Source: Pararhodobacter oceanensis | GTDB taxonomy: Bacteria > Pseudomonadota > Alphaproteobacteria > Rhodobacterales > Rhodobacteraceae | Assembly: GCF_003076755.1 (NCBI RefSeq) | Contig: NZ_QDKM01000003.1 | Location: 1 to 64,000 of the forward strand | Direction of reading: 5' to 3' | DNA length: 64,000 nucleotides | Part shown: one piece after another, positions 1 to 64,000 of the stretch | Position numbering within the stretch: the first letter of the stretch is position 1 | Layout of the letters: every line of letters starts with the position of its first letter | Program-made: the position numbers and the translations under genes | The notes under the pieces: generated by a model | The model's database searches: none | Seen by the model: only the letters and a program-made list of their open reading frames with translations | What the model was told of the DNA's origin: nothing

Positions 1-430
1 TCCGAAGACTAAGAGACTGATATGCAAACGTCCGATCCATCGTATGAACCAAACCGCCCACATATCCCTTCAAAATTTCAATTTTCAAAAAGCACCAGAC
101 ACAAAATCCGCAGCACCGCCTAAACTCTTAGGCCGCCCTGCCGTCCCTGCATCCAACCAGACCGTTTCCGACCCGCCCCTCGCTTCCGTCTCTGCGTCCC
201 GTCTCCGGCGCCGCGTCGTCTTCGTCTTGGTGAGGCAGTATCTAGGCCCCACGCCAAAAACTCGCAAGAGGGAAAAACCAGAAAAGCGTGATTTCTTCAT
301 CTTTCTTTGTCTTTCCCTTGTTTTGTTGGCTTTGCCGCGCGCGGTGCCCAAAGGGGTAAGTTGCGGCCAGATCAGAAAGTTTCGCGGACAGGTGCGGGTC
401 CGCAACTTCCTGACCATCTGGACAGGTTTA
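1..430. other. Gene-free leading region
   Basis: No convincing gene is visible here. Open frames on both strands are rich in Arg, Pro and Ser, lack a ribosome binding site and resemble no family I know. The stretch around 255-345 is unusually AT- and T-rich for this genome, which fits a promoter or spacer rather than coding DNA. The gene to the left lies outside the window. Confidence 0.5.
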
Positions 431-434
431 CCCC

Positions 435-553
435 GAATCGTTCGCGCGAGTCGGGCAGAATCACACCCGACTCGCGGCGACTCGGGTGCAGAATCGCGCC
501 GAGTCGGGGGATTCGGGGAATCGGGTGGGAATCATCACCCGCGATTGCGACTC
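435..553. repeat. Dense GANTC cluster with three inverted repeats
   Basis: Eleven GANTC sites (the CcrM adenine methyltransferase target in Alphaproteobacteria) start at 435, 448, 458, 469, 479, 491, 501, 510, 518, 529 and 549. Several are embedded in inverted repeats: GCGAGTCGGG (446-455) with CCCGACTCGC (466-475); CGACTCGG (478-485) with CCGAGTCG (499-506); CGGGTG (522-527) with CACCCG (536-541). The density is far above one site per several hundred bases expected by chance. The function is unknown; a methylation-sensitive regulatory region or structured RNA are both possible. Confidence 0.75.
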
Positions 554-562
554 GCGGCGCCG

Positions 563-595
563 AAATGAAAACGGGCACCCGCTGGGGGTGCCCGT
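563..595 (-). terminator. Rho-independent terminator of msrPQ
   Basis: A perfect 10-bp stem (571-580 with 586-595) around a 5-nt loop, read leftwards, is followed by TTTTCATTTC. It lies just past the msrQ stop codon and ends the leftward msrPQ transcript. Confidence 0.85.
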
Positions 596-601
596 CTCGC
601 C

Positions 602-1231
602 TCATGCCGTGGCGCTGCGTAACCGTGTCCAACGCAGGCGGACCAGCAGCAGGCCGACAATCACCGCTGCATAGATAAAGGGCTCGATCGGATAGCCTTT
701 GACCAGCCATATGTAATGTATCGCCCCCAAGAGCACCGCCGGATAGGTCAGCCGGTGCAATTTGCGCCATGTCGCCGCCCCCAGACGTTTGATCGAGATG
801 TTGTTCGAGGTCAGCGCCAAGGGGATCAGCAACAGGAAGGCGGCAAAGCCGATGGTGATATAGGGGCGTTTGACGATCTCTTCGCCGATCCGCGCGAGGC
901 TGCGCAGATCGAGCACCGCCCAGACCAGAAAATGCGCCAAGACATAGAAGAAGGCGGTCAGGCCCAGCGCGCGGCGGAATTTCACCAGATTGACGCCGGT
1001 CCATGTGCGCAGCGGTGTCACAAAGAGGCCAGCGACCAGAAGCTGCAAGGCGACCTCACCATAGCGGCGCTCGAGCGCGTTGATCGGCTCCGGCCCCAGC
1101 CCGCCGGTCAGGCCAAGATAGAACAGCCAGCCCGCCCATGCCGCGCCGATGATATAGATCGGCCAAGCGGGCACCCGGCGCAGCGTCGCGTTGATCGAGC
1201 GGGACAGTGATTGCTGTGAGACCGGCATCAA
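602..1231 (-). CDS. msrQ: MsrQ, heme-binding membrane subunit of protein-methionine-sulfoxide reductase
   Basis: MsrQ (YedZ) is a b-type heme inner-membrane protein that passes quinone-pool electrons to periplasmic MsrP, which repairs oxidised methionines in envelope proteins. The 209-residue product has the usual length and about six hydrophobic helices. The ferric-reductase-like core is recognisable, with His residues in the helices near [18 protein letters not shown] and LGAIHYIWL as heme ligand candidates. Its start overlaps the msrP stop by 4 bp (ATGA), so the two are translationally coupled, in the order typical of the family. A strong terminator follows. Confidence 0.93.
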
Positions 1232-2133
1232 TAGTCTTCCCGCAGGTCCATACCCGCATAGAGGCTGGCGACCTGATCCTCATAGCCGTTAAACATCAGC
1301 GTATCCTGCCGGCGCGCAAAGAGACCGCCGCCGATCTTGCGTTCAGAGGCCTGCGACCAGCGCGGGTGATCGACGGTCGGGTTCACATTGGAGTAAAACC
1401 CGTATTCGCGTGCGTTCAGCCGGTTCCATGTGGTTGGCGGCTGTTCGTCGGTCAGGGTGATGCGGACAATCGACTTGATCGATTTGAACCCGTATTTCCA
1501 CGGCACCACCAGACGGATCGGCGCGCCATTCTGTTTCGGCATCGGGTCGCCATAAATTCCGGTGGCCAACATGGTCAGCGGATGCTGCGCTTCATCCAGC
1601 CTCAGCCCCTCGACATAAGGGAAGGGAATGATGCGACCGCGCACCCCGGGCATCACATCAGGCTGCACGGTGGTTTCAAAGGCGACAAAGCGCGCCGAGG
1701 ATTGCACACCTGCCTTGGCCAAGACATCCGCCAGTTCGACACCGTTCCACGGCACCACCATTGACCAGGCCTCGACACAGCGGAAGCGGTAGATGCGTTC
1801 TTCTATATCCAGACCCTCAAGAAGTTGCTCGAGCGTATAGGTGCCGGGGCGGTCGACCATGCCGTCGATACTGATCGACCATGGGCTGGTGACCATCGCA
1901 TGGGCGTGGTCGGCGGGGTCGGTCTTGTTCCAGCCGAACTCATAAAAGTTGTTATAGCTGCTGATCTCTTCCAGCGTGTTCGGCTCGAGCGCCTGCGCCG
2001 AGGCACGGCTGGCCGGCATCGCGCCGGTCACCGCGGCGGCGCCCAGACCGGCCATCATTGCACGGCGGTTGAGCCACAGCCCCTTCGGCGTCACCTCATT
2101 AGGTGTCAGATCATTTTTCCAGCGGTGTGCCAT
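1228..2133 (-). CDS. msrP: MsrP, periplasmic molybdopterin protein-methionine-sulfoxide reductase
   Basis: MsrP (YedY) is the catalytic molybdenum subunit that reduces methionine sulfoxide in periplasmic proteins. The 301-residue protein begins with a Tat signal ([10 protein letters not shown], twin Arg at 23-24, hydrophobic stretch, then ASA-Q cleavage-like site). The molybdenum-ligating Cys is C119 in the RFRCVEAW motif of the sulfite-oxidase fold. Conserved blocks such as [13 protein letters not shown] near the C-terminus are typical of YedY. It is the first gene of the msrPQ operon and is followed directly by msrQ with a 4-bp overlap. Confidence 0.94.
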
Positions 2134-2432
2134 GCAAGTCTCCTTCCGGCGTGGATGCGCGGTCTCTCGGGAAAGCCCCCGTTACATTTATGCGCTTGCA
2201 GGTCTTTACGTAGCCTAAACCACATTAGTTTCGCGCACATAGGTGTGAGCACGGGATTTCAGCGTAAACTAACCGTGATTGACCGGCGCCCAAACGCCCC
2301 CCTGCCCCGCAGACCTTATGCCCTGATGCCAGCATAAGGTTTTCTATGGGGTGGGCAAAATCTTGACCTCTTGCTTTGCCCGCCGCCGACGCCAGACTGC
2401 GGGCACAGCAACCGACATTGGGGAGGTATATA

Positions 2433-3221
2433 ATGCGCGACATGCTTGATCTGACCGCCTATCCGCTGGATCGCCCGGATAGCCCCGAATGGCAGGCGCT
2501 GGTCACCCGTTGCCAAGCGGATCTGGCGCGCGACGGGATGTTCAATCTGCCGGGCTTTATGAATTCCGACGTCGCGCAGGCGGCGGCGCAGATGCTGGGG
2601 GCGAAGTTCGAGAGCGAAAGTTTTCGCCATGAGCGCGAGCACAATATCTATTTCCTCAAGTCGATCCCCGAACTGCCCGAGGATCATCCCGCGCTGACCC
2701 GTTTCCAGACCTCTAACAACACGCTCTGCGAGGACCAGTTGCAAGAGACGCCGATGGTGCGGCTCTATCACTGGGCGCCCTTCGCGCAGTTTCTCGCCGC
2801 AACCATGGAAATGCCCGCGCTCTTCCCGATGGATGACCCGCTGTCGGGGGTGAACACGATGTCCTACCGCGAGGGGCAGGCGTTGAACTGGCATTTCGAC
2901 CGCTCCGAGTTCACCACCACGCTTTTACTGCAAGCGCCCGAGCAAGGCGGCGAATTCATCTATCGCACCGATCTGCGCAGCGAGACGGATCCCAATTACG
3001 AAGGTGTCGCGCGGCTGTTGCGTGGCGAGGACCCCGAGGTGCGCAGTCTCGATGTCACGCCCGGCACGTTGAATGTGTTTCGCGGCAAGAACACACCGCA
3101 CCGTGTTGGCAATGTGCGCGGTGATCGCGCGCGGGTGATCTCGGTGTTCTCCTTCTATGACCGCCCCGGCGTCGCGTTTACCGAGCAAGAGCGTCTGGGT
3201 TTCTACGGGCGCGCAGGATGA
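2433..3221 (+). CDS. Fe(II)/2-oxoglutarate-dependent oxygenase, small-molecule hydroxylase type
   Basis: A 262-residue member of the 2OG-Fe(II) dioxygenase superfamily. The metal triad is visible as H154-x-D156 (NWHFDRSEF) and distal H223 (NTPHRVGN), with an Arg a few residues later (GDRARVISVF) as the likely 2-oxoglutarate anchor. Overall texture recalls the HalD/BesD-like group, but an Asp in HxD argues for hydroxylation, since halogenases of that group have Gly there. I chose the ATG at 2433 because GGGGAGGT lies just upstream; an in-frame upstream start lacks one. The gene overlaps the next by 4 bp (ATGA), so both products probably act on one substrate or pathway. The substrate is unknown. 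Confidence 0.8.
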   Translation: MRDMLDLTAYPLDRPDSPEWQALVTRCQADLARDGMFNLPGFMNSDVAQAAAQMLGAKFESESFRHEREHNIYFLKSIPELPEDHPALTRFQTSNNTLCEDQLQETPMVRLYHWAPFAQFLAATMEMPALFPMDDPLSGVNTMSYREGQALNWHFDRSEFTTTLLLQAPEQGGEFIYRTDLRSETDPNYEGVARLLRGEDPEVRSLDVTPGTLNVFRGKNTPHRVGNVRGDRARVISVFSFYDRPGVAFTEQERLGFYGRAG

Positions 3222-4468
3222 AGGGCGCTTTCAAAGACGACCGCAAGGCCACCTATCTCAATGCCGAGGGCGCGGACCGGCCATTGATCTCGCCGATTGC
3301 CGATGAGGTGTTGACCCGCGCGCGGCTCTACCGGCTCGGGCGGCTGCGGCAGCAACTGATGGCGCGCGATATCGGGGCGCTTTTGCTCTATGATCCGGTG
3401 AACATCCGCTATGCGTTTGATTGCTCGAATATGCAGGTTTGGACCTCGCATAATCCGATGCGCTATGCGCTGATTTTCGCCACGGGTCCGGCGATCATGT
3501 TCGAGTTCAAAAGCTGCGAGCATCTGAATGACGGCTTGCCCGGCATAGATGAGGTGCGCACCGCGATCCCCTATATGTTCATGGCGCGCGGCGACAAGGC
3601 GCAGTTGTTTATCGAGGATTGGGCCGCCGAGATCGCGGATCTGGTGCAGGAACATGGCGGCGGCAACCGGCGGATCGCGGCGGACAAGCTGGACAAACCC
3701 GCCATTGAGGGGCTGGAGTCGCGCGGGCTGCGGGTCGAGGACGGCACCGAGATCGCCGAACTGGCGCGGTCGATCAAATCCGCCGATGAGCTGGAGCTGA
3801 TGCGCTGGACGATCCGCGTTTGCGAGGCGGGGATGGCGCGGATCTATGAACACTCTCACCCCGGCGCGACCGAGCGCGAGTTATGGGCGCATCTGCACTT
3901 CGAGAACGCGCGTTCGGGTGGCGATTGGCTGGAGACGAAACTGCTGACCGCAGGGCCGAACACCAACCCGTGGTATAAGGAATGCGGTGATCGCGTGGTG
4001 CAGATGGGCGAGATGATCAGTTTCGACACCGATATGATCGGCCCCTACGGCTATTGCGCCGATCTCTCGCGCAGTTGGACCTGCGGCTATACGCCGATGA
4101 CTGACCTGCAAAAGCGGCTCTATGCCACCGCGCTCGAGCAGATCAATCATAATATAGAGTTGCTGCAACCCGGAATGGAGTTCGCCGAGTTCAACGCCAA
4201 AAGCTGGCAGATACCGGCACAGCATGTGAATTACCGCTATTCCCTCGCGGCGCATGGCGTGGGCATGGCCGATGAATGGCCAGTGATCCCGCTGCATGTC
4301 GATTTCGACCACCGCGCGATGGGCGGCAGGTTTGAGCCGGGTATGGTGATCTGTATTGAATCGCTGATCGGTGAGGCGGGCTCGGAGTCGATCAAGCTGG
4401 AAACGCAGGTGCTGGTCACCGAGACGGGGCATGAACGGCTCGACAGTTTCCCGTGGGAGGATGTGTGA
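3218..4468 (+). CDS. M24-family enzyme closely resembling DMSP lyase DddP
   Basis: A 416-residue pita-bread (M24) metalloenzyme. The C-terminal domain keeps the six metal ligands known for DddP: D270, D272 (FDTDMIGPYG), D282 (ADLSRSW), H346 (AAHGVGM), E381 (CIESL) and E395 (KLETQV). The residues equivalent to DddP's Tyr and catalytic Asp near the active His are also present as Y341 and D352 (GVGMADEW). The N-terminal block NIRYAFDCSNMQVW mirrors DddP. DddP cleaves dimethylsulfoniopropionate to dimethyl sulfide and acrylate. However, related M24 proteins (creatinase or Xaa-Pro types) are numerous, and coupling to a 2OG oxygenase is not a known ddd context, so the substrate is open. Confidence 0.7.
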   Translation: MKGAFKDDRKATYLNAEGADRPLISPIADEVLTRARLYRLGRLRQQLMARDIGALLLYDPVNIRYAFDCSNMQVWTSHNPMRYALIFATGPAIMFEFKSCEHLNDGLPGIDEVRTAIPYMFMARGDKAQLFIEDWAAEIADLVQEHGGGNRRIAADKLDKPAIEGLESRGLRVEDGTEIAELARSIKSADELELMRWTIRVCEAGMARIYEHSHPGATERELWAHLHFENARSGGDWLETKLLTAGPNTNPWYKECGDRVVQMGEMISFDTDMIGPYGYCADLSRSWTCGYTPMTDLQKRLYATALEQINHNIELLQPGMEFAEFNAKSWQIPAQHVNYRYSLAAHGVGMADEWPVIPLHVDFDHRAMGGRFEPGMVICIESLIGEAGSESIKLETQVLVTETGHERLDSFPWEDV

Positions 4469-4477
4469 GCCGCGCCG

Positions 4478-5413
4478 CTAGACTCCGATCAACAGCCTGA
4501 GCACGAGGCTGACACTGAGTGCCGAGACCACGGTGCAGACCAAAAGCGCGGTGGAGCTGACATTGCTCAACCCGTAAGGCGCGGCAAGGATCGGGTAGAC
4601 CGTCATCATCGGCACGGCGGCAAACAGGATGCCCATCGGGATCAATGCCGGCGGCACGCCGGGCACCAGAAACAGCATCGCCGCGACCACCAGCGGATGC
4701 AGCACCAGCTTGCCCAGCATCACCGCTCCGGCGCGGCGCCAATGACCGCTAAGCGGCATCGTTGCCACGAGCCCGCCGATCAACAACAGCGCAAGCGGCG
4801 CGGTGATGCTGCCGATCAAACGGATCGACTCTTGTAATGGCACAAATAACGGCACACCCAATAGCCGCACCAGCAGCCCCGCCATAACTGCAATGGTCAG
4901 CGGGTTTTGAAAGATCATCCGCAAGATCTTACCAATCTGCGCGCGCAAATCCTCCCGCGCGCCCTCGGCCGCACTGGCCGCGATCAGCGCAAACGGCAGG
5001 GTCAGGGTGTTCTCGATGATCATCGTCATCGCAAAGACAATCGCCGCATCGGGGCCGAAAAACAGGCTGGCAATCGGAAACCCCAGATAGGCGCTGTTCG
5101 AATTCGACATGCCCATCGCCAGGATCCAAGAATCCTGCACCGGTTGCCGCATCATCAGGCGCAGCGCCGCATAGCCCAGAAACATCACCAGCATCGAGCC
5201 ACCGGCATAGGCGGCGATGAAGGCGATATTCAGATCCCCCTCCGAGCGCGGCAGGACCACGGCGGCAAAAACCAAAGCGGGCAGGCAAAGCCTGAACACA
5301 AACTGGCTTAAGGCGCCGATATGCTCGGCCTCGACGTATTTGACCCGCACCGCGGCAAAACCGGTCAGAACCAGCAGATAGATCGGCAGGGTGGTCAGCA
5401 GAATGTCGATCAT
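4478..5413 (-). CDS. AEC-family (auxin efflux carrier type) transporter
   Basis: A 311-residue inner-membrane protein with about ten hydrophobic segments arranged as two halves, the layout of the AEC/PIN-like family. Bacterial members often carry malate, malonate or other carboxylates, but the sequence does not reveal the substrate. The segment with ILAMGMSNSNSAYLGFPIAS contains the Asn/Gly/Pro-rich crossover typical of the family. The gene converges on the DddP-like gene and is divergent from the TauE-type gene at 5611, so it may be a single-gene unit. Start at 5413 is the natural one (MIDILLTTLPIYLLVLTG opens straight into the first helix). Confidence 0.85.
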   Translation of the reverse strand: MIDILLTTLPIYLLVLTGFAAVRVKYVEAEHIGALSQFVFRLCLPALVFAAVVLPRSEGDLNIAFIAAYAGGSMLVMFLGYAALRLMMRQPVQDSWILAMGMSNSNSAYLGFPIASLFFGPDAAIVFAMTMIIENTLTLPFALIAASAAEGAREDLRAQIGKILRMIFQNPLTIAVMAGLLVRLLGVPLFVPLQESIRLIGSITAPLALLLIGGLVATMPLSGHWRRAGAVMLGKLVLHPLVVAAMLFLVPGVPPALIPMGILFAAVPMMTVYPILAAPYGLSNVSSTALLVCTVVSALSVSLVLRLLIGV

Positions 5414-5610
5414 GCGCGCTTCCTTCGGCGGATTGCGGAGATGGCCGCGGGAATGGCGGGACGACTAACGATGCGGGGCCGCAAGTATCGCGGGATGGAT
5501 AAACCGGAGCAAGAGCGCCCCGATTGAAAGCCGCTCTCCTTGCGCCTAAACAGCCCCTGCAATCGCGGCGCATCCATGCCTATCCCACCCCTAGACTGAT
5601 TGGAGGCCTC

Positions 5611-6366
5611 GTGGAACTTCTGGCCGATTTCCTGCCCCAAGAATTGAGCCTGCCGGTGATGCTGGCTTTGCTGCTCGCCAGTTTCGCGGGGTCGTTCATT
5701 ACCATTGCTTTCGGCATCGGTGGCGGCGTGATGCTGCTGGCGGTGATGGCCAGCCTGATGCCACCGATGGTGTTGATACCGGTGCACGGCGTGGTGCAAC
5801 TGGGCTCGAACGCGGGGCGGGCGGCGCTGATGATCCGGCATCTGCATCTGCCCGCGCTCCTGTGGTTCGGGATCGGTGCTTTGGTCGGGGTCGCACTCGG
5901 CTCGGCATTGGCGGTCAATATACCCGGCGCTTTGGTGCAGATCGGCATCGGGGCGTTTGTGATCTGGTCGGTGGTCTCGCATCCGCCGGCATGGATGAAG
6001 CGTTGGCCGGTGGTGACCGGCGGGCTGACCACATTCCTGACGATGTTCTTTGGCTCGACCGGACCACTGGTCGCCACCTATACGCGGTCGCTGGGATTGG
6101 CGCGGCACGGCTATGTCGCCACCCAAGCCAGCCTGATGGTCTTGCAACATGCGCTCAAATCGCTGGCCTTCGGGGTCTTGGGCTTTGCCTTTGCCGATTG
6201 GGCGCTGTTCTGCGCGGCGATGATCCTTGCCGGTTTCCTCGGCACGCTGGGCGGGCGGCTGGTGCTCAACCGGATGAGCGATGCGCGATTTCAATGGGCG
6301 CTCAACGCGCTGCTGGTGCTGATCGCGGCGCGGCTGATCTGGTCGGGGGCGCGGGCGCTGTTGTGA
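5611..6366 (+). CDS. TauE/SafE-family membrane exporter
   Basis: A TauE/SafE-family permease of about 251 residues with seven or eight predicted helices. The family includes exporters of sulfite, sulfoacetate and other organosulfur anions, and many members of unknown substrate. The two repeated halves each carry a Gly-rich motif (FGIGGGVMLL; FFGSTGPLVATY). I prefer the GTG start at 5611 because TGGAGG sits five bases upstream; a longer in-frame ATG at 5524 would add a non-hydrophobic leader. It converges on pobA with only about 20 bp between the stop codons. Confidence 0.82.
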   Translation: MELLADFLPQELSLPVMLALLLASFAGSFITIAFGIGGGVMLLAVMASLMPPMVLIPVHGVVQLGSNAGRAALMIRHLHLPALLWFGIGALVGVALGSALAVNIPGALVQIGIGAFVIWSVVSHPPAWMKRWPVVTGGLTTFLTMFFGSTGPLVATYTRSLGLARHGYVATQASLMVLQHALKSLAFGVLGFAFADWALFCAAMILAGFLGTLGGRLVLNRMSDARFQWALNALLVLIAARLIWSGARALL

Positions 6367-6386
6367 GCCCTGCCCTCTGCCTGCGC

Positions 6387-7559
6387 TCAGAACGGCAGTC
6401 CGACATAATTCTCGGCCAGTGAGGCCTGCGCCGCGTCAGAGCTGAACAGATACTCCATCTCGGTGGATTGCAGATGCCGGTCATACTCCGAGGTGTCGGG
6501 GAAACTGTGCAGCAGCGAGGTCATCCACCAACTGAACCGCTGCGCCTTCCAGACCCGCGCCAGCGCTTTGGCGGAATACTCCTCAAGCCCCGTATCATCG
6601 CCGTTCAGATAATGGTTGATCAGCCCGTGATAGAGATAGTGGATATCCGAACCCGCCGAGTTCAGCCCGCGCGCGCCGGTCGGCGGCACGATATGCGCGG
6701 CGTCACCCGCCAGAAACAGATTGCCGTAGCGCATCGGTTCGGCAACGAAAGACCGCAAGGGTGCGATGGATTTCTCGATTGAGGGGCCGGCCTCGAGCCG
6801 CGCTGCCACCTCCTGTGGCAGGCGCGCCTTGAGTTCCGCCCAGAACGCTGCGTCCGACCAATCCTCGGCCTTATCGCTCAGCGGCACCTGTATATAGTAG
6901 CGGCTGAGCACCTGACTGCGCATCGAACACAGCGCAAAACCGCGGTCATTGCGGGCATAGATCAGCTCAGGATTCACCGGTTTGGTGCGGCTGAGCACAC
7001 CGAGCCAGCCGAAGGGATAGACCTTTTCAAACTCGCGCAGCACCTCGCGGGGGATCGCCTTGCGGCTGGGGCCGTGAAACCCGTCGGCGCCGATAACGAA
7101 ATCACAATCAATGCGCTGCGCCCCGCTGCGATCGCGGTAAGTGACATAGGGTGGTGTCGTGGCCTTGAGGTTATGCAGCGTCACATCCTCGACATTGTGG
7201 ATCACCTTGCCCTGCATCCGGTCGCGCGCCTCATAAAGATCGCGGGTCACTTCGGTCTGGCCGTAAACCATCACCGAGGCGCCAGTGTATTTATGCAGGT
7301 CAACGCGGTGCTGAATGCCGTTATCGACAATCTCGAACCCGTCGTGCAACTCGCCCTCGGCATCCATGCGGTCGCCGCATTCAGCCTCGCGCATCAACTC
7401 GGTAAACCCGTGTTCCAACACGCCCGCGCGAATCCGTCCCAGCACATATTCGCGGCTGTGTTTTTCCAGAAGGATCGTATCGATCCCCTTGAGGTGCAAA
7501 AGCTGCGACAAAAGCAATCCCGAGGGGCCACCGCCGATGATACAGACTTGAGTTTTCAT
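6387..7559 (-). CDS. pobA: 4-hydroxybenzoate 3-monooxygenase
   Basis: PobA is an FAD and NAD(P)H dependent cytosolic hydroxylase that converts 4-hydroxybenzoate to protocatechuate. The 390-residue product has the normal length. It shows the N-terminal dinucleotide fold IIGGGPSGLLLSQLL, the DG motif FVIGADGFHGPSR and the FAD ribityl motif LAGDAAHIVPPTGARGLN. The ATG at 7559 was chosen because it places the FAD fold at the very N-terminus; the open frame extends further upstream into ligI without family resemblance. It follows ligI on the same strand after 41 bp and supplies protocatechuate to the LigAB ring-cleavage enzyme encoded to the right. Confidence 0.95.
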   Translation of the reverse strand: MKTQVCIIGGGPSGLLLSQLLHLKGIDTILLEKHSREYVLGRIRAGVLEHGFTELMREAECGDRMDAEGELHDGFEIVDNGIQHRVDLHKYTGASVMVYGQTEVTRDLYEARDRMQGKVIHNVEDVTLHNLKATTPPYVTYRDRSGAQRIDCDFVIGADGFHGPSRKAIPREVLREFEKVYPFGWLGVLSRTKPVNPELIYARNDRGFALCSMRSQVLSRYYIQVPLSDKAEDWSDAAFWAELKARLPQEVAARLEAGPSIEKSIAPLRSFVAEPMRYGNLFLAGDAAHIVPPTGARGLNSAGSDIHYLYHGLINHYLNGDDTGLEEYSAKALARVWKAQRFSWWMTSLLHSFPDTSEYDRHLQSTEMEYLFSSDAAQASLAENYVGLPF

Positions 7560-7600
7560 AGCGCCCTCCGGTTGCTGTTGAATGGCAAAAGCGCCATCGC

Positions 7601-8500
7601 TCAGGTGCTTTCCGGCCAGTAAAGCCGCATCGGATTGTCGACCAGAAGCTTGCGCTGTTGCTCGGCGGTGGGCGCGATCTGGGGGATGAAATCGACCAAT
7701 TCGCCATCGTCGGGCATATGGGATTTCATATTCGGATGCGGCCAATCGGTGCCCCAAAGCACACGGTCGGGAAATCGCTCGACGATGCTGCGGGCGAAGG
7801 GGATCACATCCGCATAGGGCGGGCCAGTGAGCGACAGCCGCTCGGGGCAAGTCACTTTGGTCCAGATGTTCGGGTTATCCGCCATCAGCGTGATAAACCG
7901 CTGGAAATCTGGGTGATCCACGCCTTTGCAAATATCTGGACGGCCCATGTGATCAACCACGATGATGCCGGGCAGAGTGGTCAGAAATGGCACCAGACGC
8001 TCCAGATCGGCGGCCTCGAAATAGACCACCGTCGACCAGCCGAAGGGCTGGATTTTCTGCGCGATGCTCTGGAAGACCTCGGGCGACGTTGCCTCGACCA
8101 GTCGTTTGACGAAGTTGAAGCGCACGCCGCGAATGCCGGCCGCGTGCATCTCGGCCAGTTCGGCCTCAGTCACCTCGGCGCCAACGCTGGCAATGCCGCG
8201 CGCCAGATCGCCCGCGGTGCGGCAGGCGTCCATCACAGCGCGGTTGTCTTTGCCGTGGCAGGTTGCCTGCACGATCACATTGCGCGCAAACCCCAGATGG
8301 TCGCGCAGCGCGAACAGCTTATCTTTGCCCTGATCCTTGGGCGTGTATTTACGCTCGGGCGCATAGGGGAAATCGGCGCTGGGGCCAAAGACATGGCAAT
8401 GCGCATCCACGGCACCGGCGGGCAGTTTAAACTCCGGCGCCTTCGGGTTCGGATGCACGACCAGCCAATCCGGGTCCATGCGCTGCGGTTGCTCTGACAT
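7601..8500 (-). CDS. ligI: 2-pyrone-4,6-dicarboxylate lactonase
   Basis: LigI, an amidohydrolase-superfamily enzyme, opens 2-pyrone-4,6-dicarboxylate, the product of LigC in the protocatechuate 4,5-cleavage pathway. The 299-residue protein shows the family markers DAHCHVFGP near residue 31-39 (HxH), VVDHMGRPD in the middle and GTDWPHPN near the C-terminus, where the catalytic Asp lies. It heads a leftward ligI-pobA unit that is divergent from the LysR gene, so one intergenic region at 8501-8626 can control both directions. 4-sulfomuconolactone hydrolase is a related alternative, but the ligABC neighbours make LigI the better call. Confidence 0.9.
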   Translation of the reverse strand: MSEQPQRMDPDWLVVHPNPKAPEFKLPAGAVDAHCHVFGPSADFPYAPERKYTPKDQGKDKLFALRDHLGFARNVIVQATCHGKDNRAVMDACRTAGDLARGIASVGAEVTEAELAEMHAAGIRGVRFNFVKRLVEATSPEVFQSIAQKIQPFGWSTVVYFEAADLERLVPFLTTLPGIIVVDHMGRPDICKGVDHPDFQRFITLMADNPNIWTKVTCPERLSLTGPPYADVIPFARSIVERFPDRVLWGTDWPHPNMKSHMPDDGELVDFIPQIAPTAEQQRKLLVDNPMRLYWPEST

Positions 8501-8593
8501 CCAATCCCCCTGTGCCGCGCCCCGATAGGGATGCGCCCCTCGTCAGTCTGCATCATGCGCGACGGGGCGGGAATTGCCTATTTCGATCTAGGG

Positions 8594-8606
8594 ACTTAGA
8601 ATAAGT
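8594..8606. promoter_or_regulatory. Palindrome ACTTAGAATAAGT, candidate LysR operator
   Basis: A perfect 5-3-5 palindrome lies in the divergent ligI / LysR intergenic space, and a second half-site-like ACTATAAG follows at 8611-8618. Position and AT-rich character fit the binding site of the adjacent LysR protein, controlling itself and ligI-pobA. This is inference from sequence only. Confidence 0.4.
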
Positions 8607-8626
8607 TTTTACTATAAGGGTGCGCG

Positions 8627-9883
8627 ATGAATAGGGGCCTGCCGAATATCCGGCATATGCGGGTTTTTGTGGAAACGGTGGCCACCGGCTCGGTCTCGGA
8701 GGCGGCGGAACTCTGTTCACTCTCGCAACCCGCAGCGACGCAGGCGATCGGACGGCTTGAGGCCGATATCGGCACTGCGCTGCTGCTGCGCCGCGACCGA
8801 AAGTTCACCACGACACCCTGCGGTGCGCTGTTTGTGCGTCGTGTCGAGGCCGCTTTGGCCCATCTTCACGCCGGTGCGCGCGCCTCGCTGCGCTTTGGGC
8901 GCGAGGGCAAAGCGGCGCGCAAATGGGCGGTGCGGGTCTATGACCGGCTGGTGACCTCGGCGCAGTTGCGCACTCTGATTGCGGTCGCCAATACCGGCAG
9001 TTTCACCGTTGCCGCACGCGAACTTGGCCTCTCGCAACCCACCGTCCACCGCGCCGCGCGCAGCCTCGAGGATATCGCCGGCGTCGCCTTCTTTAAGGCC
9101 ACCGCCTCGGGCGTTGAATTGACCGCCGCCGCGCAGGCGCTTGCCGCTGGCGCCAAACTGGCACTGGCAGAGATCCGCCAAGGTATTGAGGAAATTGGCA
9201 AAGAACTGGGCAACGACCAAGGCACCTTCAATCTGGGCTCGCTGCCTCTGGCGCGCACCTCGATTGTGCCGCAGGCCGCCCATGCGCTGATTTCTCAGAC
9301 CCAGGGCGTGCAATTGCGGGTGGTCGATGGCGCCTATGATGGCTTGCTGCGCAACCTCCGCGAAGGCGATCTGGACTGTCTGATCGGCGCTCTGCGCATG
9401 CCGCCCCCTGCCGATGACATCACCCAAGAGCCGCTGTTTGACGACCGGCTGGCGATTGTCGCCCATCCCGACCATCCGCTGGCGGGGCGCAGCGGTCTGA
9501 CGCTGGAGGACACGCTGGCCTATCCATGGGTCGCCCCACCACGCCAAACTCCTGCTGGACGCTATCTATATGACACTCTGCGCATTGCCGAACGCGAGCG
9601 CACACCGGTGCGGGTGGTCTCGTCCTCCTTGGTGATGATGCGCGGAATTTTGGCGCAGGGGCCCTATATTTCCATCGTTTCGCGCCACCAGATCAAGGTC
9701 GAGGAAGCCGCCGGTCTGATCACGCCCCTCGACATCATCTTGACCAACGATCAGCGCGCTATAGGTTTGACCTATCGCACACAGTGGCGCCCGACCGAGA
9801 CGCAGGCGATATTCATGCAGGAATTGCGCCGCTTCGGGAAGGCTTTGGGCCACAGGATGCCGGACGCCCCGCCCGCGCAATAG
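8627..9883 (+). CDS. LysR-type regulator with two tandem HTH domains
   Basis: A 418-residue LysR-type transcriptional regulator, about 110 residues longer than usual. The extra length is a second helix-turn-helix: one at about residues 8-65 (MRVFVETVATGSVSEAAELC, then LSQPAATQAIGRLE) and another at about 110-170 (LRTLIAVANTGSFTVAAREL, then LSQPTVHRAARSLE). A normal effector-binding domain follows at about 195-405. It sits between ligI-pobA (left) and ligABC (right), so it probably controls protocatechuate or hydroxybenzoate catabolism, perhaps sensing a pathway intermediate as LigR or PmdR-type regulators do. The duplicated DNA-binding region is the odd feature. Confidence 0.88.
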   Translation: MNRGLPNIRHMRVFVETVATGSVSEAAELCSLSQPAATQAIGRLEADIGTALLLRRDRKFTTTPCGALFVRRVEAALAHLHAGARASLRFGREGKAARKWAVRVYDRLVTSAQLRTLIAVANTGSFTVAARELGLSQPTVHRAARSLEDIAGVAFFKATASGVELTAAAQALAAGAKLALAEIRQGIEEIGKELGNDQGTFNLGSLPLARTSIVPQAAHALISQTQGVQLRVVDGAYDGLLRNLREGDLDCLIGALRMPPPADDITQEPLFDDRLAIVAHPDHPLAGRSGLTLEDTLAYPWVAPPRQTPAGRYLYDTLRIAERERTPVRVVSSSLVMMRGILAQGPYISIVSRHQIKVEEAAGLITPLDIILTNDQRAIGLTYRTQWRPTETQAIFMQELRRFGKALGHRMPDAPPAQ

Positions 9884-10004
9884 CTTTTTCCAATGGTGGC
9901 AGGGGCTATTCAATTGGCCATTTCGGGCGCAAAATCTCTATCGTTGCCGCAAGTTGATCCGGCGCAGGCACGGCCCAGAAAAGGCGCATAGGACAGGAAG
10001 AGTG

Positions 10005-11251
<1,247 letters not shown>

Positions 11252-11261
11252 AGGAAACCCC

Positions 11262-12206
11262 ATGCGGATTTGTGTAGCCGGCGCTTACGGCGCCTTCGGG
11301 ATCAAGCATCTGGACGCGCTCGCGGCGATTGACGGCGTCAGCGTCACCTCGGTGATGGGGCCGACACGCGCAAAAATCGATGCTCTGGCCACCGAACGTG
11401 GCATCCCCCATGCCACCACCGATCTGGCGGAATGTCTTTCGCGCGAGGATGTGGACGCGGTGATTCTGGCAACGCCGACACAGCTGCATGCTGAACAGGC
11501 GATTGCCTGTATGCGCGCGGGCAAGCCGGTGTTGATCGAGATCCCGATGGCCGACAGTCTCGCCGATAGCGCCGAGATTTGCCGCGTGCAAAAGGAAACC
11601 GGCGTTTTGGCGATGGCCGGACAGGTGCGCCGCTTCAACCCCTCGCACCAGTGGATCCATAACAAGATCAAGGCCGGTGAGCTGAAAATCCAGCAGATGG
11701 ATGTGCAGACCTATTTCTTCCGCCGCTCGAATATGAACGCCAAGGGCGAGCCGCGCTCATGGACTGATCACCTGCTCTGGCATCACGCCTGCCACACCGT
11801 CGATCTGTTCCAATACCAGACCGGCGAGACCGCATCCGAGTGTTTCGGCCTTGAGGGCCCGCATCACCCCGAGCTGGGCATCGCGATGGATATGTCGATC
11901 GGGATGAAAACGCCATCGGGTGCGCTCTGCACCCTGTCGCTGAGCTTTAACAACGACGGGCCGCTGGGCACCTTCTTTCGCTACATCTGCGACAAGGGCA
12001 CCTATATTGCCCGCTATGATGATCTGTTTGACGGCAATGATAACCCCATCGACCTGTCGGATGTTGCGGTGTCGAATAACGGCATCGAATTGATCGACCG
12101 CGAGTTTATCAGCGCCATTCAGGAGGGTCGCACCCCCAATGGATCGGTGCATGAGGTGATGGCGGCGATGGAAACGCTGGACCGGATCGAGCAATGTTTC
12201 ACCTGA
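11262..12206 (+). CDS. ligC: 4-carboxy-2-hydroxymuconate-6-semialdehyde dehydrogenase
   Basis: LigC, a Gfo/Idh/MocA-fold dehydrogenase of 314 residues, oxidises the hemiacetal of the ring-cleavage product with NADP to 2-pyrone-4,6-dicarboxylate. The N-terminal Rossmann motif is VAGAYGAFGIKHLDAL, and the C-terminal half shows the family pattern WTDHLLWHHACHTVDLF. I chose the ATG at 11262, preceded by AAAGGAAA, over a weaker in-frame start 30 bp upstream inside ligB. Downstream steps (LigU, LigJ, LigK) are not in the window. Confidence 0.92.
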   Translation: MRICVAGAYGAFGIKHLDALAAIDGVSVTSVMGPTRAKIDALATERGIPHATTDLAECLSREDVDAVILATPTQLHAEQAIACMRAGKPVLIEIPMADSLADSAEICRVQKETGVLAMAGQVRRFNPSHQWIHNKIKAGELKIQQMDVQTYFFRRSNMNAKGEPRSWTDHLLWHHACHTVDLFQYQTGETASECFGLEGPHHPELGIAMDMSIGMKTPSGALCTLSLSFNNDGPLGTFFRYICDKGTYIARYDDLFDGNDNPIDLSDVAVSNNGIELIDREFISAIQEGRTPNGSVHEVMAAMETLDRIEQCFT

Positions 12207-12228
12207 TACACGCCGCCGATCAGCAAAG

Positions 12229-12251
12229 GGCGTCACCCGCGCGGTGACGCC
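12229..12251 (+). terminator. Hairpin after ligC, possible weak terminator
   Basis: A perfect 9-bp stem (GGCGTCACC at 12229-12237 with GGTGACGCC at 12243-12251) follows the ligABC operon. No T-run follows, so it would need Rho or serve as an mRNA 3-prime stabiliser. Confidence 0.45.
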
Positions 12252-12333
12252 TGAGCGTCCGCGCCTCGGCTTGCCTTCCCATCTCGCATGCGATTGACTG
12301 GGTAAAGGCACTGTAGCACGAGTACCACATTCC

Positions 12334-13239
12334 ATGACCCAGACGATCAAGAAAGCCGTGTTTCCGGTGGCCGGCCTTGGCACGCGGTTTTTGCCCGCAA
12401 CCAAGGCGATGCCCAAAGAATTGCTGCCGATTATCGACAAACCGATTGTGCAATACGCGGTTGAAGAGGCGATTGCGGCGGGGATCACCGATCTGGTCTT
12501 TATCACCGGTCGCGCGAAACGGGCGATTGGTGACCATTTCGATGTGAACCTCGAGTTGGAAATGCAGCTTTCGGCGCGCGGCAAAGACGATGTGCGCGAT
12601 ATGGTGCGCAATATCGTGCCCGCCGGTGTGAACTGTATCTTTATCCGCCAGCCCGAGCCGAAGGGGTTGGGCGACGCCGTGCTCTGCGCCGCGCCGGTGA
12701 TCGGTGACGCGCCCTTTGCGGTGCTCTTGGCCGATGACCTGATGAAGGGCCCCTCACTGCCCACCGCAGAGCTTGTCGCCGCCTATGCCCGCGCGCCCGG
12801 CACCTATCTTTGCGTTACCGAGGTCGCTCAAGAGGACGTCTCGAAATACGGCATCGTGCGCCCCGGTGCGCCGCAACCTGACGGCACGACTTTAGTCAAC
12901 GGGCTGATCGAGAAACCAAACGCCGAAAACGCGCCTTCACGGCTGGCCTCAATGGGCCGCTATGTGTTTGAGGCGGATATCTTTGAGCGTCTGCGCAAAC
13001 TCGGCCCCGGTGCGGGCGGCGAAATTCAACTGGCCGATGCGATTGACCAAATGGCGATGCAGGGAAGGGTCAAAGCCCTGCCGATGACTGCGCGGCGCTA
13101 TGATTGCGGGTCGAAATTCGGCTACCTCGAGGCGATTGTCGATCACGCGATGGACCATGACGAATACCGCGACCGCTTTGTCGAGCTGATGCGCGACCGG
13201 TTGGCCTTGGCGGACAGCGCAAACCACAAAATCGCCTAA
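12334..13239 (+). CDS. galU: UTP-glucose-1-phosphate uridylyltransferase
   Basis: GalU makes UDP-glucose from UTP and glucose 1-phosphate for exopolysaccharide, lipopolysaccharide and glucan synthesis in the cytosol. The 301-residue protein opens with the nucleotide-binding signature AVFPVAGLGTRFLPATKAMPKE and contains FITGRAKRAIGDHFD and the late VNGLIEKP block, all diagnostic for bacterial GalU rather than RfbA. It stands alone between the lig operon and the P450 gene, and may supply sugar nucleotides to the polysaccharide genes that include the dehydratase at 16556. Confidence 0.95.
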   Translation: MTQTIKKAVFPVAGLGTRFLPATKAMPKELLPIIDKPIVQYAVEEAIAAGITDLVFITGRAKRAIGDHFDVNLELEMQLSARGKDDVRDMVRNIVPAGVNCIFIRQPEPKGLGDAVLCAAPVIGDAPFAVLLADDLMKGPSLPTAELVAAYARAPGTYLCVTEVAQEDVSKYGIVRPGAPQPDGTTLVNGLIEKPNAENAPSRLASMGRYVFEADIFERLRKLGPGAGGEIQLADAIDQMAMQGRVKALPMTARRYDCGSKFGYLEAIVDHAMDHDEYRDRFVELMRDRLALADSANHKIA

Positions 13240-13354
13240 CGGCCTGCGCCCTTCGGGGCCGCTGAATGGGCAGATCAGCCTACGCACCGTTGTCATTTCC
13301 CGGTTAATCCGTGTTAACTTGGCGCCAGACACGCCGATTTCAGCGGGATTTGCC

Positions 13355-15661
13355 ATGACAACGACCTCCCAGCCTCCTCAGTCACACGCGGCGGCAGCGG
13401 GCTGCCCGTTTTCCGCGCAGGCCGAGGCGTTTGATCCCTTCACCGGCGCTTATCAGGTGGATCCCGCCGAGGCGCTGCGCTGGTCGCGTGATCAAGAGCC
13501 GGTGTTTTACGCGCCGAAGCTGGGCTATTGGGTGGTCACGCGCTACGATGATATCAAGGCCGTGTTCCGCGATAACATCCTGTATTCGCCGCGCAATGTG
13601 CTCGAGAAAATCACCCCCTCGACACCCGAGGCGATGGAGATCCTGCAAGGCTACGGCTTCGCGCTCAACCGCACATTGGTCAATGAAGACGAACCCGCGC
13701 ATATGGAACGCCGCCGCGCGCTGCTCGATCATTTCCTGCCGCAGAACCTTGAGCCCAATCAAGAGATGGTCCGCCGCCTGACCCGCGAGAAGATGGACGC
13801 CTTCATCGACAAGGGCCGCGCTGATCTGGTCGCCGAAATGCTCTATGAGGTGCCGCTCAATGTCGCGCTGCATTTTCTGGGCGTGCCCGAGGACGAGATC
13901 GAAACGCTGAAAAGCTTTTCGGTCGCCCATGCGGTGAACACTTGGGGCAAGCCGACGCCCGAACAGCAAATCGACGTGGCGCATGGTGTCGGCAGGTTCT
14001 GGCAATACGCCGGCGAGGTCATCGAGAAGATGCGCGCGCAGAAAGACGGCACCGGGTGGATGCATCACACGATCCGCATGAACGCCGAGATCCCTGAGGT
14101 GGTGACCGACAGCTATGTGCATTCGATGATGATGGCGATCATTGTCGCGGCGCATGAAACAACCTCGCTGGCCTCGGCCAATATGGTGAAAACGCTGCTC
14201 GAACACCCGCAGGCTTGGGAAGATATCTGCGCCGATCCCTCTTTGATCCCGAACGCGGTTGAAGAATGCCTGCGCTATGCCGGCTCCATCGTGGCATGGC
14301 GGCGCGAGACCACGGCGCCCGCGCATCTGGGCGGTGTTGATCTGCCCGAAGGCGCGAAGCTGTTGATTGTGCAGGCCTCGGGCAACCGTGACGAGCGGCA
14401 GTTCGAGGCGGGTGACGCCTTCGACATCTACCGCGCCGATGCGCAGGAGCATCTGACATTTGGTTACGGCAGCCATCAGTGTATGGGCAAGAATATCGGC
14501 CGGATGGAGATGCGGATTTTCCTTGAGGAACTGACCCGCCGCCTCCCTCATTTGCGGCTGTCCGAGCAGGACTTCACCTATTTGCCGAACACTTCGTTTC
14601 GCGGGCCGGACGCGCTTTGGGTGGAGTGGGATCCGGCGCAAAACCCCGAGCGCCGTATACCGCAGTTGCGCGACCAGCATTTGCATTTCCCCGTCGGCGC
14701 CCCCTCGCGCAAAGAGATCACCCGCCGCGTGGTGATCTCGGCGGTGCGTCATGAGGCGGAAAAGGTGCTCGGCCTGACCATCCACGGCGCCGATGGCCGC
14801 AGCCTGCCCGCGTGGAGCGCCGGCGCGCATGTGGAGCTATGCATCGGCGGTTTTGATCGCAAATATTCGATCTGCGGGCACAGCGCCGATGGCGGCTATC
14901 GGTTGGCGGTCTTGCACGAGGATGCGGGGCGCGGCGGCTCGGCGCATATCCATGCGGTGGCGCGCGCGGGTCTGCCGCTGCGGCTGCGCGGGCCGAGCAA
15001 TCTGTTCCGGCTCGACGAACACGCCAGTTCCTACGTGCTGATCGCCGGTGGCATTGGCATCACGCCGATCCTTGCGATGGCCGACACGTTAAAAGCGCAG
15101 GGGCGCCCCTACGCGCTGCATTACGCCGGACGCTCGCGTGAAACGATGGCCTTTCTGGACCGTTTGCAGGCGGATCACGGCACGGCGCTGACGCTCTATA
15201 GCAGCGCAGACAATCGCCGCGCCGATCTGGCCCGGATCGTCGCCGATCTGGCCGAAGGCGGGCAGATTTATGCCTGCGGGCCGGACCGGTTGATCTCGGC
15301 GCTGGAGGATCTGACCGCGGGCCACCCCGAGGGCACGCTACATTTCGAGCATTTCTCGACCGGTATCGCCGGCCTGAACGCCGCCGAGGAAACGCCTTTT
15401 GAGGTGGAGCTGTGCGATTCGGGCCTCACACTACAGGTCGGCGCGGGTGAGACCCTCTTGGACCGTCTTCATGCCGCCGGAATTGATGTGGCCAATGATT
15501 GCCGCGAGGGGCTCTGCGGCAGTTGTGAGGTTGGTGTGATCGAGGGCGAGATTGACCACCGCGACCGCGTGTTGACCCGCGCGGAACGGGCCGAGAATAC
15601 CCGCATGATGTCCTGCTGCTCGCGCGCAAAGGACGGTGCGCGGCTGAAACTGGCGCTATAA
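13355..15661 (+). CDS. Self-sufficient cytochrome P450 fused to reductase and ferredoxin (CYP116-like)
   Basis: A 768-residue three-part oxygenase. Residues about 15-430 form the P450: the I-helix motif AAHETTS, an EExxR block in the K helix and the heme loop FGYGSHQCMGKN with ligand C376. Residues about 450-670 are a phthalate-dioxygenase-reductase-like FMN/NAD module (flavin motif RKYSICGHS, then GGIGITPILAMAD). The tail is a plant-type [2Fe-2S] ferredoxin with C716, C721, C724 and C754. This order is that of P450RhF and other CYP116B enzymes, which need only NAD(P)H. The substrate is unknown; proximity to pobA/lig genes allows, but does not prove, an aromatic substrate. The ATG at 13355 is preferred over an upstream TTG. 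Confidence 0.93.
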   Translation: MTTTSQPPQSHAAAAGCPFSAQAEAFDPFTGAYQVDPAEALRWSRDQEPVFYAPKLGYWVVTRYDDIKAVFRDNILYSPRNVLEKITPSTPEAMEILQGYGFALNRTLVNEDEPAHMERRRALLDHFLPQNLEPNQEMVRRLTREKMDAFIDKGRADLVAEMLYEVPLNVALHFLGVPEDEIETLKSFSVAHAVNTWGKPTPEQQIDVAHGVGRFWQYAGEVIEKMRAQKDGTGWMHHTIRMNAEIPEVVTDSYVHSMMMAIIVAAHETTSLASANMVKTLLEHPQAWEDICADPSLIPNAVEECLRYAGSIVAWRRETTAPAHLGGVDLPEGAKLLIVQASGNRDERQFEAGDAFDIYRADAQEHLTFGYGSHQCMGKNIGRMEMRIFLEELTRRLPHLRLSEQDFTYLPNTSFRGPDALWVEWDPAQNPERRIPQLRDQHLHFPVGAPSRKEITRRVVISAVRHEAEKVLGLTIHGADGRSLPAWSAGAHVELCIGGFDRKYSICGHSADGGYRLAVLHEDAGRGGSAHIHAVARAGLPLRLRGPSNLFRLDEHASSYVLIAGGIGITPILAMADTLKAQGRPYALHYAGRSRETMAFLDRLQADHGTALTLYSSADNRRADLARIVADLAEGGQIYACGPDRLISALEDLTAGHPEGTLHFEHFSTGIAGLNAAEETPFEVELCDSGLTLQVGAGETLLDRLHAAGIDVANDCREGLCGSCEVGVIEGEIDHRDRVLTRAERAENTRMMSCCSRAKDGARLKLAL

Positions 15662-15677
15662 GGACGCGCGTATTTGC

Positions 15678-16031
15678 ATGTTGATCCTAGAGAATATCAT
15701 CAGTGATCGCGGCTCACGCTATGCGGTTTCGGGCGGGCCCTGTGCCACGGAACAGGATGCGGCGGCTTTCATCAAGGAATTGAAGCGCAACAAGAAATTC
15801 GCCAAAGCAACGCATAACACCTGGGGGCTGATCACCGCAGACGGTCCGGTCAAAGCCGATGATGGCGAAAGCGGCGCGGGTATGGTGATCCTGCGGATGC
15901 TCGAACGCGAAGAACTGCAGGACCATATCGTCGTGGTGACGCGCTGGTATGGCGGCAAACATTTGGGCGGCGACCGGTTTCGCCATGTGCAAGAGGCGGT
16001 GCGGCTTTATCTGGCGGAGTTGCGCGGCTGA
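15678..16031 (+). CDS. Short YigZ/IMPACT N-terminal domain protein (UPF0029)
   Basis: A 117-residue protein that consists of only the N-terminal IMPACT/YigZ domain (UPF0029). Full YigZ proteins are about 200 residues and have a second ferredoxin-like domain, absent here. Conserved blocks include GSRYAVSGGPC, the Asn in ATHNTWGL and the WYGGKHLGGDRFRHV motif that defines the family. The role of the family in bacteria is not established; links to stalled ribosomes and regulation of translation come from eukaryotic IMPACT. It follows the P450 gene by 17 bp on the same strand, so it may share its transcript. Confidence 0.75.
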   Translation: MLILENIISDRGSRYAVSGGPCATEQDAAAFIKELKRNKKFAKATHNTWGLITADGPVKADDGESGAGMVILRMLEREELQDHIVVVTRWYGGKHLGGDRFRHVQEAVRLYLAELRG

Positions 16032-16484
16032 TTAGCTGTCAGACTCGCCGCTCTCGGCCAGCACCCGCCGCCGCGCTTCCGCGCTGTCATAATCACTGAC
16101 CGCAATCAGCGGCGCAAGGTGGCGCATCAGGGCGTTTTCATGCGGATCACGGATGTGATCGACCAGCACAACGCGCCAGAGCGCCTCGATAATCGCGATG
16201 CGCTCGTGCTCCTCGAGCGCCATTTTGACCACCCGTGTGAAGCGCACCATATCGGCAGCGCCTTGCTGGGCCTCGGCGGCTTGATCATGCAGCGCGTCCA
16301 CTTGTGCGTCACCCAGATCAAACATATCACGCAGCAGCCGTTTGACCGCCTGTTTTTCGGCGGCGTCATAGACCCCATCGGCGCGGGCCGCTTCGATCAG
16401 CAAAGCCGCGACCGCAACGTCTTGCGGCACCTCGGCGCGGGCGGTGGCTTGCGGGCGGAACAGGGATTTGAGCGCATCTATCAT
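16032..16484 (-). CDS. TerB-family protein
   Basis: A 150-residue cytosolic all-helical protein of the tellurite-resistance TerB/DjlA-like family, seen in the block VAALLIEAARADGVYDAAEKQAVKRLLRDMF, which corresponds to the metal-binding acidic helix region. The family is linked to stress responses, but single TerB proteins in Rhodobacterales have no proven role. No other ter genes are nearby. The ATG at 16484 (MIDALKSLFRPQ) gives a sensible start; an earlier in-frame start adds an unrelated segment. It ends against the IMPACT-like gene (convergent, stops adjacent). Confidence 0.75.
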   Translation of the reverse strand: MIDALKSLFRPQATARAEVPQDVAVAALLIEAARADGVYDAAEKQAVKRLLRDMFDLGDAQVDALHDQAAEAQQGAADMVRFTRVVKMALEEHERIAIIEALWRVVLVDHIRDPHENALMRHLAPLIAVSDYDSAEARRRVLAESGESDS

Positions 16485-16555
16485 CGTTGTAATATGTGGG
16501 CAAAACCCGACCTGCACAACCGCGAACACCGGCACGTGATAGGGGATTTTGCGCT

Positions 16556-18514
16556 TCAGCCGAGCACGTCACCCACCGCCTGCGGTTGCGTGAGAATGGC
16601 CCCCGCCTCGCCCCACAATAGGTCCGAGATCACGTCGCTGGTCGGCACGTAATCGAGCGGCAATTCGTGCAGGATGCCAAGGATCGCGGGCACGTCAAAG
16701 CGTTCGCAAGCGGCAAACAGGCGCTCGAGCACCGCGGTCAGCTCCGCCATCGGCAGCGAGACCTCATTGGCGGTCATGATCCGCGGGTGGCGGGTTGGCG
16801 AAGGGTCGTTGCCGATCAATAGCTCTTCATACAGCTTCTCGCCCTTGCGCAGCCCGGTCACGCAGACCGGAATATCGCCCTTCTCGGGCGCGATCTGGTC
16901 GGGATGTTCAGCGATATAGGGTGTCAACCCGTGCAAGCGCACCATGCTCATTGCGAGGTCCAAAATCTTGACCGGCTCGCCCATGTCCAGAATGAAGACA
17001 TCGCCGCCCTTGCCCATCGCCCCCGCCTGAATCACCAATTGCGCGGCTTCGGGGATGGTCATGAAATAGCGGTTGATGTCCTTATGGGTCACGGTGATCG
17101 GCCCACCGGCCTCGATCTGTGCCCGAAACCGCGGGATCACCGAGCCCGAGGAGCCCAGAACATTGCCAAAGCGCACCATGGAAAACACGGTTCCGCCGGG
17201 CTCTTGCGCATAGGCTTGGCAAATCAACTCGGCCAGGCGTTTCGAGGCGCCCATCACGTTGGTCGGGCGCACCGCCTTGTCGGTCGAAATCATGATGAAG
17301 CTTTCGACACCGGCCTTGCGCGCCGCCGCCGCAATCGCCTGCGTGCCGAAGACATTGTTGCGAATGCCCTCGATGACATTTTCCTCGACCAAGGGCACAT
17401 GCTTATAGGCCGCCGCGTGGTAGATCGTCTGCACGTCGAAGGATTTGATCGTCTTCTCGAGTCTGCGCACCTGCTGCACCGAGCCCAGAATCGGCACGAT
17501 CCGCAGCTTGTATTTCATCCGCGTTGCGGTCTCGGTCAGTTCCAATCCAGTGGCATAGAGTGCGTATTCCGATACGTCATAAAGGATCAGCGCCTCGGGC
17601 TTCTGGGTGATGATCTGGCGGCATAATTCGCTGCCGATCGAGCCGCCCGCGCCCGAGACCATCACCACCTTGCCCTCAATATTCTCGCGGATCAGTTCAG
17701 CGTCCGGCGCCACCGGATCGCGGCCCAAGAGATCCTCGGCAGAGACCACGCGCAACTCGGAAATCTTTGCTTTCCCCGAGATGATATCGGCCATGCCGGG
17801 GATGGTTTTGATCTCCAACTGCAGCTCGGCCATCTGTGAGACAATCTCGCGGCGGCGCGCGCGGCCAATGCTGGGGATCGCCAAGAGCACCACCTGCGCG
17901 CCGGTCTGTTCAACCAATCGCGGCAGTTGGCCGGGCGGGAACACCCTGAGCCCGCCCACCGCCATCCCCTGCAGGTTGGGATTGTCATCGACCAGCCCCA
18001 CCGGCGCATATTCGCGGCCATGAACCAGCGCATTGAGCAGTTGCAAACCGGCCTCGCCTGCCCCGTAGACCAGCACCGGCTGCTTGCCGCCGCGCAATGG
18101 GCGCCGGAAATAATAGCGCACGACAAAGCGCAGCCCGCCGACCGAGATGAACACGAACATCCCGAAAATAATCGGCACCGAGCGCGGTAAATTCGCGCCG
18201 AAATAAAGCCCCGCCGCATAGAGCACGACACCGGCAACCACCGCCCCTTTGGCCACCGTCGCTAAAATCCTGCTGGTCAAATAGCGCACCAACGCGCGGT
18301 AGAGCCCGCTGATCTGCAAGGTGACCAGCGTCGCCACAACCGTGACCAGCAGTGTCAGCCAGACCTCGGACCTGCCGAGGAAGAACAGGCTTTCGAGCCG
18401 GAACAGCATTGCAGCCATAAACGACAGTGCAATCGAGGTCATATCGAGCCCGATCTGCAGGGAAATCTTGGATCGTCGGCTCAGCGATGAAAGTGATTCT
18501 GAAAAATTACGCAT
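16556..18514 (-). CDS. Membrane nucleotide-sugar 4,6-dehydratase, PglF/FlaA1/CapD family
   Basis: A 652-residue inner-membrane enzyme. Four or five hydrophobic helices fill residues about 15-150, then a CoA-binding-like Rossmann domain (VLVYGAGEAGLQLLNAL) and a C-terminal SDR dehydratase domain with NAD motif VSGAGGSIGSELCRQI. The catalytic region STDKAVRPTNVMGASKR has the Met-for-Tyr variant typical of PglF and FlaA1. Such enzymes convert UDP-GlcNAc to its 4-keto-6-deoxy derivative for capsule, O-antigen or protein glycosylation. The ATG at 18514 is chosen because AGGA precedes it and the leader upstream has no family resemblance. No glycosyltransferases adjoin it. Confidence 0.9.
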   Translation of the reverse strand: MRNFSESLSSLSRRSKISLQIGLDMTSIALSFMAAMLFRLESLFFLGRSEVWLTLLVTVVATLVTLQISGLYRALVRYLTSRILATVAKGAVVAGVVLYAAGLYFGANLPRSVPIIFGMFVFISVGGLRFVVRYYFRRPLRGGKQPVLVYGAGEAGLQLLNALVHGREYAPVGLVDDNPNLQGMAVGGLRVFPPGQLPRLVEQTGAQVVLLAIPSIGRARRREIVSQMAELQLEIKTIPGMADIISGKAKISELRVVSAEDLLGRDPVAPDAELIRENIEGKVVMVSGAGGSIGSELCRQIITQKPEALILYDVSEYALYATGLELTETATRMKYKLRIVPILGSVQQVRRLEKTIKSFDVQTIYHAAAYKHVPLVEENVIEGIRNNVFGTQAIAAAARKAGVESFIMISTDKAVRPTNVMGASKRLAELICQAYAQEPGGTVFSMVRFGNVLGSSGSVIPRFRAQIEAGGPITVTHKDINRYFMTIPEAAQLVIQAGAMGKGGDVFILDMGEPVKILDLAMSMVRLHGLTPYIAEHPDQIAPEKGDIPVCVTGLRKGEKLYEELLIGNDPSPTRHPRIMTANEVSLPMAELTAVLERLFAACERFDVPAILGILHELPLDYVPTSDVISDLLWGEAGAILTQPQAVGDVLG

Positions 18515-18892
18515 GGAAAAATCCTGGTCCGCAGGTAGCGATAACGCCGCGCCGTAAACTACCGCAGGGGGATATCGGGAACAACTCAAGTTAGCCGGTT
18601 TCTGGATGTGCCAAGCGAGAATACTCCCATATCGCCCGTGCATTGGGATGTGTTGCCGGTTTGTGCCAAGGGGTCATCGTGCAGCTCAGGCACTAAGCTC
18701 AATCTCAGGTTGCGCATCCGTCGCATATGGCAAAACCCGCGCGCCTAGCCCTACGCGCGACTCAGCCCAAGCGCCGAAATTATGCGCAGCAAACGCGCGG
18801 ACCATATGGCCTCTCTCGGGGCGATTTGATATGATTGAGATGTATATTTAGCGCGCCACGCTCGCTGCCAGCAAAAGAGAGGTATTGTCGCC
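18515..18892. other. Divergent intergenic region, no gene seen
   Basis: This region separates the divergent nucleotide-sugar dehydratase and sulfite dehydrogenase genes. I see no supportable reading frame. The stretch at about 18820-18850 is AT-rich (GATATGATTGAGATGTATATTTA) and is the most likely promoter for the rightward gene; AAGAGAGG precedes its ATG. Confidence 0.5.
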
Positions 18893-20152
18893 ATGACCGA
18901 CTCAATCACACCGGAAACCGATATTGAAATCGCGGAGAAACCTGCGCGCCGGTCGTTCCTTAAAACCACCGCTCTTGGAGCGTTAGGCGCATATGTCGGG
19001 ATGAATATTCCCTTCGCAGAGAACCTGAAAGCCTTTGCTCAGGGAATGAATGAAGAAGACATCATGGCCGGTAAACCCGACTTGATTCTGCTTGGCGACC
19101 GCCCTCTGAACGCCGAAACTCCGGCGCATCTGCTGGATGATGAAGTCACCCCCTATGAGCGTTTCTTTGTCCGCAACAACGGTGGTGTGCCGGATACCGC
19201 GCTGAATATGGATGCCGAGGGCTGGACGCTGACCATTGACGGCGAAGTCGAGACGCCGCTGGTGCTGACGCTGGATGACCTGAAGAACAATTTCGAGGTG
19301 ATCACCCGTCGCTTGGTCATCGAATGCGGTGGCAACGGCCGCGCGTATTTCAACCCCGGCGCCTCGGGCAACCAATGGACCACCGGCGCGGTTGGCTGCG
19401 CGGAGTGGACCGGCGTGCGTCTGAGCGATGTTCTGAACGCCGCCGGCATCAAGGACACCGCCGTTTACACCGCCCATTACAGCAACGATCCGCATCTCTC
19501 GGGCGATCCCGAGCGTGATGCAATCTCGCGCGGGGTGCCCATTGAAAAGGCACTGGCAGAAGGCGGCATGATCGCTTGGGAAATGAACGGCGAGCCGATT
19601 CCGGCGGTGCATGGGTTCCCGCTGCGGGTGATCAACCCGGGCTACCCCGGCTCGACCTCGCAAAAGTTCCTGACCCGCATCTGGGTGCGTGATCAGGTCC
19701 ATGATGGCGCCAAGATGACCGGCTATTCCTACCGCATGCCCGCCTATCCGGTGGCTCCGGGCACCGAAGTGCCGGAAGAGGATATGGTGATCATGACCGA
19801 TATGCCGGTCAAATCGCTGATCACCTTCCCGCAGTCGGGCACCCAGGCCCCTGCCGGTGCCGCCACCGAAGTGCGCGGCCATGCATGGTCGGGCAGCGGC
19901 GATATCGCCTCGGTTGATGTGTCGATCGACTTTGGCGCCACCTGGATTCCCGCCGAGTTGGAGCCTGCGGTCAATAAATTCGCATGGCAGCGGTTCCGCG
20001 CGAATGTGACCCTGCCCGAGGCCGGATATTACGAGGTCTGGGCGCGCGCCACCGATATGACCGGTGAAGCACAGCCGCCGGTCGTGCCGGGTTGGAACCC
20101 GCGTGGCTATGGCAACAACATGCAGCACCGCATCGCGTTGATTGCGACCTGA
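18893..20152 (+). CDS. Sulfite dehydrogenase molybdopterin subunit (SorA/sulfite oxidase family)
   Basis: A 419-residue periplasmic molybdoenzyme. It has a Tat signal (ARRSFLKT, twin Arg 19-20), the sulfite-oxidase molybdopterin domain with Mo-ligating C145 in VIECGGNGR, and a C-terminal dimerisation domain (EVRGHAWSGSGDIASVDVS, then the W-R-x-RA motif in WARATD). SorA oxidises sulfite to sulfate and passes electrons to a c-type cytochrome, which is encoded next. In roseobacters this detoxifies sulfite from organosulfonates. The SoxC branch is an alternative, but there are no sox genes here and the partner cytochrome favours a SorAB-like pair. Confidence 0.85.
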   Translation: MTDSITPETDIEIAEKPARRSFLKTTALGALGAYVGMNIPFAENLKAFAQGMNEEDIMAGKPDLILLGDRPLNAETPAHLLDDEVTPYERFFVRNNGGVPDTALNMDAEGWTLTIDGEVETPLVLTLDDLKNNFEVITRRLVIECGGNGRAYFNPGASGNQWTTGAVGCAEWTGVRLSDVLNAAGIKDTAVYTAHYSNDPHLSGDPERDAISRGVPIEKALAEGGMIAWEMNGEPIPAVHGFPLRVINPGYPGSTSQKFLTRIWVRDQVHDGAKMTGYSYRMPAYPVAPGTEVPEEDMVIMTDMPVKSLITFPQSGTQAPAGAATEVRGHAWSGSGDIASVDVSIDFGATWIPAELEPAVNKFAWQRFRANVTLPEAGYYEVWARATDMTGEAQPPVVPGWNPRGYGNNMQHRIALIAT

Positions 20153-20162
20153 TCCTCGCGCT

Positions 20163-20187
20163 GGAACCGGGTCTTTGGCCCGGTTCC
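20163..20187 (+). terminator. Hairpin between sulfite dehydrogenase subunits
   Basis: A perfect 9-bp stem (GGAACCGGG 20163-20171 with CCCGGTTCC 20179-20187) with a 7-nt loop lies just after the molybdopterin subunit stop. It has no T-run. Its place suggests partial attenuation or mRNA 3-prime protection that lowers the cytochrome's expression relative to the catalytic subunit. Confidence 0.5.
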
Positions 20188-20210
20188 TATCAATATTAGA
20201 AAGACTCGCT

Positions 20211-20630
20211 ATGTTCGCGACATCCCATATTCTGCGCGGCGCACTCGGCGTCTCGCTGGCCTGTTTGGTCACCGCTGCTTCGGCGCAGGTGGCTTATGAC
20301 CCGATGCGGGCGGCGCCCAATCCGCTGATGCCCCTCACCCCGATGCAGCCCGCCACAACGGATTCTGCAACGCCCGAGAGCGCCAGCGCCGAGGTGCTGC
20401 CCAATCCCGATTTCGGCAATCTCCCCGATGCGGAAGGCGTTGAGGAGACCTTTTACCAATGCGTCGCCTGTCACTCGACGGCGATCATCCTGCAGCAACG
20501 CCTGACTGATGAGCGTTGGGATTATCTGTGGACATGGATGATCGAAGATCAGGGCATGTATGAGCCCGAAGACGAGATCCGTGACGAGATTCTCACCTAT
20601 CTCAAGACGCATTTCTCGTCCGAGCGCTGA
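20211..20630 (+). CDS. Periplasmic c-type cytochrome, SorB-like electron acceptor
   Basis: A 139-residue secreted monoheme cytochrome. It has a signal peptide (hydrophobic 8-24, TAASAQ cleavage-like site), a Pro/Thr-rich linker at about 30-65 and one heme site C84-V-A-C87-H88. Met residues in the C-terminal part (TWMIEDQGMYEP) are candidates for the sixth ligand. It lies 58 bp after the sulfite dehydrogenase gene on the same strand, so it is the probable electron acceptor in a SorAB-type complex, delivering electrons to cytochrome c oxidase. The ATG at 20211 is preferred because it opens the signal peptide. Confidence 0.85.
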   Translation: MFATSHILRGALGVSLACLVTAASAQVAYDPMRAAPNPLMPLTPMQPATTDSATPESASAEVLPNPDFGNLPDAEGVEETFYQCVACHSTAIILQQRLTDERWDYLWTWMIEDQGMYEPEDEIRDEILTYLKTHFSSER

Positions 20631-20648
20631 TCAGCGCCACAAGCACAA

Positions 20649-20693
20649 GGCCCGGCGTCCCGACTTGCGATATCGCAACTCTGACGCCGGGCC
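20649..20693. terminator. Long nested hairpin between convergent genes
   Basis: An 11-bp stem (GGCCCGGCGTC 20649-20659 with GACGCCGGGCC 20683-20693) encloses a second palindrome TTGCGATATCGCAA. It lies between the convergent cytochrome and histidine-kinase genes and could stop transcripts from both sides, although no T-run flanks it. Confidence 0.55.
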
Positions 20694-20752
20694 ACATCTG
20701 CATTTGAGGGCGGGAGCCTTATCCGGCTATCGGCGCCCCTGCCCCTTGAGGC

Positions 20753-22591
20753 CTAGTCTTGAAGCATCGCGCTTGGCTCTTTGCGCGGAACGGTGAACCA
20801 GAAGGTCGTCTTCCCGTCCTTGCCGCTGTCAAAGCCGATGCGACCGCCGGATTTCTCGACAATCTGTTTGGTGATATTCAACCCCAGCCCGGTGCCGCCA
20901 CGCTCGCGCGTGGTCGAGGATTCCGCCTGCGAGAAGGGTTTGAAAATCTTGTCACGGAACTCGCTCGGAATTGCATCGCCCGAATTGGTCACCGAGATGC
21001 GGATCTCCGTGGGCTGCGGCTCGATCCTGACATCAACCTCACTGCCCTCGGCGGCAAATTTGGCGGCGTTTTCCAATAGATTGGTCATCACTTGCTGAAA
21101 GCGGCGCGCATCGACATAGCAAAGCGCCTCGCGGTCCTCGCCAATCGAATTGAACCGGACGTTATATTTATCAGCCGAGTTCATATTGGTCATAATTGCT
21201 TCTTCGACCAACCGCTGAACCTTATGCTGCGAAAAGGCGAAATGGACCCGACCAACCGAGAATTTCTCGAAGTCTAGAATATCATTCACCAGCGTATGCA
21301 GGCGCTTGCCATTTTCCTGCGCGATATATAGCAGACGTTGCGCCTCATCTGACAGCGGCTCGGAATCCATGAAGGACAATAGCGATAGCGCCCCAAGCAC
21401 CGAGGTTAACGGCGTGCGCAATTCATGGCTAACGGTGGCTACAAATTCGCTTTTAAGCTCGGTCAGACGGCGCTGTTCGGTGATATCCACGATTTGCGAC
21501 AGGTATTGCTCGGGGCGGCCCTCGGAATCCTTGATCGCCACAACGCTGAGCAACCCCCAGACGACCTCACCATCACGGCGCAGATAGCGCTTCTCGATTT
21601 GGTAATTCTCGATTTCACCGGCGGTGAGTCTTTTGAGATTGTCGAGATCGACATCCAGATCATCGGGATGGGTCAACGCCTGAAAATTGGTCGAGAGGAT
21701 TTCCTCCTCGGTATAGCCCAGCATCGCACTGATCGCCGGATTGATCCGCAGCCAGCGCCCGTCCAACCCGACAATCGCCTTGCCGGTGGTGGCGCTGTCA
21801 AAGGCGGATTTGAACCGCTCTTCGCTTTTGCGCAGGTCATTCTCGATGGCCTTGCGCTCGGTGATATCGGTCAGCGCCCCGACCACCCGTGTCACCGCGC
21901 CCTTGGCGTCGCGTTTTGCCACCGAGATATCGGACCGGAACCAGCGCCATTGCCCGCCGTCGCCTGAATGATAGCGATGCTCGGACGAGGCGCGCGCGGC
22001 AGCACCGCTCAGGCAGAGATCAACCGGTCGCAGCGCCGCCGCCAGATCATCGGGATGCACCCGTGCACGCCAGCGCAACTGCAGATCCTGCGTATCGTCA
22101 CGCTCAAGCCCCAGCAACTCGCGCCAGACATCCGAAACAATCACCGTATCATCGACCGCGTTATACTCGAACACCCCGATCCGCGCGCCGGTGATCGCAC
22201 TATTGGCGCGCAGTAATTCCGCCTGCGAGACCAGATCGGCCTGCACCTCATCGGAGATATCGCGCAGTGCCAGCGTATGGTTCAGATCGCCGCTCGGGTC
22301 GGTCCATGCGGTCATGTGAACGACCAAGGGCACTGTCGCGCCACAGCAGGTCTGCGCCACCATCTGCTTGATCACCGCCTCGCAGGCGGGCGGTTCGATA
22401 TAGGCGTGCAATTCGTCAATCGAGGCGACCGGCAGCAGTTCGGTGATCTTGCGACCCGGAAGCCCCGTATCATGGCAGGCGAACAACTCATTGGCCGCCT
22501 CATTGGCGCGGCGGATGGTGCCACGCGGCCCGACGATGAGCAGCGGCAAGCGCATATGTTCGAACGCATCCAGGATCGGTGTATCGGTCAT
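20753..22591 (-). CDS. Multi-PAS sensor histidine kinase (paralogue 1)
   Basis: A 612-residue cytosolic kinase without membrane helices. Three PAS-type domains are visible at about 5-115, 130-245 (with PAC motif VVGALTDITERKAIE) and 255-375 (PAC motif YLSQIVDITEQRRL). They are followed by a dimerisation/phosphoacceptor helix with His in FVATVSHELRTPLTSVLG, and an ATPase domain with the N box NLLENAAKFA and G boxes ending ERGGTGLGLNITKQIVEKSGG. It is divergent from the response regulator at 22900 and is paralogous to the kinase at 25577, with which it shares architecture and many motifs. Signal: unknown, intracellular by layout. Confidence 0.9.
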   Translation of the reverse strand: MTDTPILDAFEHMRLPLLIVGPRGTIRRANEAANELFACHDTGLPGRKITELLPVASIDELHAYIEPPACEAVIKQMVAQTCCGATVPLVVHMTAWTDPSGDLNHTLALRDISDEVQADLVSQAELLRANSAITGARIGVFEYNAVDDTVIVSDVWRELLGLERDDTQDLQLRWRARVHPDDLAAALRPVDLCLSGAAARASSEHRYHSGDGGQWRWFRSDISVAKRDAKGAVTRVVGALTDITERKAIENDLRKSEERFKSAFDSATTGKAIVGLDGRWLRINPAISAMLGYTEEEILSTNFQALTHPDDLDVDLDNLKRLTAGEIENYQIEKRYLRRDGEVVWGLLSVVAIKDSEGRPEQYLSQIVDITEQRRLTELKSEFVATVSHELRTPLTSVLGALSLLSFMDSEPLSDEAQRLLYIAQENGKRLHTLVNDILDFEKFSVGRVHFAFSQHKVQRLVEEAIMTNMNSADKYNVRFNSIGEDREALCYVDARRFQQVMTNLLENAAKFAAEGSEVDVRIEPQPTEIRISVTNSGDAIPSEFRDKIFKPFSQAESSTTRERGGTGLGLNITKQIVEKSGGRIGFDSGKDGKTTFWFTVPRKEPSAMLQD

Positions 22592-22899
22592 TCGATTGGC
22601 GCTTTCACTTCATCGCATTTTGTCTGCAATCGCATGGAATAAATTAAACTTTACCTGAGACGTAACCCTGCAGAGGGCCCAAAAACACCCCTTGCAAGCC
22701 CCTGCGCGACTGCTTCGGCGCATATCTGCCGACGTCATAATTTCGCCACACGGTTGAGCCAGATTCGCACCACCTAACCGAGGCTTTGCGATAGAAAAAG
22801 GGGGTAAATTCGTATTACGCGGCGAAAACCACCTATTATCAATCGCACCCACAACCCAAGGCTGTATTGCGGGCTTTTCATACTGTCGGAGGGCGTGCT
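22592..22899. other. Divergent region between kinase 1 and regulator 1
   Basis: No gene is visible. GGAGGG at 22888-22893 is well placed as the ribosome binding site for the rightward regulator with a TTG start at 22900. The leftward kinase promoter must also lie here. Confidence 0.5.
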
Positions 22900-24135
22900 T
22901 TGATCGCTGCCTATCTTCTCGCCGCTGCCGCTGCGGGCCTTTTGGCAGCAGCGGTTGCGATGCTTGCGGGCGCCGGATTGCCACTGGCGCTGGCCAGCTA
23001 TGTCGCGGCAGGACTGCTGGCGATGGCTGGCATTGCTGCGTTCAGACCCACGCGAAGCAGGCGCTCGGCCCATGGGAACCCACCGCGACCCACCACCGCG
23101 AAACCGCTCGAGGCCGCTGAGATGCGCATTCTGGCTGTCGATGACGACCCTTTCATTCTGGAACTGATCCCGCAAATCGCCGCTCAGGCCGGATATACCA
23201 ACACCGCCGCCGCAGATTCCGGCGAGGCGGCTCTGGCGATGCTGGAAGATCCGGCAACGCATTTCGATTGCCTGCTGGTTGATATCACCATGCCCGGTAT
23301 GGACGGTGTCGAATTGTGCCGCCGCCTGCGCCGCATGGCGCGCTACCAACACACGCCGGTGATCATGCTGACCGCGCGGCGCGATGCGCATCACATGGGC
23401 AATGCCTACCGCGCCGGAGCCTCGGATTACGCCACCAAACCCTTCGAGATTGACGACCTGCGCCAGCGCCTGCAGGCCGCGCAAGAGATGGTGCGCCGCC
23501 AGCGTATGGAGCTGCCGCGCCTGACTGCTCCGCATGCCGAAACACCACGGCCCATCGCCCCGCTTTCCCATTCCCCGCACCAACACGCGGCAACCGGCCA
23601 GAGCGCGCCCCCCCCTGCCAGCCTCTTGCTGCGCGACATTCACGGGCTGGTCAGCGAGAGCGCCTTGCTCAATTACCTGACCGCCCTGCCCCGCGAAGCC
23701 CTGCCCGAGGTCCAGATCCTCGCTATCGAATTCGACCAAAGCCGCAACCTCTTCGAGGGGATGCCCGCCGAGACCCTGACCGCGATGCTCGAAGATCTGG
23801 CGGCCTTGGCGATCGGTTACTTCGGCGCGGATCGCAGCGTCATGGCCTATACCGAGACCGCGAGCCTGGTGATCGCGACAACGCTGGTAAAGCCCTTCTC
23901 GGTCGCGATGATCGAGGCGGATTTCTGCCGCTGGCTCGCCTGCAACGCACCATCGCAACTGCGCAGCGGTGATCCCTTGGTCACTCTTTCGGTGGCCGGA
24001 CCGATAGACTTGCACGGGACAAAAACCGCCCGCGCCGCTGCCACCGTCGAGTTGATCACCGCCTTGGCACAGACCCGCGCGCTGGAAAAACAGGACGGGC
24101 GCGCCGCGCGCAACCGCCAGGTGGCGGCAAGATGA
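22900..24135 (+). CDS. Membrane-anchored response regulator with degenerate GGDEF-like tail (paralogue 1)
   Basis: About 411 residues. Two hydrophobic helices at about 1-48 (AAYLLAAAAAGLLAAAVAML; LALASYVAAGLLAMAGIAAF) tether it to the membrane. A CheY-like receiver follows at about 75-195 (acidic pocket VDDDP, phospho-Asp in LLVDITMPGMDG, Lys in YATKPFE). After a Pro/His-rich linker, the last 170 residues have the periodicity of a GGDEF domain, but the GG(D/E)EF signature is replaced by ETASL-like sequence, so it should lack diguanylate cyclase activity. The TTG start is chosen for GGAGGG six bases upstream; an internal ATG at 23122 would remove the helices and give a start like the second regulator. 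Confidence 0.75.
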   Translation: MIAAYLLAAAAAGLLAAAVAMLAGAGLPLALASYVAAGLLAMAGIAAFRPTRSRRSAHGNPPRPTTAKPLEAAEMRILAVDDDPFILELIPQIAAQAGYTNTAAADSGEAALAMLEDPATHFDCLLVDITMPGMDGVELCRRLRRMARYQHTPVIMLTARRDAHHMGNAYRAGASDYATKPFEIDDLRQRLQAAQEMVRRQRMELPRLTAPHAETPRPIAPLSHSPHQHAATGQSAPPPASLLLRDIHGLVSESALLNYLTALPREALPEVQILAIEFDQSRNLFEGMPAETLTAMLEDLAALAIGYFGADRSVMAYTETASLVIATTLVKPFSVAMIEADFCRWLACNAPSQLRSGDPLVTLSVAGPIDLHGTKTARAAATVELITALAQTRALEKQDGRAARNRQVAAR

Positions 24136-24585
24136 CCCTGCTAAACTCGCATCCCCCGTCCCACCAGATACAGGCGCCAACGCCCGAATTGAGGCGGCCC
24201 GCAGATCAAACTCTCGCGCCCACGCGCGGCGCTAATCTGCAATCCCGCCCTGCCGCCGGATATTTCAGACCGCATCCAAGGTGGCAGCCCTGCACAATCT
24301 CCGCCCAGCCTGCGACAAAGCCGCGCTCGATTTTGCGCCAAAACACAGTTATGTGACAGGTATTCACGCAACCAAAGCCACATCTCGCAAGTATTCCCTA
24401 GCGAGACACTCTATTCGCGGAAAAGAACTTGTGCCTCGTGCGAAGCCAAAATAGGCTCGAATCATGCAACTTACGAGTCAATCGCATGCGCATCGGCTAA
24501 TCCGTTCCGATTGTATTTTTTGCGCCGGTTGTTTTCAGTTTTCACCAAATGCTTTTACTCACGCTACGATGCCTTTGAGGTTCCA
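24136..24585. other. Intergenic region upstream of regulator 2
   Basis: No supportable gene in this 450-bp stretch. Its right half is AT-richer than the surroundings and probably holds the promoter of the second response regulator; TGAGG at 24576-24580 is that gene's ribosome binding site. Confidence 0.5.
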
Positions 24586-25542
24586 ATGAAGATTCTTGCC
24601 GTCGACGATGACGCGTTCATCCTAGAAATTCTTACGATGACCGTGGCGCGCTTCGATTTCCCGGAGGTTGTCACCGCGCATTCCGGCGAGAGGGCTCTGT
24701 CTTTGTTGCAAAGCGACGATGCCGGATTCGACTGTTTCCTGCTCGATATCAGCATGCCCGGCATGGACGGTATCGAACTTTGCAGCCGCATCCGCCAGAT
24801 CGAGCGCTACAGCAAAACCCCGATCATCATGCTGACCGCGATGAGCGAGAAGGATTACATCGACCGCGCCTTTCAGGCCGGCGCCACGGATTACATCGGC
24901 AAGCCTTTCGATATCTCCGAGGTCGGCGCACGGTTGCGGATCGCCAAGGAATTGATCGACGCCCGCCGCGCCTATGACGTCTCGCACCGCAGCAAAAAGG
25001 TGAGCCAGGCCGAGAGTGCCGAAAGCGGGCTGGTCGATGAGGTTACGATCGACAGCGTCGAGAATGTGGTCAGCCAAACCGCATTGGGCAACTATCTCAA
25101 GCAGGTGTCCCAGTCCGAGAAAGCGCGCACTCAGGTTCTGGCCGCGATCATCACCGGCTTTGACCGGCTGCAAAGCCGCGCCACCTCGGCCTGCTTCCTC
25201 GCCGCCCTCACCGCCGTTGCCGAAGCGATCAGCGCGGTGTTCAAACCCTACGGCTATATGATGGCCTATGCCGGTGCCGGACGGTTTCTGATCGTCATGC
25301 ACCGCCCGGATCTGGAGCCCTCGATCGCGGCGGAACTGGAAATTCAGGAATATCTGGACGCCAAACGGTTGAGCTTTGATGACGGCGGGCCGATGGAGCT
25401 TGAGGTGTCGCTGGGCAATCCGATCAAGCCGGTGCCAAGCCGCACGCAGGGGGTGTGGAAGTCCTTTCAGCGCGCCTTGGGCCGTGCCGAAAGCCGCGCC
25501 GAGAAACGGTTGGCAGACCTGCGGCCGGTGAAACTGCGCTAG
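24586..25542 (+). CDS. Response regulator with degenerate GGDEF-like tail (paralogue 2)
   Basis: A 318-residue cytosolic response regulator. The receiver spans about 1-120 with the acidic pocket AVDDDAF, phospho-Asp in FLLDISMPGMDG, T in IMLTAMSE and K in YIGKPFD. The C-terminal part (about 150-315) resembles a GGDEF domain in spacing (a TALGNYL start helix, AYAGAGRFLIVMH in place of RYGGDEFLIVL, and SLGNPI in place of SIGIA), so the catalytic signature is lost. It is clearly paralogous to the regulator at 22900 but lacks the membrane hairpin. It converges on its presumed kinase at 25577 with 34 bp between stops. Confidence 0.85.
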   Translation: MKILAVDDDAFILEILTMTVARFDFPEVVTAHSGERALSLLQSDDAGFDCFLLDISMPGMDGIELCSRIRQIERYSKTPIIMLTAMSEKDYIDRAFQAGATDYIGKPFDISEVGARLRIAKELIDARRAYDVSHRSKKVSQAESAESGLVDEVTIDSVENVVSQTALGNYLKQVSQSEKARTQVLAAIITGFDRLQSRATSACFLAALTAVAEAISAVFKPYGYMMAYAGAGRFLIVMHRPDLEPSIAAELEIQEYLDAKRLSFDDGGPMELEVSLGNPIKPVPSRTQGVWKSFQRALGRAESRAEKRLADLRPVKLR

Positions 25543-25576
25543 ATGCGCAGGCTGATTTTCCCAGACAATTCGCTAT

Positions 25577-27418
25577 TCATCGCGGCAGAGTGAACCAGAA
25601 GGTGGTTTTCCCGTCTTCGGTGGTTTGAAACCCGATTTTCCCGCCGGTCTGCTCGACAATCTGCTTGGCAATCGCCAGCCCCAGACCAGTGCCGCCACGC
25701 TCGCGGGTCGAGGTCGAATTCGCCTGCGCGAAAGGCTCGAAAATACGGTCGCGGAAGGCTTCCGGGATCGGTTCGCCGAAATTCGTCACCGACACGCAGA
25801 CATCGCTGCCCTTCTCTTCGACCCGCACTTCAATGGTGCTGGCCTGATTGGCGAATTTCGCGGCGTTCGACAACAGGTTGGTCATCACCTGCTGAAAGCG
25901 TTGCGGATCGACCAGACAGGTCGCGGCGCGGGCCGGTGCGAATAGCTCGAAATCGACACCGTAAGTATGCGCCGCGCCTAGGTTGGCCGAGATCGCATCC
26001 TCGACCAAAGCCGAAATCCGCTGGCTCGACAAATGCATATGCATATGCCCGCCCGAGAATTTCTCGAAATCGAGCACGTCATTGATCAGCTCATGCATCC
26101 GGTCGCCATTCTTTTTAGCGATATAGAGCAAGCGCTTTGCATCCTCGGACAGCGCCTCGGTATCCATCGAGGTCAGCAGCATCAACGAGCCGATGATCGA
26201 GGTCAAAGGCGTGCGCAATTCGTGGTTAATGGTCGAGATAAACTCGCCTTTTAACTGCTGCTGCTGGTGCTGGCTGGTGACATCGATGAGCTGGCCAATA
26301 TAGTGATCGAAAGCACCGTCATCATCCCTGACCTTGGCGACGCTCAGTATCGCCCACATGACGCTGCCATCGGCACGGACAAACCGTTTGTCGAACTGGA
26401 ACGTGTTCAATTTGCTAGTCTCGAAACGCTGCAAACGCTCAAGATCGGCTTTCAAATCGTCGGGATGGGTGATTTTGCGAATGCTCGAAGCCAACAATTC
26501 TTCGGTGGTGAAACCCAGCATTTCGCTCAATCGGGGATTCACCTCGATAAATTCGCCCTCGGCGCCGAGGATCGCCATGCCGACCGCAGCGCTGTCGAAG
26601 GTCGAGCGGAACTGTTCGACACTGCGGCGCAGCGCCTCCTCGGTTTCCCTGCGCTTGGTCACATCCATCATCGCGCCGCTCACGCGGGTGACATTGCCCT
26701 CAAGGTCGCGTCCGGCAACCGCCAGATCGCTGTGCACCCAGATCCATTCGGTCCGGCTCTTCGAGCGAAAGCGGTATTCGTCTTCGAAACGCTCAATCTC
26801 GCCGTTCAGAAGCCGTTGAAGTCCCGCGTTAAGTTCGATCCCGTCCTCGGGATGCATGCGCGCAACCCATTCTTTCTGGATCAAATCGCTATCATGGCTG
26901 CTGATCTGCAAGACCTCGCGCCAGATATCGCAGACCGAGATTTTGCCAGTCGTTCGGTCGTATTCCCAAGTGGCGATTTCCGCGCCCTTGATCGCATTGC
27001 TCAACCTTTGATAATCGGCGCGAAAGGCGGCTTCGGCGCTGGAGGCCGCCACCGCTTCTTGCAGGATCACGACGTAACGCGAGGCGCGGCCCTCGAGCGC
27101 ACAGGTCGAAATCTGCACGGTCAGCGCAATCGCTTCGCCACCGGCCGAGCGTCCGGTGACACCCTCGACGACCATTGTGTCGTGGCTTTGCGACGCACCG
27201 GCCACCAGATCATCGACCGAGTTGATTGACAGGATATCCGTCACATTGCGCCCGTTGAGCGCATCTGCGTCATAGCCGAACAACGTATCCGCGGGGTGGT
27301 TGGCAAAGACAATCCAGCCAGCGGTATCGACGATCATTTGTGGTAAAAGCAGGAGATTACCGGTGCGCGACGAGGTGTCGGCGTCAATCGTATTATGAGT
27401 ATTCACTAAAATCTCCAT
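25577..27418 (-). CDS. Multi-PAS sensor histidine kinase (paralogue 2)
   Basis: A 613-residue soluble histidine kinase with the same build as the kinase at 20753: PAS-like domains at about 20-125, 140-260 (PAC motif VSGAMMDVTKRRETE) and 265-385 (YIGQLIDVTSQHQQ), phosphoacceptor His in FISTINHELRTPLTSIIG and an ATPase domain with NLLSNAAKFA and ERGGTGLGLAIAKQIVEQTGG. It lacks a receiver domain and membrane helices. It is convergent with regulator 2. The two kinase/regulator pairs occupy 20.7-27.4 kb and look like an old duplication. Confidence 0.9.
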   Translation of the reverse strand: MEILVNTHNTIDADTSSRTGNLLLLPQMIVDTAGWIVFANHPADTLFGYDADALNGRNVTDILSINSVDDLVAGASQSHDTMVVEGVTGRSAGGEAIALTVQISTCALEGRASRYVVILQEAVAASSAEAAFRADYQRLSNAIKGAEIATWEYDRTTGKISVCDIWREVLQISSHDSDLIQKEWVARMHPEDGIELNAGLQRLLNGEIERFEDEYRFRSKSRTEWIWVHSDLAVAGRDLEGNVTRVSGAMMDVTKRRETEEALRRSVEQFRSTFDSAAVGMAILGAEGEFIEVNPRLSEMLGFTTEELLASSIRKITHPDDLKADLERLQRFETSKLNTFQFDKRFVRADGSVMWAILSVAKVRDDDGAFDHYIGQLIDVTSQHQQQQLKGEFISTINHELRTPLTSIIGSLMLLTSMDTEALSEDAKRLLYIAKKNGDRMHELINDVLDFEKFSGGHMHMHLSSQRISALVEDAISANLGAAHTYGVDFELFAPARAATCLVDPQRFQQVMTNLLSNAAKFANQASTIEVRVEEKGSDVCVSVTNFGEPIPEAFRDRIFEPFAQANSTSTRERGGTGLGLAIAKQIVEQTGGKIGFQTTEDGKTTFWFTLPR

Positions 27419-27546
27419 ACCGACATGACTGTCACTATATTTTCGGCTGGTGTGTTACGCATGACCCATTTTCGGTCACGGCGGCATAGTGCCATAAACC
27501 TGACCTTGGATGAAGCCCTGTTGCGCGTGTGAAACACCGTTTTTCC

Positions 27547-27578
27547 GCTAGCGCAAACATTACTGCTAGCGCAAACAT
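27547..27578. repeat. Short direct repeat, GCTAGCGCAAACAT twice
   Basis: The 14-mer occurs at 27547-27560 and 27565-27578, an 18-bp period, in the intergenic region upstream of the leftward kinase gene and downstream of the LysR gene. The spacing is close to two helical turns, so a regulator dimer binding site on one DNA face is plausible. Confidence 0.5.
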
Positions 27579-27619
27579 AACATATAACTCGAAATTATTG
27601 ATCAGCGAAAGGTCAAAGC

Positions 27620-28495
27620 TTAGCCATTGTCCATGATCGTCTCGTAAAGATCATCGATCTCGGGTCCGGTTTTGTTCAGCGCGCGGTGCAGATAATAGGA
27701 CACCTGCGGCAATGACGGCAGGCCCAGTTTCGTATCAAGGATTTCGACATCCGAGCGAAAGGCGCTTTTGGTGCGGGCGGTGATCCCCAGTCCCGCCTCG
27801 ATGCCAAAGCGCACGCCCGACGGGGTGCGTGAGGTGAATTTCTCGAAATAGGTCCAGCCGTTCAGATCCAGCGCGGTCAGGGCGATGCGGCGGAACATGC
27901 TGGGCGCATCGGTCAGCACCAAGGGCAGCGGCTCGTTGGGATTGTGCTGCCAGTTCTTACCGGCGATCCAATGCACTGACATCAGACTGGCGCGCCGCCC
28001 CTCGCTGCCGCCCGAACGCCATGTGCTCAGCGTCAGATCCAGCGTGCCCTCTTCGAGCATCTTCATCAAAACGCCGCTGCGCTCGATCGCCAAAGCGATT
28101 CGCACACGTGGCCAGCGCAGGGAAAATGCCTTGAGGATGCGCGGCAAGACATCGTTGGCAATCTCCATCGGTGCGCCCAAGCGGATCACGCCGGTGTTGT
28201 GGCTGCTGCCCGAGGCTGACATCGCCTGATGGCACAGGGACAGGATTTCGTGGCTGTGGCGCAGCAGGGTTTTGCCCGCCTCGGTCAACTCGCGACGGCG
28301 CCCTTTGGTGACGAATAGCGGCGTGCCCAGGACCTGCTCAAGGTTCTTCATTTGCTGGGAAATTGCCGGTTGCGTGCGCTGGAGCTTGAGCGCGGCACCG
28401 CCAAAACTCCCCTCTTCGTCAATCGCGATCAGGGTGCGTAGCTGCGACAGTGATAGCGGCATATCGGGTTTCACGAAGCGCTCCCATTCGATCAC
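27620..28495 (-). CDS. LysR-type regulator of the TTT/lyase island
   Basis: A 291-residue LysR-type regulator with an N-terminal winged helix-turn-helix at about 14-72 (LSQLRTLIAIDEEGSFGGAA, then RTQPAISQQMKNLE) and an effector-binding domain. It is transcribed divergently from the tctC-tctB-tctA-lyase cluster that starts at 28589, which is the usual place for the regulator of a catabolic operon. Its ligand would be the transported substrate or a breakdown product. An in-frame second Met at residue 12 directly precedes the HTH and is an alternative start. Confidence 0.85.
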   Translation of the reverse strand: MIEWERFVKPDMPLSLSQLRTLIAIDEEGSFGGAALKLQRTQPAISQQMKNLEQVLGTPLFVTKGRRRELTEAGKTLLRHSHEILSLCHQAMSASGSSHNTGVIRLGAPMEIANDVLPRILKAFSLRWPRVRIALAIERSGVLMKMLEEGTLDLTLSTWRSGGSEGRRASLMSVHWIAGKNWQHNPNEPLPLVLTDAPSMFRRIALTALDLNGWTYFEKFTSRTPSGVRFGIEAGLGITARTKSAFRSDVEILDTKLGLPSLPQVSYYLHRALNKTGPEIDDLYETIMDNG

Positions 28496-28500
28496 ATTTT

Positions 28501-28578
28501 CTTATGAATAGTGAAAAATTATCGAAGTTACAAATGGATTGGCACACATTAAGTTCGCCAGATGAGTTTTTTCATAAG
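28501..28578. promoter_or_regulatory. Divergent promoter region with inverted repeat CTTATGAA / TTCATAAG
   Basis: CTTATGAA (28501-28508) and its exact reverse complement TTCATAAG (28571-28578) bracket the LysR-tctC intergenic space. The right copy merges with the AAGGGAG ribosome binding site of tctC. This could be a LysR-controlled operator pair or a fold in the mRNA leader. Confidence 0.35.
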
Positions 28579-28588
28579 GGAGTATGAG

Positions 28589-29539
28589 ATGAAGAACCTT
28601 GCACTTGTTGCTGCACTTGGTCTGAGCGCGCTGGCGATGCCGGCGCTGGCCGACGATTATCCGCAGCGCGATATTGATCTGGTTGTGCCCTTCGCCCCCG
28701 GCGGATCGGTTGACACGACCTCGCGTATTATCGCTGAAACCGCCAACTCGATCCTTGAGGGTGGCGAGCTGGTGGTGGTGAACCGTGGCGGCGGCGGCGG
28801 TATCGTCGGGCAGACCTCGGTGTCGATGGCCGCCCCTGATGGCTATTCGATCCTCGCGATGACCAGCTCGGTGGTGACCAACCCGCTGATGAAGGGCGCG
28901 ACCTATTCGATCGACGACTTCCGTCCGGTCGCCCTGTATAACCTCGATCCCGAAGTCATCGCCGTGCCGATGGATTCGCCCTTCGAGACCGCGCAGGACT
29001 TCATCGACGCCGCCACCGCAGAGCCGTTGAGCATCGTCGTCGCCGGTATCGGCACCTCGCACCACCTCTCGGGTCTGGCAATCGAGCGGGTCACCGATAT
29101 GACCTTCAACTACATCCCGACCAGCGGCTTTGGCGCGCAGGTTCAGGCGGTGGTTGGTGGCCATGCGGATGGCGCGCTCTGGCCGATGGGTGAGGCAATG
29201 GCCCAAGCCCAGGCTGGCGGCGTGCGTCTGCTGGCGATTGCGCAAGAAGAGCGCAACCCCGACTTCCCCGATGTCCCGACCTTCCAGGAAGCCGGCATCG
29301 ACATCCCGATCTTCGCCACTTTCCGCGGCTGGGCCGTGCCTGCTGGCACCCCTGATGATGTCGTCGCCACGCTGTCGAACCTGATGCAGTCGGTCTATGA
29401 AGACGAAGCCTACCGTGAGCGCATGACCAATGCTGGCTTTGTGCCGGTGTTCCGCGACGCGGATGCGTTCCAAGCGGTGATCAGCGACTACGCGACCCGC
29501 ACCGGCGCGATCATCGAAGAAGCCGGTCTCGGCCAGTAA
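28589..29539 (+). CDS. tctC: Tripartite tricarboxylate transporter solute-binding protein
   Basis: TctC-type periplasmic binding protein of 316 residues, the substrate-capturing part of a TTT secondary transporter. It has a signal peptide (hydrophobic 4-20, ALA-DD cleavage) and the family motif DLVVPFAPGGSVDTTSRI directly after it, which forms the carboxylate-binding loop. Family ligands are di- and tricarboxylates and related acids. The ATG at 28589 with AAGGGAG upstream begins the signal peptide cleanly. The two membrane subunits follow after a hairpin, the classical order tctCBA. Confidence 0.92.
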   Translation: MKNLALVAALGLSALAMPALADDYPQRDIDLVVPFAPGGSVDTTSRIIAETANSILEGGELVVVNRGGGGGIVGQTSVSMAAPDGYSILAMTSSVVTNPLMKGATYSIDDFRPVALYNLDPEVIAVPMDSPFETAQDFIDAATAEPLSIVVAGIGTSHHLSGLAIERVTDMTFNYIPTSGFGAQVQAVVGGHADGALWPMGEAMAQAQAGGVRLLAIAQEERNPDFPDVPTFQEAGIDIPIFATFRGWAVPAGTPDDVVATLSNLMQSVYEDEAYRERMTNAGFVPVFRDADAFQAVISDYATRTGAIIEEAGLGQ

Positions 29540-29546
29540 ACCCTAT

Positions 29547-29578
29547 GCCTGCCCGTCCTTTGTGGCGGGCAGGCTTTT
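29547..29578 (+). terminator. Hairpin after tctC, partial terminator
   Basis: A perfect 9-bp stem (GCCTGCCCG 29547-29555 with CGGGCAGGC 29566-29574) is followed by TTTT. Its place between tctC and tctB fits attenuation that keeps the binding protein more abundant than the membrane subunits. Confidence 0.75.
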
Positions 29579-29608
29579 GCTATTCCACCCGCCAAGGAGC
29601 AAAGACCA

Positions 29609-30073
29609 ATGTCCGCAAGATCGGGAACTCCATTCGTTCGGCCCCATAGCGATTTCTGGCTGGGGCTTGCATTGGTTATACTTGGTGGCATCGCCGCTTG
29701 GATGGCCAGCGGCTTTGACGCGATGTCGCGCAATTATCCCATCGCCCTATCTACGGCGGTGATCGTGCTCGGCGCCTTGCTGGTGGTCAAAAGCCGCCGC
29801 CCGAAAGCCGAGATCGCCAATTTCGCCATCGCCAGTCCGGTCGCGCTGATCGCCTCGCTGACGCTGATCGCATGGATCGTCGCGCTGACCTATGGGCTGG
29901 GCTACATCCTGCCGACCTTTGTGATGCAGGCCGTATTCATGACCGTCTGCGGTGTGCGCGGCTTTGGCAAGGTCGCGCTGATTGCCGCGATCATCACCGG
30001 TGTCAGCTATCTCGCGTTTATCGTCGGGCTGGGCGTGCGCCTGCCTACAACTATCGCACCCTGGCTTATGTGA
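29609..30073 (+). CDS. tctB: Tripartite tricarboxylate transporter small membrane subunit
   Basis: TctB-type protein of 154 residues with four hydrophobic helices at about 15-35, 42-62, 78-105 and 115-145. TctB is the poorly conserved small subunit that pairs with TctA in the inner membrane; identification rests on size, topology and position between tctC and tctA. CAAGGAGCAAAG lies upstream of the ATG. Confidence 0.88.
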   Translation: MSARSGTPFVRPHSDFWLGLALVILGGIAAWMASGFDAMSRNYPIALSTAVIVLGALLVVKSRRPKAEIANFAIASPVALIASLTLIAWIVALTYGLGYILPTFVMQAVFMTVCGVRGFGKVALIAAIITGVSYLAFIVGLGVRLPTTIAPWLM

Positions 30074-30082
30074 GTTACGAAT

Positions 30083-31612
30083 ATGGATGCAATCCTTCTA
30101 GGTTTTCAGACACTTGCGACACCGATGGTGTTGTTCATGCTGGTCACTGGCCTGTTCGCCGGCATGATCGTCGGCTCGATCCCCGGCATCAATGACAATA
30201 TCGCCTTCGCGGTGTTCATTCCGTTTTCCTTTGCCATGCCGCCGGATCAGGCGCTGGCGCTGATGGTCGGCGTCTATTGCGCGGCGGCCACCGGCGGCGC
30301 GATCCCCGCCATTGTGATCAAAGTGCCCGGCACTGCCTCATCGCTGCTGACCGCCGAAGACGGCAACGCCATGGCCCGCAAAGGCATGGCCGGTCGCGCG
30401 CTCTCAATCGCCATCACCTCCTCGGTGATCGGCGGCATCATCAGCTCGATTGTGCTGCTGTTCTTCGCCCCCTCGCTGGCCTCGGTGGCGCTGCGTTTTG
30501 GCTATGTCGAGAATTTCGCGCTGGCGATCCTCGGCCTGTCCAGCGTCGTCGGCCTGCTGCGCGGCAATGTGATCAAAGGCGCGATTGCGGCGATCATTGG
30601 CCTGACCGTGGCGACCATCGGCTTTAGCCCCGTCACCGGCTTTCCGCGCTATACGTTCGGCAATATCAACATGATCGAGGGCATCCCCTTTGTGCCGCTG
30701 CTCGTTGGCCTGTTCGGGGTCGCCGCGCTCTTGGATCTGATGGTCGATATTTTCCGCGACCGCAAAGACAACAAACCGCTGAGCAAACTGCCCGAGATCG
30801 GCTCGCTGTTGCTGCCGCGCGCGCTGATGCGCCGCCTCTGGCCGGTCTGGCTGAGCGGTGCCGCAATCGGCAATGTGATCGGTATGCTGCCCGGTGCGGG
30901 GATGCTGATGGCGATTTTCCTCGCCTATGACAACGCCGCCCGCCGCTTCCGCCGCCTATATGCCGGCAAACCCGGCGAGGAAGCCTGGGGCGAAGGCGTC
31001 CCCGAGGGTGTCGCCGCGCCGGAATCCGCCAACAACGCGGTGACCGCCTCCTCGATGGTGCCGCTGTTGTCGCTGGGCATCCCGGGCAACTCGACCTCGG
31101 CCCTATTCATCGGCGCACTGGCGCTGCACGGCATGGTGCCCGGCCCGCTGTTGTTCTCGCAACACGGCAATATCGCCTGGATGATTATCGTCGCTTTCCT
31201 CGTCGCCAACCTCCTAATGTGGCCGGTCGCCTTCTTGGTGATCCGCAGCGTCTCGAAGTCGATCTTCTCGATCCCCAAAGAGGTGCTGGTCGGGGTGATC
31301 GCGATGCTGTGCTTTATCGGCGCCTATTCGGACGGGGCCAATACCTTCAACATGTGGGTGGCGCTGGTCGCGGGTCTGGTGGCCTTTGTCATGCGGATGA
31401 CGAAAATCCCCTTGGGACCGGCGATCCTCGGTTTGGTGCTGGGGCCGCAACTGGAGTCCTCGCTGAACAACTCGCTGCTGATTTCGCGCGGTGACTGGCT
31501 GGTCTTTATCGACCCGATCAACCACCCGATCAGCGCCGGGATGATCTTTGTCTCGGCCCTCTTGTGGATCGTGCCGGTGGTGCTGAACTTCCTGCCGAAA
31601 AAAGCCGCCTGA
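30083..31612 (+). CDS. tctA: Tripartite tricarboxylate transporter large membrane subunit
   Basis: TctA-type permease of 509 residues with about eleven or twelve helices. The N-terminal half contains the family signature GMIVGSIPGINDNIAFAVF and the second half the related SANNAVTASSMVPLLSLGIPGN, the two Gly/Pro-rich loops that are thought to line the transport path. It begins 9 bp after the tctB stop. With TctC it imports a carboxylated substrate by a cation gradient; the neighbouring enzymes suggest that the substrate carries an amino- or thio-linked dicarboxylate. Confidence 0.93.
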   Translation: MDAILLGFQTLATPMVLFMLVTGLFAGMIVGSIPGINDNIAFAVFIPFSFAMPPDQALALMVGVYCAAATGGAIPAIVIKVPGTASSLLTAEDGNAMARKGMAGRALSIAITSSVIGGIISSIVLLFFAPSLASVALRFGYVENFALAILGLSSVVGLLRGNVIKGAIAAIIGLTVATIGFSPVTGFPRYTFGNINMIEGIPFVPLLVGLFGVAALLDLMVDIFRDRKDNKPLSKLPEIGSLLLPRALMRRLWPVWLSGAAIGNVIGMLPGAGMLMAIFLAYDNAARRFRRLYAGKPGEEAWGEGVPEGVAAPESANNAVTASSMVPLLSLGIPGNSTSALFIGALALHGMVPGPLLFSQHGNIAWMIIVAFLVANLLMWPVAFLVIRSVSKSIFSIPKEVLVGVIAMLCFIGAYSDGANTFNMWVALVAGLVAFVMRMTKIPLGPAILGLVLGPQLESSLNNSLLISRGDWLVFIDPINHPISAGMIFVSALLWIVPVVLNFLPKKAA

Positions 31613-31649
31613 CCCGATCGATCTTTCGCCCTTTAAGGAGGTGCATTTC

Positions 31650-32804
31650 ATGAAGCGTGAAACCAAACTCATGCATTACGGGCGCATGCCCACACCCGGC
31701 CCGGCCAATCCGCCGGTGATGCGGGCCTCGACGATCCTGCATGACACGGTGGCCTCGTATAAGGGCACCAAGCTGGCGCGCGAAAGCGACGACGCGGTGC
31801 TCTCTTACGGGCGGCGCGGCACCACCACCGCGCATGCGCTGGCCGCCGCGATCAGCGATCTGGAGGGCGGCGAGGCGTGTTTTCTGTTCCCCAGTGGCGT
31901 CGCGGCGGTGGCCGGTGCGCTCGCGCCTTTCCTTGGCGCCGGTGATCACCTGCTGGTCGTCGACACGATCTTTCCCGCCACCCGCACCTATTGCGACACG
32001 GTGCTGACGCGGCTTGGCGTGACGGTGGATTACTTCCCGTGGGACACCACCGATCTGGGCGCCTATGCCAAGCCCAACACCAAGGCGGTGATGGTCGAAT
32101 CCCCCGCCTCGCAGACCTATGAGGTGATGGACCTGCCCGCGCTCTGCGCCGATGCCCACGCGCGCGATCTGCTGGTCATTGCCGATAACACCTACGGTTC
32201 GGGCTGGCTCTATCGCCCGCTTGATCTGGGCTGCGATGTCTCGGTTGTGGCGGGCACCAAATATCTGGGCGGCCATGCCGATGTTATGATGGGCGCGGTT
32301 GCGGTCAAAGGCCGCGCCACCGCCGCCCTGCGCAAACACACCCATATGACCGGTCAGACCATCGGCCCCGATGACGCCTATAACTGCCTGCGCGGCATTC
32401 GCACGCTGGGTTTGCGGTTGGAACGCCATGAGGAAAACGGCCTCGCGCTGGCCAAATGGCTGGCGGATCGCCCCGAAGTTGCTTCGGTGGTGCATCCCGG
32501 CCTGCCCGGCCACGCCGGCGGCGAGATCTGGAAGCGCGACGCGATGGGCTGCAACGGCCTGTTCAGCGTGTTCTTCACCGAAGGGTTCGACGCCGAGGGC
32601 TTTGTTGACCGGCTGAGCCTCTTTGCCATCGGCAGTTCCTGGGGCGGCTATGAAAGCCTCGCGATGCCCTCGAACCCCGAGGCAGGGCGCCAGTTCCCCA
32701 ATACCACACGGAGCGGCCAGATGGTCCGTTTCCATGCCGGCCTAGAGCATATCGACGATCTGATCGCCGATATGCAGGCGTCTTTCGACGCCGCCACCGG
32801 CTGA
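31650..32804 (+). CDS. Cystathionine beta-lyase-like PLP enzyme
   Basis: A 384-residue fold-type I PLP enzyme of the Cys/Met metabolism family, closest to cystathionine beta-lyase (MetC). PLP-binding Lys is K204 in VAGTKYLGGHADVMMG. The substrate-side block SYGRRGTTTAHAL near residue 55 and the C-terminal IGSSWGGYESLAMP are MetC-like. These enzymes cleave C-S bonds of cystathionine-type compounds or, in relatives, catalyse gamma-replacement. The start at 31650 is supported by AAGGAGGT at 31635-31642. Its place between a TTT transporter and a C-N lyase suggests a catabolic, not biosynthetic, role, perhaps cleaving an imported thioether amino acid. Confidence 0.85.
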   Translation: MKRETKLMHYGRMPTPGPANPPVMRASTILHDTVASYKGTKLARESDDAVLSYGRRGTTTAHALAAAISDLEGGEACFLFPSGVAAVAGALAPFLGAGDHLLVVDTIFPATRTYCDTVLTRLGVTVDYFPWDTTDLGAYAKPNTKAVMVESPASQTYEVMDLPALCADAHARDLLVIADNTYGSGWLYRPLDLGCDVSVVAGTKYLGGHADVMMGAVAVKGRATAALRKHTHMTGQTIGPDDAYNCLRGIRTLGLRLERHEENGLALAKWLADRPEVASVVHPGLPGHAGGEIWKRDAMGCNGLFSVFFTEGFDAEGFVDRLSLFAIGSSWGGYESLAMPSNPEAGRQFPNTTRSGQMVRFHAGLEHIDDLIADMQASFDAATG

Positions 32805-32876
32805 GCTTCACCGCGCGCCGCACCGAATAGGCGCCGCGCGCCCCCAATTCACGCATAGTCAGAAAGAGACATCCCC

Positions 32877-34241
32877 ATGGGTACGAGCGTTTTTGATTCC
32901 ATTCTTTTGAAAAACTCCTGGTCGACCGAGGAAATGCGCAATGTGTTCAACGACGAGGCCCGCATCCAGCGCTGGCTCGACGTTGAGGCCGCACTCGCCC
33001 TCGTGCAGGCCGATCTGGGCATGATCCCCGCCGAAGCCGCCAAGGAAATCGCCGCCAAGTCGCAGTTCGACCAGATCGATATGGACTATGTCCTGCATCA
33101 TCTGGCGATCACCAAACACCCGCTGGTGCCAGTGGTGCGCGGGCTCGAGCACGCCTGCGAGGGCGACGCGGGCGAATACGTCCACTTTGGCGTCACCACG
33201 CAGGATATCATCGACACCGGCTTGATCCTGCAAATGAAGGACGCCACCGCGATCCTGCGCCGCGACCTTGAGGAAATGGCGGGCTACCTGCTCAACCTGA
33301 GCGTCGAGCACCGCAACACCCCGATGATGGGCCGCACCCTGTCGCTGCAGGCAATCCCGGTCACCTTCGGCTTCAAAACCGCGATCTGGCTGTCGGAAAT
33401 CGACCGTCACCTGCAGCGCCTCGACGAGATGGACGCCCGCGTGTTCGTCGGCTCGATCGTCGGCGCGGTCGGCACCAAAGCCTCGTTTGGCCCGAAAGCC
33501 GACGCGATGGAGAAAGCCGTGAACGAGCGCCTCGGCCTCGGCACGCCGAATATCTCGTGGCAGCCGGCACGTGACCGGATGTATGAATTCGGCGCGGTGA
33601 TGGGCGGCATCAACGCCACCCTGAACAAGATCGGCAACCAGCTGCTGCTGCTCACCCATAACGAATTTGACGAGATCGCCGAGCCCTTCGGTGAGGGTCA
33701 GGTCGGCTCCTCCACCATGCCGCACAAGCGCAATCCGGCGGTCACCGAGAATTCCGTCACGGTCAGCAACACGCTGAAATCCAACATCAATATGATGTCG
33801 GACATCACCAAACACGAGCACGAGCGCGACGGTGCGATCTGGAAGATGGAATGGAAGATCATTCCCGAAATCTGCCTGATGCTCTCGGTGGTCACCGCCA
33901 ATTTGAACTTTGTTCTGGGCGGGCTGGAAGTCAAGAAAACCAGCATGCTGGCCAATCTCGACCTGCTCAAAGGCTACGCACTGGCCGAGCGGGTGATGTT
34001 CGCACTGGCCGACAAGCTGGGCAAACAGACCGCACATGAAGAAGTCTATCACGCGGCGATGAAAGGCATCGAGGGTGGTATTACCTTCAAGGAGGCACTG
34101 GCCGCAAACAAAGCGATCAGCGGCGCCCTGACCGAGGCCGAGCTTGACACCCTGCTGGACGCGACCACCTATGTGGGCGACTCGCCCAATATCGTTGACC
34201 AGTTGGTCTCGGACGTCAAAGCCGGTGGCCGGATCGCCTAA
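32877..34241 (+). CDS. Fumarase/aspartase-superfamily C-N lyase
   Basis: A 454-residue member of the superfamily that holds adenylosuccinate lyase, argininosuccinate lyase, PcaB and aspartase. It has the conserved regions GEYVHFGVTTQDIIDTGL (about 99-116) and GSSTMPHKRNP with catalytic Ser at S278/S279. All family members eliminate fumarate or form a ring at a succinyl centre. It is not in a purine context, so housekeeping PurB is unlikely. Because an MmgE/PrpD gene follows and a TTT importer precedes, the best match is a stereoselective C-N lyase acting on iminodisuccinate-like compounds, releasing fumarate and an amino acid. This substrate is inference. Confidence 0.82.
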   Translation: MGTSVFDSILLKNSWSTEEMRNVFNDEARIQRWLDVEAALALVQADLGMIPAEAAKEIAAKSQFDQIDMDYVLHHLAITKHPLVPVVRGLEHACEGDAGEYVHFGVTTQDIIDTGLILQMKDATAILRRDLEEMAGYLLNLSVEHRNTPMMGRTLSLQAIPVTFGFKTAIWLSEIDRHLQRLDEMDARVFVGSIVGAVGTKASFGPKADAMEKAVNERLGLGTPNISWQPARDRMYEFGAVMGGINATLNKIGNQLLLLTHNEFDEIAEPFGEGQVGSSTMPHKRNPAVTENSVTVSNTLKSNINMMSDITKHEHERDGAIWKMEWKIIPEICLMLSVVTANLNFVLGGLEVKKTSMLANLDLLKGYALAERVMFALADKLGKQTAHEEVYHAAMKGIEGGITFKEALAANKAISGALTEAELDTLLDATTYVGDSPNIVDQLVSDVKAGGRIA

Positions 34242-34299
34242 CGCGGTCCTGCCCTGCTGATGGCACACCGCCTCTGTTGGTCTTGAAAAGGAAGATAAA

Positions 34300-35700
34300 A
34301 TGACCCAATCCGCAACCCATTCTGCCGTTTTGGCGTCCTTTGTTACCGCGCTCGAGTATGACGCGATTCCGGCCTCGACCATCACGCGGGCCAAGCAGTT
34401 GATCACCGACACCTTAGGTGTCGGCCTCTCGGGCAGCTTGCACCCGAACTTCAAAATCGCGCTGGCGGGGGTGCAAGCCATTCCCGGCAGCGCGGGCGAG
34501 CGTCCGGTGCTCGGCAGCACGGCAACGCTGGCAGCACCCTATGCGGCGCTGGTCAACGGCGTTGCCTGCCATGTGCTGGATTTCGACGACACCCACACCG
34601 CCTCGATCGTCCACGGCAGCGCCATCCTGACGCCCTTGGTTCTGGCCCTGGGCGAAGAGATCGGCGCCTCTGGCCGTGACATTCTCACCGCCTTTGTCGC
34701 CGGATGGGAAGTGGCGGCGCGGGTCGGCATTGCCTCGGGCAATTCGTTCCACAACCGCGGCTTCCATTCGACCGCCATCGCCGGCGCCTTCGGCGCCACC
34801 GCCGCCGCTGGCAAACTGCTGGGGCTAACGCCAGAGCAGATGCAACACGCTCTGGGCCTTTGCGGCTCGCAAGCCTCTGGTGTGACCGAATTCTTGGTGA
34901 ATTCCTCGTCGTCCAAGGGCTATCACGTCGGCTGGGCGGCGCAGAACGCGATCATCACCGCGCATCTGGCCCGCGCCGGAGCCACCGGCCCCGAGACGAT
35001 CTTTGAGGGTCGCAAGAGCGTCTTCAACACCCACGGATTGCCGGACCTTTCCGACCCTGCACTGGTTAGCGCCGATCTCGGCAGCCGCTGGGAGACCGAG
35101 AATGTTTCGATCAAACCCTACCCCTGCTGCCATTTCGCCCATGGCGCGGTGGACTGCGCGATTGAGCTGCGCGCAGACGGCATCAAGCCCGAAGACATCG
35201 CCAATATCCACGCGATCATCGACGAGGTCGCCGCCGGTTTCGTCTGCGATCCCATCGAGTCGAAATACACCCCCGCCAATGCTTACGGGGCGAAATTCAG
35301 CCTGCCCTATCTGGTCGCCTGCGGGTTGATCGACGGCAAGGTCGAGCAAGCCTCCTTCACCGCCGACCAGATCCAGCGCCCCGACCTCTTGGAACTGGCG
35401 CGCAAGACCACCTATGAGAACGCCGAAAAAGGCACCACCGGCTTCCCGAAATACTTCCCCGGCCATCTGCGGATCACCCTGACCGACGGGCAGGTGATCG
35501 AGAAACGCGTGGCGATCAACCGCGGCAACCCCGACGCGCCGCTGACCTCGGATGAGGTCGCGCAGAAGTTCAAAAGCTGCACCGCCAACCTGATGCCCGC
35601 CGCAACCGCCGACGCACTGGTGGGCGCGGTGATGTCCCTCGACAGCGACAACGGCCTCGCCGACCTCCAGCGCGAACTCGCCAGCGTCGCAACGCGGTAA
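34300..35700 (+). CDS. MmgE/PrpD-family protein, possible epimerase
   Basis: A 466-residue MmgE/PrpD-fold protein. Recognisable blocks are HVLDFDDTHTASIVHGSAI (about 89-107) and YPCCHFAHGAVDCAI (about 273-287). The family contains 2-methylcitrate dehydratase, cis-aconitate decarboxylase and iminodisuccinate epimerase. In Agrobacterium tumefaciens BY6 the epimerase works with a C-N lyase to consume all stereoisomers of iminodisuccinate; the same pair of families stands here side by side. No prpB or prpC gene is present, which argues against the methylcitrate cycle. GAAAAGGAAG precedes the ATG. A terminator closes the operon. Confidence 0.82.
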   Translation: MTQSATHSAVLASFVTALEYDAIPASTITRAKQLITDTLGVGLSGSLHPNFKIALAGVQAIPGSAGERPVLGSTATLAAPYAALVNGVACHVLDFDDTHTASIVHGSAILTPLVLALGEEIGASGRDILTAFVAGWEVAARVGIASGNSFHNRGFHSTAIAGAFGATAAAGKLLGLTPEQMQHALGLCGSQASGVTEFLVNSSSSKGYHVGWAAQNAIITAHLARAGATGPETIFEGRKSVFNTHGLPDLSDPALVSADLGSRWETENVSIKPYPCCHFAHGAVDCAIELRADGIKPEDIANIHAIIDEVAAGFVCDPIESKYTPANAYGAKFSLPYLVACGLIDGKVEQASFTADQIQRPDLLELARKTTYENAEKGTTGFPKYFPGHLRITLTDGQVIEKRVAINRGNPDAPLTSDEVAQKFKSCTANLMPAATADALVGAVMSLDSDNGLADLQRELASVATR

Positions 35701-35709
35701 AGACGCCAA

Positions 35710-35743
35710 AAGGGTCAATCCATCCGGGTTGGCCCTTGTTTTT
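35710..35743 (+). terminator. Rho-independent terminator of the TTT/lyase operon
   Basis: AAGGGTCAA (35710-35718) pairs with TTGGCCCTT (35729-35737) with one G-U pair, followed by GTTTTTA. It closes the rightward tctCBA-lyase-MmgE/PrpD operon. Confidence 0.8.
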
Positions 35744-35929
35744 ATGCCTGCACGGCAGCAACCACCACCAAAACCGCCCCGCGTCACACACTATGCGACT
35801 GCGCGCACCCCGCCCGCAAGCAACCCAAGCGAACGCCGGATTCGCGCGACAATCAGCAGCAGTGTATCAGAAAACCACGCGCGGCAGAGCGGGGCAATCC
35901 CAAGACTCTTTTGCTCAATGCCATGAAAG

Positions 35930-36019
35930 TGGCGGAGACGATGGGATTCGAACCCACGAGACCCTTCCGGGCCTACTCCCTTAGCAGGGGAGCGCCTTCG
36001 ACCACTCGGCCACGTCTCC
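35930..36019 (-). tRNA. tRNA-Ser (anticodon GCT)
   Basis: A 90-nt class II tRNA read leftwards. Acceptor stem GGAGACG pairs with CGTCTCC, discriminator is G and CCA is encoded. The anticodon arm CTCCC-CTGCTAA-GGGAG gives anticodon GCT (AGC/AGU codons), a long variable arm GTAGGCCCGGAAGGGTCTC follows, and the T loop is GGTTCGAATCC. It decodes serine AGY codons. It lies downstream of the LysR gene on the same strand. Confidence 0.97.
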
Positions 36020-36149
36020 GCTGACCCGTTTAGACAGGTAGCATCCGAGAAACAAGGCGAAAATTGTGCTTTTTTGGCCCTGCGCGACATATGTTTGATA
36101 TACATATGTCCGCCGCTCGCGCCACAAACGCCCTCGCTTGAATGGCCTC

Positions 36150-37022
36150 TCATTGCTGCAGCCGGATCCAGTCAACGAAGGCATCAAGGGCGGCGCTGGG
36201 GGATTTGCTGCGCGGAACGGCCAGAAAATACCCGTAGGTCGAGAGATCCTGATCCGACAGCCGGAACAGTTTTTCCTCGCTGATCTCGCTTTGGCTCAGA
36301 TCGTCCATCAACGCCACCCCCTGACCGTCGATCACCGCCTGAACGCGGACGTTGGGATCGGGGATGATCAGCGTATCGCGGCGGGTCTGGCGCGGCAGAT
36401 TGGTCGCGTCGAACCAATCCGACCATGCGTTGCTGTCATCATGATCGCGCAACAGAGTGAATGACGCGAACGCCTGTTCGATCCCCTGCGTCCTGACCGC
36501 CTCGGCGGCGGCGCGGTTGCCCACTGGAAACGCCGGCATCGGCATGAACGGGGTGATCTCGGCATCAGTCCAGTCGCCGTTTCCCCAGCGGATCGCAATA
36601 TCGATCCCTTGTCTTTCCAGATCAAAGAGTTTGATCATCGGCTGGATGCGCAACTGGATGTCGCTATGGGTTTCGAGGAAGGACATCAGCAAGGGCGACA
36701 GCCAGCGCGCCGCGAAATAGGTCGATACACCCACCGTCAGGCTTTGCGTGCTCATGCCCTTAAGCGCGATCAGCGCGCGTTCGATGCTGTGGAAATGGCG
36801 CTGGCCGATGGCCAGCAACTGGCTGCCGCTTTCGGTCAAAGTGACGCCACGGGAACTGCGCTGGAACAGCGTCAGCCGCAGGTCGTCTTCGAGCGTCTTG
36901 ATCTGATAGCTGATCGCGCCTTTGGTCATGTTCAATGCCGCCGCCGCGTCGGAAAAGCTCGGGTATTGAGCGATTTCCACGAACAGGCGCAACCCGTCAT
37001 GATGGCGGAACTTAATAGGCAT
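36150..37022 (-). CDS. LysR-type regulator, GcvA-like
   Basis: A 290-residue LysR regulator of the GcvA subtype. The HTH occupies about 9-68 (LRLFVEIAQYPSFSDAAAAL, then MTKGAISYQIKTLE). The effector domain has the GcvA-type pattern STYFAARWLSPLL and the acidic IDIAIRWGNGDW. It is divergent from the MttB-family methyltransferase gene, and a perfect 10-bp inverted repeat lies between them, so it most likely controls the methyltransferase / GcvT-like pair in response to the methylated substrate or a product. Confidence 0.87.
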   Translation of the reverse strand: MPIKFRHHDGLRLFVEIAQYPSFSDAAAALNMTKGAISYQIKTLEDDLRLTLFQRSSRGVTLTESGSQLLAIGQRHFHSIERALIALKGMSTQSLTVGVSTYFAARWLSPLLMSFLETHSDIQLRIQPMIKLFDLERQGIDIAIRWGNGDWTDAEITPFMPMPAFPVGNRAAAEAVRTQGIEQAFASFTLLRDHDDSNAWSDWFDATNLPRQTRRDTLIIPDPNVRVQAVIDGQGVALMDDLSQSEISEEKLFRLSDQDLSTYGYFLAVPRSKSPSAALDAFVDWIRLQQ

Positions 37023-37034
37023 GAGTGAGCGTAT

Positions 37035-37064
37035 AATTTTCTTGAACGCTGAGACAAGAAAATT
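37035..37064. promoter_or_regulatory. Perfect inverted repeat AATTTTCTTG-N10-CAAGAAAATT, candidate operator
   Basis: Two 10-bp arms (37035-37044 and 37055-37064), exact reverse complements with a 10-bp spacer, lie just upstream of the divergent LysR gene start. The AT-rich dyad with one-turn spacing in a divergent promoter is what a LysR operator should look like. The regulator assignment is inferred from position. Confidence 0.6.
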
Positions 37065-37128
37065 TCGATATCCAGTGATGAATTCCTAGCCAATAGTGCC
37101 GTTACGGGGAAATTGAGGAGGTATTGGG

Positions 37129-38679
37129 TTGGAAAATCTTGACGCTTCAACGCATATTACCAAGCGACACAACACGCGGCGGGGACGATTGGCGCGCCAT
37201 AATGCACCGTTTGAAAGCCCGATCTACCACCGGCGCAAGATCCCCGCATATGCGATGCTTGATGACGCGGCCCTGCGCCGGATCGAGGATCAGGCGGACT
37301 GGATCCTGCACAACATCGGCATCGAGTTTCACGATGACCAGACCGCGCTAGATCTGTTTGCGGCGGCGGGTGCGCAGGTCGAGGGCACACGGGTCAGGTT
37401 CGAGCCGGGGCTTGTGCGCGCGCTCTGTGCGACTGCGCCGCGACAGTTCCGGCTGCATGCGCGCAATCCCAAGAACACCGTCACCCTTGGCGGCGATGAT
37501 GTGGTGCTGATGCCGGGCTATGGTTCGCCCTTCGTGTCGGATCTCGAGCGCGGGCGGCGCTATGCGACCCTTGAGGATTTCCACAACTTCGTAAAACTCA
37601 CCTATGCGGCGCCGAACCTGCACCATTCGGGCGGAACGGTGGTGGAGCCGACGGATATTGCGGTCAACAAACGCCATCTGGATATGGTGCTGGCCCATCT
37701 GACGCTGTCGGACAAGCCGTTTATGGGGAGCGTCACCGCGGTGGAGCGCGCGCAGGACAGTATCGAGATGGCGCGGCTGGTGTTTGGCGCCGGTTTCATG
37801 AGCAGGCATGCGGTGATGCAGGCGAATATCAACGTCAACTCGCCGCTGGTTTACGATCACACGATGTCGGGGGCACTGCGGGTCTATGCGGCAGCCAATC
37901 AATGCGTCTGCGTCTCGCCGGCGATTTTTGCCGGCGCCATGGGGCCTTTGTCACCGGCGGCGGTTGCCGCGCAAACTCTGGCCGAAGCGATGGTCGGCAT
38001 CGCCCTGACGCAGCTTGTGCGCAAGGGCTGCCCGGTGGTGTTCGGCAGCTTCCATTCAACGATGAACCTGCGCTCGGGCGCGCTGACCTTTGGATCGCCC
38101 GAGGCGAATATGACCACCATGGCGATCGCGCAATTGGGCCGCCGTCTGGGGGTTCCGGTGCGTGCAGGCGGCGGGCAGATCACCGCGTCGAATGCCCCCG
38201 ATGCGCAAGCGATGCAGGACAGCGCCGGTGCCATGTGGTCCACGCTGCTGTCGGGGGCGCATCAGGTGTGGCACGCGGCGGGCTGGCTCGAGGGTGGGCT
38301 GGTGATGTCTTATGAGAAATTCGTGCTCGATCTCGATCATTGCGGCGCGATGCTAAAGCTGTTGCAGGGCTTTGGCACCGAGGAGGAGGCCTTTGGCCGT
38401 GATGCCTATCTGGAAACCGGACCCGGCCAGAATTTTCTCTCGACCGCGCATACTTTGCGCCATTACACGACGGCCAATTTCGCCCCCGCAGTACCCGAGG
38501 GCGGCGCGTTCGAGACCTGGCAGGAGAACGGCGCCAAGACCGCCGATCACCGCGCCACCGCCCTGTGGCAAAAGATGCTGGCCGATTACCAGCAACCCGC
38601 CATGGATGAGGCAATCCATAGCGCCCTGACCGCTTTCGTGGCCGAGCGCAAAGCCTCGATGCCCGATGAATGGTATTAG
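37129..38679 (+). CDS. MttB-superfamily methyltransferase, non-pyrrolysine
   Basis: A 516-residue TIM-barrel protein of the trimethylamine methyltransferase (MttB) superfamily without in-frame TAG, hence a non-pyrrolysine member. Such proteins demethylate quaternary amines (glycine betaine by MtgB, proline betaine by MtpB, carnitine by MtcB). Family blocks include ANINVNSPLVYDHTMSGALR and MNLRSGALTFGSPEANM in the barrel core. TTG at 37129 is taken as start because GAGGAGGT lies six bases upstream. A GcvT-like gene follows after 11 bp. No corrinoid protein gene is seen, so the methyl acceptor is uncertain. Confidence 0.87.
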   Translation: MENLDASTHITKRHNTRRGRLARHNAPFESPIYHRRKIPAYAMLDDAALRRIEDQADWILHNIGIEFHDDQTALDLFAAAGAQVEGTRVRFEPGLVRALCATAPRQFRLHARNPKNTVTLGGDDVVLMPGYGSPFVSDLERGRRYATLEDFHNFVKLTYAAPNLHHSGGTVVEPTDIAVNKRHLDMVLAHLTLSDKPFMGSVTAVERAQDSIEMARLVFGAGFMSRHAVMQANINVNSPLVYDHTMSGALRVYAAANQCVCVSPAIFAGAMGPLSPAAVAAQTLAEAMVGIALTQLVRKGCPVVFGSFHSTMNLRSGALTFGSPEANMTTMAIAQLGRRLGVPVRAGGGQITASNAPDAQAMQDSAGAMWSTLLSGAHQVWHAAGWLEGGLVMSYEKFVLDLDHCGAMLKLLQGFGTEEEAFGRDAYLETGPGQNFLSTAHTLRHYTTANFAPAVPEGGAFETWQENGAKTADHRATALWQKMLADYQQPAMDEAIHSALTAFVAERKASMPDEWY

Positions 38680-38690
38680 AAGGAGCAGAT

Positions 38691-39782
38691 ATGACCGAAG
38701 ACCTCAGCCGCAGCTCGGCGCTTGCGTCGCGCCACATTGCCCTTGGATCGGGGCTGGAAGACTGGAACGGGATGGGCACCGCATGGAGCTATGACAGCGC
38801 CCCCAATGACGAACATGATGCGGTGCGTGAGCGCGCGGGGATGTTCGATATGTCGCCGCTCAAGAAGGTCTTTGTGCGCGGCCCCGAGGCGCAGGCGGTT
38901 CTCGATCATCTGACCACCCGCGACATGACCAAACTCGTGCCCGGCAAGGCCACATATACATGCGTGTTGACCGAGCAGGGCGGCATCGCCGACGACGCGA
39001 TCGTGTCGAACAACGGCGGCGATGAATGGATGATCGTACACGGGTCGGGCGATACGATGGCACTGCTTGAGGCCTCGGCACAAGGCCGCGATGTCTCGGT
39101 AGAGTTTACCGATGATTTGCACGATCTGTCGGTGCAGGGTCCGGCGGCGCTGGATATTCTGAACGCCCATTGCGATATGGATCTGGCGAGGCTGGCCTAT
39201 TTTGACCATGCGGCCACGCGGCTCTTCGGTCATCCCTGCCGGATATCGCGCACCGGCTATTCCGGCGAACGCGGCTACGAGATTTTTGCCGATGGCAGGG
39301 TGATCGGCGAGATTTGGGATCGGCTGGTGCAGGCCGGTGTCATGCCTTGTTCGTTCACCGCGCTCGACAAGCTGCGGATCGAGGCGGGGCTGTTGTTTTA
39401 CGGCTATGACATGAGCGAGGACAACACCCCGTGGGAGGTTGGTCTTGGCTTTACTATCGGCAAGAGCAAAGGCGCGTTTCGCGGCAAATCTGCGGTGCTT
39501 GCGGCCAAGGGCGCGCCCGCTGTGGCCAACGTTTGTCTGGACATTGATCACGCGGATATGGTCGCGGGGGGCGAGGTGCTGTCAATGGACGGGGTCGAGG
39601 TCGGGGTGGTCAACAGCCCGTGTTACTCGCACCGGCTGGGCAAGTCCTTGGCCTTGGCGCATATCAAACCGGATATTGCGCTGGGCAGTATTCTGGACCT
39701 GAACGGCGGTGGGATCACCACCACCGCAACCGTGGTTCAAAGCCCGATCTACGACCCCCAGAAATCACGCACACATGCTTGA
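38691..39782 (+). CDS. GcvT/DmdA-fold methyltransferase, tetrahydrofolate-linked
   Basis: A 363-residue aminomethyltransferase-fold protein with the folate-binding domain blocks RAGMFDMSPLKKVFVRGPEA (about 49-68), SRTGYSGERGYEIFAD (about 186-201) and LDKLRIEAGLLFYGYDM near 230-246. GcvT and DmdA relatives move one-carbon units to tetrahydrofolate. The real glycine-cleavage gcvT is at 59338, so this is a specialised paralogue. It is translationally close (11 bp, GAAGGAGC upstream) to the MttB-family gene and probably takes the released methyl or methylene group. A DmdA role in DMSP demethylation is possible but not favoured by the neighbours. Confidence 0.82.
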   Translation: MTEDLSRSSALASRHIALGSGLEDWNGMGTAWSYDSAPNDEHDAVRERAGMFDMSPLKKVFVRGPEAQAVLDHLTTRDMTKLVPGKATYTCVLTEQGGIADDAIVSNNGGDEWMIVHGSGDTMALLEASAQGRDVSVEFTDDLHDLSVQGPAALDILNAHCDMDLARLAYFDHAATRLFGHPCRISRTGYSGERGYEIFADGRVIGEIWDRLVQAGVMPCSFTALDKLRIEAGLLFYGYDMSEDNTPWEVGLGFTIGKSKGAFRGKSAVLAAKGAPAVANVCLDIDHADMVAGGEVLSMDGVEVGVVNSPCYSHRLGKSLALAHIKPDIALGSILDLNGGGITTTATVVQSPIYDPQKSRTHA

Positions 39783-39820
39783 TTGCCGCGTATCGTGCCT
39801 GCATTGCAGCGAGGCGCGAT

Positions 39821-41098
39821 TTACCCCGCGCTGATCGCCTGAACGGCGGCCAGAACGGCGGCTTTGGTTTGGTCCAGATCGTCATTGGTGACGGCCAAAG
39901 ACGGGTAAAGCTTGCCCGGCGATTTGAACACGCCATTGGCGCGCAGCACCCTGTTGTAAAGCGCGTTGCGTTGCGGGTCGTCGTGACGCGCGCTTCGGTA
40001 ATCGCGACAGGGGGATTGCGTGAAAACAATGTCGAAAAGCGTTTCATCGCCGCAAATCTGATGCGCGATTCCGGCGTCTGACAGGGCGGATGTTTGCATG
40101 TCTTGCAGGGTTCTACCGATAGCACGCAGCCTGTCATAGCTCCCATCGCGGCGCAGCACTTCCATCGTCTTGAGCCCCGCCGCCGCCGCCACCGGGTTTC
40201 CAGACAGCGTGCCAAGCTGCATCAGCCATTTGTCAGCGCCGACCACGGATTTGTCAAAATGCCGCATGATTTCGGCGCTCGCCCCAAGGGCTGCCAGAGG
40301 AAAGCCGCCGCCGATGATTTTGCCCAATGTGCAGATGTCGGGGGTCACGCCGTAGCGCTCCTGCGCGCCGCCGTAAGCCAGACGAAAGCCGGTTACGATC
40401 TCGTCAAAGATCAGCAACACATGGTATCGGTCACACAGATCGCGCAGCCCTTGCAGATAGCCGGGTTCGGGCGCGATGATCCGTTGCAAAGGCTCGGCAA
40501 TGATCGCGGCGATGTCATCATGCTCGGCCAGCAGCGCCTCGACCGCCGCCAGATCATTATAGGGCGCGATCAGCATCTGATCGGCGACGCTTTGGGGAAT
40601 GCCCGCGCTGTCCGGCACCGCTTGCGGAAAATTCACGCGGGTTGCGGGCGCGAGGCTCATCTGCGCTTCGGCGCTCATCCCGTGATAGCCGCCCTCGAAC
40701 TTCAGGATCTTGGTGCGGCCGGTATAGGCGCGGGCGAGGCGGATGGCATACATATCGGCCTCGCCGCCGGACGCGACAAACCGGACCTGCTCGCAGCAGG
40801 GCACGGCCTCGACGATCGCCTCGGCCAGTGCAATCCCTTTGGCGTTATTGGCAAAAAACGTCATGCCCTTGGGAAGCTGTTCGAGAACGGCCTCGATGAC
40901 CTCGGGGTGGCCATGCCCCAAAAGCATCGGGCCGGAGCCGATCAGATAGTCGATATATTCCTGCCCGTCTTCATCCCAGACGCGGCTGCCCTCGCCACGC
41001 GCAATGATGATATCGGGGTCGAAATTGCCAAAGCCACCGGCGGGCAAAACCGCCTGCGCGCGGGCGATCCATTCGGATTGAGAGGTCAGTTTCTGCAT
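39821..41098 (-). CDS. Class III aminotransferase / glutamate-1-semialdehyde aminomutase-like
   Basis: A 425-residue PLP enzyme of the class III transaminase group with strongest texture of glutamate-1-semialdehyde 2,1-aminomutase (SGSEATMYAIRLAR equivalent is VASGGEADMYAIRLAR; FEGGYHGMSAEAQ; LLIFDEIVTGFR; PLP Lys in CTLGKIIGGGFPLAAL). The housekeeping HemL would not be expected inside this operon, so it is likely a catabolic aminotransferase or aminomutase that removes or moves the amino group after demethylation. It starts 3 bp after the epimerase stop, as last gene of a leftward operon. Confidence 0.85.
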   Translation of the reverse strand: MQKLTSQSEWIARAQAVLPAGGFGNFDPDIIIARGEGSRVWDEDGQEYIDYLIGSGPMLLGHGHPEVIEAVLEQLPKGMTFFANNAKGIALAEAIVEAVPCCEQVRFVASGGEADMYAIRLARAYTGRTKILKFEGGYHGMSAEAQMSLAPATRVNFPQAVPDSAGIPQSVADQMLIAPYNDLAAVEALLAEHDDIAAIIAEPLQRIIAPEPGYLQGLRDLCDRYHVLLIFDEIVTGFRLAYGGAQERYGVTPDICTLGKIIGGGFPLAALGASAEIMRHFDKSVVGADKWLMQLGTLSGNPVAAAAGLKTMEVLRRDGSYDRLRAIGRTLQDMQTSALSDAGIAHQICGDETLFDIVFTQSPCRDYRSARHDDPQRNALYNRVLRANGVFKSPGKLYPSLAVTNDDLDQTKAAVLAAVQAISAG

Positions 41099-41101
41099 GT
41101 C

Positions 41102-42205
41102 TTAATCCAGTTCTAGAATAGGCGGGCCGAGAATATCCATGTCAGGTGTCACGCCCAGCCCCGCGCCCTCGGGCGGGGCGATGCGGCCCATCTTGCGGGT
41201 GGGGCAATCCGGCGCGATCCTTGGCGAGACATAGGACGACAGATCACAGGTGTTGAGCAATGCCGCCTGCGGCGTTGAGGCGGCGAAATGCAGCGCGGCG
41301 GCGGTGACAATATCCGATCCCCATGTGCATTCCGCGCAGATTTCCGCGCCCAGATGCAGGGCCAGGTCCCGCGCGCGTCGCATCGCTGACAGGCCGCCGA
41401 ACTTGGACAGCTTGAGCGCCACAGCATCCAGCACGCCCAACTCGGCGGCGCGCATCAGGGACGCGAGATCATAGGCGCTTTCGTCAATCTTCATCGGCAA
41501 TCCGGTTGCTTGCCTGACCGCCGCGCAGTCTTCGAGCGACTTGCAGGGTTGTTCCAGCATGATGTCACGATCCGCCACCGCGCGACCGGTGCGGGTGGCC
41601 TGCAGCTTTGTGGCACCGCAATTCCAATCGCCGTAAACCAATGGCCCGTAGCCCACCGCCTCGCGCACGCGGATCAGGCGTTCGGCGTCTGCCTGCCAAT
41701 CGGCATCGGCACCCAGCTTGACCTGAAACTGGCGAATGCCAGTGGCATAAGCCTCTTTGGCGATCCGCGCCATGTCCTCTGGCGCGATGCAGGTGATCGA
41801 ATGATAGAGCGGCATGTCACGGCAGCTGCGCCCGCCCAACAGGGCATAGAGGGGCAGCCCTGTGACCTTTCCATAGAGATCCCAAAGCGCCATATCGACG
41901 ATGGATTTCGCGTGCAGATGCCCTTGCAAAAACCCGTCCAGTTTGCGCATCGGCGCATCAATCCCCAATGGCGTGGTGCCAAGGATTTCGGGCGCCATGT
42001 CCTGAAGTGCGCTTGGCACACCATCGGCAAAGGCGGGCAGGTAATGTGGGATCGGGCACACCTCGCCCCAGCCTTTCAGGCCGGTATCGGTGTCCAGACA
42101 CAGCACGTGGGTTTTGACCGTGTCGCAGGTTTTGCCTTCGGCCATATAGTAGGTGTCATGGCTGGTCAGATCGACGGACCACAGGGTGATGCGATTGACC
42201 TTCAT
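41102..42205 (-). CDS. Enolase-superfamily (MLE subgroup) enzyme resembling hydroxyproline-betaine 2-epimerase
   Basis: A 367-residue enolase-superfamily protein. The N-terminal capping domain is followed by a barrel with general-base candidates in FQVKLGAD (KxK reduced to QxK) and VALKLSKFGG, and metal ligands in YGDWNCGA (D), MLEQPC (E) and KIDESA (D/E). These blocks look like HpbD (4-hydroxyproline betaine 2-epimerase) more than mandelate racemase or muconate lactonising enzyme. Epimerisation of a betaine or N-methyl amino acid would fit the demethylases around it. ATG 42205 is chosen by family N-terminus (MKVNRITLWSVDL) and because it overlaps the stop of a small upstream frame. Confidence 0.8.
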   Translation of the reverse strand: MKVNRITLWSVDLTSHDTYYMAEGKTCDTVKTHVLCLDTDTGLKGWGEVCPIPHYLPAFADGVPSALQDMAPEILGTTPLGIDAPMRKLDGFLQGHLHAKSIVDMALWDLYGKVTGLPLYALLGGRSCRDMPLYHSITCIAPEDMARIAKEAYATGIRQFQVKLGADADWQADAERLIRVREAVGYGPLVYGDWNCGATKLQATRTGRAVADRDIMLEQPCKSLEDCAAVRQATGLPMKIDESAYDLASLMRAAELGVLDAVALKLSKFGGLSAMRRARDLALHLGAEICAECTWGSDIVTAAALHFAASTPQAALLNTCDLSSYVSPRIAPDCPTRKMGRIAPPEGAGLGVTPDMDILGPPILELD

Positions 42206-42435
42206 CGACAGGCCCCCGGATTGTCCGGCGCCTTTGCCTCGGGATGAAGACCCGGCGCGGTGTTTAGGCGCATGTGCAGCCGCGCGGGCCCGCTGAGCGC
42301 GCCGCGGGTGCCATGGCGGATCGAGAGCGCATCCACGGCAGGCGTCGGGCAAGGCCATGCATGCCGCAATGACATTTGCTCATGGTCACCCCGCGCCAAG
42401 CTGCCTGGGGCGTTCAGCCTATCTGGCAAAATCAT
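42202..42435 (-). CDS. Possible 77-residue coupled ORF
   Basis: This frame starts with an ATG that overlaps the stop of the flavoprotein gene (ATGA) and ends with a TGA that overlaps the ATG of the epimerase gene (ATGA). Such double coupling is unusual by chance and suggests a real, or formerly real, small gene. The product is Pro-, Ala- and Arg-rich with three Cys, matches nothing I recognise and has no clear ribosome binding site. It could instead be a translated spacer that keeps ribosomes moving from one gene to the next. Confidence 0.35.
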   Translation of the reverse strand: MILPDRLNAPGSLARGDHEQMSLRHAWPCPTPAVDALSIRHGTRGALSGPARLHMRLNTAPGLHPEAKAPDNPGACR

Positions 42436-44864
42436 GCATCCACCCTCGGCTTCAGGCTTTGCGGGTCATAGGCGGGTTCGCCGAGCACGCGGGCGCGGCG
42501 CGGCGCGCCGTGGATCACCACCTCAAGCGCCGTGTCAGGCTTGGCGGCCTCGGGTTTGATATAGGCAAAGGCCAGTATTTTCCCGACGCTCGGCCCGAAT
42601 GCCACCGATGCAGTTGCACCGACGACCTCGCCCTCCAACATCACCGCCTCGCCGCCGTGGCCATCCGCCTTGCCGTCCGGCTCGATTTCCAGATAGGCGC
42701 AGACCCACCGCAAGTCGGAATTGAGCGTTTCATCACGGCCCAGATACTCCTTGTCGGTGCGGGCAAAGCGCAGCACATCGGCCTCGGCCAAGGTGACTTC
42801 GTTGGTCAACTCGCCTGCGCCTTTGAAGCCCTTTTCCATCCGCATCGCATTCATCGCGAAGGACCCGTAGTCCGTGATGCCCAATGCTTCGCCCGCCGCC
42901 CAGAGCGCGTTATAGACGTCCAGACAGGCGCTGTTTGGCATATGGAACTCCCATCCCAATTCACCGGCGTAGGACATGCGCAGCGCCCAGATGTCATGGC
43001 CCGCCACGGTGATCTGCTGCGCAGACAGCCAGCGGAAGCCGGCGTTGGACAGATCAGCCTCGGTGCAGGCGGCGAGCACGTCGCGCGCCTTTGGCCCGTT
43101 TATCGCCAGCGCCGACCAGTCCGAGGACAGGGCGGTGATCGCGACCTCCTCGCCTGCGCGGTGCTGGTTGAGATGGTCGAGCAGGCGCTGTTCAAAGAAG
43201 GCCGCACACACGAGATAAAACGCATCCTCGGCCATTCGCACAATGGTCGTTTCCAACTCGATCCGCCCGGCGCGGTTGAGCATATGGGTCAGCTTGATCG
43301 AGCCGACCTTCTGCGGCATACGGTTGGCGGTCAGACGATCCAGCAGCGCAAAAGCATCCGGCCCCTCGACCAGAACCTTGGTGAACGCGGTGACATCGAC
43401 GATGCCGACCGCCTCGCGCACCGCTTTCACTTCGGCGGCGACCAGATCATCGACGGGTGTGCGGTTGAAGGAATAGTGATCCTCTTGCGCGATGCCACGG
43501 GCGAAAAAGCGGGGGCGTTCAAACCCGTATACCTCTTCATGAACCGCGCCTTTGGATTTCAGCAACTCATGCAACGGCGAGGGTTTGACGGGCCGCCCGG
43601 CCAATCGGTTGAAATGCGGGAAGGGGATTTCATGGCGCAGGCAATAGTCTTCCTCGGCTTTGACCACCTGCCAACCCTTGGTGGCATAGCTGCCAAAGCG
43701 GCGAGGGTCATAGTCGCGCATGGAAATATCCGCCGCCCCATGCACCATCCAGCGCGCCAGCTCGCGTGTCAGCCCCGGACCCCAGCCAATGCCGATCTGC
43801 GTGCCGCAGCAGCACCAGTAATTGCGCACGCCCGGCGCCGGACCGATCAGCGGGTTGCCATCCGGCGGATGCGAGATTGCGCCGTGGACCTCGCGCTGGA
43901 TGCCGAGCTCCGCAAAGATCGGCATGCGGTTCAGGCTTTCCTCAAGATAGGGCATGACGCGGTCGTAATCGGCGTCGAACAGCCAGTTTTCATACTCCCA
44001 CGGGCAATGATCGTGCCAGACCGAGTTCGGGTTCTCTTTTTCATAAATCCCGATCAGCCCGCGCTTTTGCTCCATGCGGATGTAGCCGGAGACTTTTTTG
44101 TCGTCGCGAATGACCGGCAGTTCCGTGTCCAGCGCCGCGAATTCGGGAACGGGCTCGGTGACAAAGTAATGGTGGGTCATCGAGGTCATCGGCAGTTGCA
44201 GCCCCGACCATTCCCCCATTTGCCGCGCATAGGTGCCGCCCGCGTTAACCACATGTTCGCAAAGAATCGTGCCCTTGTCGGTCTCGACCTGCCACTCACC
44301 TGAGGGCAGTTGCGTGATGTTGGTGGCGCGGCATTGCCGGATGATCCTGACGCCTTTTTGTCGCGCGCCCGCGGCCATTGCCATCGTTACATTGGTCGGA
44401 TCCACATGGCCGTCATCGGGCGTGTGCAGCGCGCCCAATACGCCGTCGAGATTGTAGAACGGGTGCAGTGCAGCGACCCGATCCGGGCCGACCAGTTCGA
44501 TGTTGAAGCCCAGCGCGCGCCCGACCGACAGCGTGTGCCGCAGCCAATCCATCTCGTCTTGCGTATAGGCCAGCCGGAACGAGCCGCAGCCGTGCCATGA
44601 CACGGGCTGGCCGGTTTCCGCCTCAAGCGCGCCGGAATACAGGCCGATGTTGTAATCGACGCATTTGCCCAAGCCATAGCTCGAGGTCGAATGGGTGATC
44701 TGTCCGGCGGCGTGCCAAGTGCTGCCGGAGGTGAGCTCTGCTTTTTCCAGCAAAACCGTGTCAGCGCCCCAGCCCTCATGGCCCAGATGATAGGCAAGAC
44801 CCACGCCCATCACGCCGCCCCCGACGATAACAACACGCGCTGTGGTTGGAAATTCAGAGGCCAC
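42432..44864 (-). CDS. Dimethylglycine/sarcosine dehydrogenase-like FAD and folate enzyme
   Basis: An 810-residue two-part flavoprotein. Residues about 10-400 form a D-amino-acid-oxidase-type FAD domain (VIVGGGVMGVGLAYHL; covalent-FAD type motif SGSTWHAAGQI). Residues about 430-800 form a GcvT-like folate domain (GIVDVTAFTKVLVEGPDAF; RMSYAGELGWEFHM; NAMRMEKGFKGAG). DMGDH and sarcosine dehydrogenase oxidise N-methyl groups and trap formaldehyde on tetrahydrofolate. It leads a leftward operon with the epimerase and aminotransferase-like genes and is divergent from the RpiR regulator. It probably acts on a tertiary or secondary N-methyl amine made by the Rieske enzyme. Confidence 0.88.
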   Translation of the reverse strand: MASEFPTTARVVIVGGGVMGVGLAYHLGHEGWGADTVLLEKAELTSGSTWHAAGQITHSTSSYGLGKCVDYNIGLYSGALEAETGQPVSWHGCGSFRLAYTQDEMDWLRHTLSVGRALGFNIELVGPDRVAALHPFYNLDGVLGALHTPDDGHVDPTNVTMAMAAGARQKGVRIIRQCRATNITQLPSGEWQVETDKGTILCEHVVNAGGTYARQMGEWSGLQLPMTSMTHHYFVTEPVPEFAALDTELPVIRDDKKVSGYIRMEQKRGLIGIYEKENPNSVWHDHCPWEYENWLFDADYDRVMPYLEESLNRMPIFAELGIQREVHGAISHPPDGNPLIGPAPGVRNYWCCCGTQIGIGWGPGLTRELARWMVHGAADISMRDYDPRRFGSYATKGWQVVKAEEDYCLRHEIPFPHFNRLAGRPVKPSPLHELLKSKGAVHEEVYGFERPRFFARGIAQEDHYSFNRTPVDDLVAAEVKAVREAVGIVDVTAFTKVLVEGPDAFALLDRLTANRMPQKVGSIKLTHMLNRAGRIELETTIVRMAEDAFYLVCAAFFEQRLLDHLNQHRAGEEVAITALSSDWSALAINGPKARDVLAACTEADLSNAGFRWLSAQQITVAGHDIWALRMSYAGELGWEFHMPNSACLDVYNALWAAGEALGITDYGSFAMNAMRMEKGFKGAGELTNEVTLAEADVLRFARTDKEYLGRDETLNSDLRWVCAYLEIEPDGKADGHGGEAVMLEGEVVGATASVAFGPSVGKILAFAYIKPEAAKPDTALEVVIHGAPRRARVLGEPAYDPQSLKPRVDA

Positions 44865-44891
44865 GGGATGATCCTTTACATGAGTTGTATT

Positions 44892-44913
44892 TCCTCTCGA
44901 CAGGCTAAGAGGA
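44892..44913. promoter_or_regulatory. Dyad in the divergent flavoprotein/RpiR region
   Basis: TCCTCT (44892-44897) and AGAGGA (44908-44913) form an inverted repeat embedded in a longer imperfect dyad (TTGTATTTCCTCT and AGAGGACAAATATA). It lies between the divergent flavoprotein and RpiR genes and is a reasonable RpiR operator candidate. Confidence 0.4.
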
Positions 44914-44933
44914 CAAATATACCATCGTCAATC

Positions 44934-45821
44934 ATGAATGCGACAAATGTATCAAAAACGATTCTGGACCGTCTTGCCGATGAGCTGTCGGACCTCACCC
45001 CCGAGGCGCGCAAAGCGGCCACCTATGTGCTGGAAAACCCCCGCGATGTGGGGGTGTCCACGGTGCGCGAAATCGCGCTGGCGGCAAAGGTGAAGCCCAA
45101 CACCGTGGTGCGCATGGCACGGCAGGTGGGGTTCGAGGGCTATGAGGATTTCCGCGCACCGTTCCGCGACGCGATTCGCAGTGGTGCGGCGGATTTCCCG
45201 GACCGCGCGCGCTGGCTGCAGGACATTTCCAAATCGGGCGATCTTGGCGGGCTTTACGCCGATATGGTGCGCGATGTGATGTCCAATATCGAGGACACAT
45301 TCGCCGCGATCTCGACGGAGGACCTGAAGACCGCCGCCGATGCCATCTGGAAAGCGCGGCGGGTGTTTACGCTGGGCGTCGGGGTGAACAACTCGGTCGC
45401 GCGCAATTTCACCTATCTGGCCTCCACCGGCATGACCGAATTTCACGCGATCCCCCGCTCTGGATCGACACCGGTGGATGACCTCGCTTGGGCGGATGAT
45501 CAAGACATCCTGATCGCCATCACCTGCAAACCCTACCGCTCGGAAGTTGTCGAGGCGGTGTCGATCGCAAAGGAACAGGGCCTGACCATCGTCGCCCTCT
45601 CCGACAGCCCCGCCAGCCCGATCATTCGCATGGCCGATCACGGGTTTGTCGTCTCCGTCGACACGCCGCAGTTCTTTCCGTCATCGGTCGGCATCATCGC
45701 GCTGCTGGAAACGCTTTTGTCTTTCGTGATTGCGGTCGCCAGCGATGAAATCCCCCAGCGGGTCGAGACGTTCCACAAACGCCGCCACCAGCTTGGCCTT
45801 TACTATGCGGAGGACAAATGA
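44934..45821 (+). CDS. RpiR-family regulator (HTH plus SIS domain)
   Basis: A 295-residue MurR/RpiR-type regulator. The N-terminal HTH is about 10-85 (ALAAKVKPNTVVRMARQVGFEGYEDFR) and the SIS domain about 125-275 (FTLGVGVNNSVARNFTYLAS; DILIAITCKPYRSEVVEAVSIAKEQG). SIS domains usually bind phosphosugars, but several marine RpiR proteins sit in betaine or amino-acid clusters with other ligands. The ATG at 44934 is chosen because the longer frame runs into the divergent flavoprotein gene. Its stop overlaps the Rieske gene start (ATGA), so regulator and demethylase are co-translated. Confidence 0.85.
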   Translation: MNATNVSKTILDRLADELSDLTPEARKAATYVLENPRDVGVSTVREIALAAKVKPNTVVRMARQVGFEGYEDFRAPFRDAIRSGAADFPDRARWLQDISKSGDLGGLYADMVRDVMSNIEDTFAAISTEDLKTAADAIWKARRVFTLGVGVNNSVARNFTYLASTGMTEFHAIPRSGSTPVDDLAWADDQDILIAITCKPYRSEVVEAVSIAKEQGLTIVALSDSPASPIIRMADHGFVVSVDTPQFFPSSVGIIALLETLLSFVIAVASDEIPQRVETFHKRRHQLGLYYAEDK

Positions 45822-46897
45822 CCGAACCCATCAGATCCTTGGCCGCGCGGTATTACACCGACCCGCAGGTGTTCAAACTGGAAACTGCGGGGCTTTTGGC
45901 GCAGACGTGGCAATTTGGTTGTCACGCCTCGGAACTGGCCAAGACCGGCGACTATTCAACCTTTGAAATCGCCGGAGAAAGCCTGTTTGCGATCCGTGGG
46001 CGCGACGACAAGATCCGCGTCTTTTACAACGTCTGCCAGCACCGCGCGCATCAATTGGTCAGCGGCACCGGCACCACCCGCGTGGTGGTCTGCCCCTATC
46101 ACGCCTGGACCTACGAACTGAGCGGCGAGTTGCGCGCGGCCCCCAATATCAACGCCGTCGAAGGCTTCGATAAATCAACCATCTGCCTCAACGAAGTGCG
46201 CGCCGAAGAGTTCCTCGGCTTTGTCTTCGTCAACCTCGACCCCGAGGCCGCACCGATGGAGGAATGGTTTCCCAACGCCCGCGCCGAACTTGAGGAATGG
46301 GTGCCCAATTGGGCCAAACTGAAACCGTTAGAATGGGTGGATATCCCCGAAAACTGCAACTGGAAGGTCTCGGTCGAGAATTACTCGGAATGCTACCATT
46401 GCGCGTTGAACCATTCGACCTTTTCCAGCGGCGTGGTCAAACCCGAGACCTATGACATCCAGCCACAGGGCAAATGCTTGCGCCACACCACCGAATGCCA
46501 AAGCCTCGAGCGCATGACCTATCGTGTGAATTCCGGCTTTGCCCATCAATACGAGTATTCTAGCTGGTTCCTCTGGCCGATGTTCTCGTTTCAGGTCTAT
46601 CCGGGCAATGTGCTGAACACCTACCACTGGCGCGCGGTTGATGCCGATCATGTGGTGGTGTGGCGCGGTTGGTATTCGGTTGACGGGATCGATGACGAGA
46701 AAATCCGCCAGCTGGCAGTGCAGGACCGCCAAACCACAGTTGCCGAAGACATCCGGCTGGTCGAGAGCGTCCAACGCGGCCTTAGGTCTCGCGGCTACAG
46801 GCCGGGCCCATTGGTGGTGGACCCTTGCGGCGGGGTGAACTCGGAGCATCCGGTGATGCATCTGCAGGCTTGGATGCGCGAGGCGATTGATGGGTGA
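45818..46897 (+). CDS. Rieske-type quaternary-amine N-demethylase, oxygenase subunit
   Basis: A 359-residue Rieske non-heme iron oxygenase. The [2Fe-2S] ligands are C73-x-H75 and C92-x2-H95. The catalytic iron region is NYSECYHCALNH with H194 and H199; the residue that bridges to the Rieske centre is E191, where ring-hydroxylating dioxygenases have Asp. Glu at this place is a mark of the quaternary-amine group (GbcA, CntA, stachydrine demethylase). It should therefore oxidatively remove an N-methyl group as formaldehyde. No reductase (GbcB-like) gene is next to it, so electrons must come from a reductase encoded elsewhere. Confidence 0.88.
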   Translation: MTEPIRSLAARYYTDPQVFKLETAGLLAQTWQFGCHASELAKTGDYSTFEIAGESLFAIRGRDDKIRVFYNVCQHRAHQLVSGTGTTRVVVCPYHAWTYELSGELRAAPNINAVEGFDKSTICLNEVRAEEFLGFVFVNLDPEAAPMEEWFPNARAELEEWVPNWAKLKPLEWVDIPENCNWKVSVENYSECYHCALNHSTFSSGVVKPETYDIQPQGKCLRHTTECQSLERMTYRVNSGFAHQYEYSSWFLWPMFSFQVYPGNVLNTYHWRAVDADHVVVWRGWYSVDGIDDEKIRQLAVQDRQTTVAEDIRLVESVQRGLRSRGYRPGPLVVDPCGGVNSEHPVMHLQAWMREAIDG

Positions 46898-47049
46898 CTG
46901 CGCGAGGCTGGGACGCCCCTCGCCGCTTGGACGGCCGACGGCCTTGACCCCGCGATTGCACCGATATCCTGTCTCGGCTGATATTTGGGCCGCGCCCATC
47001 AACGCGAGACACCGTATGACAATCCTCTCTAACCTCGGACTAGACCTGC

Positions 47050-48495
47050 ATGAAAACCTATTGGCAAAACTATATTGACGGCGCTTGGGTCGATGGCGGC
47101 GCGGGGCGGGTGGATATCATCAACCCCGGAGCCGGTGAAAAACTGGCCGAACAGGCGCTTGCGGATGCAGGCGATGTGGACCGCGCGGTGATGGCCGCCA
47201 CCCGCCTGCATCACTCAGGCGCCCTATCGGACCTGCGCCCGGTCGAGCGCGGGCGGATGGTGCAGGCGATGGGCCGCTATCTGCTGGAGCATATCGACCA
47301 GATTGCGCCGGTTTTGACCTTGGAACAGGGCAAGCCGCTCTGGGAGGCTCGCATCGAGGTGGAAGGCGCCGCGCGGTATTTCGAATACTACGGCAATCAG
47401 GCCGAGACGGTTGAGGGCCGCTCGATCCCGCTTGGTAAAGACTATTTCGATTTCACCCTCTATGAGCCCTTCGGCGTCTCGGCGCAGATCATTCCGTGGA
47501 ATTATCCGGTCGAGATGACCGCCCGCTCGCTCTCGGCAGCGCTGGCCACGGGCAACACCTGTGTGATCAAATCCCCCGAACTTACCCCGCTGAGCATCGC
47601 CTGGTTTGCCAGCGCCGCCGAGGCCGCCGGATTTCCCGCAGGGGCAGTGAATATCCTCTGCGGCTGGGGCCATGAGGCCGGCGCCGCGCTCTCGGCGCAC
47701 CCGCATGTCAACCAGATCGTCTTCACCGGATCGGTGCCGACAGGGGTGGCGATTGCCAGCGCCGCGGCCCTAAATGTGGTGCCCTGCGTGTTGGAGCTTG
47801 GCGGCAAATCCGCCGCGATTGTCCATGATGACGCCGATCTCGACGCCTTCGAGACCGATGTTCGCTGGGGGATCTACTTTAACGCAGGTCAAGTTTGCTC
47901 GGCGATGAGCCGGGTGATCGTCCATGAGAGCCTGCATGACGCGCTGGTCGAGCGCATGGTCGGCGTGGCGCAATCGCTGACGGTGAAACCCGGTATCGAA
48001 CAGCCGGAGTTCGGCCCCACCATGGGCGCGATGGTCTCCGAACCCCAACGCGACCGCGCCGCCCGAATGGTCAGTGACGCGCAAGCGCAGGGGGCCCATG
48101 TGGCCACCGGCGGTCACAAGTTGAACCGAGCGGGGGCATTTCTTGAACCCACCATCGTCAGCGGTGTCACCCCCGATATGACCATCGCCAATGAAGAGGT
48201 CTTTGGACCGGTGCTGTCGGTTCTGAGGTTTTCCACCGATGAAGAGGCCATTCGCATCGCCAACGGGACACCCTACGGGCTGGTCGGCGGCGTCTTCACC
48301 CGCAATCTGGACCGCGCCACCAGCGCCGCACGGCGGCTGCGCGCGGGGCAGGTGTTTGTCAACGAATGGTATGCCGGCGGGGTCGAAACGCCCTTCGGCG
48401 GCTATGGCAAATCAGGCTATGGTCGCGAAAAGGGCCGCGAGGCGCTGTGGAACTACGTGCAGACCAAAAACGTCGCAATCAGACTAAGGGGCTGA
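47050..48495 (+). CDS. Aldehyde dehydrogenase
   Basis: A 481-residue NAD(P)-dependent aldehyde dehydrogenase. Family marks are the cofactor region IIPWNYPVEMTARSL, the Glu general base in LELGGKSAAI and the catalytic Cys in YFNAGQVCSAMSR, then EEVFGPVLSV. It resembles betaine-aldehyde / semialdehyde dehydrogenases but exact substrate cannot be read. In this cluster it could oxidise an amino-acid semialdehyde left after demethylation and deamination. It follows the Rieske gene after about 150 bp and is followed after 4 bp by the CMD-family gene. Confidence 0.88.
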   Translation: MKTYWQNYIDGAWVDGGAGRVDIINPGAGEKLAEQALADAGDVDRAVMAATRLHHSGALSDLRPVERGRMVQAMGRYLLEHIDQIAPVLTLEQGKPLWEARIEVEGAARYFEYYGNQAETVEGRSIPLGKDYFDFTLYEPFGVSAQIIPWNYPVEMTARSLSAALATGNTCVIKSPELTPLSIAWFASAAEAAGFPAGAVNILCGWGHEAGAALSAHPHVNQIVFTGSVPTGVAIASAAALNVVPCVLELGGKSAAIVHDDADLDAFETDVRWGIYFNAGQVCSAMSRVIVHESLHDALVERMVGVAQSLTVKPGIEQPEFGPTMGAMVSEPQRDRAARMVSDAQAQGAHVATGGHKLNRAGAFLEPTIVSGVTPDMTIANEEVFGPVLSVLRFSTDEEAIRIANGTPYGLVGGVFTRNLDRATSAARRLRAGQVFVNEWYAGGVETPFGGYGKSGYGREKGREALWNYVQTKNVAIRLRG

Positions 48496-48499
48496 AAAG

Positions 48500-48880
48500 A
48501 TGAGCGCATTTGATGAAGACCTGTTCCTCAAGGGGCTGGAGCAACGCAAATCGACGCTGGGCGCGGAATATGTCGAAAAGAACCTCGCCGCGGCAGATGA
48601 GTTTACCCGCCCGTTTCAAGAAGCGATGACGGCGTGGTGTTGGGGCTTTGGCTGGGGCGATGATGTGATCGACGCCAAGACCCGCTCGATGATGAACCTG
48701 TCGATGATCGGCGCCTTGGGCAAGATGCACGAATGGGAAATCCATTGCCGCGGCGCGATCAACAACGGCGTCACTCAGGATGAAATCCGCGCAATTATCC
48801 ACGTCATCGGCATCTATTGCGGCGTCCCGCAAGCGCTCGAGTGTTTCCGCGTGGCCCGCAAGGTTCTCGAGGCACCTTAA
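48500..48880 (+). CDS. Carboxymuconolactone decarboxylase-family protein
   Basis: A 126-residue CMD/AhpD-fold helical protein. It resembles PcaC (gamma-carboxymuconolactone decarboxylase) in size and in the block AKTRSMMNLSMIGALGKMHEWEIHCRGAINNG and the C-terminal VIGIYCGVPQAL. PcaC works in the 3,4-cleavage branch, which is absent here; the aromatic pathway in this window is 4,5-cleavage. It follows the aldehyde dehydrogenase by 4 bp, with AAGGGGCTG as ribosome binding site, and so belongs to the amine-catabolic operon. Its reaction there is unknown. Confidence 0.82.
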   Translation: MSAFDEDLFLKGLEQRKSTLGAEYVEKNLAAADEFTRPFQEAMTAWCWGFGWGDDVIDAKTRSMMNLSMIGALGKMHEWEIHCRGAINNGVTQDEIRAIIHVIGIYCGVPQALECFRVARKVLEAP

Positions 48881-49390
48881 CCCGCCCTGAACCACGCGCC
48901 TTTTGAGACATTGACACAACGCGCTGAGGCGCCGGATTGCGGCTGGGCGCAGAGTTTGGCTGAGGCCAAAGCTCACGCCGCCGCACCCTTCGCACTCGGT
49001 CCGCTCTAAATTCCATAGGCCAAGCGGTGATGACACGCACCGATCGGAGCGTTGAAGCTGTGACGAAGCCCCTGCCCCCGTCGCACTCTCGCCCGCGCCA
49101 ACTGCTCACCAGAGCGCGGCGGGCCGCGGGGCGACGTGCGCCCGATACCCCACTCTGACGCCGCAGCGCGGCACCTCCCTGCCCAACCCGCAACCAACAT
49201 GACCGTTAGCGCTCGATTCGGGCACCGGCAGCCCGTGCACCTGTAGCGCCGGGCCGTAAATCAACCCGTCGCAACATCACCGTAAATTCAACCGCATATC
49301 CACGCGGAACCTGCATCGAATTGATGACATTGCGCCATCGCTCTGTAAAGCTACCGCGATATCGTCGGTCATAATCTACGGAGGGCATTG
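48881..49390. other. Gene-free region upstream of urease
   Basis: No supportable gene; small Arg/Pro-rich frames here lack ribosome binding sites and family resemblance. The right end (about 49250-49385) is AT-richer and should hold the urease promoter; GGAGGG at 49380-49385 is the ureA ribosome binding site. Confidence 0.5.
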
Positions 49391-49693
49391 ATGTTATTCA
49401 GCATGCATGAACAGGAGCGGCTCATGGTCTACACGGCCGGAAAGCTCGCTCTGGAACGCAAGGAGCGAGGGCTTAAGCTCAACCTTCCCGAGGCGACCGC
49501 GCTGCTGACGTCATTTCTGCTCGAAGGCGCGCGCGACGGCGAAACCGTGACCGATCTGATGGAATGGGGCCGCAATGTTCTGACCCGCGACGATGTGATG
49601 GAGGGCGTCCCCGAGATGATCGCCCAGATTCAGGTCGAGGCCACATTCCCCGACGGAACCAAACTTGTGACAGTGATGGAGCCGATCAGATGA
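49391..49693 (+). CDS. ureA: Urease gamma subunit
   Basis: UreA, 100 residues, the smallest structural subunit of the nickel enzyme that hydrolyses urea to ammonia and carbamate. The length and blocks [18 protein letters not shown] and [15 protein letters not shown] are diagnostic. The ATG at 49391 follows GGAGGG by five bases. Its stop overlaps the ureB start (ATGA). Unlike the common order, no ureD precedes it; ureD lies downstream of ureF. Confidence 0.96.
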
Positions 49694-50259
49694 CCCGCAA
49701 GCTGAACCCTTTTGCCGAACTGCTGTCGCAATCGATCAAGGACAGTTTCGAAGACGATATCCCGCGCCATGAGACCGATGATCCGGGCCGCGATTATGAC
49801 CAGACCAGCTCGGAATCGCCCGGACAGACCAAATCCTCTGGCTTCAGCGCGCCCAGCACCCCGCGCCGCGCCGGTGGCGGCGCGCGGCAGGCGCCACGCC
49901 GCCAGTCGAAAGAACCACTCGATATCAATGCCGCACCGATGATCCCCGGCGAGATCCTCTATGGCGAGGGCGATGTGATCATCAATGAGGGACTAGAGGT
50001 CACCACTTTGCGGGTGTCCAACACCTCGGACCGGCCGATCCAGATCGGCTCGCATTTCCATTTCGCCGAAGTGAACGCCGCGCTGGAGTTCGACCGCGAG
50101 GCGGCATGGGGCAAGCGGCTGGCGGTGCTTTCGGGCGGGGCGGAACGCTTCGAGCCGGGCGCGGTGGCCGAAGTCAGCCTCGTGCCGATCAGGGGCAAAC
50201 GCATCGTTTTGGGGCTGCGCGGGCTGTGCAAAGGGGAGTTGGACAATGCAAAGAATTGA
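49690..50259 (+). CDS. ureB: Urease beta subunit with a long N-terminal extension
   Basis: UreB of 189 residues. The canonical beta subunit (about 101 residues) begins at M84 ([18 protein letters not shown]) and includes [19 protein letters not shown]. Residues 1-83 are an extra, hydrophilic, low-complexity stretch rich in Ser, Pro, Arg, Gly and acidic residues, with no fold I recognise. The ATG at 49690 overlaps the ureA stop, a good coupling signal, and M84 has no ribosome binding site, so the extension is probably translated. It may be a flexible arm that alters assembly or contacts accessory proteins. Confidence 0.9.
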
Positions 50260-51955
50260 TCGCCGCGAATATGTGGCCTCTTACGGGCCGACCAAGGGCG
50301 ACCGCATCCGCCTTGCCGACACCTGCCTGACCATCGAAGTCGAAGAGGATCTCTCGGGCGGCGGCGATGAATCGGTCTTTGGCGGCGGCAAATCGATCCG
50401 TGAATCTATGGGACAATCGGGGCAGACCCGCGCCCAAGGCACCCCCGATCTGGTGATCACCGGCGCGGTGATCCTTGATCACTGGGGCATCATCAAGGCC
50501 GATATCGGCATCCGCGACGGGCGCATTGTCGGCATCGGCAAATCCGGCAACCCTGACACGATGGACGGTATTGATCCGGCGCTGGTGATCGGCCCCTCGA
50601 CCGAGATCATGGCCGGTAACGGGCTGATTGCCACCGCCGGTGCGATTGATACCCATGTGCATTTCGTCGGCCCGCAGATGATGCAGATCGCGCTCGCCTC
50701 CGGCATCACCACAGTCACCGGCGGCGGCACCGGCCCGACCGAAGGCTCCAAGGCGACGCTGGCCACGCCCGGCTCATGGTGGATGGAGCGGATGCTTGAA
50801 GGCTTCGATCCATGGCCGGTCAATGTGCTGTTTCTGGGCCGCGGCAACACCATGTCCAAAGAGGCGATGTGGGAGCAGTTGCGCGGCGGCGTCGGCGGTT
50901 TCAAGGTCCATGAGGACTGGGGCGCGACGCCGGCGGTGATCGACGCCTGCCTCTCGGTGGCCGAAGACTCCGGCGTGCAGGTGGCGATCCATTCGGACAC
51001 GCTCAATGAGGCCGGTTTCGTTGAGGATCTGTTGCGCGCGGTCAATGGCCGCACCTTCCACGCCTTCCATACCGAGGGTGCGGGCGGTGGTCATGCGCCC
51101 GATATCATCTCGATTGCCGGTGAGCGCAATGTGCTGCCCGCCTCGACCAACCCGACACGGCCCTTCACCCGCAACACCGTCGCCGAGCATCTCGACATGG
51201 TGATGGTCGCGCACCACCTGAACCCGCAGGTGCCCAACGATCTGGCCTTTGCCGAAAGCCGCGTGCGCGCCGGCACGATTGCCGCCGAGGATATCCTGCA
51301 TGATCTCGGCGCGATCTCGATCATGTCCTCGGATGCGCAGGCGATGGGGCGGATCGGCGAGACCGTGCTGCGCACTTGGCAGACCGCGCACCAGATGAAA
51401 AAGCTGCGCGGCTCGGCCAAGGGCGATGACCGCGCCGACAATAACCGCGCGCGGCGCTATGTGGCGAAATACACCATCTGTCCGGCGGTGGCGCATGGGC
51501 TCGAGCGCGAGATCGGCTCGATTGCGGTGGGCAAAAAGGCCGATATCGTGATGTGGCAACCCTCGCTCTTTGGCGTCCGCCCGCATACGGTATTCACCGG
51601 TGGCATGGTGGCGACGGCAGCTCTGGGCGATCCCAATGCCTCGATCCCGACGCCGCAGCCGGTGATGCAGCGCACCGGGTTCAACGTCCATTCCCCCGCC
51701 GCAGGGGCCAGCAGCGTGGCCTTTGTCTCGCAGGTGGCGATTGACGACGGGCTGCCCGGGCGGATCAACACCAGCCGCCGGTTTGTCGCCATCGAGAACA
51801 CCCGTGGACGCGGCAAAGAGGATATGCCCGAAAACACCGCCCTGCCCCGTATCGAGGTCGATCCCAACACCTATTCGGTGAAGATCGACGGCGAGATTGC
51901 CGATCACGAACCCGCCGACGAAGTGCCGATGGCGCAGCGCTACTTCCTGTTCTGA
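50246..51955 (+). CDS. ureC: Urease alpha (catalytic) subunit
   Basis: UreC, 569 residues, holds the dinuclear nickel site. Ligands are visible in [10 protein letters not shown] (two His), the carbamylated Lys in [10 protein letters not shown], the His in [10 protein letters not shown] and [12 protein letters not shown], and the Asp in [10 protein letters not shown]. The active-site flap Cys-His region lies in [13 protein letters not shown]. The start overlaps the end of ureB by 14 bp. The sequence appears complete and ends directly at the ureF start, so the structural and accessory genes form one transcript. Confidence 0.97.
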
Positions 51956-52639
51956 ATGGGACAGGTTGATCTGGGCCGACAGGCAGCGCTGTTGCTGCTC
52001 GCGGACGGACGTCTGCCCGCCGGTGGCTATGCCCATTCCGGCGGGCTGGAACCCGCGGTGATCGCGGGACGGGTGCGCAATATGGCCGATCTCGAGGCGT
52101 TTCTAACTGGCCGCGCGCAAACCGCGGGGCTGGTCGCCGCCGCCTTTGCCGCCGCGGCTTGCGCACGCGCCAGCCGCGATGACCTCGCCGCGCTGCCCGA
52201 ACTCGAAGCCGAATTCGACGCCCGCATCCCCTCGCCCGAGTTGCGCAAGGTCTCGCGCGATCTGGGGCGGCAATTGCAGCGCGCGATGGGCAGCATTCAT
52301 CCGCACCGCTATTTCTCGGCTCTGGGCCGCGCGCCGCACCAGCCTTTGGTGATGGGGGTCGCGGCCTCGGTTCTGGGGCTTGGCCCGCAAGACGCGGCGC
52401 TGGCGATCCTGCACGACAATAACGCAGGTGCCGCCGCCGCCGCCAAGCTGATGCGCGTCGATCCCTTCGAGGTGCACGCGATCCTCGCCCGCGCCACCGG
52501 ACCGCTGGATGATCTGGCCCGCCGCGCCGCCGAGACCGCCGATGCCGACCCCGCCGATCTGCCCGCGCCCAGCGCGCCGCTGGCCGATATCGCCGCCGAA
52601 CACCACAGGAGGGCGGATGCGCGACTCTTTGCTTCCTGA
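51956..52639 (+). CDS. ureF: Urease accessory protein UreF
   Basis: UreF, 227 residues, is an all-helical protein that with UreD and UreG forms the chaperone complex that delivers nickel to apo-urease. The family motif LLLLADGRLPAGGYAHSGGLE lies at about 11-31, and GDARF-type motif is present in altered form. The ATG directly follows the ureC stop (TGAATG). The last 23 bp overlap ureD in another frame. Confidence 0.9.
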   Translation: MGQVDLGRQAALLLLADGRLPAGGYAHSGGLEPAVIAGRVRNMADLEAFLTGRAQTAGLVAAAFAAAACARASRDDLAALPELEAEFDARIPSPELRKVSRDLGRQLQRAMGSIHPHRYFSALGRAPHQPLVMGVAASVLGLGPQDAALAILHDNNAGAAAAAKLMRVDPFEVHAILARATGPLDDLARRAAETADADPADLPAPSAPLADIAAEHHRRADARLFAS

Positions 52640-53462
52640 TCCCTCGCCCCGCGGTCTTGCACGGGCAATCGGCGCGATGTTCGCCCATGCCTCGGTGAGT
52701 AGCGAGTTGGCCGCCAATGGGCACAGCAGCCAGATCGGCAACCTGCGCTCGGACGGGCCCTTGGTGCTGCGCAAAAGCAACCCGAAGGGCCCCGAGCCGC
52801 TGACCCACCGCGATCCCGGCGTCGCGCGGGTGATGCTGGCGGCGGGCACCGCAGGCCCATTGGGCGGCGATGGCTACCGTTTCGATGTCCATGTCGGCGC
52901 CGGCAGCACGATGGTGTTGACCGAGGCTTCGGCGCTTTTGCTCTTGCCCGGGATTAGCGGCGCGCGCTCGAGGTTTGCGATCAATATCACCGTCGAGGCG
53001 GGCGCGACCTTGGTCTGGTGGGCCGAGCCGATCATCGCGGCGCAGCACTGCAACCACCACCACGAAGTGCGCATTTCACTGGCGCCCAGCGCGCGGATGA
53101 TCCTGCGTGAAGAGATGATCCTTGGCCGCCACGGCGAGACGCCCGGCGATTTCACCAGCCGCTTGCGCATCACCCGCGATGGCGCGCCGCTCTATGATCA
53201 ACAGCTCGAATTCGGCCCCAAGGCAGCCGGGTTTGACGGCGCAGCGGTGCTGGGCGCGGCGCGTGCAACCGGCTCGGTGATCGCGGTTGATCCCGCGTGG
53301 CAGGACGCCCCTCCGCAAGCCCAGCCTTACCACCCGCAGGCGGTGCTCACCCCCCTCGCCGGTCCCGGCGTGGCGATTGCGGCGGTGGCCCCCGACAGCC
53401 TCGAATTGCGCAACCTGTTAACCCAAGGCTTACAATATCTCGGCCCGCCATGGGCGATTTGA
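52617..53462 (+). CDS. ureD: Urease accessory protein UreD
   Basis: UreD (UreH), 281 residues, is the scaffold that binds apo-urease and recruits UreF-UreG. Blocks NGHSSQIGNLRSDGPLVLRK near the N-terminus, HHHEVRISLAPSARMILREEMILGR in the middle and RNLLTQGLQYLGPPW at the end identify it. The ATG at 52617 is supported by AGGAGGG four bases upstream, inside the 3-prime end of ureF. The location between ureF and ureG, not upstream of ureA, is unusual compared with textbook clusters. Confidence 0.88.
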   Translation: MRDSLLPDPSPRGLARAIGAMFAHASVSSELAANGHSSQIGNLRSDGPLVLRKSNPKGPEPLTHRDPGVARVMLAAGTAGPLGGDGYRFDVHVGAGSTMVLTEASALLLLPGISGARSRFAINITVEAGATLVWWAEPIIAAQHCNHHHEVRISLAPSARMILREEMILGRHGETPGDFTSRLRITRDGAPLYDQQLEFGPKAAGFDGAAVLGAARATGSVIAVDPAWQDAPPQAQPYHPQAVLTPLAGPGVAIAAVAPDSLELRNLLTQGLQYLGPPWAI

Positions 53463-53480
53463 TACGAAGGACCAAAACCG

Positions 53481-54245
53481 ATGCATGACCACCCCAGCCA
53501 CAACGAAACCCGCGCCCTGCGCCTTGGCGTCGCCGGCCCCGTCGGCACCGGCAAAAGCTCGGTGATCGCTGCGATCTGCCGCCAGTTGCGCGATGAATTC
53601 GCCTTGGGCGTGATCACCAACGACATCTACACCGACGAGGACGCGCGATTCCTGAAATCCGCCGGTGTGTTGCCCGCCGAGCGTATCCGCGCGGTGGAAA
53701 CCGGCTCTTGCCCGCATACCGCGATCCGCGATGATGTGACGATGAACCTGATCGCGGTCGAGGATATGGAGCGCGATTTTGCCCCGCTCGATATCGTGCT
53801 GGTGGAAAGCGGCGGCGACAATCTGACCGCAACCTTCTCGCCCGCTTTGGTTGATGCGCAGATCTTTGTGCTTGATGTGGCGGGCGGTGGTGATGTGGCG
53901 CGCAAAGGCGGACCGGGTATCAGCGGCGCCGATCTCTTGGTGATCAACAAGATCGACCTTGGCGAGCATGTCGATGTCGATGTCGACCGCATGGTTGCCG
54001 ATGCCACAAGCGCCCGCAAAGGTGGGCCGGTATTGGCCCTGTCGCGCAAACGTCCCGAGACGGTGGAACAGCTCTGCGCTTGGGTGCGCGAGATGCACAA
54101 GACCTATGCCGCGGGCGGCCATATTCCCGTCGATCCCGGCCCGATGGCGCCCCATCACCATGGCGAGGGCGACGGACATACGCACAGCCACGGTCATAGC
54201 CACGGGCATTCCCATAGCCACGGATACACGCATTCGCACGACTGA
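53481..54245 (+). CDS. ureG: Urease accessory GTPase UreG with a His-rich tail
   Basis: UreG, 254 residues, is a SIMIBI GTPase that powers nickel insertion into urease. The P-loop [10 protein letters not shown] is at about 19-28, the Cys-Pro-His metal site in [12 protein letters not shown] near 76, and the G motifs [12 protein letters not shown] region and VINKIDLG follow. The C-terminal tail (about 222-254) is a His/Ser/Gly repeat with over ten His residues and a short His-rich start (MHDHPSHN). Normal UreG lacks this tail; here it may replace the nickel-binding tail of UreE, which is absent from the cluster. Confidence 0.95.
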
Positions 54246-54270
54246 AGTTAACCGCAGGAAGGGCAAGATC

Positions 54271-55350
54271 ATGCACCATAGAAACTCCGCGTGGCCGCAG
54301 CTTGCGCGCCCGTTGATCGCGATGGGCGCGGTGATAATTGCCCTTCTGGCCGCCGGTTGGGGGCTGTTTTTCGGCGTGGTTCTGCCGGGCAATTACCTGC
54401 TGCCCGGCGGCGGCGTGTTCAGCACTGGTCTTGCGATCACCGCCTTCACCCTCGGGCTGCGTCACGGGTTCGACCCCGACCATATCGCCGCCATCGACAA
54501 TGTAACCCGCAAACTGATGGGCGACGGCGGGCGTCCGGTCTCTGTCGGCTTCTGGTTCGCCCTCGGCCATTCCTCGGTGGTGATCGTGACCGTCGCACTG
54601 CTGGCGGCAGGTCTCAGCGTGCTGGCGCGCGAGTTGTCGGTCGAAGGCTCGAGCTTCACCACCGCCGCGGGGATCTGGGGGCTGACGGTCTCGAGCCTCT
54701 TTCTGGTGCTCATCGGGTTGATCAATCTGACCTCGCTGGCGGCGATCTGGAAAATCTTTCGCGGTATGCGGCAGGGGCGCGCGCCCGACACCGACCGCAT
54801 TGACGACGCTTTGGCCAAACGCGGTCTGCTGGCGCGGCTTCTTGGCCCGATCTCGCGCCGCGTGGATGCCCCGTGGAAGATGTTTCCGGTCGGCGTGCTC
54901 TTTGGCCTTGGTTTTGACACCGCCACCACCATCGCACTGTTTGCCATCGGCGGCACCGCCGCCCTGACCGCGCCGTGGTATGTGGTGCTGGTGCTGCCGA
55001 TCCTGTTCACCGCCGGCATCACCTTGGTCGACACGCTTAACGGGGTGGTGATGCAGCGCGCCTATGCCTGGGCCTATGCGGCGCCGCTGCGGCGGATTTA
55101 TTACAACTTTATCATCACCTTGATCTCGGTCGCCGTAGCCTTTCTGGTCGGCGGCCTCGGTCTGTTGTCACTGACCGCGCAGCTGTTGGGCAGCGAGGGC
55201 GGCGCGCTTGGCTGGATCGCGGGGCTGGAGTTTGAAAATCTGGGCTATCTGATCGTCGGGGTGCTGGTGCTGACATGGCTCGCCGCGGTCGGCTATTGGA
55301 AACTCGCGCGGCTCGAGACGCGCTTTGGCGATGGCGACGCCAGCCCCTAG
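54271..55350 (+). CDS. NiCoT-family nickel/cobalt permease
   Basis: A 359-residue inner-membrane permease with about eight helices. The NiCoT signature in helix 2 is clear: LGLRHGFDPDHIAAIDN, with the His and two Asp that select and carry Ni2+ or Co2+. The second signature FGLGFDTATTIALFAI (about 211-226) also fits. It follows ureG by 25 bp with CAGGAAGGG upstream, so it almost surely supplies nickel for urease. It is the last gene of the urease operon. Confidence 0.93.
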   Translation: MHHRNSAWPQLARPLIAMGAVIIALLAAGWGLFFGVVLPGNYLLPGGGVFSTGLAITAFTLGLRHGFDPDHIAAIDNVTRKLMGDGGRPVSVGFWFALGHSSVVIVTVALLAAGLSVLARELSVEGSSFTTAAGIWGLTVSSLFLVLIGLINLTSLAAIWKIFRGMRQGRAPDTDRIDDALAKRGLLARLLGPISRRVDAPWKMFPVGVLFGLGFDTATTIALFAIGGTAALTAPWYVVLVLPILFTAGITLVDTLNGVVMQRAYAWAYAAPLRRIYYNFIITLISVAVAFLVGGLGLLSLTAQLLGSEGGALGWIAGLEFENLGYLIVGVLVLTWLAAVGYWKLARLETRFGDGDASP

Positions 55351-55514
55351 GCCAACCCGCGCGCGGTCACCTGCCGCGCGCTGCAGGCTCACGGATCTTC
55401 ACCTTCGCTTGAAAAACCCGATCAGTGTTTGCACTGCCCGAGTTTCCACCTACATTCCAAGTCATCGCCGGACCCTGCCGTCCGGCACCGAATTCTGTGC
55501 AAGGAAGATATCCC

Positions 55515-56990
55515 ATGACCCTACAACACTCTGGCTCATCAAGGACCATTGCCATGGCACGGCCCGCCCAGAACGGGATGGCATTGCGCTGGCTGCAGAC
55601 CTTTGCTTTGGTGCTCTTTGTTGTCGCTCTGGCGCTGCCGGCCATGGCGCAAAACCGGCCCGTCAGCTTTGCCGATCTCGCCGAAGAGGTCAGCCCCGCG
55701 GTGGTCAATATCACCACTTCGACCACCGTCGCCACGCAGATGGATCCGAATCGTCCGCGGCTGCCCGATGGCGCGCCCTTCGAGGATTTCTTTGAGGACT
55801 TCTTCAACCGTGACGGCCAGCGCCAACCGCGCCCGCGGCAAAGTCAGGCGCTCGGCTCGGGCTTTGTGATCTCGGCCGACGGCTATATCGTCACCAACAA
55901 TCACGTGATTGAAGGCGCTGATGAAATCGAGATCGAGTTCTTCGGCGGCGAGCGCTTTGACGCGACCCTGATCGGCACCGATCCGGCCACCGATATCGCC
56001 CTACTGAAAGTTGAAACCGATACCTCGCTGCCCTTCGTTGAGTTCGGCGATAGCGAGGTAGCCCGCGTTGGCGATTGGGTGCTGGCAGTCGGCAACCCGC
56101 TGGGGCAAGGCTTCTCGGTCTCGGCAGGGATCATCTCGGCCCGTGGCCGCGCGCTGCAGGGCAATTACGATGATTACATCCAGACCGACGCGGCGATCAA
56201 CCGCGGCAACTCGGGCGGGCCGCTGTTCAATATGGACGGTGAGGTCGTCGGCGTGAACACCGCGATCCTCTCGCCCACCGGCGGCTCGATCGGGATCGGC
56301 TTTGCGATGTCCTCGCATGTGGTCGAGCGGGTGGTGTTCCAGCTGCAGGAATACGGCGAGACCCGTCGCGGCTGGCTGGGTGTGCGCATTCAGGATGTGA
56401 CCGAGGATGTCGCGGATTCGCTGGCGCTGGCCGAGGCGCGCGGCGCTCTGGTCACCGAGGTGATGGACGGCCCGTCGCGCGTCGCTGGCATGCAGTCGGG
56501 CGATGTGATCACCCGCTTTGACGGCGGCAATGTCGCCGACACCCGCGATCTGGTGCGCCGTGTGGCCGATGCCGGTATTGGCCGCGAGGTCGAGGTTGTG
56601 GTGTTCCGTGACGGCGGTGAAGAGACGCTGTTTGTCACTTTGGGACAGCGCGACGAAGACCAGTTGACCGCCTCCAGCCAGGCGCCGGAAGCGCCGGAAC
56701 TCGTGCTGGGCATGAACCTGACAGAGTTGACTGACCAGATGCGCAACGACATGGGGCTGGCCGCTGGCTTGACCGGGGTTCTGGTGCGCAGTGTCGAGAC
56801 TGGCTCGGATGCCGAGAGCAAGGGCGTGCGCGCTGGTGACGTGATCACCGAAGCGGGGCAGGAACCGGTCGCCTCGGTCGAGGATGTCGAGGCGCAACTG
56901 CAAGCCGCCCGCGATGCCGGACGCCGCACGCTGCTGCTGATGGTGCGCTCCAGCGGTGACCCGCGGTTCGTGGCGCTGGCGATCGAGTAA
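55515..56990 (+). CDS. Periplasmic DegP/Do-like serine protease
   Basis: A 491-residue HtrA-family protease-chaperone. A signal peptide is at about 22-46 (LQTFALVLFVVALALPAMAQ). The trypsin-like domain has the triad His in IVTNNHVIEGAD, Asp in TDIALLKVE and Ser in NRGNSGGPLFN. Two PDZ domains follow at about 280-370 and 395-490. DegP/Do enzymes degrade or hold misfolded envelope proteins. ATG 55515 is chosen for the AAGGAAG just upstream. A strong terminator follows. DegP, DegQ and MucD types cannot be separated by eye. Confidence 0.92.
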   Translation: MTLQHSGSSRTIAMARPAQNGMALRWLQTFALVLFVVALALPAMAQNRPVSFADLAEEVSPAVVNITTSTTVATQMDPNRPRLPDGAPFEDFFEDFFNRDGQRQPRPRQSQALGSGFVISADGYIVTNNHVIEGADEIEIEFFGGERFDATLIGTDPATDIALLKVETDTSLPFVEFGDSEVARVGDWVLAVGNPLGQGFSVSAGIISARGRALQGNYDDYIQTDAAINRGNSGGPLFNMDGEVVGVNTAILSPTGGSIGIGFAMSSHVVERVVFQLQEYGETRRGWLGVRIQDVTEDVADSLALAEARGALVTEVMDGPSRVAGMQSGDVITRFDGGNVADTRDLVRRVADAGIGREVEVVVFRDGGEETLFVTLGQRDEDQLTASSQAPEAPELVLGMNLTELTDQMRNDMGLAAGLTGVLVRSVETGSDAESKGVRAGDVITEAGQEPVASVEDVEAQLQAARDAGRRTLLLMVRSSGDPRFVALAIE

Positions 56991-57010
56991 CACCCTCAGG
57001 GATAACGACA

Positions 57011-57039
57011 AAAGGCCGGAGCATCGCTCCGGCCTTTTT
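57011..57039. terminator. Strong terminator after the DegP-like gene
   Basis: A perfect 12-bp stem (AAAGGCCGGAGC 57011-57022 with GCTCCGGCCTTT 57026-57037), 3-nt loop, then T-run. Its A-rich left arm makes it active on the other strand as well. Confidence 0.92.
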
Positions 57040-57078
57040 GATTTGGGCCGTTCACCTAGCAGATCAAAGGATCGCGCC

Positions 57079-57545
57079 TGACAGTGGAACAGAGTTGCAC
57101 GGGTGAATTTCAGTTTTGGACCCTCACGGCTCTCACCGCCCGAAACCAAGCGCAAAGGGCCGCGCCTGACCCTGGGTGGGCGCACTGTCCTCGCTGCCAT
57201 GCGTTGCCCTTCAAAGCATCTACGTCGGATGAGCAATAACGAGCATCACCATTGCGCCCTCCCGTGGGGAGGGTCGGGCGCGCCCCGGGGTGCCCCCGGG
57301 CCCAACAGTAGAACGATGTTGCGCGGATGAATTTCGGCCTTTGCAACCCAACGGCTCTCAACGCTCGCAACCAAGCGCAAAGGGCCGCGCCCGACCCTGG
57401 GTGGGCGCGTGCTCGGGTTCCACGGCGCGAGGCGCTTAAAAGCATTGATCTGGGGTGCGCTGTGAAGGGCATCGCCTGTGCGCCCTCCCATGGGGAGGGT
57501 CGGGCGCGACCCGGAGGTGCCCGCAGGGCCTGACAGTGGAATGGA
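57079..57545. repeat. Imperfect 225-bp tandem repeat with inverted arms
   Basis: Two units (about 57079-57302 and 57303-57530) and the start of a third (from 57531, TGACAGTGGAA) share a head (ACAGTGGAAC-like, then GGTGAATTT / GGATGAATTT), a middle (ACCAAGCGCAAAGGGCCGCGC) and a tail. In each unit a left arm (57161-57183; 57386-57408) and a right arm (57254-57282; 57480-57508) share inverted-complement ends, with CCTCCC-TGGGGAGG hairpins in the right arm. No gene is seen in this 530-bp stretch; reading frames through it only translate the repeat. It looks like a mobile intergenic element or structured RNA family. Confidence 0.75.
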
Positions 57546-57575
57546 GCTTATCGCCTCATTCGCACCAAAAGGCCG

Positions 57576-58373
57576 CTAAAGCACCAATGACAGCGCGCAG
57601 TGATCCGAGACCGCGGGGCGCTCGATCACCTCGAACTTCACCACCGGGCGGTTAACCAGCATGTAATCCGCAAAGCGCTCGGGCTTGCGGTAGTGATGCG
57701 TGCGCGTCCCCGCATAGCCGTGTTCGGTGACCAACTCGCGCAGGCCCAGCGCCCGCAGGATATCCAGCGTTTCGCTACCCCGCCCGACGTTGAAATCCCC
57801 GCAGAGCACCAGCGCCTCACCGGCCCCGGCCAACCCGCTTGCCATCTGCGCAAACCGCTCTGCCTGCGCGCGGCGCTCGGGCGTGTCGTGTTTGCCCGCC
57901 AGATCGCGCAGCCCGTGCATATGCAGCACATTGACCACCCGCTCGGCGCGGTGGTCATAGACCCGCACCCCATGCGCCATGCGCGAGCGCGGATGCGCCC
58001 CGTAGCCCTGCGGTGAGAAGTCCTTATGCACGAAGCCCTGCACCTGCCCGATCACCGTCAGCGCCGGGCTGACCAACGTCGCCAGACCCCATTGCGAGAG
58101 CACCGGTGTGTCGCCGTCCCAAAGCTCGCCCTGCGCTGCCGGACAGAACATCGCCCAATGATCAGGCAGCGCCGCGCGGACCTCGTCATAGAGCCGCGCG
58201 CGCTGCGGCAAGATGTGGTCGCCGTCGCGGTAGGTCAGCCAGTCTGATTGGGTGTCAGGCGTATGCACAACCTCCTGAAGACACAGGATATCCGGCGCGG
58301 CGCTGTGCAAATAGGGCAGCAGTTGATCATGCAGTTTGCCGCCCCAGCCGTTCAGACAAAGTATATGCATCAC
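57576..58373 (-). CDS. Endonuclease/exonuclease/phosphatase-fold protein
   Basis: A 265-residue member of the EEP superfamily (DNase I / exonuclease III / sphingomyelinase fold). Motifs are the metal Glu in PDILCLQEVVHTPD, the GDFNVGRGSETL block (Asp and Asn) and SDHCALS near the C-terminus (Asp-His pair). No signal peptide is seen. The substrate could be a nucleic acid or a phosphoester and is unknown. The start has two Met codons in a row (58373 and 58370). The gene lies 18 bp after the gamma-glutamylcyclotransferase gene on the same strand. Confidence 0.82.
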   Translation of the reverse strand: MMHILCLNGWGGKLHDQLLPYLHSAAPDILCLQEVVHTPDTQSDWLTYRDGDHILPQRARLYDEVRAALPDHWAMFCPAAQGELWDGDTPVLSQWGLATLVSPALTVIGQVQGFVHKDFSPQGYGAHPRSRMAHGVRVYDHRAERVVNVLHMHGLRDLAGKHDTPERRAQAERFAQMASGLAGAGEALVLCGDFNVGRGSETLDILRALGLRELVTEHGYAGTRTHHYRKPERFADYMLVNRPVVKFEVIERPAVSDHCALSLVL

Positions 58374-58391
58374 CCGCCCCCGCGTTCGCCG

Positions 58392-58964
58392 TTAACCGCG
58401 CCGCACCACCGCACCCAGCGCCTGCAATTGATCGTCGACAAAACCGCGTTCGCTGGCGCTCAACCGCTGGTGACGCGGATAGAGCGGGTCGGCGCGGTCA
58501 TCACGCAGCGGCGTGTCCCAACCATCGGTGGTGGCGAAAAACGCCAGCGCTCCGGCCTCGCCGAATTCGCGCAGATAGCCTTGAGTGACCACATCAAGAT
58601 AGCTGAGCAGGATCGGCGCACGCTCTTGCGGGTAGACCATGCTCTCGGGCGGCACCGCGTAGATCTGCGCCGCCACCGGATGCGGCGCTTCGGCCTGCAG
58701 ACCTGCGTCAATCACATGCCGCAGATAGCCCTCTTCGCGCAGATCCAGCGCCGCCCAATCCGCGCCCGGAACCAAGGCCACCAGCCCGTCAATCTCGGAG
58801 CCCGCGCAGGGCACGCCGGTCAGAAACGGCACCATACGCCCCTGCGTATGCCGCCACGCCCGCCGCCAGCCTTTGAGCCGCGCGCGATGCGCCGTGGCAT
58901 AGCTATGGGTGTCGCGGTTCACCAAGGAACCGTAGCCGAAAAAGAACGGGTCGCTGCTTTGCAT
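58392..58964 (-). CDS. Gamma-glutamylcyclotransferase family protein
   Basis: A 190-residue protein of the GGCT/ChaC-like fold. The N-terminal signature FFFGYGSLVNRDTH (about 6-19) forms the substrate-binding loop, and the catalytic Glu is expected in LDLREEGYLRHVID. Members release 5-oxoproline from gamma-glutamyl amines or from glutathione. It is the first gene of a leftward pair with the EEP protein and is divergent from the glycine riboswitch region. Confidence 0.85.
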   Translation of the reverse strand: MQSSDPFFFGYGSLVNRDTHSYATAHRARLKGWRRAWRHTQGRMVPFLTGVPCAGSEIDGLVALVPGADWAALDLREEGYLRHVIDAGLQAEAPHPVAAQIYAVPPESMVYPQERAPILLSYLDVVTQGYLREFGEAGALAFFATTDGWDTPLRDDRADPLYPRHQRLSASERGFVDDQLQALGAVVRRG

Positions 58965-59099
58965 GTTGCGCCTTCATTTGCCTGCGCTGTGGGACTGCCT
59001 CTGTCCTGCCGAAACCTGCGCAAAACCGCAAGGCCACACAGGCGGCCCGCAGGGGACTTGCCTTTTCGCCGCGCGGCCTGTTATCCATTTGGCGTTGAA

Positions 59100-59275
59100 C
59101 ATGGGAGAATCTGCGCCAGCCCAAAGCCACGCGCAGTGCCGAAGGAGCAACCGCCCCGGTAAACTCTCAGGCACCAAGGACCGTGTTCGAGCAAAGACTC
59201 TGGAGAGTGGCGCCCAGCGCCCGCCGAAGGGATAACGATCTCAGGCGCCCGCAAGGGCAGGGACAGAGGGGGCAC
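59100..59275 (+). promoter_or_regulatory. Tandem glycine riboswitch
   Basis: Two glycine aptamers lie in series: aptamer 1 at about 59102-59183 with core GCCGAAGGAGCAA and CTCTCAGGCACCAAGGACC, and aptamer 2 at about 59190-59271 with TCTGGAGAGTGG, GCCGAAGGGATAACG and TCTCAGGC...GGGACAGAGGG. The expression platform follows: hairpin GCACCG/CGGTGC (59272-59300) and hairpin GTCGG/CCGAC (59306-59319) before the gcvT ribosome binding site. In this family, glycine binding turns the glycine-cleavage operon on. Confidence 0.93.
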
Positions 59276-59337
59276 CGAATTGTCGCATTCGCGGCGGTGC
59301 TTTGCGTCGGCCTGCCGACCACTAAGGGGAGGGTCAC

Positions 59338-60444
59338 ATGACAGACCTTAAACGAACGCCACTTTACGATCTGCATCGCGAGATGGGCGCCAAACTGGTG
59401 CCTTTCGCGGGCTATGAAATGCCGGTGCAATATCCGATGGGCGTGATGGGCGAACACCAGCACACACGCAGCAAGGCGGGGCTGTTCGACGTCTCGCATA
59501 TGGGGCAGGTGATCCTGCGCGGTGAGGGCGCGGCCGAGGCGCTGGAAACGCTGGTGCCGGTGGATGTGGTCGGCCTCAAACCCGGTCGCCAGCGCTACGC
59601 GATGTTCACCAATGAGGGCGGCGGCATTCTGGATGATTTCATGGTCGCCAATCGCGGCGATCACTTGCTGTTGGTGGTCAATGCCGCTTGCAAAGACGCC
59701 GATATCGCCCATCTGCAAAAGCATCTCTCAGGCGTCGAGCCGGTCACCGACCGCGCCTTGATCGCCCTGCAAGGCCCGCAGGCCGAGGAAGCACTGGCGC
59801 GACTGGTGTCCTCGGTCACGGATCTGAAGTTCATGGATTTCGTCAGCGCCGAATGGAACGGGGCGGAATTGTGGATTTCGCGCTCGGGCTATACCGGCGA
59901 AGACGGGTTCGAGGTCTCGATCCCCGAGCTGCGCGCCGAGGAGTTCACCCGCCTGCTGCTGGAAATGGACGAGGTCATGCCGATCGGCCTCGGTGCCCGC
60001 GACTCGCTGCGGCTTGAGGCGGGGCTGTGCCTTTACGGCAATGACATCGGCCCCGAGATCACGCCCATTGAGGCCGGTCTGAACTGGGCGATCCCGAAGG
60101 TGCGCCGCACCGGTGGCGACCGCGAAGGCGGCTTCCCCGGTGCCGCGCGCATCCTTGATGAATTGGCCAATGGCGCCAGTCGCAAACGCGTTGGCTTGCG
60201 CCCCGAATCCCGCGCGCCGATGCGCGACGGCACGCCGCTGTTTGCTCATGAGGCCGATGCCGATCCCATCGGCGCCGTCACCTCTGGCGGCTTTGGCCCC
60301 AGCGTTGGCATGCCGATCTCGATGGGCTATGTGCCGCCCCAGCTGGCCACCGCCGGCACCCAAATCTGGGGCGAAGTGCGCGGCAAACGTCTGCCGGTGC
60401 AGATCACCCCGATGCCTTTCCGTCCTTCCACTTATCGTAAATGA
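59338..60444 (+). CDS. gcvT: Glycine cleavage system T protein (aminomethyltransferase)
   Basis: GcvT, 368 residues, transfers the methylene group from the lipoyl arm of GcvH to tetrahydrofolate and releases ammonia. Diagnostic blocks: FAGYEMPVQYPMGVMGEHQHTR near the N-terminus, GLFDVSHMGQV, SRSGYTGEDGFEVSIP and DSLRLEAGLCLYGNDI. The ATG follows AGGGGAGGG directly. It is the first gene under the tandem glycine riboswitch. Contrast with the paralogue at 38691, which diverges in these blocks. Confidence 0.97.
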   Translation: MTDLKRTPLYDLHREMGAKLVPFAGYEMPVQYPMGVMGEHQHTRSKAGLFDVSHMGQVILRGEGAAEALETLVPVDVVGLKPGRQRYAMFTNEGGGILDDFMVANRGDHLLLVVNAACKDADIAHLQKHLSGVEPVTDRALIALQGPQAEEALARLVSSVTDLKFMDFVSAEWNGAELWISRSGYTGEDGFEVSIPELRAEEFTRLLLEMDEVMPIGLGARDSLRLEAGLCLYGNDIGPEITPIEAGLNWAIPKVRRTGGDREGGFPGAARILDELANGASRKRVGLRPESRAPMRDGTPLFAHEADADPIGAVTSGGFGPSVGMPISMGYVPPQLATAGTQIWGEVRGKRLPVQITPMPFRPSTYRK

Positions 60445-60454
60445 GGCCCCAACT

Positions 60455-60814
60455 ATGAAATATACCGAAGAACACGAATGGCTGCGCATTGACGGCGACC
60501 TTGTGGTGGTCGGCATCTCGGAACACGCCGCCGAACAACTCGGCGATGTGGTCTTTGTCGAACTGCCCGAGCTGGAAACCCAAGTCGCGCGCGGTGACGA
60601 AATCTGCGTGATCGAATCGGTCAAAGCGGCCTCGGATATTCTGGCCCCGCTGGATGGCGAGATCGTCGAGGTCAATGACGCGCTGATCGACAACCCCAGT
60701 CTGGTCAACGCCGATGCCACCGGCGACGCGTGGTTCTTCAAAATGAAGATCGACGATATGGGCGCGCTCGACGAATTCATGACCGAGGATGAATATAAAG
60801 ACTTCATCAGCTGA
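60455..60814 (+). CDS. gcvH: Glycine cleavage system H protein
   Basis: GcvH, 119 residues, is the lipoylated carrier that shuttles the aminomethyl group among GcvP, GcvT and the L protein. The start MKYTEEHEWLR and lipoyl-Lys region CVIESVKAASDILAPLDGE (Lys near 60) are diagnostic. It begins 10 bp after gcvT. The ATG at 60455 is family-typical; a much longer upstream frame overlaps gcvT and is spurious. Confidence 0.97.
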   Translation: MKYTEEHEWLRIDGDLVVVGISEHAAEQLGDVVFVELPELETQVARGDEICVIESVKAASDILAPLDGEIVEVNDALIDNPSLVNADATGDAWFFKMKIDDMGALDEFMTEDEYKDFIS

Positions 60815-60815
60815 C

Positions 60816-61193
60816 ATGGCCGTCCGGTCCATCGTGCCCAATCTTCCGGCCCGCGACCCCGCCGCGCTGGCGCTGTTCTATCAGCAGGTCTTCGGCTTGG
60901 ACGTGGTGCACGATATGGGCTGGATCACCTTTCTAGGCGGTCCGGCCCAAGCCAGCGCGCGGCTGCAACTGGCCACGCAGGGCGGGTCGGACACGCCCCT
61001 GCCCGCCGCGTCGATCCTTGTCGATGACCTCGACGCGGCGCTGCAAAATCTGCGCGCTCTGGGCCATGCGCCGGTCTACGGGCCGGTCACCGAGGCTTGG
61101 GGCATCCGCCGCTTCTTTCTGCGCGACCCAGACGGCAATCTGATCAATGTTGCCGCGCATTCCGATCACACCTCCGATCCCTCCGATGCCTGA
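60816..61193 (+). CDS. VOC-superfamily (glyoxalase/bleomycin-resistance fold) protein
   Basis: A 125-residue vicinal-oxygen-chelate protein with two beta-alpha-beta-beta-beta modules (VRSIVPNLPARDPAALALFYQ; ASILVDDLDAALQNLRALG; RRFFLRDPDGNLINVAAH). The last block carries the usual Glu/His metal ligand positions, here Asn rather than Glu before the end, so metal binding is uncertain. It starts 1 bp after the gcvH stop and lies inside the gcv operon, which is unusual. Its function is unknown. Confidence 0.82.
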   Translation: MAVRSIVPNLPARDPAALALFYQQVFGLDVVHDMGWITFLGGPAQASARLQLATQGGSDTPLPAASILVDDLDAALQNLRALGHAPVYGPVTEAWGIRRFFLRDPDGNLINVAAHSDHTSDPSDA

Positions 61194-61230
61194 CGCCATG
61201 TCGCATCGCCCCATATAACCAGAGGCTGTC

Positions 61231-64000
61231 ATGCATTTCACACCGACCGATTATAACCCTTATGACTTCGCCAACCGCCGCCACATCGGCCCCTCGCCCG
61301 CCGAGATGTCCGAGATGCTGCAGGCCGTCGGCGCCGAGAGCCTTGATGCGCTGATTGACGAGACCGTGCCGCCCTCGATCCGGCAGGACCGCCCGTTGTC
61401 ATGGGGGCCACTCTCCGAGGGTGAGTTGCTGGCGAAAATGCGTGAGGTGGCCGATAAAAACACGGTGATGACCTCGCTGATCGGCCAAGGCTATTACGGC
61501 ACCATCACCCCGCCAACGATCCAGCGCAATATTCTGGAAAATCCGGCGTGGTATACCGCCTATACGCCCTATCAGCCCGAGATCGCGCAGGGGCGGCTTG
61601 AGGCGCTGTTGAACTTCCAGACCATGGTCGCCGATCTGACCGGCCTGCCAATGGCCAATGCCTCGCTGTTGGACGAATCCACCGCCTGCGCAGAGGCAAT
61701 GGCGATGGCGCAGCGGATTTCGAAATCCAAGGCGAACGGGTTTTTCATCGACGAGAACTGCCACCCGCAGAATATCGCCGTGGTTAAAACCCGCGCCGAG
61801 CCGATGGGCATCGAGATCATCATCGGCAAACCCGAGGATCTCGATCCCAGTCAAGTGTTCGGCGCGCTGTTCCAATATCCCGGCACCTACGGCGAGATCC
61901 ATGATTTCACCGACACGATCACCGCGCTGCACGAGCATAAGGCGCTGGCGATCATGGCCACCGACCTGCTGGCGCTCTGCATGATCAAAGAGCCCGGCGC
62001 GATGGGCGCCGATATCGCGGTTGGCTCGGCCCAGCGCTTCGGCGTGCCCTTGGGCTACGGCGGCCCGCACGCGGGCTTTATGTCTTGCGCCGACCAGCAC
62101 AAACGCCAGATGCCGGGGCGGATTGTCGGGGTCTCGATCGACTCGCGCGGCAATCAGGCCTACCGCCTCGCGCTGCAAACCCGCGAGCAGCATATCCGCC
62201 GCGAGAAAGCCACCTCGAACGTCTGCACCGCGCAGGCACTCTTGGCGGTGATGGCCTCGATGTATGCGGTGTTCCACGGCCCGCAGGGGCTGCGCGCGAT
62301 TGCCGAGCGCGTGCATTCGATGACCGAACGCCTCGCACGGGCGCTCAAAGCCGCCGGTGCCAAGGTCGAGATCACCGATTTCTTCGACACGATCACCGTC
62401 GAGGTCGGTGTCGGGCAGGCCGGTATCATGGCCGCCGCGCGCCATCAGGGGCTGAACTTTCGCAAGGTCGGCACCCGCCATGTCGGTATCTCGCTGGATG
62501 AAACCTGCGACGAATCCGTGCTCCAGCGCGTGCTGGCCGCCTTTGGCATCACCGGCGTGCCGCCGCACCGTGCCCAGCGCGGTTTCGCTTCGGACCTAGC
62601 GCGGGAAAGCGCCTATCTGACGCATCCGATCTTTCATATGAACCGCGCCGAATCCGAGATGATGCGCTATATGCGCCGCCTCTCCGACCGCGATCTGGCC
62701 CTCGACCGGGCGATGATCCCGCTCGGTTCCTGCACAATGAAGCTGAACGCCGCCGCCGAGATGATGCCGATCTCTTGGCCCAAATTCGCCACGCTGCATC
62801 CCTTCTGCCCGCCCGAGCAGGCGGCGGGCTATGCCGAGATGCTCGAAGACCTCAGCGCGAAACTCTGCGAGTTGACCGGCTATGACGCAATGTCGATGCA
62901 GCCCAACTCCGGCGCGCAGGGCGAATATGCGGGGCTTCTGACGATCAAAGCCTACCACAAGTCGCGCGGCGATGAGGCCCGTGACATCTGCCTGATCCCG
63001 ATGTCGGCGCATGGCACCAATCCGGCCTCGGCGCAGATGGCCGGGCTCAAGGTGGTGGCGGTGAAATCCGCGCCCAACGGTGATATCGACGTCGAAGATT
63101 TCCGCGACAAAGCCGCCACCGCCGGTGACCGCCTCGCCGCTTGTATGATCACCTACCCCTCGACCCACGGCGTGTTCGAAGAAACCGTGCGCGAGGTCTG
63201 CAAGATCACCCACGAGTTCGGCGGTCAGGTCTATATCGACGGCGCCAATATGAACGCCATGGTCGGGCTGGTGAAACCCGGTGAGATCGGTGGCGACGTC
63301 AGCCACCTGAACCTGCACAAGACCTTCGCCATCCCGCATGGCGGCGGCGGGCCGGGCATGGGGCCAATCGGCGTCGGCGCGCATCTCGCGCCCTTCCTGC
63401 CCGGCCACCCCGAAACCGGCGGCTCCGAGGGTCCGGTCTCGGCGGCGCCCTACGGTTCGGCGTCGATCTTGCTGATCTCATGGGCCTATTGCCTGATGAT
63501 GGGCGGCGAGGGGCTGACGCAGGCGACCCGCGTGGCGATCCTAAACGCCAACTATATCGCCTCACGCCTGCGCGGCGCCTATCAGGTGCTGTTCATCGGC
63601 AACCGTGGCCGCGTGGCGCATGAGTGCATCCTCGACACCCGCCCCTTTGCCGAGTCTGGCGTCACCGTCGACGATATCGCCAAACGCCTGATGGACTGCG
63701 GCTTTCACGCACCGACGATGAGCTTCCCTGTCCCCGGCACGCTGATGGTCGAACCCACAGAATCCGAGACCAAGGCCGAGATCGACCGTTTCATCACCGC
63801 GCTCTTGACCATCCGCGAGGAAATCAAAGCGGTTGAAGCGGGTGAGATCAGCGCCGAGGACAGCCCGCTGCGCCACGCGCCCCACACGGTCGAAGACCTC
63901 GTCGCCGATTGGAATCGCGCCTATAGCCGCGAACAGGGTTGCTTCCCGCCGGGCTCATTCCGGGTCGACAAATACTGGCCGCCGGTGGGCCGTGTCGACA
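61231..64000 (+). CDS. gcvP: Glycine cleavage system P protein (glycine dehydrogenase), cut by window end
   Basis: GcvP is the PLP-dependent decarboxylase that starts glycine cleavage. It is the single-chain type; 923 codons are in the window and about 25 more are expected beyond 64000. N-terminal block is [17 protein letters not shown]-binding Lys lies in [23 protein letters not shown], near residue 695. Blocks such as [15 protein letters not shown] and [12 protein letters not shown] are invariant in the family. It follows the VOC gene by 37 bp and is the last visible gene of the riboswitch-controlled operon. Confidence 0.97.

Follow-up and report, generated by a model that had tools for sequence, protein, structure and literature searches.

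Two adjoining gene sets in Pararhodobacter oceanensis, one of them a conserved marine cluster that probably breaks down a nitrogen-containing osmolyte

Gene content of the locus

Within the window, by which is meant the whole 64,000-nucleotide stretch analyzed, open reading frames and Pfam/NCBIfam assignments define ten genes between positions 36150 and 48880, in the order LysR, MttB, GcvT-like, GSAM-like class III aminotransferase, MR/MLE enolase, DMGDH-like, RpiR, Rieske, aldehyde dehydrogenase (ALDH) and CMD; the original prediction had counted eleven, and no eleventh was found. As judged from sequence comparisons across genomes, this region is two separate gene sets, designated unit A and unit B, and not one pathway. 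Conservation of unit B was evaluated in 80 named loci, 49 of which have enough flanking sequence to be called full, together with 34 family loci; because these sets overlap, the resulting 114 loci are not independent rows. The features are as follows, with counts of detection among the full named loci.

36150-37022, minus strand: LysR regulator, unit A (Pfam LysR_substrate and HTH_1)
37129-38679, plus strand: MttB-superfamily methyltransferase, unit A (PF06253, 692 bits)
38670-39782, plus strand: GcvT-like folate-binding protein, unit A (GCV_T, 238 bits)
39821-41098, minus strand: GSAM-like class III aminotransferase, left operon of unit B (44 of 49)
41102-42205, minus strand: MR/MLE enolase-superfamily protein, type A (47 of 49)
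42432-44864, minus strand: DMGDH-like flavoprotein with folate domain (47 of 49)
44865-44933, no strand: divergent control region, with two face-to-face -35/-10-like pairs, each with a 17-bp spacer, flanking a partial palindrome
44934-45821, plus strand: RpiR-family regulator, HTH_6 and SIS (48 of 49)
45818-46897, plus strand: Rieske oxygenase, CntA-like, with Tyr189 and bridging Glu191 (by fold and residue comparisons)
47050-48495, plus strand: aldehyde dehydrogenase (PF00171, 513 bits; 27 of 49)
48500-48880, plus strand: CMD-family protein, PcaC-like (117 bits, below the PcaC cut-off of 155.7; 36 of 49)

An independent methyl-transfer unit

All of these genes had been predicted to act as one set, with MttB, GcvT and LysR as members of the pathway. 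That single eleven-gene pathway is ruled out by the standing of unit A as an independent unit, as LysR-MttB-GcvT occurs without unit B in other genomes. Of 197 other family genomes, four hold a clear orthologue of MttB (63-80%), in no case beside a Rieske orthologue, and at loci L191, L192 and L194 MttB is accompanied by LysR orthologues (60-62%) and by GcvT matches (77-83%), the latter in L192 just a 135-residue open reading frame. None of the three genes has a match of at least 45% identity in the 80 named unit B loci; in the 49 full ones there is one weak match each for MttB (30%) and LysR (26%), and none for GcvT. From these distributions, unit A (36150-39782) is a separate methyl-transfer unit next door to unit B. 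Its MttB and GcvT-like genes overlap by 10 bp, and the MttB gene has no internal stop, so the enzyme is not of the pyrrolysine type. No corrinoid protein lies beside unit A, the single B12-binding_2 match of the genome being on another contig.

A conserved divergent cluster

Unit B (39821-48880) places the aminotransferase, the enolase-superfamily protein and the DMGDH-like flavoprotein on one side, and RpiR, the Rieske oxygenase, ALDH and CMD on the other, in a divergent operon pair that is conserved in the Roseobacter group and in some other marine bacteria. A search for the gene set in other genomes, proposed along with the original prediction, returned seven of the ten genes as a conserved cluster with a common control region. 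The 37 bases preceding the RpiR ATG are conserved across 94 unique sequences, and the RpiR and Rieske genes share 4 bp at their junction. When positions 36000-49000 were scanned for the sigma-70 consensus, the right-hand -35/-10-like pair was recovered; as the scan found 3 sites against a shuffle mean of 4.2 (sd 2.0), with no excess, the promoter reading rests on conservation.

The neighbors of the cluster vary among relatives. A look for a betaine transporter next door in relatives had been suggested with the original prediction. Two of 80 named loci carry a BCCT (betaine-type) gene inside the cluster, and of the 34 family loci three have one in the stretch that was fetched, one of these three (L062) being the same contig as the named locus L150; the BCCT gene is not conserved, and no conserved transporter of any kind was found across the unit B loci. 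A GFA-type (formaldehyde) protein is present in 12 of 80 named loci at a threshold of at least 45%; like the BCCT gene, it counts in favor of the function proposed below for unit B. In Ruegeria pomeroyi the cluster adjoins SoxB- and SoxA-type genes that probably represent the mgd operon, and, according to an excerpt of PMC13390433, Mgd participates in homarine catabolism, so that unit B could be the homarine operon of a recent report, differently described. This linkage, which seemed suggestive in R. pomeroyi, was rejected as a general feature, with SoxB-type genes beside the cluster in 1 of 114 loci. Homarine is also achiral and carries one N-methyl group, which Mgd would handle. Identity with the homarine operon is considered quite improbable.

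The Rieske oxygenase

The Rieske protein had been described as an N-demethylase with a bridging Glu, and the second part of that description stands, Glu191 being present in 114 of 114 loci, as is Asp311. The first part fits less well. Tyr189, at the position of the cation-binding Tyr203 of CntA, is found in all but one of the 114 loci, the exception having His, and this aromatic residue places the protein in group Va, the CntA type, whereas the group Vb N-demethylases (GbcA, Stc2) carry Asn there. The rule linking Tyr or Asn to C–N cleavage versus N-demethylation comes from few characterized enzymes (excerpt of PMC7948474), which leaves room for N-demethylation by the unit B enzyme. In the fold search identity is 34% to CntA versus 22% to the stachydrine demethylase, and the stretch around Tyr189 reads ENYSECYHC versus ENNRECYHC in that demethylase (3vca, 4qup) and in 3n0q. 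CntA chains are likewise the top structural matches of the AlphaFold model, which is of medium confidence (pLDDT 70) and was used for the fold match only; the other four models have values of 37-49.

Similarity to CntA does not extend to the substrate pocket. Of seven substrate contacts listed for CntA in an excerpt of PMC7948474, Tyr203 alone is retained. The other six are replaced (Y225 by T, F258 by Y, a mild change, N270 by Q, Y295 by R, Y315 by D and F319 by T), and four residues that differ from CntA, Q259, R283, D303 and T307, occur in 114 of 114 loci. The enzyme was accordingly rejected as a CntA and resembles that C–N-cleaving oxygenase with a different pocket.

These comparisons bear on whether unit B might degrade carnitine or gamma-butyrobetaine through a CntA-type enzyme and a malic-semialdehyde-type ALDH. 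CntA is the closest solved relative across nearly the whole Rieske length, an ALDH gene lies directly downstream and BCCT genes are present at some loci, but the loss of six of the seven contacts argues otherwise. In addition, the window's cluster has no reductase gene (six FAD_binding_6 proteins elsewhere in the genome are candidates only), and R. pomeroyi raises CdhABC on carnitine (excerpt of PMC12478193), which argues against carnitine itself in that organism. On balance this route appears distinctly unlikely.

The enolase-superfamily protein and its partners

The conserved form of the enolase-superfamily protein begins at MKVNRIT and not at the longer open reading frame start at 42358. 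Its description as an HpbD-like epimerase holds for the catalytic machinery: the catalytic Lys pair and the metal ligands of the MLE subgroup, as looked for in the HpbD epimerase, are present, and the Tyr56 position is also kept. Nine structures match at E 1e-40, among them 4e8g, 2pmq and 4h2h, which are labeled in the PDB only as mandelate racemase/MLE and which we take to be HpbD. The description does not hold at the position of Trp320, a residue of the HpbD cation cage. All 23 type A enolases have Cys at this position, whereas 14 of 16 of type B have Trp and all 10 of type C have Thr; the window's protein was rejected as HpbD on this ground. With the NCBIfam model for cis-3-hydroxyproline dehydratase (NF043002) it scores 314 bits, under the curated cut-off of 500. 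Relatives of unit B carry up to four enolases.

A variant of the proline-betaine or hydroxyproline-betaine (HpbD/stachydrine) pathway would run from epimerase to Rieske demethylase to demethylation of N-methylproline. The presumed HpbD structures and the retained lysines and Tyr56 position agree with such a scheme, against which stand the Cys in place of Trp320, a Rieske protein that is not of the Stc2 type and, in Pfam scans, the absence of any proline or hydroxyproline catabolic gene from the window's cluster. This variant is regarded as very unlikely.

The DMGDH-like flavoprotein of the original prediction is confirmed by its domains. A single chain carries DAO, FAO_M, GCV_T and GCV_T_C, the domain set of the DMGDH family, and matches dimethylglycine dehydrogenase (4pab) at full length (E 3.8e-146, residues 4-801). 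As a separate observation, nearly all of the many SoxA matches (23-30%) in the 114-locus search are the cluster's own DMGDH. The GSAM-like protein was rejected as a member of hemL, scoring 359 of 527 bits with TIGR00713 and 382 of 398 with PRK00062, both below cut-off.

A proposed function for unit B

The gene set, its conservation, the common control region, the enzyme classes and the key residues of unit B are read directly from the sequences, and from these a mechanism and a substrate are proposed. Unit B probably breaks down a nitrogen-containing osmolyte. More specifically, and with confidence only a little above even, this divergent operon pair beside one RpiR regulator may degrade a quaternary ammonium osmolyte that bears a carboxylate. 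The enzyme classes agree with the betaine-like, N-methylated chiral substrate of the original prediction, since they suit the breakdown of a quaternary ammonium compound whose stereocenter, beside a carboxylate, bears a proton. The cyclic betaines among its candidates are not favored, because the Rieske protein is not of the type of Stc2, the proline-betaine enzyme. Overall, the genes, the bridging Glu, the seven-gene cluster and the quaternary-amine theme of that prediction are retained, its single set including MttB, GcvT and LysR is not, and its terms "N-demethylase" and "HpbD-like" apply only in a loose sense, a plain HpbD analogue being disfavored.

In the proposed sequence of reactions, the enolase-superfamily protein would equilibrate the stereocenter beside the carboxylate. 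The CntA-type Rieske oxygenase, with a reductase encoded elsewhere, would then oxidize a carbon attached to the quaternary nitrogen, splitting the C–N bond to give an aldehyde and a methylated amine. Remaining N-methyl groups of the tertiary amine would be moved onto folate by the DMGDH-like protein, the freed amino group would be shifted or removed by the GSAM-like aminotransferase, and the aldehyde would be oxidized by the ALDH. Since no ALDH was detected at 22 of the 49 full named loci, this last step would not be universal or would be done elsewhere.

A DMSP lyase gene within the cluster of relatives

DddQ releases dimethyl sulfide gas, and 22 of the 80 named loci, among them that of R. 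pomeroyi, contain a gene for a DddQ-type DMSP lyase within the unit B cluster. It was undetected in the other 58, some cut by contig ends, and in the window's genome at E 1e-12. In R. pomeroyi SZCCDBG043 (L131) the cupin, encoded between GSAM and the enolase, has the same residue as the DMSP lyase 5cu1 at 190 of 201 positions. One cluster cupin scores 58 bits with PF16867 (cut-off 27), and the DddQ residues Tyr120, His123, His125, Glu129, Tyr131 and His163 (listed in an excerpt of PMC4437653) are invariant in eight of eight cluster cupins, with columns matched by spacing.

The cluster might therefore serve DMSP or another sulfonium compound, DddQ naming the substrate and the other genes processing its relatives. 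Excerpts of PMC5395565 report that dddQ mutants of R. pomeroyi release 97% less DMS and that dddQ is DMSP-induced in R. pomeroyi and Roseovarius nubinhibens. Against this stand the many loci in which DddQ was undetected, a reported DddQ Km of 22 mM, a response of dddQ to DMSP of only 1-4 fold versus 40-fold for dddW (excerpt of PMC4437653) and the inability of the MDR gene from the dddQ cluster of R. nubinhibens to cure acrylate sensitivity (excerpt of PMC3338564). A sulfonium cluster is judged improbable.

With unit B read instead as a quaternary-ammonium pathway, the position of the lyase gene inside it suggests that DddQ has, or had, a role there. A further and rather doubtful proposal is that DddQ belongs to this pathway by ancestry. 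Its first substrate would have been a betaine-type intermediate that the Rieske, enolase and MDR enzymes produce or consume, and that undergoes beta-elimination beside the carboxylate; DMSP cleavage would be secondary, and clusters of the window's type would have lost, or never gained, the branch. Beta-amino-acid betaines, for example the head group of the algal lipid DGTA, trimethyl-beta-alanine, are one class of substrate that would engage nearly all of the enzymes, a speculation given only the slimmest chance.

Significance and comparison with known systems

In the literature searched, whose coverage leaves many journals outside and whose listings were mostly off-subject, no cluster with an assigned substrate accounts for all of these genes. 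This conserved marine cluster may thus point to turnover, so far left out of account, of an osmolyte or a lipid head group. The poor reported affinity of DddQ for DMSP raises the question of its purpose, and as the lyase gene lies inside the cluster in R. pomeroyi, a genetically tractable model, growth and induction tests there could find the substrate and the role of DddQ together.

The closest characterized systems compare as follows. The betaine epimerase HpbD (presumably 4e8g and 4h2h) and the related 4mgg share with the window's enolase the MLE subgroup, lysine pair and metal ligands, but the latter's type has Cys at the Trp320 position. The carnitine monooxygenase CntA (6y8j, 6y9d) matches the Rieske protein over residues 11-351 and shares the bridging Glu, the 2-His-1-Asp site and the Tyr203 equivalent; unlike CntA, the unit B enzyme has six contacts replaced, several by residues invariant there, and lacks a neighboring reductase gene. 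Dimethylglycine dehydrogenase (4pab, 4p9s, 5l46) aligns end to end with the DMGDH-like protein, the GSTWHAAG stretch being kept, whereas the unit B protein adjoins a Rieske oxygenase and an epimerase-type enolase. In the R. pomeroyi dddQ cluster, the DddQ-type cupin sits within unit B-type genes; the window's copy lacks DddQ, MDR and the extra enolase. Finally, in MtgB/MttB-superfamily demethylation as described for R. pomeroyi and Eubacterium in an excerpt of PMC12478193, the MttB protein is, as in unit A, without pyrrolysine, but the partner in unit A is GcvT-like and has no adjoining corrinoid protein, which sets it apart from the MtgB type.

Gene content and neighbourhood

To judge from sequence, the DNA at 36150-48880 holds a conserved putative quaternary-amine cluster, unit B, which has an unexpected tie to the DMSP enzyme DddQ. 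The span contains ten genes rather than the eleven originally predicted, and these genes, though real, had been merged into a single pathway set that on comparison falls into two units, unit A standing apart from unit B.

Genes of 36150-48880 in order, with strand
36150-39782, unit A
LysR regulator, -
MttB, +
GcvT-like protein, +
39821-48880, unit B
GSAM-like aminotransferase, -
MR/MLE enolase (type A), -
DMGDH-like flavoprotein, -
RpiR regulator, +
Rieske oxygenase, +
ALDH, +
CMD protein, +

MttB shares 10 bp with GcvT, and RpiR 4 bp with Rieske. The span is flanked upstream by genes for a lyase and an MmgE/PrpD protein and by tRNA-Ser, and downstream by urease genes, identified from translations read by eye. 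The lyase (32877-34241), next to the MmgE/PrpD protein, is closest to the 3-sulfopropionylcysteine synthase XcbD, at 478 bits against a cut-off of 600, and exceeds the purB cut-off (338 versus 326 bits).

Sampling of relatives

Rieske orthologues, defined by 52-100% identity where the next matches reach at most 40%, occur in 38 of 198 family genomes, the window's own included. Stretches from 34 of the 37 other genomes form the family loci, two on contigs shorter than 5 kb and one near a contig start being left out, and a scan of named genomes contributed the best 80 of at least 550 relatives. The two sets overlap and are not independent (L043 and L086, for example, are the same contig), and some of the 80 end at contig edges; a full-flank subset of 49 comprises those with at least 9.5 kb to the left and 5 kb to the right of the Rieske gene, with matches taken at any accepted identity. 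A metagenome-assembled genome labelled Halieaceae, a gammaproteobacterial group, also carries the cluster (L145), which may reflect transfer or misbinning.

Unit A stands apart

At 45% identity or more, MttB, GcvT and LysR are each found in none of the best 80 of at least 550 named loci; weaker matches (26-36%) number two for MttB and one each for GcvT and LysR, and the full-flank loci drawn from the same 80 give MttB in 1/49 (30%) and LysR in 1/49 (26%). The reverse test agrees: MttB orthologues (63-80%) occur in four of 197 other family genomes, in none of them beside a Rieske orthologue. In two of these genomes (G190, G059) the Rieske gene is on another contig than unit A, whose right-hand neighbours are other genes; in G009 and G101 no Rieske match above 37% was found (E 1e-60). 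LysR, MttB and GcvT stand together among different neighbours in three loci, L191, L192 (GcvT a 135-aa ORF only) and L194 (MttB with two stops); in L193 a LysR (53%) lies upstream, and GcvT was not called there by a simple gene caller that missed MttB as well.

The tRNA-Ser(gct) at 35930-36019, 130 bp from the LysR stop end of unit A, is a possible insertion point for the unit. The own genome has seven MttB-superfamily genes and one B12-binding_2 protein (G000:C2:363155-363373), as if one corrinoid protein served many methyltransferases.

Conservation of unit B

Searching other genomes for the gene set, as had been proposed, showed that the unit B genes recur together.

Occurrence in the best 80 of at least 550 named loci (at least 45% identity), and in the 49 full-flank loci among them
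RpiR: 75/80; 48/49
DMGDH: 68/80; 47/49
Enolase A: 61/80; 47/49
GSAM: 58/80; 44/49
CMD: 54/80; 36/49
Enolase B: 47/80; 34/49
MDR: 41/80; 33/49
ALDH: 37/80; 27/49
AMDase-like: 26/80; 15/49
Sulfotransferase-like: 25/80; 15/49
Enolase C: 22/80; 17/49
GFA: 12/80; 10/49
BCCT: full-flank only, 2/49

Arylmalonate-decarboxylase-like (weak Pfam, 26.7 bits) and sulfotransferase-like genes lie inside the cluster at L061:10980-11813 and L062:15581-16327, and each type occurs in about one third of the best 80 of at least 550 loci. In Ruegeria pomeroyi SZCCDBG043, SoxB-/SoxA-type genes, probably the mgd operon, begin 66 bp past CMD on the same strand (L131:11594-16700); SoxB adjoins the cluster in this one of 114 loci searched, the best 80 of at least 550 named loci included. 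A passage of PMC13390433 mentions a homarine operon.

The 69 bp gap between DMGDH and RpiR was read in 106 of 115 loci (94 unique ends), the window and the best 80 of at least 550 named loci included. Conservation is strong in the 37 bases preceding the RpiR ATG and weaker farther out. A rightward box pair, TCGACA-17-TACCAT, and a leftward pair on the opposite strand, TTGACG-17-TTAGCC, enclose a partial palindrome, GnACAtaTGTAC, whose arms are 58% complementary, the best of all tried (mean 25%, s.d. 9%), and which is less regular in the window than across the loci. A consensus scan picks up the right-hand pair only. Because its -10-like box ends 8 bases 5' of the ATG, the RpiR transcript may be leaderless.

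Enolases, flavoprotein and aminotransferase

The type A enolase of the window keeps the two catalytic lysines and every metal ligand, as expected of the HpbD-like epimerase first proposed, but lacks what we take to be the cation-cage residue of HpbD, numbered Trp320: this position is Cys in 23/23 type A proteins, Trp in 14/16 of type B (Leu in two) and Thr in 10/10 of type C. Types B and C are close to 3eez (699 bits) and 2rdx (639 bits), solved structures labelled by superfamily only. Among the best 80 of at least 550 loci, edge-cut ones counted, 13 have no enolase, 22 one, 25 two, 19 three and one four.

The DMGDH-like assignment holds, as solved dimethylglycine dehydrogenases align over the full length, including the GSTWHAAG stretch whose His presumably holds FAD. 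The aminotransferase is closest to GSAM, yet falls under the hemL cut-offs; since Alphaproteobacteria make 5-aminolevulinate via ALA synthase, a catabolic role is likely.

The link to DddQ

A 197-aa cupin of the relatives is DddQ-like (PF16867; best structure 5cu1), and the columns of known catalytic DddQ residues are invariant in 8/8 cluster cupins. It occurs in 22 of the best 80 of at least 550 named loci (6/80 at 45% identity or more; 17/49 full-flank), and between GSAM and enolase in R. pomeroyi SZCCDBG043 it equals 5cu1 at 190/201 positions. In the own genome DddQ was not found at E 1e-12.

A model of the eight cluster cupins gave 41 matches of at least 100 bits in the 198 family genomes. 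Tallied from two tables, 16 of them are found no more than 10 kb from a Rieske orthologue; eight are the model's own rows, leaving 8 of 33 others. A further 22 matches in 21 loci, read with three left out, divide into seven beside other cluster genes (at least 60% identity) and 15 that are not. L200 has a tandem DddQ-like pair (L200:9586-10766), about 115 kb from the Rieske cluster of G086 on the same contig, with an MDR fragment, a distant enolase, MttB and LysR 5-10 kb to its left.

According to portions of PMC3338564, both R. pomeroyi DSS-3 and R. nubinhibens have an MDR gene linked to dddQ, and the R. nubinhibens MDR fails to restore acrylate resistance; in the SZCCDBG043 locus, from another strain, MDR was searched for and not found. 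In the sections of PMC5395565 consulted, DddQ has a Km of 22 mM, an R. pomeroyi dddQ mutant loses 97% of DMS and dddQ is induced by DMSP; the last two results count for a real DMSP role. A table passage of PMC9769926 gives changes of at most 1.9-fold for dddQ transcripts and up to 21-fold for dddW. Neighbourhood remarks in Todd 2011, Lei 2018 (DddQ), Zhao 2013 and Kumar 2014 (HpbD) may anticipate part of the cluster findings.

The Rieske oxygenase compared with CntA

The closest solved protein to the window Rieske is CntA (E 3e-62, residues 11-351), nearest also by fold search, and in the alignment its iron histidines, 194 and 199, fall on those of CntA. The bridging Glu originally noted is confirmed: Glu191, like Asp311, is present in 114/114 loci, the best 80 of at least 550 named loci included. 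The proposed N-demethylase activity fared less well. In the parts of PMC7948474 consulted, quaternary-ammonium Rieske enzymes are split by the residue at position 203: group Va (carnitine, choline, benzalkonium) has an aromatic one and the demethylases of group Vb have Asn; the window has Tyr189 here, as do 113 of the 114 loci (His in one), again with the best 80 of at least 550. Twelve paralogues (34-38% identity) are aromatic at 189, and none has R283 or D303; a relative at 28% identity encoded in the own genome shares the Tyr and Arg, not the Asp. Because Tyr189 is combined with invariant contacts other than those of CntA, and the twelve paralogues lack R283 and D303, the window Rieske family is predicted to be a distinct specificity group whose putative activity is most likely C–N cleavage, demethylation being a possible alternative. 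In the window, the CntA carnitine contacts Y225, F258, N270, Y295, Y315 and F319 are replaced by T, Y, Q, R, D and T, respectively, and Y247, Q259, R283, D303 and T307 are invariant in all 114 loci, which include the best 80 of at least 550 named.
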